Positions 1-56,622 of a DNA stretch of 56,622 nt are shown one piece after another. A program made the translations under genes and the position numbers. The stretch is from Fragilaria crotonensis (taxonomy: Eukaryota > Bacillariophyta > Fragilariophyceae > Fragilariales > Fragilariaceae), in contig JAKSYS010000399.1 in the NCBI GenBank assembly GCA_022925895.1, positions 1 to 56,622 of the forward strand. Direction: 5' to 3'. The first letter of the stretch is position 1. Each line of letters starts with the position of its first letter. The notes under the pieces are model-generated. The model was not told where the DNA came from and searched no databases. It saw nothing but the letters and a program-made list of their open reading frames with translations.

Positions 1-214
1 CCGTGCCAAACTCTATGGCTGGGTGCAGAAAAAAGTCTTTTGGGTAGTAGCCATCGTAGATGTAGTATGCTATAATTTTGGTTATCAATGAATCGAAGAG
101 CGCTCGTTGAGGATTCCTCTATACATTTTGTATATATTCATGTTATGTAACATAATCCGAAATCGTTGCCGATGAGTGCACAATCGCATTCATGAAGAAC
201 ACATCAACCTGAGG

Positions 215-1699
215 TCAGGCCTCCTTGACAAACTTGTAGTTGAAGTCAAAGGCACAGCGGTGAGTCTTGAACTGGCCAATAAGTTTTGTCAGTGCCACAG
301 GGCCGTAAGTCCTGCAATCGTGTCCTGTTTGTTCATCAACTTGATTGGTATCGATTGCATGGTATGCCATCAAATACTGCCGCGCTCGTCTTGCAAATCT
401 TCTGATTCTAACCTTTGTTATTACTTCCTCTGACAGGCAAAAGCACACACTCTTCTTGAAGTTGTCCTTTCCCTTCTTGTCGCGTAAGCTTAGATTTCGA
501 TACGCTCCTTTTGCACAAGCCCAGACATATTCAACACCCTCGCCAGCAAGTTCTGCATGGCATTTTGGAGTCAAAAGGACCGTGACACCAATACTCTTGG
601 CAATGTATTGCAGCATTCCCTCTTCATTTATGAAATCATTGCACATGCCCATTATGTGCTGCAAGCTTGTGCGCTCATCAACTATTCCAAAGTCATCTTT
701 CTTCCCCGTCAGTGAGTACTGCTTCAAATTCTCACCGTCAATAAGTCCTCTTTCCCAGAGAATTTGTGACAAACCTTTTGCTTTCCCTTCCCATCCTTCT
801 TTGATCTTTTCAACAGTCTTCGTGATTGCAATGTTGTGATGTCCACATAGTTCAACTAACTCCCTTTTATTCTTTCCCTTCGTTCCGACACCTTTTCCTC
901 GCAGACTAAGTTCCAACTCGGAACGATTTCGTGGCGTGACAGTTTCCGTTCCGAGTTGGATGTCAAATCGGCATTCTTCTCTCTCGCTCTCACTCATCCA
1001 GAATGGACCGGAATCAGAGGCGGAAAAAAGAAGTGATTGAATGCTTCCGGGCTCAAGCACTCTTTGGAATGGTCCGAGAAAGCCCTCTTCCTGTGTGATC
1101 AGAGTATCTCGCATCGCAGCTGCCTTGCCCCCGTAAGACCTGTTCATCCTATGTTGATTGAGGCCATCCGGACGTTTTTTTGAGTGGCCAGCACTATGGT
1201 CAAACAGGAACACAAAGTCAAAGGATGGGTGCATAACTTTTAGCACATCCACAGCGTCCTCGAACTGGAGTACCATATGATTGTAGGCCCAATAGCCTTC
1301 ACGGTTCTCGCCATATTCAAAAAGAACAAGAAAGGGAGACTTGTCTGCTGTCAGCGGTCGCTTCTCAGCACTTCCTAGGATCTCAACTGCTGCCTCAGGA
1401 TCAGCGTATGTCTGCCCCGCACGTTGAGCATTCACTTGGACAAGTATCTCTGGTGGAAGAGATCGGATAAGGCCATGTTCACGGCAAATGAATGCCGATA
1501 TCATTGTACCACTTCCCTCATCCTTTGGGAGAAGAGGTCTTTCACCGCTCGGGCCAACCCACATCTTTGTCAGGAAAAGGAATTGTTTAAAAATTGCTTC
1601 GTCCTGACCGATGAAGATCACTGCCTTACTGTCGATTGGCTTTCGAACACTGAGGTTGCCTCCGAAGGGAAGCAAAAGAAGTTGCTCCTCAAAGTCCAA
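215..1699 (-). CDS. DDE-type transposase, catalytic region
   Basis: A 494-codon reading frame inside the family-1 transposon. It aligns by eye along its length with the C-terminal transposase frame of the 17128-20627 element: shared GGNLSVRKP, the ENREGYWAYNHM block, LFDHSAGHSKK, the MNRSYGGKAAAMRDT block and HAELAGEGVEYVWACAKG. I recall the same landmarks (D-S-x-x-H, GGK-x-x-x-MRDT, F/CHxEL..IEY.W) in fungal DDE transposases, where the D of the FDHS block and the E of IEY/VEY are candidate catalytic residues. The segment that usually carries the first acidic residue reads MISAF here, without an obvious Asp. The first codons of the open frame come from another frame; real homology starts at PFGGNLSVRKP, so the N-terminus is probably in the ORF just upstream (1689-2030) via a frameshift. 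Confidence 0.7.
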   Translation of the reverse strand: MDFEEQLLLLPFGGNLSVRKPIDSKAVIFIGQDEAIFKQFLFLTKMWVGPSGERPLLPKDEGSGTMISAFICREHGLIRSLPPEILVQVNAQRAGQTYADPEAAVEILGSAEKRPLTADKSPFLVLFEYGENREGYWAYNHMVLQFEDAVDVLKVMHPSFDFVFLFDHSAGHSKKRPDGLNQHRMNRSYGGKAAAMRDTLITQEEGFLGPFQRVLEPGSIQSLLFSASDSGPFWMSESEREECRFDIQLGTETVTPRNRSELELSLRGKGVGTKGKNKRELVELCGHHNIAITKTVEKIKEGWEGKAKGLSQILWERGLIDGENLKQYSLTGKKDDFGIVDERTSLQHIMGMCNDFINEEGMLQYIAKSIGVTVLLTPKCHAELAGEGVEYVWACAKGAYRNLSLRDKKGKDNFKKSVCFCLSEEVITKVRIRRFARRARQYLMAYHAIDTNQVDEQTGHDCRTYGPVALTKLIGQFKTHRCAFDFNYKFVKEA

Positions 1700-2030
1700 C
1701 CTGAGCTGTTACCCAAAAGAAGTACCTCCGAGTCCGATTTTGAAATGTGTGGCGAAAGACTTGAAGCTGCGGTCCGCCTGCTGGAATATCGACCAAATTT
1801 GGATCTGTGCTTGTGAGAGGAAGCATTTTATTCACCACTCTTTTCATTGAACTCAATGAGAACTTGATGTCGTCTCCGATTTGGAACTTCATGTGCATAT
1901 ACATGAGCAGTTGCTCAGCTGGTAGCCATCTCCCATGCAATTGTCGTTCGCTAAAAACCCTCCGCAGACAAGTCAAGATAAAAGCAGATCCATTATGTTT
2001 GCCGTGTGCATCTAAAGTGGAACTGCTCAT
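1689..2030 (-). pseudogene. 5' ORF of the family-1 transposon
   Basis: A 113-codon frame directly upstream of, and slightly overlapping, the transposase frame, in a different phase. A single-base shift near 1700 would join them. It contains no domain I recognise. It may be the remains of the transposase N-terminus, because the intact element elsewhere in the window has a large N-terminal DNA-binding region at this position. Confidence 0.4.
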
Positions 2031-2231
2031 TGTGCACTTGATGTAGCTTTTGAGCTATAGATGCACACGGGAGGTGGATTTGATCAAAAGATAATTGATA
2101 TCGAAGGTTAGTGTCAATGAAGCACGATGTTTGACGTGATGAGTGCATCGGCGGATGGAGTATAGAACCAACATGTCATACTATGGTCTACTGAGGCTAC
2201 CCTAATTTCCCATTTTCTGCACCCAGCCATA

Positions 2232-2828
2232 TTGCTGAATTCCGTACAGTATTTCTAGTCCTGCAGTACGATGCTGCTACGAAAACACGTACTGAGTACT
2301 GATGCAACATCACGAACGACTGCCAACAGAAAAACATTTTTGAAAATTCGGAGGAGAGCATGGATGAAGTCCCTCAGCTACTGCACTGTCAACAGTCACG
2401 TACAATAGGTAACCACATAGTAACTACGTACATCATGGTACTGTCGTACTACAGTATGACAGCGACAGTAGCATAGCAAAACGTAGTGACTATGACTTTT
2501 AATATCCGAGAGTCAGATTCCCGGATGGTCAAGCATCCTGACTGTTACAAAATATCGGCGATCGCATCACCGATGTACATCGATTGCAAAACATTGAGTG
2601 ATTTCCATCAGAACAAGTCACGAACATCAGTATGTCACGTAACGAGAATGTTAATACACTTGATGCAATAGATAGCACTGTACTGTTGCATATATCTGCA
2701 AATCCACGCGAACAAGACGGTCCAGCATCACTTTCAAATTTGCATCAGTCACGATATAACTGAGGAATCAACCAAAGTGATGCACTTTATAAGGATCAAG
2801 ATATTGTTTGGTTTGCTGCGTGTACATG
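2232..2828. other. Intergenic spacer between two transposons
   Basis: No gene seen. AT-leaning sequence with GTAC words (ACGTACAATAGG, TACGTACATCATGGTAC) typical of other spacers in this window. A 61-codon frame at 2486-2671 has no recognisable feature. Confidence 0.5.
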
Positions 2829-3017
2829 TATGGCTGGTTTCATTGTTTTCTTACATGTCGTACAACTTATGTAGGCTCAGTATAAAATTTCAAGATGTAA
2901 AGATTTAGCACCTGACCCTGCATCCTCGCGCATCCAAACAACACGATTGACACCACACAAAAAAACGAGTTGTCGACCATGATGGTGCAGCAACAATTTC
3001 ACCAACTTCCACTTCGA

Positions 3018-3093
3018 AACTGCCGACCCTTTTGATGCACCCAGGTTCAGTATCCATCTGATCACACTTTTCAACTTGCAAGGGTCGGCAGTT
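3018..3093. repeat. Subterminal inverted repeat of family-2 transposon
   Basis: AACTGCCGACCCTT (3018-3031) and AAGGGTCGGCAGTT (3080-3093) are a perfect 14-bp inverted repeat just before the first ATG (3102). The identical arrangement occurs at 17315-17390 in the intact copy, so it is a conserved part of the element, perhaps a transposase-binding or transcript structure. Confidence 0.8.
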
Positions 3094-3101
3094 TGACCAC
3101 A

Positions 3102-3407
3102 ATGAAGACGCTACAGGCACATTACGAACGTTGGCTCAAAGTCGTCAAACAAAAACGATATGACAACGAAGGCCTGTTGGACACGACCTATTTTCAAGCA
3201 ATCAATGCCCAGTTCCAACTAATAAAGCCCTTGGATTTGCTTGATAGGGGCATGGTGCATGGTGAACCAAGAAATTTCTTTTTTGCTGCCGTGACAACAC
3301 TTGATGGCTTTGCCACCAAATCTTACTCAAGTACTGGCCGCCGATTCCAACGAGCTGCAATACAATCTTGCAATTGGTCACTTCAAGTCACATTGTTTGA
3401 ACCATAG
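3102..3407 (+). pseudogene. Fragment of family-2 transposon ORF (N-terminus)
   Basis: Starts with MKTLQAHYERWLKVVKQKRY, matching the start of the 441-codon frame at 17398 (MKTLQTYYQCWLEVVKQKRY). It follows the intact copy through the YFxAIxAQF and GFATKSxxTGRRFQRAA segments, then stops. The remaining interior is degenerate. Confidence 0.75.
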
Positions 3408-4693
3408 CATTATCTCAAACTAAGGACAAAATTAACCTTCCAAATTGTCGTAACAATGAAAAACGTCTTCTCAATGTGTCCTGGCTGACGAAGAAGTGTA
3501 GCACGTCACCTATCGTCTAGTACGAGGACACGCTCCGGACACCCGAAAGAAATCTGCCGCAAAGCCATTTGGTCATGACTTGACGCTAGTACAGCGTCGT
3601 GAAACTTGGAGAACCAAAACTGGTGGTTGGTGTGTTCCCTCCTGGATCAACAGGCACAGACACGGCTAGGTTGCTTTACAGAGCCAAGGCGCCTCAAATA
3701 GGTAAGGCAACAGGAATGTGGATGCTTCCAACAACAGAAGAAGGATGACCATGTCTAGTTGCGTGTCGGTTAGGCATTTGAATGGATTTGTGGACAACAA
3801 GCGGACGTAGCGGCGACCCTTCCATGACGTATGAAAGTCACATACTCAACAAACGCGATACTCGTGAAGAACTCAGAGTTTTGGACAGGGTTGGTGCTTC
3901 AAGCTATCATCAGAAACAACTCGGAAACCGTGATTTGGTCAACGTTGAGCTATGGCTTCATCCGCTGCTTTCCCGGAGGCGGAGTTGAGTCACACATCCC
4001 TTGCAACTTTCTCCCAATCAGATGTTTGTCGCTTTATTGCTGCTGTCTGATGGGATACATCACGTCCACCTCAGGAATGGTATTGCTTGCAAGAAATAGA
4101 GGACGTTGAAATTGAAGGCACCACTGTCAGTATTGAAGAAACTGTAATGGCTGGGGTAAACGTTGTTTGCAATTTGAAACGCTGGTACTCAGCAACCAAG
4201 TCTCTGAACTCAAAGAAATTCCCGATCCTGTTCAAGACTCGATCAAACCAGTATCTCGCAAGCATTTCCAAACAGAGATCCCCTGGCAAGCTGTCTCGAT
4301 ATTCCGAGGCAATGAACGCCCTCAACACTTCGGAAACGAAATTTTTGGTGTCAGATGCGATTGAGTATAGCAGCGTGGGCGAGATGCGTGACTAAGCGTC
4401 TACATCGACGCATGTCGTTGAACTCTACATGGAGCGAAGAAGGGTTCAAGGGAACCTCCTTGGTCAATGTTGATCCCAGCTTCGTGAATTGATTTGCATC
4501 TGCACCTGAAAAGTGTGTTTTCTACTAATGAAGACCTGTGTTGGAGTTTGGGTACAATATGATTGAGGCGAGGTGGTTGGAGATCGATGCGTCTCCCTTG
4601 TTTTTGAGAGCGTTGATGAAAAGATACGGATGTGTTGTCTGCAGCTAAATTTTTTTCATTACTGAGGCTACGTGCTCCAACGATATGCAGTCT
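3408..4693 (+). other. Degenerate interior and 3' end of family-2 transposon
   Basis: No convincing gene. Short frames (3782-3988, 4087-4395) carry no domain I recognise. From about 4650 the sequence again matches the 3' terminal region of the intact copy, as far as the CAG at 4694-4696 where the next insertion begins. Confidence 0.55.
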
Positions 4694-5114
4694 CAGGAGG
4701 TTCCGGAATTTTGGCTTTTTACTGTATTCGGAGTACTGCACCACGTCGAATCTGCAGATTTCCCACGTGATAAATCATGCATCATGCTATCATGAAGCAA
4801 AAAGAATCCATGCTACAAAACGTCAATCGCGACCACGACAAAAAGTTTATCCAATGATAAAATGTCACATCGATTGATGCAACAATTCAGGCATATAAAT
4901 AGAACGTGTATGACTTCATAATAGAGGTTTTACTGTGTAGGGATAAACGAATATTCGGTTCGACTGAAACGTTTCGCTTTTATGTGAAGCATTTCGCTTA
5001 AGCGTTTCGCTTCCACGAAGCGTTTCGCGTCAGCATTTCGCTTCAGTGACCCGTTTTGCATTAATAGGGTTTTTCCTCTTGCAGGACCTCGTCGCAGAGA
5101 CGAATTGGAGCACG

Positions 5115-6216
5115 GAGGTTCCGGAATATTGACTTTTTCACTATACTGGAGTACTGTACACTGTACACGCTGCATTATCGAATGCTTCCTCTCTACCGTA
5201 GGTTTTCATTGTTCAATGGATGGACAAAGCCATGACAATCGAAACGTCAGCATCGGTTCTGTCATATGCGATAAATTGATGTGAAAAAGATATACATGGT
5301 ACATCTACCGACTTGAATAGGATGACATTTTAAAATCTGTCCGTTTCTTATTTAGGGGTAATGACAGAAAATGATAAATTTGGACTGAAGCATTTCGCTC
5401 TCTTGAAGCAAACGCGGAAGCGAAATGCTTCGTGGAAAGCGAAACGCTTCCAGATTTTACTCCCGTGGAAGCGAAACGCTTCAACCAATAGCGAAGGAAT
5501 GAGCTCGTCCAGCCCTACGATATAGACCGTGCTCCAATTCGGTTCTGCTACGAGGTCCTGCAAGAGGAAAAACCCTATTAATGCAAAACGGGTCACTGAA
5601 GCGAAATGCTGACGCGAAACGCTTCGTGGAAGCGAAACGCAAGCGAAATGCTTCACCTAAAGCGAAACGTTTCAGTCGAACCGAATATTCGTTTATCCCT
5701 ACACAGTAAAACCTCTATTTTGAAGTCATACACGTTCTATTTATATGCCTGAATTTTTGCATCAATCGATCTGACATTTTATCATTGAATAAACTTTTTG
5801 TCGTGGTCGCGATTGACGTTTTGTAGCATGGATTCTTTTCGCTTCATGATAGCATGATGCATGATTTATCACGTGGGAAATCTGCAGATTCGACGTGGTG
5901 CAGTACTCCGTATACAGTAAAAAGCCAAAATTCCGGCGAAACGTTTCAGTCGAACCGAATATTCGTTTATCCCTACACAGTAAAACCTCTATTTTGAAGC
6001 ATTCAAGCGTTCTATTTATATGCCTGAATTTTGCATCAAATCGATCTGACAGATTTTATCATTGAATAAACTTTTGTCATGGTCGCGATTGACGTTTTGT
6101 AGCATGGATTCTTTTTCGCTTCATGATAGCATGATGCATGATTTATCACGTGAAATCTGCAGATTCGACGTGGTGCAGTACTCCGTATACAGTAAAAGCC
6201 AATATTCCGGAACCTC
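5115..6216 (-). mobile_element. Same small TIR element, inner copy in reverse orientation
   Basis: Bounded by GAGGTTCCGGAAT (5115) and ATTCCGGAACCTC (ending 6216), flanked by ACG at 5112-5114 and 6217-6219. The inner copy itself supplies the unbroken version of the outer copy's target: its reverse complement reads GAGCACGGTCTATATCGTAG, while the outer copy reads GAGCACG | insertion | ACGGATGAATATCGTAG. Both the 3-bp duplication and the self-insertion are therefore supported. Because the inner copy is inverted, the region forms large fold-back arms (4697-5114 against 5557-5936; 5115-5420 against 6350-6636). Confidence 0.8.
5664..6216. repeat. Direct duplication of one arm inside the inner element
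   Basis: The segment CGAAACGTTTCAGTCGAACC... through to ...AAATTCCGG occurs twice in tandem (about 5664-5936 and 5937-6216). The first copy is cut at TTCCGG and joined to CGAAACG. This explains why the inner element (1.1 kb) is longer than the outer one (~0.84 kb). Confidence 0.75.
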
Positions 6217-6655
6217 ACGGATGAATATCGTAGAATGGACTAGACTGATTCCTACGCTAAAAGTGCCTGGAGCGTTTCGCTTCCACGGGGTAAAATCGGA
6301 AAGCGTTTCCTTCTACGAAACATTTCAGCAAGCGTTTGCTTCAAGAGGCAAAATTGCTTCAGTCAAATTAACAATTTGTCTGTCATTACCCCTAAATAAG
6401 AAACGGACAGTTTTTAAAATTTCATCCCTATTCAAGTCGGTAGATGTTAATGGAAAAGTATATCTTTTTCACATCAAAAAATCATAGCAAATGACAGAAC
6501 CGATGCTGACGTTTCGGATTGTCATGGCTTTGGCCATCCATTGAACAATGAAAAACCTACGGTAGAGAGGAAGCATTCGATTATGCAGCGTGTACAGTAC
6601 TCCAGTATAGTGAAAAAGTCAATATTCCGGAACCTCCAGGATGAAACCAGCCATA

Positions 6656-7368
6656 TGCATATGTGATATGCTTTTGCTAGACGTGATACTACCACTTCGC
6701 GCACCACCCTGTAGAAAAGAGAGTGGGACACGATGTTTCTGTTTGTCTGAAGTTTTCTGAAGTTGGGTGCATCGCACCCGTTCACTATATAATTGATGTA
6801 TGTACGTATTGTCTAGTAGGATAATTCTTCCGGTAGGTCGTATCCAACCTTTAACGGTAGAATTTCTGCTGTGAACAAATCGTTCGACATGGGAATGGAT
6901 ATAGCATATGTAGTAGACCGAGTAGAACTACGGTACAAGTAGCATCCACGAAGGACACGAAGTTCCACTGTGTTTGAAACTTGGAAGTGAGCGATATGCT
7001 GCACCTGTCCGACGTTTTTCGAAGTCACTTTTTTATAAGTACAGCTCCGAGTACATAGTAACCAGAAAGAGTCGTTATTAAGTCGAGCACGTGAATCGAC
7101 TTCGAGTGTAACTACTCGTACTTGCAGTGCATACTTCGGAGTTCGATATATGGCAAACAAAAATCAGATACAAAGAATCGATCAAATAACGCGCGCCGGG
7201 AGGGCGAATTTCGTCGTTGATAGGCGATTCCGTAACGGAAAAACGTCGGTCGCCAATTGAACCCAAGTAAAGTGAGTAACACATTTCTTCCCACAATTCC
7301 CTTGCCATCGTCCTGACATTGCAACAAGTTCGAAACTAAAAGTTGAACAAAACACGATACCTACGAGA
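6656..7368. other. Intergenic, upstream of the secreted protein gene
   Basis: No gene seen. Contains GGGTGCATCGCACCC (about 6766-6780), a short palindrome. The last ~250 bases before ATG 7369 are the likely promoter and 5' leader, but no unambiguous core element could be fixed. Confidence 0.45.
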
Positions 7369-8685
7369 ATGAGATTCACAACCATTTCATTAGCGGCGGC
7401 CTTGCTCCTCAGTGCGACTGAGTATGTCATGGCAGCCAAGGATCAGAAAGAAACATCACTTTTCAAGGATGATCAGAGCTACTGGAACCGTCTCCTTGTA
7501 ACGAGCGACGTTAGTTCAATCTCAAACGTCCCATCGGCCGTCCCATCCGATGTCCCTACACCTGTGCCAGAAACACCTCCTCCTACCCCTGAGACTCTTC
7601 CTCCTACCCCTGAAACTCTTCCTCCTACCCCTGAGACTCTTCCTCCTACCCCAGAGACTTTGCCTCCTACCCCAGAGACTCTGCCTCCTACCCCAGAGAC
7701 TCCTCCTCCTACCCCAGAGACACTTCCACCCACGCCTCCTCCAACCCAAGAGCCGACTCCACAGCAGCCGATGCTTCCACCTTCTGACTTATGCTTTGCT
7801 CAAGTTGACGTTACATGCATCCCTCCAGTCGATCCTGCAAGTCCAGACGGTGCACTATTCGAGGATTGCGATTCCATTAACATTGCTCCAGCTGAGTGTA
7901 CTGAGTTCGTTAACTTGTTGACTTTCCGCTTCAACGGAGGTGACTGCCTTGATTCCAACAACATCCAGGATCCTCGTATCTACAGTTGCGAAGACTTTTT
8001 CGACGGTCCTCCGGCTGCTGACGATTTTGGTGCTGAGGCCTACATGATCATCACTGACATCAAGGGACAAGGCATCAACTACTTCGACGGCATTATCGCG
8101 GTTGGCGACGTGTTCAACATCACCAACATCCTTCCAAACCCAGTCATCGTGGCCAACGTGAATGTTACGATCTACGATGGCGAGCCTGCGCCCGAGAACA
8201 TTCGCGAGACGATCATCATCCACACCTCTTGCTCCCAAGTGACCTTCTTGAAGGATCGCTATGGAGTTCTTGAGCTCATCGGCTTCCAAAACCCAAGTCA
8301 AGGATACCAAGCATGTATCGTTCCTGTGTCGTTCGACTTTGCCATCCAGAACACTGCTGAGGTTTCAATGCTGTTGTTGAGTCGTTGACCGTGGTCACGA
8401 ACTTTGACCCACCGAACAATTTCCTCAACTACACTGATGAGGTTGTTGGCTTTGTGTTGAACCCTGGCACTGAGCTGCCGTTGACGAGCAACCCCATCAA
8501 CATTGATCTTTCCATTCGCAAGCGTTACACTGCCCAGGCGACCGTGCAGGAGTTTCCCTGAGGGCTTCAGCTGCCGCGGCAGTGGTTTCACGAACTTCAC
8601 GGCTGGTGTAGCTGACACCAGACCAACACCATCCCTGCCGGTCCATAAGGCTGTTCAACTCACCGCCTTGTGCGGGGACGTTTGA
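7369..8685 (+). pseudogene. Secreted proline/threonine-repeat protein (frameshifted C-terminus)
   Basis: Starts at ATG 7369 with a clear signal peptide (MRFTTISLAAALLLSATEYVMAA), so the product enters the secretory route. Residues ~60-130 are a proline-rich linker of PTPETLP repeats, followed by a cysteine-containing globular domain. Such linkers are common in diatom cell-wall or surface proteins; the exact family was not identified. The open frame stops at 8388. Two one-base changes, near 8361 (one G short) and near 8553-8555 (one T extra), would extend it through AVVESLTVVTNFDPPNNF and GFTNFTAG to a TGA at 8683-8685. The continuation is coherent coding sequence, so these are recent mutations or assembly indels. 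Function in wall or adhesion is inference. Confidence 0.7.
7565..7740 (+). repeat. 21-bp coding tandem repeat (PTPETLP)
   Basis: About eight 21-nt units with consensus CCTCCTACCCCTGAGACTCT(T) in frame with the secreted protein. Units differ mainly at synonymous positions or at L/P in the sixth or seventh residue. The number of units is likely variable between strains. Confidence 0.85.
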
Positions 8686-9310
8686 AGAACGACGACGTTG
8701 ATTCCAAAGAAAGGAAGACGCATTCATCCATCGATACAAATTGATATCTTGTGTTAAAAAAGTTAGCGAAAGTGAGTATATTTGACATGATTGCCTGTAG
8801 TCTTAGAAACGCATAATTGATGCCTTTTGATGCTCATTCCGGAATTCTTCGAAGATTGTAAGTTCTTGTGTTTACAAAGTGGTTCTTGTGTTTACAAAGT
8901 GTGAGTATAATTGATCTACGTTTGCTTGATGTTGCCCAAGAAGCGAATCATTGATACTTTCGATGCTAATTGCAATCCATTGAACCTTGCAAATTGACAA
9001 ATCGTGTGAAATAAAGTTAGCGAGAAGCTATTAGTTTGATTCTCAGACTCGTTGAGGTTGATGATCGCATTGGCCTGTATGTGGTGATCCTCTCCCTCAG
9101 GTGGCCCATCCAAACCATTTTGCAAGATTCAGAGATTTCGTTCGTACGGGTAAGTGAATTGCTGCCATCAAGGTTGGAAAATGATCCACATTTGTCAGTG
9201 GCCTGATGCTCAAGGCAGATAGGAATGCGGTAACCAATGATTGATGACTTCATGGATCTCGGACCGCAGTAGACAGGGCTGACAGCTCCTTCCCTCGATA
9301 TAAAGTCCAT
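8686..9310. other. Spacer between two convergent genes
   Basis: No gene seen. It lies between the 3' ends of the secreted protein and the M23 peptidase. Two similar stretches (AAAGTTAGCGAAAGTGAG near 8760, AAAGTTAGCGAGAAGC near 9012) hint at an old local duplication. Confidence 0.45.
8862..8901. repeat. Perfect 20-bp tandem duplication
   Basis: GTTCTTGTGTTTACAAAGTG occurs twice head to tail (8862-8881, 8882-8901). Confidence 0.9.
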
Positions 9311-10193
9311 TCAATAAAGTAAACCCAAGACGAGTCGTGGATCGGGATATTGCAGCAAAGCTCTGGGGCGATCGTCCACAGAGACCACTCCCGGCATGTC
9401 GTGCGTCTCTGGCTGGAACAGTGAGCTGAAAATGAACGTGAGAGATTCGCCATCCTCCATTTTCATGGATGTCTCCCATGCGCCCTAAGCACTGTCCTCG
9501 CTTGATGCGTTTACCTGGATACATGCCAACGATGGACTTGTCATCTAAATGTCCGTATAGAGCCCACAGTCTGCGCGCGGTGCCGTTTGGGAAGTTACCC
9601 AGGTCATGTTCCACGACAATCACATTCCCATAGTCTCCCAAGTCTGCATTGTATCCCGCTGAGTGCACGACACCTTTGCAAAAACCATAAACCTTTGTGT
9701 GTAGCGGTGCGTCCAAATCAATTCCAATGTGCACGGTGCGTTGACCGGCAAAACCATCAATTTGATGACTCGCATCATCAAACATGTCTGAAGCATACAA
9801 GTTGACGCGATTCTCATCATACCTTCCAACATGGAAACCTTTCAGACGTTGCGGTCGTTTAGACCGATTAGTCCGGGCATCTCGTCGTTCCTCATCCGTG
9901 GCTAGTTCATCGACTGCCGATGTAGTTCTCAAATCCAAGACTTGGTAGTTCGGAATACGTTTTAGTATTCCGGCGGAACCTTCGCTCCAAACGTGAGGAA
10001 ATTTGACGACGGGATGAAATTTGCGGCGATCTTCGTCTGTAATATTCAGTATGTTCGGGTAGAGGTCGAGGGGAGATAGAAAATCAGGAGGACTGAATTG
10101 CGAGTCAACTCTGCCGAGGGTCGGCGATTCATCTTGCGCTGCAACGTTCGCGAGGAAACAGGCGTACAGCAACCAACTATGCGTTACTTTCAT
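9311..10193 (-). CDS. Secreted M23-family metallopeptidase (one frameshift)
   Basis: ATG at 10193 opens a signal peptide (MKVTHSWLLYACFLANVAA). The M23 (lysostaphin/LytM-like) core is clear: HIGID (His155, Asp159), GDYGNVIVVEHD, ALYGHLDDKSI, and HVHFQL with the second metal-binding His at 254. M23 enzymes are zinc endopeptidases that usually cleave glycine-containing peptide cross-links, so the target may be bacterial peptidoglycan. That target is inferred for a eukaryotic host. The frame as read runs to 9210 with an unlikely tail. Removing one base of the GG at 9411-9412 gives VSVDDRPRALLQYPDPRLVLG and a stop at 9311-9313, which I take as the true end. About 295 residues. Confidence 0.82.
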
Positions 10194-11810
10194 TGTGAGC
10201 TGCGTTCAGTGCCAATGCCTGTTATGTGACTAATAGAGAGATGCTGTACTTGAGGTGCACTGAAGTGGTGGATATTGTGTTCGCTCTCCCTGTGCCCAGG
10301 GACATGCGGGAATTCCTTCTTAACCTTATTCGGCATTCAATTCGGGAGTAATTGGATACATAGAACGGCTACTACAACGTTATTAAATAACGTCTTGAAG
10401 GTAACCTTGCGTACCCAGAATCCCATCGAGCTCGCCAGTCACACTCCAACAACGTTCTGAGAGACAACAATCTTCAACACGCTTCCAGCGAAGAGGACGA
10501 TTTGCATACCTTCTTCGGACGAAGAAGACATGCGAAGAAGGTTTTGGAGTGACACACGTAAAAATATTCTACGTTGGTTCAGTGTGCAACATGTACCAGA
10601 CCAGACTTTTATGTGAGCACCTTCTTCGACGGCTTAAGTAGAAAACGACATCCAACGAAGAAGGTTTCTTCAAACGAAGAAGATTTGGAAGCAGGCTTCT
10701 TCGGGCGAAGAAGGTCCTTTCAGCATTCTTCGTTCATAAGAAGGTTTTGGGAAACGCGCAAGCCAAGCTCACGAGCGCGAGTCTGACATTTTCGGTATGC
10801 TCAAAAATATTTTGCCGTTATCCATCATTGCATTTAAAAACAGTCAACGGCAAAAGACGGTTATTCTTTCCGACTTGAGAAGAATTTCCGCATGTCCCAG
10901 GACCCCAGACGCTCACATATCACACATACAAGGGGCTACGTTGATGTATGTCTGTTTTAATGTATAATTCGTGTACACAACACCACAACATACTACTCCA
11001 GTACACTCGTATCACCCAACCTAAGGTACAGTAGCACGAGTACGGGTACTAGTACCTGTAACGTCCAACAAACATGAAGACGGTCGTTACGTGTGCTCCG
11101 AGTATGAATAACGGCTCGGTTAAAAACACGTTTCTAACATAATAGTATCTTGCAGTATTTTTTATACCCAGGGTATTCCTATATATCATAGTTAAAAGTA
11201 TCAATTCAATGATGTACATATGCATACCCGAACCATGTACAACACTTTCATACGTATTATATATGTCATTTACTCATTACTTTACGTTTATGAAAAGTAG
11301 GCGCCGGTTATTCTTGTACATACTATAAACTATAACATACTCCGAGTACAACGTACAAGTACCACGGATGCATACCGCAGTAGGTGGACTACGTAGTTTG
11401 CCCGTTTGCCGACATGAACGATCACGTGTTGATTTATACGCTACTACTCGTAGTAGTTCAGTCGTTGTCCTTTCTACGTAGGTTTCAAAAACATAAACAC
11501 GTCGGGATAAATGTTTTTTGTATTAAAAAAATAAGAATGCACTGAATGGTTTTTCAAGCGAAGCTGAACCCCGACCCCGATTGCCAGCATCACTTCCGGC
11601 AGAGCTGATCAATCCCGAACCCAGGACTCAACTCCTGAGAGCATTTTCTCACCTACCGGTAGACCATCTGTGGACACCCCATCCCTTCTTTGGTTTCCTC
11701 TCATAGTTCCGCACATCGACTGAATCAGAATTGATACTAATTGTGGCAAGTTAAGAAGAGTGAAGCACCGACCTTGGCTTCTCTGACCAGCCGTTGACTA
11801 CGTATCAGGC
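10194..11810. other. Long intergenic region between divergent genes
   Basis: No gene seen. It holds the upstream regions of the M23 gene (leftward) and the alpha/beta hydrolase (rightward). It includes a cluster of CTTCTTCG/CGAAGAAG words (10510-10745), many GTAC-rich short palindromes (10990-11470) and one CTACCGGTAG at 11653-11662. Confidence 0.5.
10510..10713. repeat. Cluster of CTTCTTCG-NN-CGAAGAAG palindromes
   Basis: Two perfect 18-bp palindromes, CTTCTTCGGACGAAGAAG (10510-10527) and CTTCTTCGGGCGAAGAAG (10696-10713), with further GAAGAAGG / CTTCTTCG half-sites between and just after them. Organisation resembles a short hairpin satellite; role unknown. Confidence 0.75.
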
Positions 11811-13298
11811 ATGTCACAGTTTGCTAATTACCTCTGGGAATTCTCCTGGAGACACGCCATTTTTAGTTGCGCCTGCATCGAACTGAGTTTCTATGCATGT
11901 TACCGATGGTACCTCCTTCCCCGCGCTCAGATCCTCACTCAACCCGGCTCACCGTACAGAGATTACCCGTGCCCTGTGGAAGACCGTGTCAAACTCGTGA
12001 AACGCATTTGTCGACGACTCGAACGACAGGCAGTCGAACAACCGCACCACAACTTTCGAAAGCGATTCAGTGATTTCATGCTGGCCTGGTTTCGACCGAC
12101 CGACGCAATCGCGAATGCACCGCCCGGTCTACGGGCTGCGTCGTTTAACTCAAGTTCGTCTGGAGAAGCAAGTAGTGACGAAGAATGGTACGAGGACAGC
12201 TGCATCAGCAAGACCACACGCTGGAGTATTGCCGGTTTGAAAAAAGCCGAAGCCGACGATTTCTTTGCATGGGCTTTCTTTGGCAAAGACACGAATGATT
12301 TGGAGCCCTCCGAACAGGTGGGACTTGAAAAGATCTACCGAGAGCTTGTTAGGGATTACGGTTTGACCTTTGAACCGGGGAGAGGCGGGTTGTTGGAAGG
12401 TCGAAGACTGACTCTCGACCCAGTTCAGGCAGTGCATCGACCTTTGTTGGCGTATGCTATAATACACGGATTGGAACGAATAGGAAACGTCCTCTTGAGA
12501 CTGAACGGGTTTGAGCGTCATACAGCAAAGTCTGGACTTGTCTACTGGCATCGCACAGGTTCAGAGCCTGAGAAGAGGCTACCCCTGTTATTCTTTCATG
12601 GAATCGCACCAGCTGGAAAGACGTTCTATTTACCGCTTTGTCTGTTGGGGCTGGGCGATAGGCAACGGAACATGTATTTGTTCGAGAACCGAGGCATATC
12701 CAGTTCATACCTTACTTTTGACGTTCTTTCAGACGACGACACTGTCGCCGGCATCGAAGAAGCCCTGCACATACATGGTGATAAAGCTCGACCAATTTCG
12801 CTGTGCGGGCATTCGTTTGGCTCTTGCCCGATGACGTGGTTGCTGCACTCTTCGCTGCGAGACAACATTCAACAGTTTATTTTGATCGATCCAGTTACAA
12901 TCCTGTTGAGTGAACCTGATGTCATGGTTAATTTTTTGTATGCGCGCCTGGACGCCGGTTCCAAGTTTGTGAACAACCACCTTGCTGGGATTAGATTTGT
13001 GGGATCGGAACTCTTCACTGAATACTATTTGCGAAGAAACTTCGCGTGGTACAATTCAGAGCTATGGTTGGATGACGTTCCCAAATCAGTTCGAATTCTG
13101 GTTTGCCTGTCGGAAAAGGATCAGATTTTGTCGGCTCCAAATGTGAAGCGGGAAGTCGAATCACATAGCTGGAAGGATTTAGAGCTTGTCTATTGGGAAG
13201 GAGTGGATCATGCCGACTGCATCACAAATCCCAGAACGTGGCCCCAACTTCGCGATGCGATGCTGGCGCAAGAGAAGAGCTTTCTCAAGAAAGACTGA
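11811..13298 (+). CDS. Alpha/beta hydrolase-fold protein, probably membrane-anchored
   Basis: Intact 495-codon ORF from ATG 11811. A hydrophobic N-terminal stretch (residues ~14-37) suggests a membrane anchor. A long linker with a serine/acidic patch (~112-130) precedes the hydrolase domain (~255-490): oxyanion-type HG in LLFFHGIAP (263-264), nucleophile elbow GHSFGS (Ser335), acid in SEKDQIL (Asp437) and catalytic His in GVDHADC (467). All three triad positions are present, so it should be an active serine hydrolase such as an esterase or lipase. Substrate unknown. No intron or frameshift is visible. Confidence 0.85.
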   Translation: MSQFANYLWEFSWRHAIFSCACIELSFYACYRWYLLPRAQILTQPGSPYRDYPCPVEDRVKLVKRICRRLERQAVEQPHHNFRKRFSDFMLAWFRPTDAIANAPPGLRAASFNSSSSGEASSDEEWYEDSCISKTTRWSIAGLKKAEADDFFAWAFFGKDTNDLEPSEQVGLEKIYRELVRDYGLTFEPGRGGLLEGRRLTLDPVQAVHRPLLAYAIIHGLERIGNVLLRLNGFERHTAKSGLVYWHRTGSEPEKRLPLLFFHGIAPAGKTFYLPLCLLGLGDRQRNMYLFENRGISSSYLTFDVLSDDDTVAGIEEALHIHGDKARPISLCGHSFGSCPMTWLLHSSLRDNIQQFILIDPVTILLSEPDVMVNFLYARLDAGSKFVNNHLAGIRFVGSELFTEYYLRRNFAWYNSELWLDDVPKSVRILVCLSEKDQILSAPNVKREVESHSWKDLELVYWEGVDHADCITNPRTWPQLRDAMLAQEKSFLKKD

Positions 13299-13571
13299 CT
13301 CCAGTTCCCGCGATGTCGACTGCTGAATGTTGTTGTAATTAGAATGCCTGTTAAGTGTTCATAGCATAAGGTACAACGTACAACCCCTTCACAATCATCG
13401 TGCTAATTCCCTATTCCACTGCGCCGAGAACAAACGACGGTGCAAGTTTGAGTGCAGTTTGCATATCTACGTGCATACCGGTAGTCTACTACGACTGTCT
13501 TGTCCATGTCATACTACAAGTACTTGTACTTGTACCACGTAGCGAAGAGGGGGGTGAACTGGAAACGACTA

Positions 13572-13943
13572 CCGTATTTCACGGAGATTTGTACCCCGCG
13601 CACCCGCGCATTCCTGTACCCACCCCTCCCAAAATTATGCACATTTTCGAACCACTCGACTCAAAAATGAATTCCATTTGTTATCCTTTGGCAGAAAAAT
13701 CCTGGCATTTCACCGAAACGTCAGGTCATTTGAATTCCACTCGATGAAAGCTAGTTATGCATGTATAACTCTAATTATCAGAAGACGAGTTTAAATATTC
13801 ATTTTCCTTTTTTTCGGTAGTCAGCCCGACATAAATTTTTCACGGATTCCCTTTATCCATCTGACATTTTCGATGAAAATTTGGTGGGATTCCGGAACCC
13901 CCTCGATGAACATTTGGAGGGTACAAATCTCCGTGAAATACGG
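13572..13943. mobile_element. MITE with ~25-bp perfect TIRs and TA target duplication
   Basis: The left terminus begins CCGTATTTCACGGAGATTTG (13572) and the right terminus is its reverse complement ending at 13943. With the flanking TA dinucleotides (13570-13571, 13944-13945) the match is 27 bases without mismatch. It is 372 bp with no ORF. TA flanks place it with Tc1/mariner-type (Stowaway-like) MITEs. The flanks from 13299 and to 14232 hold no gene; CATACCGGTAG lies at 13474-13484. Confidence 0.85.
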
Positions 13944-14232
13944 TACTCCAGTAACGATGTACCAGTACCCTTGAATACCGTAGTACTATACCTTGTACTC
14001 CAGTACTCTTGAGTGCTACGGGATCTACTACCGGTTGTAGCATGACATGAGTTCTTATTTCTTATGATCTACCAGGTACAGGCGAACGAACTCTTGCCCT
14101 CCCGCCCTTCAGTCATCCGTTGTTGCCTAAACCACTTCCACCACCGAAAAATCCTCATCCCAGAGATGCTTGGCTTTCAACGAAATCGACCAAGTTTTTC
14201 TTTTGCATGAATACCACCTACCATTGCGCACC

Positions 14233-15679
14233 ATGAGACGCTCCAAGAGCGACCCCGCCAAGTATGCACGCAACTACCGGTCGATTTCGCAGCGTCGCAT
14301 GACTGAGCACGATGCTTACAATGAAGAAGCTGAAATGAAACGCTTAAAGGAGATTCTCGTAAATTCAGAAGCCCACTTGAAGAATGACAGGGAGGACAAC
14401 AAACGACAGCGCGAAGAACCCATCAAGCAGGAAAGAACTGCCGAAACGTCCGCCTATGATCAAAATGAAGATGACGATTTAATAGTTATTCCGAAGAAGA
14501 AGAAAGCCAAAAAACAGCCTCGTGTTGAGCTAACTCCGCAAGAAATCCGCAAGGCAAAGTTGGTCCACAAGAATGCTACTCGCAAGTTAAAGCAATTGAC
14601 TGACCGAGCCGAACAAAAGCAGAAGCGCGCCGAATTGTATAGCAAATTGAAAGACACGGCGATTTCCAATGAAGAAAGGGACCTCTTATCGTCCTCGTCG
14701 ACATTGGGCAAGCGCGAGACCAAACGTGAAGCTTTGAAGCGACTTTTGCAAAAAGAACGCATCGGAATGAGTTTGACGAACGAAGAGCGAGACCTGCTTT
14801 ATTCAGAACGGGGTAACGAAGAGAGCCACCAGCTACTTAATGCACCGTTTGAGTGTAATGACGTACAGGTGCAGGCCGTTGATGAGAAGCAAGGTTCGTC
14901 CAAGTCGAAAAAGAAGCAAAATGCAGAAGTTATTGACCGCGGAGATGCTCACGAGCACGATGGTCGCGATTCGTCATGCGACAAGGGCGACGCAGCTGAG
15001 AAAATCAAAATGGAATGTTCAGATGCCAACGACGAGCCCACAATGAACAATAACGCGGTCGAGAGCAGGCGCCCCGAACTTCCTGCCGCTCCAGTCGATC
15101 TTGTGGCTCAGATGATGGCGTCCTTCACGTCGCTGAAAAGTAGGACAGACGAAGAAAACAAAAAGCCGAAGAGGAACCATCAATGTCTGAACTTGAACGC
15201 ATCGCTCAGAACGAAGAGAAACAGAAGAAGGTCAAAGTATACGTAGCTACCAACCCTGTTCTTGTCAAACAGCCGCTAGTTTGGGATTGAAACCCAACTT
15301 AGAAGGTTTGACGTCTCGAAGAGTGCTGGAAATCAAACGCCCGGCTGATGTTGAGGCCAAACGCTTTGATCTTCCAGTGTCTAGCATGGAGTTTGAAATC
15401 ATGGATGCCATTCGCAACAATGATGTTACGATCTTGTGTTCTGAAACAGGCTCAGGAAAATCGACACAAGCACCACAATTCTTGTACGAGGCTGGTTTCA
15501 CATTGGGATCTGGGGGAGAAGACTTATTGATTGGAATCACGCAACCACGTCGTGTGGCAGCTGTATCGACAGCAAAGCGTGTTTGCTACGAAATGGGCCA
15601 GGGCGATGGTCAGAGTATCAGAGGGAAATCCAAGGTTGGCAATCTTGTCGCATATCAGACACGATCTTCGCCGTTGTAG
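14233..15679 (+). pseudogene. 5' part of a DEAH-box RNA helicase gene (DHX37/Dhr1-like), truncated
   Basis: The first in-frame ATG is at 14233. A lysine/glutamate-rich N-terminal region (~330 residues, repeated NEERDLL motif) precedes a helicase core start: ETGSGKSTQAPQFLYEAG (Walker A / motif I) and ITQPRRVAAVSTAKRV (motif Ia). It ends at LVAYQTR, where DEAH helicases normally continue with motifs II-VI. The long charged N-terminus plus this core resembles DHX37/Dhr1 ribosome-biogenesis helicases. One-base shortfalls near 15164 and 15267 split the reading frame into three parts that otherwise join smoothly. The sequence after 15679 shows no helicase motif, so about two thirds of the gene is missing. 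Confidence 0.75.
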
Positions 15680-16691
15680 TGCGAGAGAGGGTTGTCATTG
15701 TTAACTTTTGAGTTCGCATTGATATTGTTGCGAGGCAGAGATTGAGCGTTCTTCATATACCCTTGTAGCTGTGGTGTGCTTTCTTCCCTAGACATGCTTA
15801 AGTGACAGTGGCTGCGATAGTGTATATGGCAGTGTCAGCAATGTCCACCGCTGCTGCACCTGCTGCTCCTTTACCTTGGAGATTCTACAGCCTTCGTTAA
15901 ATTGACGTCTGGATGTAAGCTTAACGAAACGTCTCAACGAGCTGTCAGACTTGATATCGTAAATGCTATCGGCTATCGCACCAATAACTGCTCTCCTGTT
16001 TAAGGATACAAGATGAACAGCAAAACGACTCAAGGACGCTTTTACGAAGTCCCAAATTATTCTAACGCCGATGTGATAGCTGTCTCTGTGGCATTCACTT
16101 GTACATTCACTGATGGACTGCTAAAACGCTCAAAGCTGTATGATGCACTTCCAGGTTATCGCGGAGAAATGTTGCAGTCTGTATGGAACACGGAACGAAG
16201 TATATATATAGCTCAAGATCTCCGTAGAACTCCAAGCTAAATACGTTTAAACTGCCGGAACTTATCTCTGATTTCTGCAATGACGACGAAGGCACGCATG
16301 GGAATGATAATGCATAACGCCTTTGGATTCGTTTGTATCCATGCCTTTTTAGCTCTTTAATTGTGATACCAGTTTTCAACAACAGCTGAGACGGCTGGCT
16401 CCCGACAAATGACCTCATCGCCCGAAAGTGCAACATCCTGTGGAGTGCATGCGTTGTTCGTGTGCCCTTATTCTTGATACTCCGAGGGCGCTCGAAACAT
16501 GCACTAATTCGTTCGCATAGGCTTCATGCATGTTCTTCATGCTTTGGGTCAATGCGGGGAACAGAAATGCACTACATGTACTTGAACTACACACTACGAC
16601 TGGTACACCCTACACCGTGCATCGAAAACCTTGTATCATACAAGTACTAGTACCTGTTGCATGCATACTTGGTACGAGTACTTGGGCATAG
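15680..16691. other. Region replacing the helicase 3' half; no gene recognised
   Basis: No convincing gene. A minus frame at 15788-16033 and a plus frame at 16013-16240 show no known domain. The next clear feature is the hAT MITE target site at 16692. Confidence 0.45.
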
Positions 16692-16699
16692 GGCATATG

Positions 16700-17060
16700 C
16701 AGGGGTGCTAAATTTAGGCGCGCGCCTACCGTTACGAGCATAATCGCCTAAATTGGACTTCGGCAAAGCGCCTAAATTAAACGAAGATAAAGGTATATAT
16801 GCTGTATATATTTTTATATACAGTAGACACTAGTACTATAACCAGTAGCCGGTACCAGTAGCACAATAAGGAACTACAACTACTGTGGGCTTGCTTGTTG
16901 TGTCTTGTTTGTACACCGAGTAGTACTGGCATAGGGCACTGTACCGTAACCCTAACCCCTAACCCCAGCGCCTAAATTAGACTTCGACAAAGCGCCTAAA
17001 TTAAACTTTTTTAGGCGCTGGTAGGCGCTTTGGCCAGATCGCCTAAATTTAGCACCCCAG
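16700..17060. mobile_element. Non-autonomous hAT-type element (MITE) with 8-bp TSD
   Basis: The left end CAGGGGTGCTAAATTTAGGC (16700) and right end ...GCCTAAATTTAGCACCCCAG (to 17060) are ~21-bp inverted repeats with one mismatch near the tip. They are flanked by an identical 8-mer GGCATATG (16692-16699 and 17061-17068). An 8-bp duplication and CAGGGG/..CCCCAG tips fit the hAT superfamily. 361 bp, no ORF. Internal GCGCCTAAATTRRAC blocks repeat near both ends (16742-16780, 16968-17004). Confidence 0.85.
16944..16966. repeat. Telomere-like CCCTAA tract inside the hAT MITE
   Basis: CCGTAACCCTAACCCCTAACCCC contains two to three CCCTAA-type units in the interior of the element. The location is interstitial, not a chromosome end. 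A shorter AAACCCTAAACCC occurs at about 49711-49723. Confidence 0.7.
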
Positions 17061-17314
17061 GGCATATGACATATGATATGACATCTGACATAGTATGGTA
17101 CTAGAGTACCTGGTACTGTAGCCCGTATGGCTGGTTTCATGGTTTTCTTGCATATCGTACAACTCGTGTAGGCTGAGTATAAAAATTCTCGACCTCATGT
17201 TACTCCCTCCGACCTTGCACGCTCGCGCATCGAAATAACACGAATAGTGCCACACAAAAAAAGAGCTGCGGACCATGATTGTGTAACGACGCGTTCACCA
17301 CCTTCCACTTCGAA

Positions 17315-17390
17315 ACTGCCGACCCTTTTGCTGCAGCCAGCTTCGTCATCAACGTGAGGGCAGTGTTTAGCTGGCAAGGGTCGGCAGTTA
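17315..17390. repeat. Subterminal inverted repeat upstream of transposase ATG
   Basis: AACTGCCGACCCTT (17315-17328) and AAGGGTCGGCAGTT (17377-17390), ending 7 bases before ATG 17398. Same as in the 2831 copy. Confidence 0.8.
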
Positions 17391-17397
17391 AGCAAAA

Positions 17398-18723
17398 ATG
17401 AAGACACTACAAACATACTACCAATGTTGGCTCGAAGTCGTTAAGCAGAAACGATATCAGGACAAATGGCTGTCGGATGAGACCTATTTTCGAGCAATCA
17501 AGGCCCAATTTCCGACTCTTGAGGCCCTTGGCTTTGATAGGGGTATGATGAACAAAGCCATTTCATCTTGTGGAGGTGTCACCCTTGATGATTTCACCGA
17601 ATCAAACCAAACTGGCCGATTCAGACGAGCAGCCAAAGGCCACGATCCATTCGGAAATCCTAAGAGAAAGATTTGGGGATACTTTATAACAAAACCAGGA
17701 GGATTGGTTGAACGCCCACCAGATGGAAAGAAGAGTTTTTTGTCATTATTGCAAGATGTAAGCATAAATGATCGCTACAGTGTTGCTCGGGGATTGCCAG
17801 AAGTTGTTGATTTGACGACGGAAATTGCAGAGCAATCTTCTGCTAAACGAAAATCTGAAGCATATGCAGCGGCAAAGGATGAAGCAAAGAAGCCCAAACA
17901 TGGTCCTTTTTCAGCAAAGATTGTCGAGGAGACGTATTGGGATAGTCCCGAAGCTAAGAAACTCTTTCTTGGAAACGCAAACGATGAACGCGACGTCCAA
18001 AACGTTCTTGAGCAACGAATTGAGCGACTCCAGCAGGCCAATAGGACGATGGATGGTTGGAAGGACGTTATAGATAAGCACGACAAAGATAACCTCTGCT
18101 CTTCTTATGATGTATTCATAATTAGGCAGCGGTGTTCAATACTCTGCTTAGCCTATACGTACGCGTTAGAGGAGATGAATTCTGTACGGTGGATCGAAGA
18201 TTGCTGTGCTCAGGCGATTGGTGCTTGTAGCAGGATGGGGATTGAAGCTGCCGCAACAACCGAGCGAACGGTTGCTGGCTGGAACATTCTATTGAGGGCA
18301 AATCGCGAGCACTTCCCGTTGCCAAATCCCAAGATACTACACAAGCAAAAACAACCGCTTCCCGATTTGCTGGAATACTTTCGGGAGGAGATAACGTTGC
18401 CATGGCTCGGGTACTGTATTGAAAACCTTGCTGATCTGACTGTTGAGTTAGCAAGGAATGAATTGATCTTGTCGTTGATTCCAAGTGCAGCGACTAGAAC
18501 TAGTAACACGACTATTGCTGCAGACGAGGAAAGTGACAACGAACTACAGTCATCACCACTAGTAGAATACGAAGAACAGGAACAAGAAGGAAACAAAAAC
18601 AAACGATTAGAGACTGTCTACTTCAGGTTTATATCGAGTGTCCTATTTCATTATCAACAACATGGCGATGGCTCCGGAGAATTGGCTTCTCATATGATAC
18701 AAGGAAGAAATCCTTTTTTGTAG
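17398..18723 (+). CDS. Family-2 transposon N-terminal ORF
   Basis: 441 codons from ATG 17398; the same start is conserved in the decayed copy (3102). Charged and helical in composition, with a coiled-coil-like NVLEQRIERLQQAN segment and an acidic EDEESDNE-type linker near residue 380. The last ~20 codons are probably read in the wrong phase: in another frame the sequence around 18660-18740 gives WRWLRRIGFSYD followed by FFVDGHERPNVVFRRNEF. The latter is a landmark I recall just upstream of the catalytic domain in related fungal transposases. A frameshift or unspliced intron near 18600-18660 therefore joins this ORF to the catalytic part. Confidence 0.65.
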   Translation: MKTLQTYYQCWLEVVKQKRYQDKWLSDETYFRAIKAQFPTLEALGFDRGMMNKAISSCGGVTLDDFTESNQTGRFRRAAKGHDPFGNPKRKIWGYFITKPGGLVERPPDGKKSFLSLLQDVSINDRYSVARGLPEVVDLTTEIAEQSSAKRKSEAYAAAKDEAKKPKHGPFSAKIVEETYWDSPEAKKLFLGNANDERDVQNVLEQRIERLQQANRTMDGWKDVIDKHDKDNLCSSYDVFIIRQRCSILCLAYTYALEEMNSVRWIEDCCAQAIGACSRMGIEAAATTERTVAGWNILLRANREHFPLPNPKILHKQKQPLPDLLEYFREEITLPWLGYCIENLADLTVELARNELILSLIPSAATRTSNTTIAADEESDNELQSSPLVEYEEQEQEGNKNKRLETVYFRFISSVLFHYQQHGDGSGELASHMIQGRNPFL

Positions 18724-20518
18724 ATGGACACGAGCGACCAAACGTCGTCTTCAGACGAAACGAATTCTGCACTCTCTATCTCACAAAACTTGAGCCACGT
18801 ACGCATCGGTGGATTCAAGTCACTGCTGAGACTGTAGAGAATTGGAAAAGAGACAACAAAGTTTCAGAACATGACAACCGTGGATACAATTATGTTTCGG
18901 TCGACAACAAGAACATGATTGAGTTCCATGTCGACGATTTAGACTTACTTCACGAGTATGCAGTAACAATGGGCTTCGGTTCGTTTGGAGGGAATTTGAG
19001 TGTGAGGAAACCGCAAGGTGTCAAGCCGCTCATGATCTTTGGCCAAGACGAGAGTGTCTATAGTCAATTCTTACTTGGTCGAAATCGCCAATGGGTTGGA
19101 CCAGAAGGTCAACGCCCCTTCTTCCGAAGACCGATGGTTTAAGTCTTATGATATCCGCCTTTCAATCGCGGGAGACTGGTTTCGGGGTTCAGATTAGCAG
19201 AGTTCAATTGGAGGAGATCAATGAAGCACGTCGCGGAAAAACTTACGTTGATGTCGATGCAGCAGTAGCAATCCATGGACAAGCTTCAAAGAAGGACTTA
19301 AAGCGATCTCCATTTGTTGTCTATTTTGAATTGGGAGCGAACAACGAGGGATATTGGACGTATAATCATATGGCCATTCAATTCGAAGACTGCGTTGATT
19401 GCCTAAAAGTTATCTTCCCTCAGTTTGACTTTGCCTTGTTGTTCGACCACTCCCAAGGTCATGCGAAGAAATTGGCAAATGGGTTGGATGCCTATAGTAT
19501 GAACCGAGGGTTTGGAGGAGTGCAACCAAGAATGCGTGAGTCAATCATAAAAGCAGAGGATGGATACCTTGGCATGAACGAACGTACCGTTAATGTCGGT
19601 GACACACAATCGTTTGTCTTCAGACCTGGCAATGCTGGGCCGTTCTGGATGACCGTCCAAGAAAGAGAACTCAACCGCCAAGACCGAATACTCCCACCTC
19701 TGTCTGGTACTCCTCGGACCAGGAACAGGACATTTTCTGAACTTCAAGCAGAGCTTCGTCCTCTCAACGTCTTGAATGAGCGACGCCAATATCGACTTGC
19801 GGAATTGCAAGAACTTGCAAAAACAAACAATGTTGACGTCAAAGTCATACGAACACGAGAAAAGAAAGGCTGGCAAGGGCAACCGAAGGGCCTTTTGCAG
19901 GTCCTTTGGGAAAGGGGATGGATCGATGAAGCAAATCTTGAAAAATACACCATGGATCCAGCAACCGACGACGATGGTGAAGTACTTGAGGGTGCGGAGG
20001 AGTGGAGTTTAAGGGTCCTGATGGCGAGCTGTCTCGATTTTGCGGAGGAGATGACTGCGCTCCAACATGTTGGGAATGAGCTTGGTGTATCCGTCATCAT
20101 TTCGCCTAAATTTCATGCGGAGTTAGCTGGTGAAGGCATCGAGTACAGCTGGGGAGTGACAAAGGGGCTTTACAGACGTAAGCCGTTGCATTCTAAAAGG
20201 AGCAAAGAAGCTTTCAGAGGATTAGTAGTTGAATGTACAAGCAGGGATATTCTTCGAACTGAGACCGTGCGAAAGCTTTCGAGACGAGCAAGGGCTTACA
20301 TTTGTGCATACTATTCCCTTTACGAGAGCAAGAACAAGAAGAACACCGATGGTACACCACCAGCACTTACGTTACCCCTCATAGAGCGTCTCGTCAAGGC
20401 ATTTAAAACCCACAGGGCTGCAATTGACTTCGACGCCGGCTTTGTGAATGGATTTGTACCTCAACTGGAGAACTGTATCTTCCAAATGAACTCGAAAGAG
20501 GTGGTGTCAGAAGAATGA
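18660..20518 (+). pseudogene. Family-2 DDE-type transposase catalytic region
   Basis: Two frames join near 19115. From 18660 to there the frame reads WLRRIGF, VDGHERPNVV and GSFGGNLSVRKP. From 19091 the next frame continues LMISAF, NNEGYWTYNHM, LFDHSQGHAKK, MNRGFGGVQPRMRES and KFHAELAGEGIEYSWGVTKG to a stop at 20518. One extra C in the run CGCCCC (19114-19117) restores continuity (RPLLPKTDG), exactly the sequence seen in family 1 (RPLLPKDEG). Candidate catalytic residues are Asp in LFDHS and Glu in GIEYSW; the usual first Asp position reads MISAF. The domain acts on the element's TIRs by analogy with other DDE transposases. Confidence 0.7.
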
Positions 20519-20629
20519 GAGGTGGGTGTGGATCGAGTTTTGATGGGATGATGGTGCGTCAACTAAATTTTTAGATTACTGAGTCTACGTGCACCTACGA
20601 TATGCAGTCGCAGGATGAAACCAGCCATA

Positions 20630-23310
20630 TCAATATTCGATGGTCAACAGAACGTATGTACTAATGTGTGTATCCATATACGTATGTAGTGCCAATTACA
20701 CGTCGGTAATCGTAATCCGTGCCGCATACTGCTGGCTACTAACTACTAGCACGTAAGAGTAAAAAGAGTAGCCGAGTACAGTACTAGTACTGGGTACTGG
20801 TATGGTGTGTCATAGCAAAATGTGAAATGTCAAATGACGTCAATAAAGACGTCACTCTAATCATCGCCACATCGTGTATACGTCGAGAGACGTCATTGCG
20901 ATGCCTTCTTCCGATTTGGATCCTGATACAGTACGACAGTACGACATAATACCGGTAGAGTATTATGCGTAGCTTATGGTTTGTGGTACTTCTGTATCCT
21001 TGTATGTCATACCTGGTACAAGTAACAGGTATGAAATACACATGCCACATGCCACATGCACGATCGACCTACGCTAGTATCGGTGGCTTCGTGCATGTGT
21101 TGCAAGTCAGTTTAGTAGAGGACTATGTAGCAGTATGTACTCCGAGTACTTCGCATTTTACTGCCTGCTGCCTGCTACAGAAGTAATCTGAGTACGTTGC
21201 TTCAGTCCCGAATGTGCAATCTGTTACTGGTATCGCATACAAGAACTGGTTCACCAACAACGTGGCATTTAGCAATCATATCATCCGCGTTCGCCAAGCA
21301 AGAAGAACAGTTCATACAACCAGAATATGATACGATTCTGACACCAAATCAAGATTAACGACATATGCCGAGGAAGCCAAAATGTTTGTTCTGTTGCAAT
21401 GAGGCCCTGGGGCATACTTAAGAATCAAAAGTGATTTGTCAACTCCAATTTCCAAAGACAGAGGAACCTTCAATATGATGTTCTGATTGTCAAGGTCATG
21501 TGTGCAAAGAGTTAAGAGAATGTTATGAGTGCTTGTCATCCTTTCTTAATGTATCAATTGGGTGCCACTGGTAAGAAGGGAGCATCTCTGGAAACAAAAT
21601 ACTCTTGCCAGCATTCAAAACCATGTGTATGGAGTAGCACCTCGTCATGCATTTTTGGTGGATTGCTTCACAATGTCAAAGCCAATTGAATATGCCAACA
21701 CTGTGCCGAGTTTTATAGTGAAGAATGTCTACGTGTCATGAAAAATAACTAAGTTACACAAGGAAGGAATTTTCCTCAATTTGCTAACTGCATGCACAAT
21801 ACGAGTTGGAAGAACTGACTCAAGGTGTGGCAGGCATCATAGAAGCAAGTCAGATGTTTGGCATTGTTGTGTGGGATAGTGTAACAAGAACTTTGCTTGG
21901 CTTGTATACAATGAAGCAAGCATCGTGAAATGAACTGCTCAATGTTGCTGCCAAGCAACGGTATTACTACTTACAACTGCTGATGGCAATTTGAATGCCA
22001 TGCATGCTGCCACGCCCAATATAGTGGATGCATCAGAACATCTTAATAATGCTGTCAATTTTCATCTTTGGTGACCATATAGCAAGGATTCAGTACTAGT
22101 CAATACAAGATGCTGCTCTTCATGATACCTAACTACAATAGAAGAAGGTGTCATGGCCTCCACCATGCTACAAAATGTTGCCCCTCGTCCTCTACGAGAC
22201 AATATTAAAACAAAAGATGTGACCTGCCATGAAGAATAAGTTTCAGCTCCTGCCATCTTGGAATTGTATTGGACAAAGGGGCTGATACTTGAGAGAAGAT
22301 GGAGAAGTTCTACAGACAACCCTACAATGTCCTCTGACCTAATAAACTATTGAATGAGGATCCTGCTTGTGAGTAATGAAGTTGATTTCATTGTACATTG
22401 TCAGCATAACTATCTGCTCCAATGGTGTTAATAGAGACAGACTGAGGAAATCATGTCAATAGTTGTAAAGGATTACATATTATCCCTCTCCAGTGCGCAA
22501 ATTAGAAAGCCTACCAACCATACATCGCAGGAGATGTCTCTTGGACACTTGTCTTGGACAGTAGCTACATTTGTCACTTGTGCGCGCCCATTGAGCTGAA
22601 ATCTTGGCACCATGAGTGTCAGCACTTGAATTATCAGATGCACTACTGCTCCAACCAGTAATGACAGTGGTGAAGGTGAATCGGTTAAAAGGACTGCTGA
22701 TGTTCTTCTCGTTCTTGAAAGAAATGATGATGCCAAGTGTACACGCAATGAAGTGTTCTCGGACTGCATCCTAATAGGAATATTTTCTGTAACTCGTCGT
22801 TTCTGTTCACAGGGGTGGTAATTCGGTTTTCTTACAGAAACAGAAACTTTTCTGTTGCTGCTTAAAAACTCATATGAGTGGGCCTAAATGCTGCTAGCTA
22901 GCTACTCTAGAGAGCTTAAATGAAGAGTATTTATACCCCTGGTGTGAGAAGTGTACTATACCGTATACCATAATACCGTTACCTAAGCACCGGGAGGAAT
23001 TGTGCATGACATTTCCGAAACAGAGCTCATCTTTTGAGAGTGATGTCATACCTTTTTGGTCCAACAGAAAAACTGAAAATTAAGATTCAAACTCATCTTC
23101 CTGTATTTGATGTAGGGAGTTTCTTCTTTGTGGCGCATTGATGTGAGTAAGACTCTGTCCTGCACATTCCATTTGTTTTTTGCATCAGCAATGACGTACG
23201 TGTTCCAGATGGAGGACTGAAGACAAAGGCAATGATACAATCTTTATTTACGTATGTTCAGCAGATGCCAGGAATTCAAGAAGGGGGAGGAGAATGGTGA
23301 CGGTGAATTG
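20630..23310. other. 2.7-kb stretch without a recognised gene
   Basis: 20640-21190 is GTAC-rich spacer with TACCGGTAG at 20950-20958. 21190-22800 has a more coding-like composition but is riddled with stops in all frames and gives no family I recognise; it may be old transposon remains. 22800-23310 precedes the recombinase remnant and may contain its degraded N-terminal half. Confidence 0.45.
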
Positions 23311-23325
23311 TCTATGCTTGGAAGT

Positions 23326-24428
23326 CACAGCATTCAAAAGTAGTATGCTGCAACATTCGCCCAAAGATGCGGGGTCACCAGCGACGAGAAAGACATCAGA
23401 GGTAGATGGAAAGGAACAGGTATAGTATCTGATGTCTATGATGATATTGAGCTTCCATTTCCCGATGCAGAGGTTGCTGAGAAGTTGTGTGATGGTGATC
23501 CTTGCATTTATGTTTCTGACCAGACACTTGACGCGACTATGATGAACACATTCATTCTGAGTCAAGTCGTTGCAAATATCAGATTGCGACTACCAGAATT
23601 GGCGTGTCTTGTACTTGGTAAGGCATTGTTGTGGTTGATTTGCTCTCCACTTGCTGATGAGATTGTTCCGGGTGAATTCAAACGTGAAGTTCTTTCGGAA
23701 TGGGATCATGTTCGCGGGGCAGATGTTGATCCTGAAATGAACCCAATCAAGCAGATGGCGGTGACAGTGGCAGGCGATCATGGAGCAGTCTTCATTGATT
23801 TGGTTGGGGCAATTGATGTGGATGGACTAGCTGGACAGCCTGCGCTTGGGACGAATGTGACAATCCGAAATCAATTGTTGGGTATGCAGTCGGGATTGTT
23901 GTCCCGACGACAAGACAAGCAATGTGGAGTTAAAGACAGCGGTCAATCGAATTCAATTGAATGTGGAGCAGTTTTTGGCATTTTGAATGGAAATGTGAGG
24001 CGAATTGCATTGCAACCTGCGAGGCGACGGACTGCTGGTGGGGAGAGAGGCGAGGGCGAGGAAACAGGAGCGGAGGAGACGCCTGAAAGAGCTGCTGCGA
24101 ACAACCTCGCAATGATGGCGACGCTGATGCCGACGCCCAGAAGGCTTCACAACCTCTGGCAAGAGTATCATCATGGAGTTGGCGGGAGGAAAGCAGCTAG
24201 ACTGTTCTCCTACACTGAGCGAGGTCACTCAAAAGCATCGGTACAGTCGACGCATGCATGGTAGTCTGGGGCTTGGTATCGAGATTGATTTGCATGGGGG
24301 ATACTGCAGAGACCACCATAGACAAGATTTATGCTGTCTGTGGTGGTCAGACTTCAGTGACCAACATCACTAATGTGCTTAAGAGGGATAAGAAGGATGG
24401 GACTCTGAATCCCAACTTTAGAATTTAG
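23326..24428 (+). pseudogene. Crypton-like tyrosine recombinase remnant with GCR1_C-like tail
   Basis: The read begins HSIQK, then an in-frame TAG (23341-23343), then TFAQRCGVTSDEKDIRGRWK...VSDVYDDIELPFPD. I read HSIQ as the box-II HxxR motif with Arg replaced, the W of RGRWK as the H/W position, and the Tyr of SDVY, ten residues on, as the nucleophile. The C-terminal part (LHNLWQEYHHGVGGRKAARLF..ERG, then VVWGLVSRL and a TSVTNITNVLKRD block) resembles the GCR1_C DNA-binding domain. That combination is characteristic of Crypton elements. Two phase changes occur between 24220 and 24265; the last frame ends at TAG 24426-24428. Element ends were not found (Cryptons lack TIRs). The copy is inactive as read. 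Confidence 0.65.
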
Positions 24429-24708
24429 CTCGCCGTATGTTTTCTACTGTACTACCGTAGTACGATTCGAACTATTATTTACCTAGTCGACGTACTCGTA
24501 CTCCATGTTAGCACGGTGAATGCACCGAGTTTTTTCTACTTGGGGAATATACGATGCCCTACATGATTGCAGCAGACCATGCAAATAACCAATAACTGGA
24601 ATCGCGGAATCAGACTCATTTTGAGTGTTGGACTGAGTTCCTACTACCGGTAGTACAATCATGACACAATACACTCCATGTCCTTGGAATAGCGTCCAAT
24701 AGTCCGCC

Positions 24709-25698
24709 ATGCCTCCCCGCACCAAACGAGCTGCCAGTTCGGTGGTTGTGGCGTCGGCCTCCTCCATCAAGCGGGCCAAGACTAGTATAAAGACAGAGCC
24801 AATTATTAGTGGGGACAATCAAAATGCACGATATGACGAAAATGCTGCCGCAGATGGTGATGTTGGAGATATCAAGGAACGTTTCATTCAAGTCTTTGAG
24901 GACCCCAACTATGCGAGTGGTATAGCGAATTCGGCGCTCAAGTTAAAGTTTGGCGATGCCGATTATCTCAAGTTGGTACCAGTGATCAATGATCTCACTC
25001 AATCATCGAGATTGATCATGAGCAAGGTCGGAGACGAGCTCTTTTACAATTTGGTCAGCGATGAAGTGGCCTCCAAGTTTATCGGTTTGGACGTTTCGGC
25101 GCGTATGGTTTATCAAGTGATTGAAAAATCAGGAAATTTGGGGATATGGACGAAGGATATTCGAACACAAACAAACATTCAACAACAAGCGCTCAATAAG
25201 ATTTTTAAGGCACTCGAAACCAGACGGCTCATCAAACCAGTCAAATCAGTGTCGTCGAAAAAGGTTTACATGCTCTACAACTTGACTCCGGCTAAGGAAC
25301 TTACTGGAGGTCCCTGGTATACCGAACTCGAGTTTGATCATGAATTCATCAATGAAATGAGAAAGTTCCTCCTGACATGCGTACGACGACTTAACAATGG
25401 GCAGGGTGTCACATTAACAGATATCAAAGAGAAACTGGTCCAAGCCAATGTGAGCAAGGTGCAACTCAGCGTCGATGACGTCCAACAGTTGATGCAAACG
25501 TTGGCCTACGATCATCTCATTGAAGACGCCGGACAGGACTCGCAAGGAGAGACTTTGTACGTCGCCGCGAGACGTGTCACTCCCATGTGCGAGTTCAAGT
25601 GGTGGGATGCCATTTCACCTGACTTTCATTTTCGTAAGATTAGATTCGAAGATGGCGTCGAGTTGGAGGCACACGAACCACATCATCATACTGCATGA
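24709..25698 (+). CDS. POLR3F: RNA polymerase III subunit RPC6/RPC34 (POLR3F)
   Basis: Intact single-exon ORF, 329 codons from ATG 24709. After a basic, low-complexity N-terminus (~1-50) come winged-helix segments. The segment RMVYQVIEKSGNLGIWTKDIRTQTNIQQQ, then LNKIFKALETRRLIKPVKSV and KKVYMLYNLTPAKELTGGPWY, is typical of the TFIIE-beta-like RPC34 family, as is the C-terminal FRKIRFEDGVELEAHEPHHHT. In the Pol III complex this subunit helps open promoter DNA and contacts TFIIIB, in the nucleus. The 280-base spacer upstream (24429-24708) contains CTACCGGTAG at 24644-24653. The neighbour downstream (TAZ protein) is convergent. Confidence 0.9.
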   Translation: MPPRTKRAASSVVVASASSIKRAKTSIKTEPIISGDNQNARYDENAAADGDVGDIKERFIQVFEDPNYASGIANSALKLKFGDADYLKLVPVINDLTQSSRLIMSKVGDELFYNLVSDEVASKFIGLDVSARMVYQVIEKSGNLGIWTKDIRTQTNIQQQALNKIFKALETRRLIKPVKSVSSKKVYMLYNLTPAKELTGGPWYTELEFDHEFINEMRKFLLTCVRRLNNGQGVTLTDIKEKLVQANVSKVQLSVDDVQQLMQTLAYDHLIEDAGQDSQGETLYVAARRVTPMCEFKWWDAISPDFHFRKIRFEDGVELEAHEPHHHTA

Positions 25699-25939
25699 AG
25701 AGTTTTAGCTGCTCTTCGACTAGAACAACCACTTGAGTGTGACTGAGAATGAGAAGGCGATAACGGGAAGCGTTTTATAATTTGAGTTGCATGACATACG
25801 CTAAAGCGTGCGTGCGGCTCGTTATACGCCGTAACCATGAGAATCTTTAGCTTAGTAATGCTTGAGAATATCAAAATTAGCATCACCTTTCGCGATCGTC
25901 ACGCAAGGATTTGTCGGCGTGACCTCTCGCAATGTATTT

Positions 25940-27399
25940 TCATAAACCATCCTCATCCATAGTAAATGTCAATTCTTCGTCCATGGCACTTCCCTCTCGC
26001 GCATACTCCTCCTCTACAATCGTGTCGCATCCATCCCGAGAGAGGCATGCCGAAGCCAGCATACCTAGAGATGCGCTTCGACCACGTCGATTTACAAATC
26101 CTGATGAGGTTTTCTCCTCCGACACAACATCAATCATTTGTTCGCCCTTGAGATCCAACTCCCATGTTGGATCCACACGGAGATTTGGTTGATGTTGAGT
26201 GCCGCGGGTCGGGTTCTGAAACTGCTTGAGGGCGCGTTCATCGTAGCTTTCAGCACGTGATCGCCGCGGTGACCCGAGTCCGCCGGGCAATTCTTCAATC
26301 GGCGGGGCGCGTTTGAGATTTTGTAGGGCGGAAGCAGCAAATGTGAGGAACTGGTTCTTGCCGCTGTCCAGACTCTTACCCAAGGCTGCTGAGTACGCTG
26401 GAGAATGCGAAGGAGGGGTTGCTGCCGCAACAACTTCACTGAAAAGCATCAACTGGTTTGCAGTTGGAGCAATTTCCCCAGGAAAACCTTCATCTGACGA
26501 TGAGTCACTGTTGCTAGGATTACGCCAACTCGGTATTGCCGATACGATGCAAGGTTGTCGCGGCGGCGGCGGGGGCATAGTCGCTTCTGACGTCCGACGA
26601 CCAATGACAGGGGGTCCTGGCTCTGCCAGCGTAAACGAGGCAATCGCCTGTTTCTTTGAGTTCGGCTTTCTACTTGAACCCTCGAGGACACTTTTCGCAT
26701 GTCGTGCGACGAGAGAACAAACGAGGCATACGTGGTGTACAGTCATGGTTCGGCGGCCCATACCGGCTTGCTTCGCACGAACTTCACGGCATTTCTGATA
26801 GTGGGAAAGGAGCTTCCTCGATTGATGGCATCCATTGTAATCGCTCGGACAGCTGCAGCTGTTGTTTCCAGATGGGCAGGTCTTGAGATGAAGAAGTACG
26901 CGCTTGGCCTCCACGCAGCCCTTGTGCGGACAGCGATCGCCACCCATTCGACAATTCTGCAGAGAGCAATGAAATAGACATGCAAATTTGTGAGAACAAC
27001 AATTTCCTCGCATTTCGTGGAATTTTGATTGCACAGGCTCTGATCTGATTGACGCCTCGACAGTGGTCAACCTCTCAACATCTCGTTGATGTTACCCAGA
27101 CTCACCTGTGCATGAATGAGCACCCACAGCGATTGCGCAGCCCTCTTTGCCTTGTCGACCACTGCACTAACATCTCCATTATCAGGAACTCCGGAACTCG
27201 CATGGGCCTCTGGGTTGAGTCTGTTGGCTGTCGTAGACGACGATGAATCTTCATTCCCAGCAACGCTTTGGTGCTTCAGTGGCACCAAGTCTGGCGTCGG
27301 TTGTCGATTGTTCGAAACATGATTGTGATCATCGACTTGATCGTATACTGCACTTCCTGTTCCGGCCGAAGGTCGGGTATCGACAAGCGTTACCGTCAT
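25940..27399 (-). CDS. TAZ zinc-finger protein (two exons)
   Basis: ATG at 27399. Exon 1 is 27399-27106 and exon 2 is 26956-25940, with a 149-bp intron (27105-26957; GTGAG...CTCTGCAG on the minus strand) in phase 0. Splicing gives LWVLIHAQNCRMGGDRCPHK, followed by LLHLKTC, a CSCPSDYNGC block, LLSHYQKC and HHVCLVC. This is the three-finger HCCC pattern of a TAZ domain, as in CBP/p300 and plant BT proteins, so it is a probable protein-protein interaction module in transcription. Reading through the intron destroys the first finger, which supports the splice. The C-terminal ~220 residues are serine/proline-rich, without a domain I know. About 436 residues in all. Confidence 0.82.
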
Positions 27400-29385
27400 C
27401 CCTATTCTCAGCTCTCAGAAGAGGCAACTGATAGCGTCTCAATGTTGAAATGTGCCGCAAAAGGCAGGGTAAGGGAAAAGTGAAATTAGGTTGAGAGATC
27501 ACTCGAATGATCATAAAATTCACGTACTCGACCAAATATGAATAATATGGTTGGTTGACAAGGATTCACAATTTGAATGATGATTTTTAGCCCAACCATC
27601 TTTTCTGAAGACCTCGAACATACCAGATACTATTGTGAAACCAAGGCGATTTGTGGTCAGAAAGGGCTGTAATTCGGACGACGACAGACGTATAGTGGAC
27701 ACGTTGTTCCATTCGGCCAGTGAGAGACGAGCACGACATACAGAGAACACATTTGAAACCTTCATTTAACTAATTTATACGTGGTACGACTACATTTGAC
27801 GAGCTTTGCCTAATTGAAGAAGGCAGAACCCAAGATTTGTTTGACGCCATTCAATCATAGTTAACTCGAAAATGAGAAGGCTGGGCACTGACAAGCGTGG
27901 TCCAAGTAGTGAAGCCAACCCTCAAACCAGTAGTTTTTAGTTTAAGACACTCGCTTGTTACGAGTCGTACATAGCGTCTTGGGGGCTCTTTCGTATTGGC
28001 AAGAGACTGCGTTGGCTCCTTTGTAACGCAACCATCACCCTACCGGTCGAAGCACACGGTAAATGGACAAGACCCCCTAAGATTTGGCATTCTTGTCCTC
28101 CAATTTCTACGTACAATACTACCGGTAGTATGTTGGTTCTTGTTCCTGGTAGCTCCCGTTAGCCACTTGCGAAGGGCACACACACGCGTCGAGAATCTTG
28201 TTCCGGCCTCCTCGTTACTACTGTATTGGAACGTATCGGGGTAAATGGAGAACGCGGAGCTTGTATAAAGCATAATAATACCGGCAGTTCTGGAAGAATT
28301 CTTGGCGTGCGTGCACTTTGTTTACAGCACGCTTCATTGGCCTCAGTGAAGCCTGCCCCTCCGCACCAATTGCTGATGGGCGGAGTTGGGCAAGGACCGC
28401 GGACGTTGGTAGCATCGTGATTGTTATGTTACCATTCTGGACGCTGTAGACTGTAGTATGTCGAAAGAGGCAACATACAGTACTCAGTGTATATTTCACA
28501 TGTAGCCGTACCTAATACTCCAGTACTACTACCTCGTAACTCGTATGATAACTCGTGACTCGTGACCATTCAGCCAATGCGATTTACAACAGTATTGACA
28601 GCCTTCACGCTTCACGGAATATCCAATATCCCCATCGTTGCTACGTTGCTCTCGTAACTATGGGACCCCGGAGGTATCGTAGTCGTATTCATACTTTCTT
28701 TTACTAGTACGGCGTGTCGCATCCGACAAATTTATTGTCGTGGACACGTCACGACGGGGTACTACACTCCAGAGTCGTGCTGGCATTGAACTAATGCTGA
28801 AACGGAAGTGCAGTGTATGTACTGTACTGTATGTAAAATGTAGAATACTCTACTCTGTTGAACGGTTGTTTCTTGCAGGCTATTTTTCAAAAATCATTAG
28901 ATAGCCGTGCATTTTTTAACAGTGCCGTTAACCAAGTTCTGTTCTTCACATGAATCAGGATTCAGCATGAATCGGGGTTCGTAATCTACGTAAAAGTTGT
29001 GTAGGATTCATATGCTTCACAGTCTCCATCGTTGGGTTCCGTATTAATCTTGCGTAGGATAGTGGAGGTGTCAAGAATCGTCACTGACATCATCTCAATG
29101 ATATCGCAGCGCCCCCAGGCTTGACACCTTCGAGCGCGAGAGCCATAACTCACATACAAGGTACAGGTACCAACTTGATTCACAGGGCGTAGGTCACAGG
29201 TCGCAGGCCGTCGTCCAGACAACTACCAAGGATCCTCACCAATTGACATTGGTTTTCGAAGAGCAACTCCGACCTTGTTAAGAACCAGTTCGTAATCCTC
29301 GGGTACTGAGTACTACCACTCATAGTCCTCGAATCACAACAACCATCCGCGCTGTTTCTTGCACTAGACCTTTCAGTTTCACCGC
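27400..29385. other. 2-kb intergenic region
   Basis: No gene seen. It lies between divergent transcription units (TAZ leftward, homeodomain rightward) and holds both promoters. It contains CTACCGGTAG at 28119-28128, a near match CTACCGGTCG at 28039, and several GTACT/AGTAC palindromes. Short frames (27520-27765, 28218-28499, 28986-29222) show no domain. Confidence 0.5.
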
Positions 29386-31275
29386 ATGAACCAAGGGCCT
29401 TCGACTATTGCCACTCGTCCCGCCCAAATTGAGCCATTTCCTGCTTTCAATCAAAGGACCCTTTCAGCTAGAATCAGCCGTCGGTTAGCGAGGAACAGCA
29501 GTAACAATCAAAGCAACAGCATGACTGATGCGAAAGAGGAACACGACATGTCATCGGATGAGGATGACGAGAAGGGCAAGGGATCGGCAAAATCGAGACG
29601 CGAGCTTCCCTCTGGCGCGGTTTCGACTTTGAAAGCTTGCTATTGTCACCTGATCATTTCACCCATCCATACCCGACTCCACAAGATCAAATCATGTTGA
29701 TGCAGAAGACTGGCATTGACAAGAAACAGTTGAAAAACTGGTTTACCAATGCACGAAGGCGAATATGGAAACCAATGCTAAAGAAGCAAATTGATCAGGG
29801 AAAACTTACTGCAACTGGAGGTGGTGGTGGAGGTGTCGCTGTTGTAGGTCCTGGGTTAATGATGCAAGTTCCAGGAACTGCTTCTGCCGTGCTTCATACT
29901 GGTGAGGCTGAGAACGTCCCGTCTGCCCACACTGTCCATGCACACTACCAACAAGCTGGTCAGCAACAGCCAACTCAACCGCAGCAGCAGCCACAACAGG
30001 TAAGCTGGCATGAGCGTGGCGATTCTTATCGCTTTCGTGTTTCATTTCGTTTCAATCTCAGTCTAAACACTATATCCTTCTATTCAGTATGATCAGTTCG
30101 GCAACCCGATCTTTGTCATTCCTCAGCAAATACAACAGCAGCAGCAACAACAACAACAACAACAGCCGTTGTCTCAAAATGACTACAGTCAGCAATTCTA
30201 TCAGCCGCAACAACAATATGCAGAACAGCAGCAACACCAAATCGCAAACATGGGAACCAGCGGTTCCATCGGCTCTCTACCTCCCATGGGTTCGTCCGGT
30301 ACAATTTCTACCAACATTTCGGCACCATCGATGAACAAGACTGATAGCCACGCCGTCCTGATGGAGCTTTTTGCACGTGATCAAGATCTGGTTCGTCAAG
30401 CTACCGAATCAGCCAAGATGAAGAAAGCCACCAGCGGCATCAACACGGACCAGCAGAGTCAATCATCGCTGGGTCAATTTGGGAATCAGCACCCGATGAA
30501 GATGGGGTCGCAGTCGAAACTTACGAGCGTCCCCAGCATGAATTCATGGCCACACTTTTCCAGCATTTCATCGCTAAACAATTTAGGATCCATGACTGGC
30601 GTCAAGAGTATCACGAGCATGAGCGGATTTGATCTGGCAAGTCAGGGGAACTTGAACAAGATGGGAAACCTTGCGCAAGTGAAGAGCATGGAATCCATGG
30701 GAAAGAACGATTCCTATGCGTTCTTGGAAGTGTTTTTCGGTGATCGGAGCATGAGCAGTGTGAACATGGCGGCGGGTGGAAAGGACAGCAGTCGGGGTGT
30801 TAAGAGGGAACGCGAGGAAGACAATGATGTTGGCCTGTCATTGGATGCCGATGAAACGCCTCCCACTTCCAAGTCTCATTTGGATTTGGGGCCAGCGCGA
30901 GCATTGGGTGCTCCTGCCCCCGCTCCACTTCCTTCCAAGGATCCAATGGTCGATACTGGTACTCTTAAACGTGCCTACGACGATGCACTTGCAGCCCGCG
31001 GTTTAATGTCGGTCAGTCGCAGCAGCGAAAATTTATCAGACCTTGCACTTCCAGCCAAGATGCAGAGGACTTTGTCGCAGCAGTACTTGCGCCAGCACCA
31101 AGCACAAGCTCAGGCTGCCCAGCAGCAGCAGCAACAACAACAGCAGCAGGTTCAACATTCGTATGCTAAATTCGTGTATCCTCCTGCGAATACCATGCAG
31201 GCTGTTCAGGTCGCTGATGCAACAGCTGCTCAGGGTGCGGCTCCTTCGAGTCAGCAGTATCCCGGGCAGCACCCT

Positions 31276-31310
<35 letters not shown>

Positions 31311-31787
31311 AACTCCTGTGCAATACTTTCAGCAGCACAATGTCCAAACTCCGGCTTCGGATGCTGCTGGGGAAGTGCAGGTCCCGTCTGCATCCACCTG
31401 TGGACGCTGCCATGCTACAGGAGTTGATACTCAGCTTCGTCCTTGTGGCCACATGTTTCACGAGCGGTGCTTGAAACCAACTCTTCAAGTGCCTGCTGGT
31501 CAGCCAAAGTGTCCCATTGACAACATACCAATCCAATCGGCATTGCTTGCTGTTCCAACTGATGAGGTGAGATGAAGTTTAGAGAATTCGGCCACAGTTT
31601 GGTCGTCCTGTTTTATACCCGCAACACTTGACTGCGTTTGATGACGATGAGCAACGTTTCTAACCGATGATGATTACTGCAAATACAGACGAAGCAGCAG
31701 CAACAACAACAGGCGTGGTGTGAGGGGGTTAGCGCTCCAAAGTATAACCCTGCTGTTTCTGCCGAATCTTCCAGCACGACGGCATGA
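29386..31787 (+). CDS. TALE homeodomain protein with C-terminal RING-like finger (three exons, one frameshift)
   Basis: ATG 29386. The homeodomain spans about residues 65-130: SRRELPSGAVSTLKA, then LLSPDHFTHPYPTPQDQ (the PYP three-residue loop extension of TALE proteins) and KNWFTNARRRIWKP (recognition helix). One base is short at 29639 (GCTTGC; GCTTGGC would restore the invariant Trp). Intron 1 is 30000-30087 (CAG|GTAAGC..TTCAG) and intron 2 is 31567-31688 (GAG|GTGAGA..TACAG), both phase 0, so exons are 29386-29999, 30088-31566 and 31689-31787. The middle is glutamine/serine-rich. Near the C-terminus CGRCHATG...LRPCGHMFHERC...CPID fits a RING-type zinc finger. The protein is likely a nuclear transcription factor; ubiquitin-ligase activity is inference. 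Confidence 0.8.
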
Positions 31788-32695
31788 GCCGTATTTCACT
31801 CTTTTTTGTCGTACTCCGAGTACATTCGCGCGCCGTATACATTGTGGTACCCCATTGCAGATATGATTCCGGCGCTCGTTCGTAATGCGAAATAAACTGT
31901 ACTTAGACACCCTAAGCTAAGCTAATATAACGTAATTGTCGAACTCCTACTGTTATCCGTTGGTGGCGCTCTACTGTAGCAAAGCGTCGACTCAAGAGAG
32001 TGATTCGAACTTGTATTATGCCCCATTATCCATACACCATAGTACCAGGAAGCATGTTTGGAATTGCTTTGCCATTCCGAGAATTGTAACTTGGAAACTA
32101 TCAGCCGTCAGGCATGACATGCCAGTTGAGCACTTACTCGAGTCCTCGCCAGTCGTTAGTCGCTACCGGTAGTCTACTCTACATATCAACCAGAGTATCT
32201 CGACGAATAGCGTAACGGGCAACAGTGTAGATGAGGAATAATCTATGGGAAGGGTACGCAGTAGCGGAAGTAGCAGGTATGCATATGATACTAACGCTCG
32301 TTGTTAACTACAGTACCGGTGTACGGAGAGTCACTGTATTAGCGTTCCTCGTACTGTAGTACGAGTACTTGTACCCAGCGCACCATTGCAATCTGTTGGT
32401 GTTGATTCATCCGATTGAGGGGATTTCAGCATTGGTCGCCATTGGTCACAGGCGCCGCTTCAACCAGCGTTGCCCAATGCTGTTTGTTTCCGTCGTGGTT
32501 CAATGGCGTTGCACCGTACACCTATGTACAGTAGTGGTACTACGCGTACAAGACGAGGAGAATCGCGTGAGATGAAAAAAAGGTAAGAATCAGACTTCAT
32601 CATCATTCAAATTTGCTGTTGCTGGCTCTACAGTACTTGTACCAAGGGGAGTGGTTGTCCGAGCATTGCGAAGTAGTTTAGCCCGAATCGTTAAG
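31788..32695. other. Intergenic region upstream of the sphingosine kinase gene
   Basis: No gene seen. Contains CTACCGGTAG at 32163-32172 and many GTAC words (32340-32360, 32520-32545). The promoter and 5' leader of the kinase lie within the last few hundred bases. Confidence 0.45.
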
Positions 32696-34576
32696 ATGAC
32701 AACATCTACCGCAGGCTCATCAAACAATGCCAAGCCTCTTGTCAATCACGACCGTCAGCCGCTGCTATCTCCATCCGACAGTCATGCTGGCCCGATTGAT
32801 CCTATAGTTGGATCGGTGACGGCAATGACTCAGAAAGACAGGTCGTCCTATCAATGGCCAAGGACTGCGGCCAAGCTGTACATGCCCCTGCAATGGCAGC
32901 AAAGTGGCTACGAAACGTGCACTATTGAATTCGACTCGAGTCGCCAGCTTCTCAAGATCGTTGACGAGGAGCGCAGCGTCATTGACATTATCAATCCCAT
33001 GGATATAAGTGGTGTGGATGCGGAGATCAAATTATTCGACGCTAGTGACGCCAAAGAAGCGCCTGGGACAATGCTCTGTGGAGAAAATGCTCCTTCGGAG
33101 AGCAATGAAAATTCACCCACCAACGATGGAGCAGGTCTTGCCTGCAACGTCCTTGACGCCGTCTCGCAGAACCAGAACGATCAAGTCGTTGCGAAGGACA
33201 CTCAAGGTGCTGCTATACTTAATATTTATTCATATCCCAAATCATCGGTATCCAGCAAATCATGGTGGTGCTCGTCATCACATTCCACGAAGAACCATGC
33301 GCCCAATCCGCATTACACTCCTGGAAAGGGCCCGCGTCACGCCCGACACTACTCCTTCCCGGTGGCACCCGCTCATGACTTTGAAGCTCTCACAGAGTTG
33401 ATCAAGGCAGTTCGTGCAGTTTCTCTCCTACCGCCCAACAAACGAAAGTACCTGGTCATTCTGAATCCTAAATCTGGAACTGGCAAGGCTCGCAGTATCT
33501 GGAGCAAGACTGTTGAAATCATGTTGGAAAAAGAAGCGGGCATTGATATTGTTCTATCCGAAACGCAATTCCCAGGACATGCCATGGAACTCATGCGAGA
33601 CAATGCCGAACTATTGACGTACGATGCAGTCATTTGCATGGGAGGCGACGGTGTGCTTCACGAAATGCTCCAAGGGTGTCAAGCCCGTTCCGATTTTCAG
33701 CTCCTCTTGCGGTCCCTCCGACTTGGAGTCGTCGGATGCGGCACCGGCAATGGACTTGCCAAGAGTCTCACTTTTGCGGCCGAGGTAAGTTGATGCAATG
33801 AACCATGCTAGTGAATTTTGCCAGTGTGCAATGATTGCTAATGTAGACATTATTGTTCCACTATTGGACAGGAACATCACAGTTCTCTGGAATCTGCGTT
33901 CCTGATTGCTCGCGGCCAAACAATCTGGATGGATCTCAGCAAGTACGAAACCAATCAATCGACCTATACCAGTTTCCTTACCTTCACATGGGCCATGATT
34001 GCTGACCTGGACATTGATAGTGAGGTCATCCGTTGCCTGGGCGACATACGGCTAGATATCTGGGCCGTGATTTGCGTCGCTCGAGGTCGCAAGTACCGTG
34101 GACGACTATCATATCTGCCGGCTCCGGCATCAATGAAGAACGGTGACAGTCAGCCCACTGCAATCGATATGCCTAGACTGACGGAACCTGTTCCATCGAC
34201 CTGGACGGTGATAGAAGATGATATTTATCTTTTATGGGCCTCCCAGGTATCTCACGCCGCGGAGGGGACCTACCATTCCCCACCCTCACACATGCAAGAC
34301 GATGTCTTTCAAATCATGTTACTCCGTGCCGGCAACCGGAATGTGGGACGATTGTCCATTGCCACTGTCCTTTTGTCGCTGGCTTCTGGAGGCCACGCGA
34401 CGCATCCGGCGGTGGAATTCGTCGAATGCGTCGCGTACCGGTTGGAACCGCTTGTTGAGGGCAGCTACAATGATTTGGATGGCGAAGTCATTGAGTCGGG
34501 TCCCGTGCAAGCCCACGTTATGCCGCGTGCGTTGCAAGTGTTTGGACACATTCCAACGGCGCCAAGGGTGGAGTGA
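32696..34576 (+). CDS. Sphingosine kinase-like lipid kinase (two exons)
   Basis: First in-frame ATG at 32696. Exon 1 is 32696-33784 and exon 2 is 33872-34576, with an 87-bp phase-0 intron (GAG|GTAAGT...GGACAG|GAA). The kinase catalytic region starts at YLVILNPKSGTGKA (nucleotide-binding loop), then AVICMGGDGVLHEMLQG (GGDG motif) and LGVVGCGTGNGLAKSL. Exon 2 supplies FTWAMIADLDIDSEVIRCLGD and the C-terminal block DGEVIESGPVQAHVMP, the order found in sphingosine/ceramide kinases of the DAGK_cat superfamily. Expected activity is ATP-dependent phosphorylation of a sphingoid base to its 1-phosphate. About 597 residues. No frameshift is seen. Confidence 0.85.
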
Positions 34577-35788
34577 TGACGACGCGTTTCGCTGCTGATG
34601 CTCTCTGTTTTATACATGTCATCGCGGACGGCTGACACTCTACACGTGAGGGAATAATGAAATAGTGGTCCACCTCAATTTGTTTGCTTTCCTCCTCACT
34701 TCAGGGATGGACACGATATGTAGAATTCCTACGGTAGCATTTTGAGGAGTGGGTGAACACAAGGAATGCAACTGGTTCACAAAGGGACCCACTGACTACG
34801 GCCAATTGTCGTCCTGCCAGACGCATGAGTACCGGCGACGCGGCTATCATGTTTCCGACAAGAGGACCGATAAGTCTATGGACCTTCAATTCGGGAGTGA
34901 CCTACCACTACCGGTAGTTGTAGCGCTGAATACCGTTTTGTTCGAGGTTTGGATTTCTACGAAACACGTGGTCCAGTCTCAGAGAAGAGCGCATGGGGAT
35001 ATGTCGAGGATTAGATTAACGTTGCCTTACATACGAACGATTCTTGAATCAACTTTGAACGTTAGTTGGACGTTTTCGCTTAGGAGGAGAAATGACCCCG
35101 TTTTCAAGTGCCTCAAAGATTTTAATGGCTTCCTGCTCGAGACACAATTGAATGATAGACTTAGAAGGCCGAGTATCGAGTATGCTTGGTTGAGAATTAC
35201 CAGTGCACTTGCAACGCGAGACGGGCCTTGACATGCACCAATATGAGCATTTGCGTCAGCTGCGCAGCTGATCGTGGAACCGACATATTGGGCCGTTTAG
35301 TAAAGTAGACTTCTACAAGTAGAGTATAGTTGGAGTGCAAAACCAAGGTCCGTGATTAAACCTTGTATTCTGAGTACCTGGTACCTGAGTACTACTGACT
35401 CTGTTAAGTCCAACCCTTAGCAGTGTAGGTACTTCGAAAGGTGGTCCAACAGCGTTTATCTGACATTGATGTTCCTCAGCATTTAAGAGAACTCAAGATG
35501 TCAAAGGGTACAAAAATCAACCGAAAATGATCGAAAGGATCGAACCAGAACGCCTTTTGGAGTTTATCATGTTGTCGTGTCCAGCGTACGTGTCCTACGA
35601 TTGTCCACCAGGTAGTTAAACGACAAAACGAAATAATTATAGGATTCGTCATCAGCCCCGGACTTCTTTTCCCGTGCCCCCACTTACTCCGTTACCGATA
35701 CGAAGAGAGGAGCGCAATCAAGAAAAGGTACTCCAGTATATTGTAACCCTCGAGGTCATAAAGTCGATTTCATACGATCAGATCAATC
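34577..35788. other. Intergenic region before the first ATPase copy
   Basis: No gene seen. A 160-codon frame at 34749-35231 lacks any recognisable motif. CTACCGGTAG at 34908-34917. From 35752 (GAGGTCATAAAGTCGA) the sequence matches 50440-50455 upstream of the second ATPase copy, marking the left limit of the duplicated module. Confidence 0.5.
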
Positions 35789-38700
35789 ATGTCACTTCGT
35801 CGAGGAAGCATAGAGGTGCCGTTTGGCAGAAGCACGGCGGCTAGTGTGGATTTAAGCTCCGTCACGGATAGCAACTACCCTCGCAGCGAGGAGGATGACG
35901 ATTTGGAGTTCTCAACAGCTTTTGATGAAGTCGTGCTGTACGGCAGGACTCGGGAGACAAACCTTTTGCTGGACGCATTTTCCCGATTGTCTAGCAATAA
36001 TCAACCCAAGAAGGCGACGAAAGTTATTGTCCATGGCGACGCCGGATCTGGAAAGACATCACTTGTCGATCTTCTTCGTAAGCCGGTATTCGAAAGCAAC
36101 GGCTTCTTTGCGTCAGGAAAGTATTTTCAAAATTCGTCAGTTCAAGAACCAAACTCCGCCATCATGGCAGCTCTTTCGGACTTGTGCGATCTCCTTATTC
36201 AATCGCCAGATTTTACGGAAGAACGAAGGATGCAGTTTCAGCAAAAACTGGGAGTAGAAAATGGACGCATTTTGGAGAAGTGCATCACCAATCTATCTCC
36301 CCTCCTTGCCAACGCACTGGGAGAGGATAGTGGAGGTTCAGACACATCTGTTAGGAACGTCGCGGCATATACCAAATTTAAGGTAGCCTTCAAAACCTTT
36401 TTGCAAGCCGTGGCTTGCGACGAGCGTCCGATAGTGCTTTTCATCGATGACATTCAGTGGATGGATGAAGACTCAAGAAAGCTGATTGAGGTCCTGCTTC
36501 ATGACCAAGAGCTTTCAAACATCATGATCATTTTGGCTTACCGCAACGAAGAATCTGCGAGTGTTGCTGATATCTTCGATGAGGTGAAGTGTAACGAAGA
36601 CACGTTGGATCTACCACTGGATAATCTTGACGACGACGGTGTTCTTGAGCTCATCTCTAGCATAACTGGGTCCTCTACCTCCTCGACAGAAGCGTTGAGC
36701 AGCATCATTACCAAGAAAACGATGGGAAATCCGTATCATGTGATGAAACTCCTCGAATTTCTTGAGTGGGAGGGATTGCTGGTGCAAAACGCAAATACGG
36801 GATCTTGGGAGTTTGATGCAGACCAGATTCAAAGTGAAGTTACCATCTCTATCACTCTCGCAGAAATCCTAGCGAGGAAGGTACAGTCGCTCCCAAGTAG
36901 GGTTCAAGAAAGCCTTAAGATCGCATCTCTGCTTGGTTATCGATTTACTGACGAACTTGTGGTGCAAGTACGGTCATATCTTCTTGACCATTTCGGAGAC
37001 GACGAGTTGGACGAGAGACTGCATTCTAGTGAAACTTTTTCAGTGCAGACGGTATCGACTGCAGTCAACAACGCTGTGCGCGGAGGCTTTGTCGAGAAGA
37101 CCAAAGTAGGATATCAGTTCAGCCATGACACCATCCAAACTGCTTTTCAGGCCTTGATTGATGAGGAGGAGAAGGGACGAATGCATATTGCTATTGGGAA
37201 AGTGTTGCTGGAGATCGGTGATGTTGAATCCAGGTATCGTGCGTCCGTTCATCTCTCTGAAGCGCCTCATTTTATGCGTGACGACGCGAATCGTGTTGAG
37301 TTGGCTCGCCTTCATCTTGAAGCAGCCAAGTATTGCAAAGAGAGGAGTGCATTCATTGATGCGGCCGCGGCGCTACATCGTGGACTCGCAACGTTGGATG
37401 ATGAGAGAAAGTGGACGGATTTCTTTGATTATGCATTTGAAATGACAGAAACTCTTGCAAGAATGGAGCTTATCGTTGGTAATTATGACTCATGCACGGC
37501 GATGACGAACGATGTTCTACATCGTGCAAAGACAACGACCATGAGGATCAATGCTTTGATAATAGGAGTTGAATGTATCATGGCGCAGAATGATGTGGAG
37601 GCGTCAATCGCTGCTGCCATTCGTGCATTGTCTTCATTGGGAATAAAAATACCAAGAAAGGTATCCTTTCGACTCATGGGTTCGAACCTTTTGAAGGTGA
37701 AGTTGATGTTAGGTCGGAAGACTGATGGAGACATTTTGGGCTTGCCGTTAATGAGAGACGAGGCTGCGACAGCCACATCACGAATTCTTGTAAATTTATG
37801 CACCTACTGTTTCCTGAAGGATGAAGCGAAGCTCGGGGTTTACGCAGCTTTTTTGGCATTACAATTGACACTCAAAGGCGGACTCAACGCGCACTCGGCA
37901 TGTGCGTTAGCGATTTATGGTGTTGCTCAGCTTTCCAGTGGCAACTACCGTGGAGCATACAGATTCGGCAAGCTTGCTCTCGCCCTTGTGGAGAAAATGC
38001 AGGTCCGAGATGCAGAATGTGCCACGACAGTTATGTCACTCTCATTGCTGGTACATTGGTACGAACCAGTTCGTGGTATGACAAAGCCACTTCGACAAGC
38101 GGCGAGCATTGGGTTGGAAGTCGGTGATGTTGTTTACGGGACTTATTGCCTTGCCATGATGTACGGTACAGAAACCATGATGGGGAAGAATCTTGAACAA
38201 CTAGAAGCCTCAATGAGGGCAGATGCTCGGTCAGTAGCTGACTTTTCGCAGGAGGCAATGGGCATGTGGATGAAACCATCTATGCAGTATGTGCTTAATT
38301 TGCAAAAGGATGGAGTGTCAAGCTGGCTGGAGGTGACGACTCTTAGCGGAGAATTTATGGATGAAGCCATATTTACTCAAAGAGCTCTCGCATCGAACCA
38401 TCGGGTACTCGTTATGATGACTTTGAACTATAAGGCTATCTTGGCATGTTCCTTCGGATTCTGGTCAATGGCTGAATCTCTTTTTATTGAGTTGATCTCG
38501 ATGGGGAAGACCTTCTTCTTCAGCTATGCGGCAATGTCAAATTCTCTCTTCGGTGGAATCGCATCCTATTCTTGCTACCAACAAAATGGGAAACGAAAGC
38601 ACCTTAAACTGGCAAGAGAGAATCGCACCCGACTTGCTCGCGCTGTGTCTCGTGGATGTCCGAACGCCCCGGCGTATCTGTCATTTCTGGATGCCGAGGA

Positions 38701-39034
38701 TTTGGCGATCCGAAAATCAGCAAAGCCCTTTGCCGTTGTTTCCGCCTACAACACTGCTATTGACAAGCTCGTTTCTGTGGGCTTTCCCCACATGGAGGCG
38801 TACGCTCACGAGAGGTTAGGATTCTTTCAAGCCAAACATGGCAATCGCGACGAAGCTGCGATTTGTTTTCAAAAAGCGCTGGATCTGCTTTATAACAAGT
38901 GGGGCTCTATTGCGAGACACGATTGGTTGGTCGAACAAAGCGAAAATGCTCTGGGAAGGATTGAAGTCATGCAGAAAACTGGCCCTCCGATCCTTTCAAT
39001 TATTGACACTTGCAAGGATGATATCACCTTGTGA
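35789..39034 (+). CDS. AAA_16/STAND-type ATPase with helical-repeat C-terminus, copy 1
   Basis: Intact single-exon ORF, 1081 codons from ATG 35789. LYGRTRETNLLLDAF opens an AAA_16-like NTPase. Walker A is GDAGSGKTS (83-91), Walker B IVLFIDDIQWMDEDS (215-229), followed by IIILAYRNEES (sensor-like Arg) and a winged-helix-like region (LILARKVQSLPSRVQESLKIASLLGYRF). From ~residue 480 on it is all-helical with alanine-rich pairs (ARLHLEAAKYCKERSAFIDAAAAL...) that look like TPR repeats, ending in HGNRDEAAICFQKALDLLY. This is the layout of orphan regulators in the STAND/OrwH/MalT style. No DNA-binding or kinase domain is visible, so the output is unknown. It is closely related to the copy at 50492. 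Confidence 0.82.
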   Translation: MSLRRGSIEVPFGRSTAASVDLSSVTDSNYPRSEEDDDLEFSTAFDEVVLYGRTRETNLLLDAFSRLSSNNQPKKATKVIVHGDAGSGKTSLVDLLRKPVFESNGFFASGKYFQNSSVQEPNSAIMAALSDLCDLLIQSPDFTEERRMQFQQKLGVENGRILEKCITNLSPLLANALGEDSGGSDTSVRNVAAYTKFKVAFKTFLQAVACDERPIVLFIDDIQWMDEDSRKLIEVLLHDQELSNIMIILAYRNEESASVADIFDEVKCNEDTLDLPLDNLDDDGVLELISSITGSSTSSTEALSSIITKKTMGNPYHVMKLLEFLEWEGLLVQNANTGSWEFDADQIQSEVTISITLAEILARKVQSLPSRVQESLKIASLLGYRFTDELVVQVRSYLLDHFGDDELDERLHSSETFSVQTVSTAVNNAVRGGFVEKTKVGYQFSHDTIQTAFQALIDEEEKGRMHIAIGKVLLEIGDVESRYRASVHLSEAPHFMRDDANRVELARLHLEAAKYCKERSAFIDAAAALHRGLATLDDERKWTDFFDYAFEMTETLARMELIVGNYDSCTAMTNDVLHRAKTTTMRINALIIGVECIMAQNDVEASIAAAIRALSSLGIKIPRKVSFRLMGSNLLKVKLMLGRKTDGDILGLPLMRDEAATATSRILVNLCTYCFLKDEAKLGVYAAFLALQLTLKGGLNAHSACALAIYGVAQLSSGNYRGAYRFGKLALALVEKMQVRDAECATTVMSLSLLVHWYEPVRGMTKPLRQAASIGLEVGDVVYGTYCLAMMYGTETMMGKNLEQLEASMRADARSVADFSQEAMGMWMKPSMQYVLNLQKDGVSSWLEVTTLSGEFMDEAIFTQRALASNHRVLVMMTLNYKAILACSFGFWSMAESLFIELISMGKTFFFSYAAMSNSLFGGIASYSCYQQNGKRKHLKLARENRTRLARAVSRGCPNAPAYLSFLDAEDLAIRKSAKPFAVVSAYNTAIDKLVSVGFPHMEAYAHERLGFFQAKHGNRDEAAICFQKALDLLYNKWGSIARHDWLVEQSENALGRIEVMQKTGPPILSIIDTCKDDITL

Positions 39035-39254
39035 TCACATGGCGTCGGAAAGCACGAGATGTTTTCGTGTGTGCGACCTTTATTGAGTTGGCTACTGGCA
39101 ATGGCATCGTGCCCTTGCAAGGAAAGCCATTGGAACCGCGCCATACTTACTACACTACCGGTAGAAACAATATCGAGAGACAAATCAGAGCTGGCATTGC
39201 ATTCGTATAGGATACGTTTATTCGAACTCTACCGCTAGTAGGAAAGAAGAACAA

Positions 39255-39636
39255 CTTGATGAATTCCTCGGCCAATGCGATTGGTGACGCATCCTTGGAT
39301 TTATGATCGCCGGGAACGCGACCGGTAGGTCGAGCGCCTCAACATCGTCGAATGCCAAATGCAGTGCCTATTTCCAATATGATCTTCAATTGTCAAGCCA
39401 TCCGTGCAAGAGCCAAATCTTGTTTCGAGGTACGGCTAGTATTCTCTGCCGGTATGACCTCGCCACTCCCGGCGCCAATCTGTCGTTCTGATTCTGCCAA
39501 TGGACGCCTTTTCCGAAGATACGACTTTGCGACAAGCGGTCGCGCCCTAGCTGCCGACAATCGTTCGCACTTTCATAATGGAACTTGAGAGAGCTACCGC
39601 CATCATTCATGCCAGCTGCAAGAACCATGAATTGTT
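39255..39636 (-). pseudogene. Remnant of serine hydrolase gene (duplicate of 54009-55064)
   Basis: Aligns by eye with 54685-55066: GCATCCTTGGA near 39290, AACATCGTCGAATG near 39342, GCCATCCGTGCAAGAGCCA near 39398 and TTCGCACTTTCATAATGGAA near 39563 all have counterparts. On the minus strand it still reads NKIWLLHGWLDN, but frame changes and stops interrupt it. The nucleophile elbow and everything C-terminal are absent. Only the N-terminal third survives, next to the 3' end of the ATPase as in copy 2. CTACCGGTAG lies in the small gap at 39155-39164. Confidence 0.8.
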
Positions 39637-39644
39637 GATTTTGC

Positions 39645-40479
39645 ACAGTGTTGAACGGAGGATGCCTTCCAGGACTTTGGTGGAACACTCGAGCGTCCAG
39701 TGTTTGCGATCCGTGATGACCCACCGACAGATGCTTACATGGTATTAATGGAGCTGGGAAAGACTCCGTGATACAGATGGGGAAGAAACCCGCCACCTTG
39801 ACGAAAACACAACGACTCGCACCATATACGTGCTTACTCGCATGCACGGACATTTATGCAGCAGGCGCTTGAGGCGACTGAAGGAATTCATAGAGGGGTC
39901 TGGGGCTGGAGTTGCTCAAGATGATCAAATACATCACGTACAGCTTCCATACGCCATATAAGTGTCAGGATAGTCCCTCTTCGACGCCAGAAGCGTTTCT
40001 ACAGTCAGGTCCAAGACCATGCCATCATCGTGAACCAAAACGTCATTGAGTTTTAGAATCTGGTGAACGTATCAAGCATAGCAGCGGTATCATCAAGGAA
40101 GTGGCAGGGATGGAAAATTTCATTGTTAACGGAGGTAAAGGCAGTTCACGATGAAGATTGGCAAGGCAATTGGCTGTCCATATATCAACGATCACCACTT
40201 GTCGAACATTCGTTAGAACACGCCGATGGCCATTTCACTGCAACGCTGGAGAGTGTACTAGTAGTACTAGTACTGTAACATGCCTTTACAACAGTAGCAG
40301 GTACTTGGACGCGGAAAAAAAACCCAGATCTAATTTAACGTACTGCCGCGGCGTTCATATTAAAAACGCTCGACCCGCACGACTAGACACTCCCAGTACC
40401 GTAACCAGAAGCGGCCAGTAGTCAATCCCGTGATGAGTAAGGTGTTACTTCTTTGGCCCGAAATACGATGTGATGGACT
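39645..40479. other. Spacer between the hydrolase remnant and the retroelement
   Basis: No gene seen. The part nearest 40480 should contain the 3' untranslated end of the minus-strand retroelement, but no poly-A tail (poly-T on this strand) was found, and the exact boundary and target duplication could not be set. Confidence 0.4.
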
Positions 40480-42861
40480 TCATTCCTGGATAGCCTTAAC
40501 TTTTGCTCGATGGATGCTCTGCTTGAAAAGTGGTCCGTAAGTTGACAGCCAATTTTTGTTGTAAGGCACTGATTTGGTGAAATGCTCGGTGATATCGCGG
40601 CACAACAATTGTTGGATACTCGGTTCCATCTGGTTCCGAGCATCGTAGATGTCGGCTAACATGCGATCGACTTCGCGACGCTCTGCCTGGTTCCTCGATT
40701 TGGAATCTGCGCCGTGGAGTGACTGGTTTCGGGTAGCCCACAAAAGGAACCACTGGTTCCACAACGTACTGATAATTGCAATCTGCCATCGTAGCCCAGT
40801 TTGTCGTTTTGTATCGATCGAATGAGCCCGTCGCGCATAGTATTCATCTTGGAGCGAGCTCCAGTTGCTAGAAAAACGACCCAGGAACACGTGTTCCCAA
40901 CCGATTGCGTTCTGCTGATAAACTAGTCTGCGAATTGCGGCAGGTGCTGTGCTCGGGGCTTCGAGTTGGTAAGGAACTTCTTCGTTTGAGTGGAGAAACC
41001 ATTCCCGGAGCGCCTGCAACAAGAGAGTTTTCAACCGCGGCATTGTGTTGAGGTCGTCACACTTCCGTGCTACCACTTGGACCATCGATGCACGCCAAGA
41101 TGTATGGGCCTCCGACTTACACCGAAGGATATGACTCCACGTCTCCGGGCAGACTTGGCAACTTGGGCATCGCTTGCGACGAGGGTCGACACGATGGAGT
41201 TTTGCATTGGTCGGAAGTAACCCGTGAACCAATTTCACCAGATGAGTTCTCTTATTGATGTGACGTTGCAAGGCTTTACCATGTGCAGTCCAGTTTATTA
41301 CAGACATAGTTTGTGCCGTCCATGAGTACCGCTCTCGCATATGTTCTTGTAATTCAGGCGCCGTCGCTTGGTAACGTAAAGCTGTATCGTAGTGAGCAGT
41401 GACGGTTCCGGTTGGAAATTCCAGATGCACGCCCGACCATTCTGTAAGCAACACCTCTGGTTGAAAAGATCCGAAGTCGCGTTGATATCGCGATGCTTGA
41501 GCGTCTGCGTCTACATTCAACTGGGCGAGGAGCGGGAGACGATGATATGGAGTATCACGGTCTTGATGACCTTTTACGTGTTGAAGCGTGATGTCGGGCA
41601 TCTCTTGTAAGAGACTTTGAATTCCCGAGATGATATCCCACTCGGGGGTCAACGGGTCGAGTGGCGTGCTTCGGATGGCCGTCGTTCCTTCTGCGGCATG
41701 ACTCGACATGGTGGACGCCGTGCTGGCGGGTGGCTTCTGGAGGACGGTATCAATAAGGCTCTGGCTATCCGTTGCGAGAACCCCACGCCACGTAGTATGC
41801 TTGCCAGTGAATTCTGCAAGTCTGCGCAAAAAACACAATAACGAGAGGAGACCGTAGCTTTCAGATCTGTAAGCGTGTGGGGACGCACTACGGGCCGGAC
41901 CCATACCGTATGCGCATCGTTCACCGATATCATTGCTCATAGTCCACCCGAATGAACCCTGAATTTGATGCCAGTCGGATCCATCGCTGACTCCACGAAC
42001 ACCATGTTCGAGAGCATCGGCGACCGAAAACGGGTCAACTTCAAGTTCCACATATTGTAGCAATTCCTTTTCCCAATCAGAGAGGGAAGCGACATACTGA
42101 GTGAAGGTACCTGCGCACGGTGGCTTATTGACCTCCAGGATATGGCTATGCTGCGCAATCAACCACACCCCGGGCGAGGAATGCGTAGCGCATATTGGGA
42201 CAGCTTGAGTGGGGAGAGATTCCCACGAACACGATATGTTGGATTCCTGGAACTCGCGATCTGAAATAGGGTGACATTTAACGTAGCGTGTGTCGATCCG
42301 AACCCACAACCTGGCGGATAGCCAATAAGCTGGATGGCGGAGGTACATTTGGTGAAGCGGGAGAACCCAATCGCCAAGAGGCTGGAGTAACTTCCCGTCG
42401 GGCGTGCTCCATAGGAGGTTTGCTTTCTGCCACAACTTCCATGTAGATGCTGATGGGCTTTCCTGATGTATGAAAGTCCCGTGCTTATAGCTACTCAGAA
42501 AGGAGTGATGACCTGATAACTTACTCTTGTCTAACACTCGACCATCAATACTGGATAGATCCGAAACGGTCATCGCTTTGAGGTACAGCCGGCAGTAGTT
42601 AAGACGACACACTTCTGTCGGTGTGAATCTTCCCGATGATTGAATGACATCCATGATGCAAAAATCGTGTAGTCTTTGAAGTTTCGGTATGTACGGTGTA
42701 TCGAGACGGAGTTTGGCATTGATACTGGCGAGAAAGACGCGAAGGGAAAGAAGCCATTTCGATTCCAAATGTGGGAGTGTGAACCTGTTCGAGGAATGAA
42801 TACGACACTCCGACTTGGGATTGAAACCACGAGACGGCAATACGAAGGAGTTTGCCGGCAA
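40480..42861 (-). CDS. Retroelement ORF2, C-terminal part with RNase H
   Basis: 793-codon frame. It follows the reverse transcriptase frame after a phase change near 42800 (join at FTLPHLESKW). The middle contains an RNase H domain: GVSDGSDW (Asp), a YRSESYGLLSLL helix (Glu), LATDSQSLIDT (Asp) and LNVDADAQA (final Asp), with HVKGHQD before it. RNase H removes the RNA strand during second-strand synthesis. Further on, CPSCQVCPETWSHILRC looks like a zinc knuckle, as found at the end of many non-LTR ORF2 proteins. The first ~20 codons are outside the true phase. Confidence 0.78.
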   Translation of the reverse strand: MPANSFVLPSRGFNPKSECRIHSSNRFTLPHLESKWLLSLRVFLASINAKLRLDTPYIPKLQRLHDFCIMDVIQSSGRFTPTEVCRLNYCRLYLKAMTVSDLSSIDGRVLDKSKLSGHHSFLSSYKHGTFIHQESPSASTWKLWQKANLLWSTPDGKLLQPLGDWVLPLHQMYLRHPAYWLSARLWVRIDTRYVKCHPISDREFQESNISCSWESLPTQAVPICATHSSPGVWLIAQHSHILEVNKPPCAGTFTQYVASLSDWEKELLQYVELEVDPFSVADALEHGVRGVSDGSDWHQIQGSFGWTMSNDIGERCAYGMGPARSASPHAYRSESYGLLSLLCFLRRLAEFTGKHTTWRGVLATDSQSLIDTVLQKPPASTASTMSSHAAEGTTAIRSTPLDPLTPEWDIISGIQSLLQEMPDITLQHVKGHQDRDTPYHRLPLLAQLNVDADAQASRYQRDFGSFQPEVLLTEWSGVHLEFPTGTVTAHYDTALRYQATAPELQEHMRERYSWTAQTMSVINWTAHGKALQRHINKRTHLVKLVHGLLPTNAKLHRVDPRRKRCPSCQVCPETWSHILRCKSEAHTSWRASMVQVVARKCDDLNTMPRLKTLLLQALREWFLHSNEEVPYQLEAPSTAPAAIRRLVYQQNAIGWEHVFLGRFSSNWSSLQDEYYARRAHSIDTKRQTGLRWQIAIISTLWNQWFLLWATRNQSLHGADSKSRNQAERREVDRMLADIYDARNQMEPSIQQLLCRDITEHFTKSVPYNKNWLSTYGPLFKQSIHRAKVKAIQE

Positions 42862-44149
42862 TCGAATTAGTTCGCCATTGACGGACGAACATCATCACTT
42901 GAGCCACTCCTTGTTGAACAACCAGAGACCGGAAACTTGCACCTCCAAGAGCGAGTGGTCCGTACAAGATTGCTTTTTTGGTATTACGGTTGAAACCACA
43001 CCGCGGAACGATAATCGACATTGCTTTCCGTTGGACGTTTTCAAGGCATTGTTTTGATAATGAAGAACTCGCCAAAGGATAGCTGACTGCAGGTAAATAA
43101 CACGCAAAGTAATACGTCCAGGCTTCCAAGCGAGTTAATGGGACCTCCCACAAGAAAGCTGTGATTGAGTCACTTTTTTGCTTCAGCTGCCGGTATTGCT
43201 CGCGTTGCGTCCCCGCTGGATCTTTATAATGACCCAGGGTTTTATGAGCTGTGAATGCAGAAAGGACCCGCAGCTCCGTTCCCGCATCATCTTGGCGTTC
43301 CCGAACTGTGATATTGACTTCCGCGGCAGGATGCTTAGGAACTAACACAGGCGCCCCCTGCATGGAAAATTGCCACTGTAGTATGTGATTTGAGCACTTA
43401 GAGAGCTCGAGAGCCCCCCCGCTCGCCATAAGTAAGTCCGTCCAACATTGCGCATTTGCCTGTGCCTGAGCCACTAATGTTTTCACCGTATTCGGTGACC
43501 CGTCGTCTGCGAAGGAGTTTGTTTGGCCGTTGCAATCATCGACAAAACCGATCAGACCTAAGTCGACTCGAACGTCGTCTTGTGTATCCCAATACGTTGC
43601 TGGATGCGCTTGCGTATCATAGCAATCAAAGAGAGTGCTAGACAAAAAACACCAGATAGCCGGGGAGTTCGCACTTCCTTGGCCCGTCCCATAAATAGGA
43701 AAATCTTGTTCGTGATGATATCCTGTCGGAGAAATACCTAACTCGGTGCGCACATGGAATTCAGCTTTTTCGAGAGTAGCCGCGTTGCTTTCCGTCACTG
43801 TTGCTGGAACGCCGAATTTTTGGCTGACTGTCATACCCAGGTTCGGAATAATTCGGTCGTAACAAGCTGTAGCATCGTAATTTGTAAGAACGACAGGCTT
43901 CCGAGTGGCTCTTGATATCTCAAGTTGGAGTTCTTCAATAAAAACTGGCTCTGTGGCATTCCGATACGGTCTGGAACCAAACTGCCCATCATTCAATAAC
44001 CGAAGATCTTCCGCTTGATGCATCGCTTCGCGCCACTTGATACCAAGAAACAAGTTGAAATCGGCTTCGTAGATGTGGATAACGCGTGTGCGATGCAACC
44101 GAACATTATCGGGGTCTTTAAATAGCATAGTATTTACCACTTTTGCCAC
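42599..44149 (-). CDS. Retroelement ORF2, reverse transcriptase domain
   Basis: 516-codon frame with the main polymerase motifs: LLNDGQFGSRPYRNA (51-65), motif A NYDATACYDR (90-99), motif B GTGQGSANSP (154-163), motif C LIGFVDDCN (199-207; FVDD rather than YADD) and a following ALELSKCSNH segment. The catalytic Asp residues (92, 204, 205) are present. The thumb region continues to about GVSYSFLEQVH, where the phase changes into the RNase H frame. Confidence 0.8.
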   Translation of the reverse strand: MAKVVNTMLFKDPDNVRLHRTRVIHIYEADFNLFLGIKWREAMHQAEDLRLLNDGQFGSRPYRNATEPVFIEELQLEISRATRKPVVLTNYDATACYDRIIPNLGMTVSQKFGVPATVTESNAATLEKAEFHVRTELGISPTGYHHEQDFPIYGTGQGSANSPAIWCFLSSTLFDCYDTQAHPATYWDTQDDVRVDLGLIGFVDDCNGQTNSFADDGSPNTVKTLVAQAQANAQCWTDLLMASGGALELSKCSNHILQWQFSMQGAPVLVPKHPAAEVNITVRERQDDAGTELRVLSAFTAHKTLGHYKDPAGTQREQYRQLKQKSDSITAFLWEVPLTRLEAWTYYFACYLPAVSYPLASSSLSKQCLENVQRKAMSIIVPRCGFNRNTKKAILYGPLALGGASFRSLVVQQGVAQVMMFVRQWRTNSIAGKLLRIAVSWFQSQVGVSYSFLEQVHTPTFGIEMASFPSRLSRQYQCQTPSRYTVHTETSKTTRFLHHGCHSIIGKIHTDRSVSS

Positions 44150-44369
44150 CGCTGGAAGGAATAGCCGCGCTCAATGAGTAGTTGATTAGCGCTAAGCGTA
44201 GGCTTCGTAGGCCTGCTGTCGATAGTTCAAGGTGTCTCGTTTCTCCTATACTCTGGAGTCAAGTCTTCGTCAGCAGCTTCAGAGGAGTATGAATGCCGCG
44301 CGATGAGAGCTTTATAATGCCCTAAGTGCATACCGGAAGGGGACGTTGTAGTGGATTCGGACCAAAGTT

Positions 44370-45289
44370 TCAATTTGCTACAAAATCGTCGTCACTGATA
44401 GTGGGGCGGGTCGTATCCGCGATTGTGGACTGGGCAAATTGGAGGTGACGGAGGAGTAGCTGGATGCTCCCTTCAAAACCAGAATTGTCGAATGTTCCCC
44501 GCAGGAGTTGGTTTTGCGTCTCACTAGTACCAGTGTAGCCCAGCAGTTCCGACAAGGGTGGTATCGTGAACGGGGTACCTTGGGCGACCGAAATGCAACC
44601 GGTTCCTCTCTTGAAGACGAACGATCTCGGATGGGATATCGACTTGGGTCCATTGGACACACGTTTTTGGATCGTCGCCTTCGTTCAGTGGAATTTCTAG
44701 ACGGACAACACTACCTTGGTGGGATTTGCCGCGTACGTGTCTTAGTTTGTCGGTGACTGCTTTGATGTCCTCGGCTTTCATGATCCTGCGCAACCGTTGC
44801 GCAGTGAGCTTATCGGCTTTTGAAATTGATTTTTCCAGGTCGTTGATGCGCTGAAGACGCTCAGAGCTACGGGTCGCAAAACTATCCTTGATGATTCGCT
44901 GACCTCATTTTTGCCCATCTAAGGAGACGTGAGCAATGGCCTTGATTCCTTGGTAGTTCGTCAGTAGGGAGTTCGACTGAATATTCTTGGAGAATGATGG
45001 AACTATCGAGTGCATTTCGGAATGCGGATAAGCATTTCCGAAGGTATTGAACTCGACGTCGTGCTGTAGCTAATGCGACCGACCAAGCTGGCTCATTAAA
45101 CTGTGGAATATGTGCCTCAGCGGCTAGACTTGCAGCTAAAACATCCCGATCTAGTTTTTCCGCATATTGATGCCTGTTTCCCGCATACGTCAACCGCTCG
45201 CCTCGTCGGAAAGCATTGTGCTCCTCAAGGAACTCATACATGTTGTTGATATATTCGGTGACCTGATGAGGGTTTGTTGCTTTGAGCAT
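44370..45289 (-). pseudogene. Retroelement ORF2, linker between endonuclease and RT
   Basis: Three short minus frames in different phases (45289-44882, 44793-44524, 44660-44370) cover the expected linker. They include ARRRVQYLRKCLSAFRNAL and PLSELLGYTGTSETQNQLL and show no catalytic motif. At least three phase changes are needed to connect endonuclease to RT. Confidence 0.5.
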
Positions 45290-46385
45290 GCGCCGAGCTG
45301 GTGTTGCAAGATCCTGAGTCGGACTGCCGAAGAGTTTGACCGTGTCGAAATCGAAAAGAAACCTCTGTGATCCGAAGATAAGCGAGCATTGAAGGCGTCA
45401 TATCCCATCTTGACCAGCGCCTCTTGGGTCGCTGACTGCCGAGAGCATAATCTAAACACTTGGTGCCACGAGCGTAAGTCGCGGGAACCTTTGATGAGTG
45501 TCGACAAGCACTCAGGCTAACCAACTTCAGTTCTCCTGCAACAAAACTTAAGCCGTCGGGATCAGAACCGAATGCTTCGTTGAAATCCCCGACCAATAAA
45601 ATGTCAGCACCTGCTCGCTGATATACGAGCAACTCTTTGAGCAAATCTCGACGAAATGCTGATCTTGGATTACTTAGTGCGTCCTGAGATTGCAGAAGGA
45701 GGCTTCGTTGTTGGCCTGCCACAGTTAAGTTGCCGTCTTGTCCCCGTTTGTCAACTGGTTGGTAGGCGGATGCAATAACAATTCTTGTCCCCGAACGACC
45801 AACGAATTCTTGAACAACCCACCGACCCCATCGATCTTGTGTTTGACGGATGATCCGACCGGATAAGCTCCCTATGGTTAAGAGGAACGTACCGCCGGGC
45901 TTGTAATGCGTTCGAAACGGGATGGGCGTAGTGCCTGCGATAAACTTTGTTCGATGCCAGTATTGTTTAACCGTATCGTATAAAATACTTCTAATATACA
46001 CTTGAGTGACGTCGAGGTTGTGCTCTTGCCCACAAAAAACGTCCCCTTGAACTTCTTGAAGAACTTTGCATACGTCGTTGAGTTGTCCACCTCTTCGGTC
46101 TAAAGATAAACCATTGACGTTTTGAACGTAAACTCGGGTACAATTGGGCGCTTTGGAGGTGAGAATATCTCCCCAAGGGTAATTCTCGCGTTGGTTGCTC
46201 CGAGTAAGCGAACTTGGCTGACGTCCGTGCTTGTCGGAGTCTTCCAAAAAATTGCTTTGGGACATAGCCTTACTAAATAGATTTTTCCATTGCGCTTGTG
46301 CGCTCTCCAATGAATGTCTCGCATTTGAACCTTCTCCCAAAGCTGATGTCCCTTGGACGGCTGCGATGCTTCCTTGTGTACTCAT
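45234..46385 (-). CDS. Retroelement ORF2 start with APE-type endonuclease
   Basis: ATG at 46385-46383 overlaps the ORF1 stop as ATGA. The endonuclease/exonuclease/phosphatase fold is recognisable: VYVQNVNGLS (Asn of the first motif), FCGQEHNLD (Glu), VIASAYQPVD (Tyr-Gln-Pro), ADILLVGDFNEAFG (Asp, Asn) and TYARGTKCLDYALGS (the D in the final block). The usual terminal SDH is not seen before the frame drifts. This nuclease nicks target DNA to prime reverse transcription. Confidence 0.75.
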   Translation of the reverse strand: MSTQGSIAAVQGTSALGEGSNARHSLESAQAQWKNLFSKAMSQSNFLEDSDKHGRQPSSLTRSNQRENYPWGDILTSKAPNCTRVYVQNVNGLSLDRRGGQLNDVCKVLQEVQGDVFCGQEHNLDVTQVYIRSILYDTVKQYWHRTKFIAGTTPIPFRTHYKPGGTFLLTIGSLSGRIIRQTQDRWGRWVVQEFVGRSGTRIVIASAYQPVDKRGQDGNLTVAGQQRSLLLQSQDALSNPRSAFRRDLLKELLVYQRAGADILLVGDFNEAFGSDPDGLSFVAGELKLVSLSACRHSSKVPATYARGTKCLDYALGSQRPKRRWSRWDMTPSMLAYLRITEVSFRFRHGQTLRQSDSGSCNTSSAHAQSNKPSSGHRIYQQHV

Positions 46386-49029
46386 GCTTCAGTCGCTCCA
46401 GCTTGATCCGAGGGATAGGTGTATTGGGAATCAAGGGGAGCGGGTAATGGATAAGGCGTCGGTTGGGTTAGGACAGGCGACATACTAGGGTCATGCGGGG
46501 GAAGATTGACCTGAGCAGGGCTGCTGATGATGTCCGGAGAGTCGAAGGCTTCATCAAGGTTAGTACATACTTCCATAAGCTCAACTTCGGAGTTACAACC
46601 AGGAGAATCGTTGGAACTGTAGACTTGATGAGAATGGTCATGCTGTTGCTTCTTGTTACCGAGTTTCCGATGCGAACGTTGTTTCTTCTTTTCCGGGGAA
46701 CAATAAACCTTTGAGGAGGCGGACGAAGTGACGGACTGGGCGTTGGACTGTGACGACCCTGAAGCAGAACTTGCGCTACTTGTAGAGCATAAGTCCGTAA
46801 CGTGTCTTTGAGACAGCACCGACTTGGAAGGTGGTTTGTCCATGGAGGCCACCGCAGTGATTGGTCCTGGTTCTCGATCAAATTCCATTTTGTCGCCAAG
46901 CCTTCCATAAAGGCAGACAACTTTTCAAAATGTGCATGTAAATCGAGCATTGTAGTCGACATCTTGTGTTGACATTCCATATTTGTCAGTAACCGATTGT
47001 TCATTTCTGTAAATTGTTTTTCCGTGAGAACTTTCATCTCCTCCATATCTGCGGAGATATGTTTCTGAAGTTCGCCAGATTTCTCGATCTGTTCGGTTGC
47101 CTTCTCCACTTTGTCCGACACCGCGGCCAATTTTTTATCGAATTCGTCGATCCTTGTGAACTGTTGTTCGATTGATTGTAACCGCATTGAAGACTTTCGG
47201 CCTGATACATCAAGTGCTTCCAACTTCTAATGCGAGAAACTTGGTATCCGACGAAGTTCTAGAAGCGTGCGTGAGGGAATGTGTTGACCCGGCGCTCCGA
47301 TCTTCATCAGTGCCGATGGATGTATCGCCTCCTGCACTATTGAGATCGGCTGCTACCTGGCCTTGTTTGGTCTTCCATGCGTTGCGAAGGGGTCTCATTG
47401 GGTTGGAGGCCTCCATTGGTGTGGGCCACTCTGGACTGCCTTCCGATCGTCGTTTACTGATGTGATTTTGGGCGCGGTTGACCTCCCCTTCTGCTCGAGC
47501 GTTCGGGAAAGTAGAAACTTGCTCTTGAATGTTGTCATGCCACCCTGCTGCCGTTGAGAGCTTGTCTAGGAACGATACATTAGCGGCAATTTCGGCTTGG
47601 ATGTGAATGACATCCGGTAAACCTGGAATCTTGTCCCGGTAACGTGCTTCCGTTGGTTGGGTGGATACAGGCGTGATTTGTAGGACCTCCACTCTTGTTG
47701 AACCTTCTGCAAATACTGGCTTGGGACCAACAAGTAAGCTTTATGATCGGGTGGTCCGTTCACTACATCGCAAAGTGCTGGGGAGACGTTGTCTACCGCC
47801 AGTATTGTTGCTGCCCATTCTCGAGTAGACCGTTCGATCGTGGTTCCATCTGCATTATATTCAATACGTGCTTGATCGAGATGGTTGATGGTCGGCGTCA
47901 TAGGAATGGCCTTCAGAGAGCGTGCCCACCTTTCATGTACCTGAAAATGGCTGCGAATTTTTCATCTGTCATTGTACCTAATGCGTATCTTGGGATGAAG
48001 AGAGCACTCCGTGACCTGTTAAAACTGGAAGCAACGCATGACATAGGGCATCACGTGTTTCTCTCGCATTGGATACGAAGATGTGGTATCAACTGATCCA
48101 TTGGAGACTTTTTGTACCGGACGATGTCAAAGTATGGGGTGTTGGTGGGAAGCACGCTGCGCAAGAATTGAGTATATCGATGAAGCTGGGTGGTGTTGGG
48201 AGCTTTCAAGAGGACGTATCCTGCGATGACCATTTTTCCACTTGTGCTCTTGGAATTTGAGATCGATAACTCCACTCTTTTGGCCTTGAGAACTCCTGCC
48301 GTAATGTTTGACCGCAACCACTGCCCTGGAGTAATGCTGAAACCGATCCGAAGTCCAAAATGATCTGGCGCTGGGAATGAACGATTGTTATAACAGGAGT
48401 GATAAAGTCTCGAAGTTCTTCTGCAATCATGCTCGGTGCCGATTTGGACACAGAGAGGTCTTCGCTCTCCCACCTGTAGAGAATTCCTACCTCATGGGGA
48501 ATCAGTTCCTGAACGATGTCATAAATGGCTTCATTCAGTTTCTTTTTATCTTTCTCGTATGCATGAGTGTTCTCAGGTGGTGTCCATTTGACATTTACTC
48601 GATGAGTACCGTCGTTTGTGGGAATATTCGGGAAAGGGAAGACTTCAACTGTGTGGGCACTGAGTTTTCACTTGCCAACTCGGGATGTGGATTATCGGTC
48701 ATTGCCTGCGAGTCAACTTCTTTCTTCTTCGATGTCTTCGGTAACTGTGGTCACAGGTGGGAGACCTTGAGACCAGGAGAGCTTTGAGAATCGTTTCTTT
48801 TTGGTGGATTCTGTTTCGTTGCACTTTTGAAAGCCGACAATGCCAAACTACTGGGAGACTCATCCTCCAATGACTCTAGGAGGCGATCAGGTGAGACGGT
48901 TGTGGTATTGTTGGTGGGTGGTGGTTCGTTATCGGTAGACTTCGGAGGGCTTTTGGAACGTCTCCGCCCCATGACTGGAATCCAATCCGTCTGGTCGTCG
49001 GTATCCATCGGTGTCGTCATAAACGGCAT
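46382..49029 (-). pseudogene. Retroelement ORF1, gag-like with coiled coil (several frameshifts)
   Basis: Pieces in order: 49029-48751 (TDDQTDWIPVMGRRRSKSP start), 48473-48051 (KMVIAGYVLLKAPNTTQ and RYTQFLRSVLPTNTPYFDI), 47901-47566 (TERSTREWAA, CDVVNGPPDHKAYLLVPSQY), 47692-47210 (YRDKIPGLPDVIHI), 47223-46468 (long coiled coil: QIEKSGELQKHISADMEEM) and 46888-46382 (Ser/Lys-rich tail ending TEA). The order and continuity show one ORF1 cut by phase changes, for example one A short of five at 46888-46891. ORF1 proteins bind element RNA. This one does not resemble the RRM/CCHC type clearly. Confidence 0.6.
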
Positions 49030-49078
49030 GGTTTTCCAAGAATAGGCTAACGTGTCCGTGTCATGAAGAGTAGAAGGA

Positions 49079-49531
49079 TCATAATGAGAAGGTACTCTCT
49101 GAAACGTTCATCGCCCAGGCATTTAACTGCGGTGGGATATCCATCTCTTGATCTACATGGAACCGAAAATTGTACCAGATCGAACGATGCACTTGAAGCG
49201 GATCTGACTCCATTGCAGCCCAAAGTTTATCACATTCGAAACAGTCTTCGAAGACGAAGAAACCTAAATAGAGGTAACGAAACCAATTTTCTTTGGTGCC
49301 GTGCTGACGATAAGCGTACGCGTTTGCATCGCGTCGAGCGCGTTCTTCAGCCGAAAACCAATCGGGACCGTTTGGAGTTGGATGATCGAACCACTGGTCG
49401 CAACGAAAACTATACAAAGGATGCGATAGTTCTGCTTCCGCTGGGAAAGCTGACGGAGGCGTTGATTGCCTCCTTTCCGGCATGGTCATGGTGGTGAGGT
49501 TACGCGACAACTTCCTATTCGGTGTACGCAA
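49079..49531 (-). CDS. Retroelement-associated 5' ORF (150 codons)
   Basis: Intact minus frame ending ~50 bases before ORF1: an internal YSFRCDQWFDHPTPNGPDWF segment, an ENWFRYLYLGFFVFEDCFEC segment and a final MNVSESTFSL. No family recognised. Its position suggests a third ORF of the retroelement. Alternatively it is an unrelated gene interrupted by the insertion. Confidence 0.45.
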   Translation of the reverse strand: MRTPNRKLSRNLTTMTMPERRQSTPPSAFPAEAELSHPLYSFRCDQWFDHPTPNGPDWFSAEERARRDANAYAYRQHGTKENWFRYLYLGFFVFEDCFECDKLWAAMESDPLQVHRSIWYNFRFHVDQEMDIPPQLNAWAMNVSESTFSL

Positions 49532-50491
49532 TTACGGTCGAAGGACAGAACGTATTTGCGAAAACTAAACTAGAAAATTGTGTGGTACTTGGACACTTGG
49601 AGTACCGTAGCTACTGGCTGCTAGCTGCTGCTACTAGTATGTGTAGCACCATGTATCCGTTATCAGTTATGACTGTTAGAAAATCAGATTCACTCGTACC
49701 ACAGCGGCCATAAACCCTAAACCCAGTGCAAAGATGTGTTACCCACGACGTAGTGTGGTCGAAAGTTACTCAAGACAGGCAATTAGGTCAATCAATATAT
49801 GCATATATCAATACATTCTCTCATTACATGTACATGTATACAGTTGACAACCTTAACAATATTTTCTATGTAAACGTCGTACTTTCCGATCAAATGTGAA
49901 TTGTGAGGCTGCCAGGTACCTTGTACATAGCGACGACTAATACTTCAGAAATTAAAAAAAATTAAGAATGACCTCAAATGCGGCATGCTGGCATAATTCA
50001 GGAATAGGCTTGTCGGCTTGTCATCGCCTCCATGTCAATCGACATCAGCTGCAATGAGTGCAATGAGGGCAATAGGTGTTCGATGGAGCATTATAACATT
50101 GTTATTCTCACTCAACACAAAGTGTCGGTGACACTGGATTTCTTAGCTTGGCAGACACAACTTTGTTATGTTAGGCATCCGTATATGTATATATGTTTAT
50201 CGTTGACTACTGTGTCTGGTGTACCAGAACTGGTTTCCTTGTCTGGAGCAGTCCGACAACTTCAGTCGCTAAATAATACAAGAGCACGTTCCTTTCGTTC
50301 TTGAACTTTTGGCAGACGTTCCCGGAGCAGGCTGTCCTCCTACTCCGAGTGCCGGGAACCCAGTTTGAATCTACTATACCTACTTCATACATACAAAAAG
50401 GGACCTTAAGAAGAAAGGCACTACTCGGCGTGCCTCGTGGAGGTCATAAAGTCGAAGTCATAAAATCAATCATGCGACTTCATTGAGAACA
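49532..50491. other. Spacer between the retroelement and the second ATPase copy
   Basis: No gene seen. Includes AAACCCTAAACCC (about 49711-49723), ATATATGCATATAT (49795-49808) and an imperfect inverted repeat GTTCCCGG..CCGGGAAC (50320-50360). The duplicated module begins at 50440. Confidence 0.5.
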
Positions 50492-53400
50492 ATGGAGATG
50501 CGGCTGGATATAAACGTGGCGGCGTGTGATTTGAGCTCCGTCACGGATAGCTTTTACCCTCGCAGCGAGGAGGGTAATGATACGTTGGAGTTCTCACCGG
50601 TCTTTGATGAAGTCGTGCTGTACGGTCGAAGTTGGGAGACAAACCTTTTGCTGGACGCATTTTCCCGATTGTCCAGCAATGATCAAACCCAGAAAGTGAC
50701 GAAAATTATCGTCCATGGCGATGCAGGATCTGGAAAAACATCGCTCGTCAATCTTCTTCGTAAGCCGGTATTCGATAGCAATGGCTTCTTTGCGTCAGGA
50801 AAGTATTTTCAAAATTCGGCAGTTCAAGAACCGAACTCCGCCATCATGGCAGCTATTTCGGATTTGTGCGATCTCCTCATTCAATCGCCAGACTTTACGG
50901 AAGAACGACGAATTCAGTTTCAGCAAAAACTGGGAGTAGAAAATGGACGCGTTTTGGAGAAGTGCATAACCAATCTGTCTCCCCTCCTTCGCAAAGCACA
51001 TGACGACGGCGGCGGAGGCGCTGATACGTCGGTTAGGAACATAGCGGCGTATACCAAGTTCATGGTGGCCTTCAAAACCTTTTTGCAAGCCGTGTCTTGC
51101 GACGAGCATCCGATAGTGCTTTTCTTCGATGACATTCAGTGGATGGACGAAGACTCAAGAAAGCTGATTGAGGTCCTGCTTCATGACCAAGAGCTTTCGA
51201 ACATCATGATCATTTTGTCTTATCGCAACGAAGAGTCCGCAAGTGTTGCTGATATCTTCAATAAGATCACGAGTAACGAAGACACGTTGGATCTACCGCT
51301 GGATAATCTTGACCCCGATGCTATTCTGGCGCTCGTCTCTAGCATCATTGGAGCTTCTACCTCCTCGACAAAAGAGTTGAGCAGCATCATTTCAAAGAAA
51401 ACGATGGGAAATCCGTATCATGTGATGAAGCTCCTCGAATATCTTCAGTTGGAGGGATTGCTGGTGGAAAATTCAAACACGGGATTGTGGGAGTTTGACG
51501 CGGATCAGATTCAAAGTGAAGTAACGATCTCTATCACATTAGCAGACATCCTGGCGAGGAAAGTACAGTCGCTCCCAAGTAGGGTTCAAGAAAGTCTCAA
51601 GATTGCCTCTCTGCTTGGTTATCGATTTACTGACGAACTTGTGGTGCAAGTAAAGTCATATCTTCTTGACCACTTCGGAGGAGATGAGTTGGACGAGAGA
51701 CTGCATTCTAGTGAAACATTTTCAGTGCAGAAGGCAGCGACGGCAATAGATGACGCTGTACGCGAAGGCTTTGTCGAGAAGACCAAAGTAGGATATCAAT
51801 TTAGCCACGACACAATCCAAACTTCATTTCAGTCCTTGATTGCTGAGGACGAGAAGGGACAAATGCATGAAGCCATTGGAAACGTCTTGCTGGCTATTGG
51901 TGATGCTGAATCGAGGTATCGTGCATCTGTGCACCTCTTTAATGCGCCTAACTTCGTACGTGGTGACGCGAATCGTGTTGAGTTGGCTCGTCTTCATCTT
52001 GAAGCAGCCAAGTACTGCAAGGAGAGGAGTGCATTTATTGACGCGGCGGCGGCGCTTCGTCGTGGACTCGCAACGTTGGATGATGCGCGAAAGTGGACTG
52101 ATTTCTTCGATTTAGCATTTGAAACGACAGTAACTCTTGCAAGAATGGAGCTCATCGTAGGCAAATATGACTCTTGCACGGAGATGACAAACGAAGTTCT
52201 ACATCGTGCCAAGACAACGGGAATGAGTATCGATGCATTGATAATCGGGGTTGAATGTATCATGGCGCAGAATGATATGGAGGCTTCAATCGGTGCTGCC
52301 AACGGTGCATTGGCTTCATTGGGATTAAATGTACCTCGAAAGGTATCCTTTCCACTCCTCGCTTCGAATCTTTTGAAGATGAGTTTCTTTATTGGTCGAA
52401 AGTCCGATGACGACATCTTGGGCTTGCCGATAATGAGAGATGAGGCGTCGACAGCTACAGCACGAATACTGGTTAATTTGTGCATGTACTGTTTCCTGAC
52501 AGATGAAGCGATTCTCGGGGTTTACGCAGCTCTTCTGACGCTACAATTGACATTCAAAGGCGGACAAAACGTTTACTCAGCTTTTGCCTTGGCGACTTAT
52601 GGTGTTGCACAGCTTTTCAATGGCAACTATCGTGGAGCATACAGATTCGGCAAGCTTGCCCTCGCCCTTCTGGACAAAATGCAGGTTCGAGATGCGGTTT
52701 GTGCCACAACAGCCTTGTCGCTTGCATTGCTGGTACATTGGTACGAGCCAGTTCGGGGTACGCCAGAGACTCTCCGACGAGCTGCGAGTATTGGGTTTGA
52801 AGTCGGTGATGTTCTTTACGGGACATACTGTCTCGCCATGATGTATGGCACAGAAATCGTTCTGGGGACGAATCTTGAACAATTAGAAGCCTCGATGAGG
52901 GAAGATGCTCGATCAGTAGCTGCGCTTTCGCAGGAGGCTATGGATATGTGGAGGCAACCAGTCATGCAGTACGTCCTAAACTTACGAAATGATGGATCGC
53001 TGAGCTGGCAGGACTTGACGACCCTAACCGGAGAATTCATGGATGAAGCCACGTATATTCGCCGAGCGCTCGCATCGAGCCATCGAATACTCGTTATGAT
53101 GACTTTGAACTATAAGGCTACTCTGGCATGTTACTTCGGATTCTGGTCAATGGCTGAATCTATTTTCATTGAGGTGATGTCTATGGGGAAGACTTTCTTC
53201 TTCTGCAATGCCGCAATGTCAAACGCTGTATTTGGTGGAATCGCATCCTATTCTTGCTACCAACAAAGTGGGAAACGAAAACACCTTAGACTGGCAAGAA
53301 AGAATCGCACCCGACTCGCATCCGCCGTTTCGCGTGGCTGTGTGAATGCCCACTTGTATCTGTCCTTTTTGGACGCCGAGGATTTGGCGATCCGAAAATC

Positions 53401-53788
53401 AGCGAAGCCCTTTGCTGTTGTTGCCGCCTATAACACTGCCATTGAAAAGTTCGATTCTGTTGGCTTTCCCATGGTGGCGTACGCTCATGAGAGAGGCTTC
53501 TTTCAAGCCAAACTCGGCAATCGTAACGAAGCTGTGGTTTGTTTTCAAAAGGCGCTGGACCTGTACTACAACACCTGGGGCTCCACAGCGAGACACGACT
53601 GGTTGGTTGAACACAGCGAACATGCTCTGGGAAGGATAGAACTTGTGTCGAAAAGTGACCCTCCAATTCATTTGATTTTGACACTGTCAAGGATGACATC
53701 ACCTTGTGATCACATGTGTGTGCGCTCGCGACCTTTAGATAGAGTTGGCAACTGGCAGTGGCATCATGGATTTATGGAAAGTCATTGA
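50492..53788 (+). CDS. AAA_16/STAND-type ATPase with helical-repeat C-terminus, copy 2
   Basis: About 1098 codons from ATG 50492. The ATG at 50472, equivalent to the start of copy 1, runs into TGA after four codons, so the start has moved. Walker A GDAGSGKTS lies at ~77-85 and Walker B IVLFFDDIQWMDEDS at ~210-224 (copy 1 has IVLFID). The middle and TPR-like region match copy 1 throughout, with scattered substitutions. The last ~25 residues differ because of a phase change near 53660: in the other frame DFDTVKDDITL followed by TGA matches copy 1's end (DTCKDDITL). Two single-codon deletions near FPMVAYAHERGFF are also seen. Function as for copy 1; substitutions without stops suggest that both copies were kept as genes. 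Confidence 0.8.
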   Translation: MEMRLDINVAACDLSSVTDSFYPRSEEGNDTLEFSPVFDEVVLYGRSWETNLLLDAFSRLSSNDQTQKVTKIIVHGDAGSGKTSLVNLLRKPVFDSNGFFASGKYFQNSAVQEPNSAIMAAISDLCDLLIQSPDFTEERRIQFQQKLGVENGRVLEKCITNLSPLLRKAHDDGGGGADTSVRNIAAYTKFMVAFKTFLQAVSCDEHPIVLFFDDIQWMDEDSRKLIEVLLHDQELSNIMIILSYRNEESASVADIFNKITSNEDTLDLPLDNLDPDAILALVSSIIGASTSSTKELSSIISKKTMGNPYHVMKLLEYLQLEGLLVENSNTGLWEFDADQIQSEVTISITLADILARKVQSLPSRVQESLKIASLLGYRFTDELVVQVKSYLLDHFGGDELDERLHSSETFSVQKAATAIDDAVREGFVEKTKVGYQFSHDTIQTSFQSLIAEDEKGQMHEAIGNVLLAIGDAESRYRASVHLFNAPNFVRGDANRVELARLHLEAAKYCKERSAFIDAAAALRRGLATLDDARKWTDFFDLAFETTVTLARMELIVGKYDSCTEMTNEVLHRAKTTGMSIDALIIGVECIMAQNDMEASIGAANGALASLGLNVPRKVSFPLLASNLLKMSFFIGRKSDDDILGLPIMRDEASTATARILVNLCMYCFLTDEAILGVYAALLTLQLTFKGGQNVYSAFALATYGVAQLFNGNYRGAYRFGKLALALLDKMQVRDAVCATTALSLALLVHWYEPVRGTPETLRRAASIGFEVGDVLYGTYCLAMMYGTEIVLGTNLEQLEASMREDARSVAALSQEAMDMWRQPVMQYVLNLRNDGSLSWQDLTTLTGEFMDEATYIRRALASSHRILVMMTLNYKATLACYFGFWSMAESIFIEVMSMGKTFFFCNAAMSNAVFGGIASYSCYQQSGKRKHLRLARKNRTRLASAVSRGCVNAHLYLSFLDAEDLAIRKSAKPFAVVAAYNTAIEKFDSVGFPMVAYAHERGFFQAKLGNRNEAVVCFQKALDLYYNTWGSTARHDWLVEHSEHALGRIELVSKSDPPIHLILTLSRMTSPCDHMCVRSRPLDRVGNWQWHHGFMESH

Positions 53789-54008
53789 ATTCGTGCCAAA
53801 CAAATTATGATAGAGACAATGTCGAGGAAGATTCAGGGCAGGGATTGAATTTGTATAGGATATCTCTATTCTATCTGTGCTGACTTGCCATTGTGTTAGA
53901 TGTCATTCCACCACAAGTAGGAAAGCAACAACGACTAGACGATATCTTCTGGGGTGTCACTTGTGCCGTAATGTTTTATAAAACATACTGGAACACAAAT
54001 CTCTCTCT

Positions 54009-55064
54009 CTATTGTTTTAAAAACTCTTCGATATGGTGTGTGACAGCATCTGCAGTGTCTGGGTCAGCATGAAAATGATGGGATCCGGGCAAGATTTGGA
54101 ACGATGATGGCTGCAATCTATCTTTGATGACTTCCAACATGTCCGCGTCAATTGGCCATCCATCCTCGGCAAGCAAGAGACAGATTGGGCACTGGACGGC
54201 CTTTTGGAGGGTCGTGACTTGCAGCGGTGTCATGTACAGCATGGATGGCCATTGCAGGCGTACATCATGTTGAAAGGTGAATCCGCCTCCTTCTTGTTCC
54301 AATAAAGCTCGATCAACAAGTTCTCGAGCTGCTTCGATCGATAGATACTGCTTCCCGGGTGCCATTTTTGCAGTGGCTTGTCGTGTCTCGGCTGCTTTTT
54401 CGCGAGTCGGATAGAGACGAGGTCCCTTGGTGCTGTCTGCGTGATAAAGAGCTTCATTTCCTTTCAATCGCTTTTCAATATGCAATCTAAGATGTCGAGT
54501 GATATCCTTCTCTTGCTTTTCTAGCGGTCCAACACCTTCGAGAAGGATGAGTTTTTGAATCTGATCAGGAAACGTGGCAGCGTAAAGCAAGGATATGGCC
54601 GCTCCCATGGAATGCCCCACAATGGTAACTCCAGATTTCCATTCCAGTTGCTGCAGTACATCTGCCACATAGAATGCGGCATCGGCCAATACGATTGGTG
54701 GTGCATCCTTGGACTTATGGTCGCTGCGACCATGACCGGGCAGGTCGAGTGCCACAACATCGTCGAATGGCAAATGTGGTGCCAATTTCCAAAATGTTCT
54801 ACAATTGTCAAGCCATCCGTGCAAGAGCAGAATCTTGTGTCGAGGGACAGCTGCATTGGCTGCCGATATCGCGTCACCAGTCCCGGCACCGATCTGTGGT
54901 TCGGATGATTCTGCCGATGAACGCAATTGCGGAGGATACCACTGTGCGGCAAGTTTCACGCCGTCGCTGCAGACAAACGTTCGTTCTTTCATTATGGAAC
55001 TAGAAAGAGCTGTCGTCATTGTTGTCATTAAAAGCTTAGCCGTCATATCAGCTGCAATAACCAT
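54009..55064 (-). CDS. Serine hydrolase-like alpha/beta hydrolase (SERHL/epoxide-hydrolase type)
   Basis: Intact 351-codon ORF from ATG 55064 (further in-frame ATGs at codons 7, 13, 16 and 25 are alternative starts). Core motifs: ILLLHGWLDN (oxyanion HGW), LDLPGHGRSDHK, VTIVGHSMGAAISLL (Ser nucleophile in GHSMG), ILLEGVGPL, LLAEDGWP (acid) and LPGSHHFHAD (catalytic His). This order is typical of SERHL-like hydrolases; the substrate is unknown. It is transcribed towards the ATPase, with only ~220 bases between the 3' ends. A truncated relative sits in the same position beside ATPase copy 1. Confidence 0.85.
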   Translation of the reverse strand: MVIAADMTAKLLMTTMTTALSSSIMKERTFVCSDGVKLAAQWYPPQLRSSAESSEPQIGAGTGDAISAANAAVPRHKILLLHGWLDNCRTFWKLAPHLPFDDVVALDLPGHGRSDHKSKDAPPIVLADAAFYVADVLQQLEWKSGVTIVGHSMGAAISLLYAATFPDQIQKLILLEGVGPLEKQEKDITRHLRLHIEKRLKGNEALYHADSTKGPRLYPTREKAAETRQATAKMAPGKQYLSIEAARELVDRALLEQEGGGFTFQHDVRLQWPSMLYMTPLQVTTLQKAVQCPICLLLAEDGWPIDADMLEVIKDRLQPSSFQILPGSHHFHADPDTADAVTHHIEEFLKQ

Positions 55065-55201
55065 GAATTGTTGATCGGGACAGGAACAATGACGAAAAGG
55101 GAACTTCGAGACTCAAAGAAGAGAAGAAATGATGGGTCGAATGTCGCGTTCGATCTTGATCCGGAATCCGAAGGCGAGCAGGCAGGAAGTCTTCCTTGTT
55201 C

Positions 55202-55428
55202 CAATAGCGACCAAAGGAATTATGACCGACGATGACCGAAAATTAGAAACGGCCCTCTAGTTTTGCACCCAGCCGAGTTAACTGTTAACCCGTGTAATGG
55301 TGGCTTCCTATAGGCTATACGAAGCCACCATTACACGGGTTGCTAACAGTTAACTCGGCTGGGTGCAAAACTAAGGGCCGTTTCCAATTTTCGGTCATCC
55401 TCGGTCATAATTCCTTTGGTCGCTATTG
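55202..55428. repeat. Near-perfect 227-bp fold-back (long hairpin)
   Basis: The left arm starts CAATAGCGACCAAAGGAATT and the right arm ends AATTCCTTTGGTCGCTATTG. The arms (~105 bp) pair almost throughout, with a few mismatches and a 3-base indel, around a loop near CTATAGGCTATAC (~55308-55320). Each arm contains GGCTGGGTGCAAAA, close to the family-1 transposon TIR. No ORF. It could be a fold-back MITE or a hairpin-RNA source. Confidence 0.85.
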
Positions 55429-56622
55429 CCTTCCAACAAAATCGTACACTATTTGACTATTGTAGCATACGTGTACTCCATGTAACAGTATAATGTTATC
55501 CTAATACTATCCAGTACGGATCCATCCCGATTCCCGATTCTATGACGTAAATTACGTCACGTAATACCATGTATACGTACTGTACGTATTACGTATGCGT
55601 ACAACAGCTTTACAGGAACGCAAAAAAGCAACGTGGGTATTCCGAGTTCCGAGCATGCAGTACTAGTACTCCAGTACTCGAGTGGTGGAGCAATACGACG
55701 TATGTACGTAGCGGTAAGCACAGTTCCGTAGTCTACAGTGATGTGGCGTGAGGAGTGAGGAGTGAGGACGTACGGACTCGCCGGCTGTCAAGGAAATGTC
55801 AACAGATGCGCGGAATGGACGCGATAAAGAAATATTCCTCATATATCTATATCACATTTATAGGTGTGCTAAAAGGTAATAGTATAGCAGTAAGTTTGGT
55901 GGTATTCATACCTGGTACAGTAGTATCGTATGCTAAGAGGTATGATAAAAGGTCATCGCGCACGTGTCGTTATATGCACATCATAGTGCAAATACGCTGC
56001 CATCCGACATGTCATAAACATGAGATGCGACACTCTCAGGCCATTCCTTATCACAGCAGGAATTTTACGGAAACGAAAACGAAAATGATTTTCGTTTCCG
56101 TTTTCGTGGAAACCCAAATATGGACCCTTATCGTAATCCCAGAACGCCAGCGAATCTTACGAAAACAATGTACACATAACCAGTGCAATTCTACAATTGA
56201 ACAATACAACGAAGTAACACCGTTGCTAGTAGTATAGTATACTAGTGTAGGACTACGGTAGTGCGAACGAAACGACGATGACCGATTGGCGATGCCCCAA
56301 ACGTTGTTGCGAGGGGCTACATGTTCATCGTATATGCTATTGACATTTCATGAGCTGCCTCAATATCCCCCATTTGTTTGCGCTTCTGGAACGATCACAT
56401 GCACAGGAGGAGAGCAGCACTCTCACATTAGACGAGAATGTCGTCGAATCTGTTCTCAATGTGCTGCACCTTGTAGGAGTAGTCGGCAAGTGGGTATCAG
56501 GTTTGGCAATGGGAGACCAGGGGTGCATATGCAGGAGCTTTCACGCTGACCATTGGCGTGTGCGAGGACTTGCGAAGGGGATTGGAGGAGGTGCATGCAA
56601 TGATGGCATGTGGTTGAGTGGC
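55429..56622. other. Right-hand end of the window, no firm gene
   Basis: GTAC-rich spacer. A plus frame open from about 56349 to the window edge could be the start of a gene but has no recognisable domain. Confidence 0.4.
56067..56101. repeat. Short CGAAAACG hairpin
   Basis: CGGAAACGAAAACGAAAAT is followed at once by GATTTTCGTTTCCG: a compact inverted repeat with a loop of a few bases, one mismatch in the arm. Confidence 0.65.

Follow-up and report, generated by a model that had tools for sequence, protein, structure and literature searches.

In the double Ds of maize, one element lies inverted within a relative of itself, and the composite has four ends. Passages of PMC3260210 mention double Ds together with the chromosome-breaking property of nested Ds; they also report that nested Ds elements are rarer than nested retrotransposons, probably as a result of chromosome breakage, and that B73 yielded no double Ds. 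Selection against a double inverted structure would be expected from maize, since nested Ds can break chromosomes (the same passages of PMC3260210). For rice, a section of PMC10664404 states that MITEs within MITEs which move together are not uncommon, citing Tarchini 2000 and Jiang and Wessler 2001. In Medicago, MtPH-M-2-IIa combines two related PIF/Harbinger elements (passages of PMC2213677); it differs from the structure considered here in spanning 21.7 kb, in carrying a Gypsy insertion and in being built of autonomous-type elements, and those passages report no movement of it as a unit. Finally, the NuwaI group of the PHIS superfamily, as outlined in excerpts of PMC4482050, makes CWG duplications, has ends that usually begin with GGG, carries a Myb/SANT ORF and is reported from animals only.

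The nest described here is a further case of the kind represented by MITE multimers and double Ds, found in an alga and with unusually complete sequence evidence. It resembles double Ds in being an inverted insertion into a relative with a target duplication, but Ds is a hAT element with 8-bp duplications, whereas here a MITE with 3-bp duplications is involved and the double is present at a second locus with a duplication of its own. With the rice multimers it shares the nesting of MITEs in MITEs and their joint movement; the differences are that the partners belong to one subfamily and are inverted, and that empty sites are available for the inner insertion, the outer insertion and the second landing. 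Very likely, two distinct MITE copies became nested a single time and the double then moved whole, as one unit. The locus is a documented case, backed by empty sites, in which a double inverted element nevertheless transposed. The host is a photosynthetic alga, probably a diatom: the genome has 61 matches to PF00504, the light-harvesting family, and one of these proteins (L080) has as its best PDB matches FCPI-7 (6ly5) and Lhcr11 (6l4u), both diatom proteins, with 297 and 294 bits compared with 215 for the following one; for a second (L081), LHCI chains of 9vfj score best.

The window, that is, the whole stretch of DNA analysed (contig C336, 56,622 nt), had been described in a first-pass annotation as holding a three-level nest of transposons, and the nest is confirmed with its coordinates unchanged. 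Its parts, with two regions of doubtful sequence and a related element further along the window, are as follows (C614 and C214 hold the other two copies of the double, and C435 is a simple element):

2831-6653, unstranded: outermost TA element, with TA flanks and a terminal inverted repeat
4694-4696, unstranded: CAG target duplication, left
4697-6636, plus strand: double (composite) MITE, A-B-A'-B'
4697-5114, plus strand: half A of the outer element, grouping with C435
5112-5114, unstranded: ACG target duplication of the inner insertion, left
5115-6216, minus strand: inner element, related to the outer and inverted; its length in C614 is 836 bp
5662-6209 (5662-5935 and 5936-6209), unstranded: 274-bp tandem repeat of the A' end, without counterpart in C614 and C214
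5936-6690, unstranded: low-identity island, covering the second pass over the A' end, B' and the sequence to just beyond the TA element
6217-6219, unstranded: ACG target duplication, right
6220-6636, plus strand: half B' of the outer element; the sequence is poor here in the window contig
6637-6639, unstranded: CAG target duplication, right
17128-20627, plus strand: fuller related TA element with empty site 1; ORFs 17398-18723 and 19091-20518

The outermost element is bordered by TA at 2829-2830 and 6654-6655, and its ends form a 15-bp perfect inverted repeat, TATGGCTGGTTTCAT, with the TA counted in, which bears out its original identification as a TA transposon. Its body (2831-4696) is related to 17128-20627 but shortened and decayed; the fuller element is likewise flanked by a TA duplication on both sides. 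The left part of the body has 76-77% identity to 17125-17550 and to several genomic copies. The small element at 4697-6636, which had been credited with a CAG duplication, has the expected flanks and ends. GAGGTTCCGG starts at both 4697 and 5115, and CCGGAACCTC ends at both 6216 and 6636. The inner element was correctly recognized as reversed, with ACG flanks and the same ends, but the length assigned to it, 1102 bp, includes the 274-bp tandem repeat; that repeat is missing from the other two composites, and a length of about 836 bp applies instead. The only ORF of at least 120 aa in the composite (6062-6487, with a TTG start) crosses the junction of inner and outer elements.

The small element is a MITE: it is shorter than about 1 kb, has short ends in the form of terminal inverted repeats, contains no gene or other coding capacity, and makes CTG or CAG duplications of fixed length. 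Simple copies of 827, 831 and 794 bp (C764, C435 and C407) are flanked by duplications of CTG, CTG and CAG, respectively. The wider group was approached through the terminal 10-mer GAGGTTCCGG, for which the 62.1-Mb assembly has 216 occurrences on one strand and 214 on the other; the reversed but uncomplemented 10-mer, used as a control, occurs 106 and 101 times, about half as often, so that roughly half of the single 10-mer matches may be due to chance. From 100 listed of the 430 places with GAGGTTCCGG, 23 plus/minus pairs about 0.8-1.05 kb apart were picked. Identical 3-bp flanks were found in 20 of these 23 chosen pairs (10 CTG, 7 CAG, and one each of CTC, CAT and TAG) and differing flanks in 3, in agreement with the earlier expectation that other genomic copies would show 3-bp duplications. 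The 17 pairs with CTG or CAG on both sides match the double itself, which is flanked by CAG in the window and by CTG in C214; the ACG of the inner insertion is an exception to this preference. The 23 pairs form groups of 9, 10, 3 and 1, and the window's subfamily has only 24-32 terminal bases in common with the wider-group elements that were fetched.

A source of transposase was sought among longer relatives. Two candidates for autonomous partners, with 3.6 and 4.3 kb between their ends (L032 and L033), were set aside because they contain short ORFs only. A third, L034 (C41:88162-96191), is 8,030 bp long, has a CAG duplication and holds a DDE_Tnp_4 fragment (33.7 bits against a cut-off of 24.8), but its ends match a subfamily other than the window's, and the gene looks broken. 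L034 also bears a biotin/lipoyl-domain fragment (2e-14) that may have been captured from the host. Its 7 kb are not taken to have entered a MITE at a later time, since the nine MITEs of the L034 subfamily that were compared stop at differing L034 positions (422, 449, 530, 536 and others). Differing stop positions argue for separate internal deletions, as in deletion derivatives; the positions are a reading of BLAST ends, and L009 and L017 have further pieces. In the 4 kb inspected of each of two transposase relatives (L078 and L079), no GAGGTTCCGG ends were found at up to 2 mismatches, a result that is neutral with respect to a link. No intact transposase was seen for the window's own subfamily. 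Because DDE_Tnp_4 is common in this genome (150 scored matches of 333 candidates in the assembly), finding it within a single element is weak evidence. The likeness to NuwaI consists of the 3-bp CWG duplications, to which the DDE_Tnp_4 fragment in L034 may add; on the other side, the ends here begin with GAG (GAGGTTCCGG), the host is an alga, and a scan of seven L034 ORFs gave no Myb/SANT match, in an element that is possibly decayed. We use PIF/Harbinger-like as a working label for the window's element, which is not a proven member of NuwaI.

Empty sites had been proposed for both insertions, one at 20608-20616 and one in the interior of the inner element, and in each case the joined flanks do align across the junction. 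At empty site 1, the alignment of the joined CAG flanks to 20560-20636 opens a 3-base gap where CAG is duplicated; it also contains several mismatches and one single-base gap within a run of T. At empty site 2, the joined ACG flanks find their counterpart in the middle of the inner element itself, and a 3-base gap again marks the duplication, here of ACG. The right flank of this second site aligns poorly in the window and exactly in C614. The C614 junction, GGAGCACG followed by GTCTATATCG, runs uninterrupted in the simple elements C764 and C407 and in the inner element; C435 reads it with one mismatch.

When half A (4697-5114) and half B (5115-5520) were used as queries against the genome assembly, both halves were found at six loci only, namely the composites C336 (the window), C614 and C214 and the simple elements C435, C764 and C407. 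The order A-B-A'-B' is present in C336, in C614 (123290-124962) and, reversed, in C214 (4354-6007), and the internal junctions ACG-GAGG and CCTC-ACG are kept in all three composites. Among the 100 listed of the 430 GAGGTTCCGG places, no other plus-plus-minus-minus quadruple within 2 kb was seen. C614 matches the window past both sides of the TA element, and over the TA body the two show 0 substitutions in 1,866 aligned bases and differ mostly by indels. Judged by this match, C336 and C614 are one locus, present as an allele or as a second assembled version, which leaves a single independent second locus, C214, that bears the double.

The C214 copy has CTG on both sides as its own target duplication, and its site is known in the empty state. 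The joined 60-bp flanks are identical to C181 at 120/120 bases, C95 matches except for 4 gap bases, C267 matches at 85%, and C446 is a fifth place with a flank similar to that of C214. The host site is a dispersed repeat (C214, C181, C95 and C267; sequences L044 and L075-L077), and in 5.6 kb of C214 (L044) nothing matches the window outside the composite and a few flanking bases. C181 and C95 have in common a near-identical 1.46-kb block with differing outer flanks. Since the same double occurs at C214, where it has a separate duplication and the site is also known empty, the double is a mobile unit and may have been complete before it reached the TA element.

The first-pass annotation had called the inner element a copy of the outer one, and here the comparison of halves led to a different result. 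Inner A halves show 0 substitutions among the three composites and 10-13 against outer A halves; the corresponding counts within the composites are 1-4 for the inner B half and 1-3 for the outer A half, and the B' of the window differs by 53-62 substitutions from every other B half. The outer A and outer B halves group with C435 (local supports 0.924 and 0.963, respectively), and the inner halves fall apart from the outer halves in both half trees, although some half groupings depend on few sites. Whole elements behave in the same way: outer and C435 differ at 9/831 positions, inner and C435 at 20/822, and outer and inner, in C614, at 17/825, making the last two distinct copies. C764, with 14 substitutions to the inner element and 19 to the outer, does not seem clearly nearer to the inner part, and C407 is distant from both. 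The shared ACG junctions and this grouping argue for a single nesting event between two distinct copies, after which the double transposed as a unit.

A further possibility is that the inner part arose from the outer element itself, by autointegration or inverted duplication, as the inverted match of the two halves over nearly their full length might suggest. This is highly improbable. The 17/825 differences and the grouping of the outer element with another locus speak against it, and the second copy has a complete set of ends and an ACG target duplication, which favours an ordinary insertion. In addition, the autointegration products described in passages of PMC3952818 are deletion circles or inversion circles, with no added full copy.

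The nesting of two distinct copies can be pictured as follows. A non-autonomous MITE of about 830 bp from the GAGGTTCCGG group would have been struck near its centre, at ACG, by a reversed copy of the same subfamily, yielding a 1.65-kb double with the order A-B-A'-B'. A transposase working on the outermost A and B' ends would then shift the double as a single unit. In this way the double would have come to sit at two loci, the TA element (window and C614) and another dispersed repeat (C214), with separate 3-bp duplications. It is directly observed that the internal junctions are shared, that the outer duplications are separate, that the sites also occur empty and that the halves group as described. 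The transposase that moved the double was presumably of the PIF/Harbinger type and supplied in trans. That the double is a stable, new four-ended mobile unit, spreading as such in an alga and within a CTG/CAG group earlier known (as NuwaI) only from animals, seems rather unlikely.

Nests often serve to date transposons relative to one another from one sequence, and here that use is a trap, because a nest that can itself be mobile may have had its layers assembled elsewhere. The order of events had been thought readable without outside data. Part of that order stands: it is secure that the inner element entered the outer one and that the TA element predates whatever landed in it. Equally secure is at least one move of the double, whether between the TA locus and C214 or from elsewhere to both. 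An initial stage with only the outer element inside the TA element is not secure, and this step cannot be read from the window alone, given the same double at C214 with its own CTG duplication and a site that is empty in C181, C95 and C267.

Two histories for the last step have to be weighed; whether the double was born in the TA element and then jumped to C214, or the reverse, the number of events is the same. In the first history, the outer element entered the TA element, the inner element entered it there, and the double later jumped to C214. Its economy equals that of the opposite direction, and column 25 of half A, where C614 and C214 share a C and the other 8 rows, C336 among them, have A, looks as though C214 derived from a C614-like TA version. 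However, this support is one site, the A of C336 may be a consensus error or the result of conversion by the inner arm, and the searches with A and B found no outer-only TA copy. We regard this history as tenable, though tentative. Alternatively, the double may have been born at C214 or at an unseen locus and inserted ready-made into the TA element, to which we would give about an even chance. The double demonstrably moves whole, and the C214 repeat, with 15 clean substitutions in 1,457 aligned bases relative to C181 and C95, is old enough to be the birthplace, but the column-25 substitution leans the opposite way and an outer-only copy at C214 was likewise not found in the A and B searches. 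Because C336 is the contig with the poor stretch, the column-25 substitution is given little weight, and neither it nor the divergence of the C214 repeat copies decides the direction of the jump.

The low-identity island of the window (5936-6690) matches C614 at 91% over 777 bp, between bordering segments at 99.3% and 99.8%; in bins of 200 bp, identity to C614 is 83.5-96.5% in the four bins of 6000-6799 and 97-100% in the other aligned bins of 1-10300. Clean substitutions number 44 in 689 bases of the island, compared with 0-1 apiece for the four neighbouring stretches tested. The island begins exactly where the sequence steps back 274 bp over the A' end (5936), before continuing through B', and it contains a 22-base string similar (95%) to the end of a 595-bp insertion present in C614. 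We consider it likely, from the contrast with C614, that the 274-bp repeat and the sequence of 5936-6690 are assembly artefacts, introduced by gap filling or as a mixed consensus. One might instead take the tandem repeat and the divergent B' as real features of a second allele, since the window and C614 also differ structurally elsewhere (in the 595-bp insertion and in about 340 bp at 2359-2699). This is unlikely in view of the excess of substitutions over the neighbouring stretches, the coincidence of the island's onset with the step back, and the string resembling the insertion's end, as would be found in a mixed consensus. The nest is unaffected by the faulty stretch, because C614 shows it cleanly; a gap-like assembly fault is nevertheless able to lengthen such nests. 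The 595-bp element itself has CCACATAAAAAGTGCC ends and a TA duplication (L043:3713-4307, which is C614:125012-125606), and it is cleanly absent from the window, where the TA empty site lies at about 6690-6691. The segment of about 340 bp at 2359-2699, without counterpart in C614, has no matching inverted repeats at its ends.

The outermost element resembles Tc1/mariner in its TA duplication and short terminal repeats, but differs in having no recognizable transposase domain at the Pfam cut-off. Three ORFs of related TA elements in the window gave no family at the curated Pfam cut-off, and a PDB sequence search with the TA element's second ORF returned only two weak, unrelated matches (E 1.2); the predicted structure of this ORF is unusable (mean pLDDT 33.9). 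Related TA-element proteins are encoded at 215-1699 (minus strand) and 19091-20518 (plus strand) of the window; they have 43% identity and the conserved motifs FDHSxGH and HAELAGEGxEYxW, have no Pfam family at the cut-off, and perhaps represent an undescribed transposase family. Elsewhere in the window, two long and similar ORFs of 1081 and 1101 aa (35789-39034 and 50483-53788, plus strand) form a local duplication, and both contain GDAGSGKTSLV, which we take to be an ATPase-like motif. Between them, adjoining ORFs at 40480-46888 (minus strand) resemble a non-LTR retrotransposon, with endonuclease, reverse transcriptase and RNase H recognized by eye.
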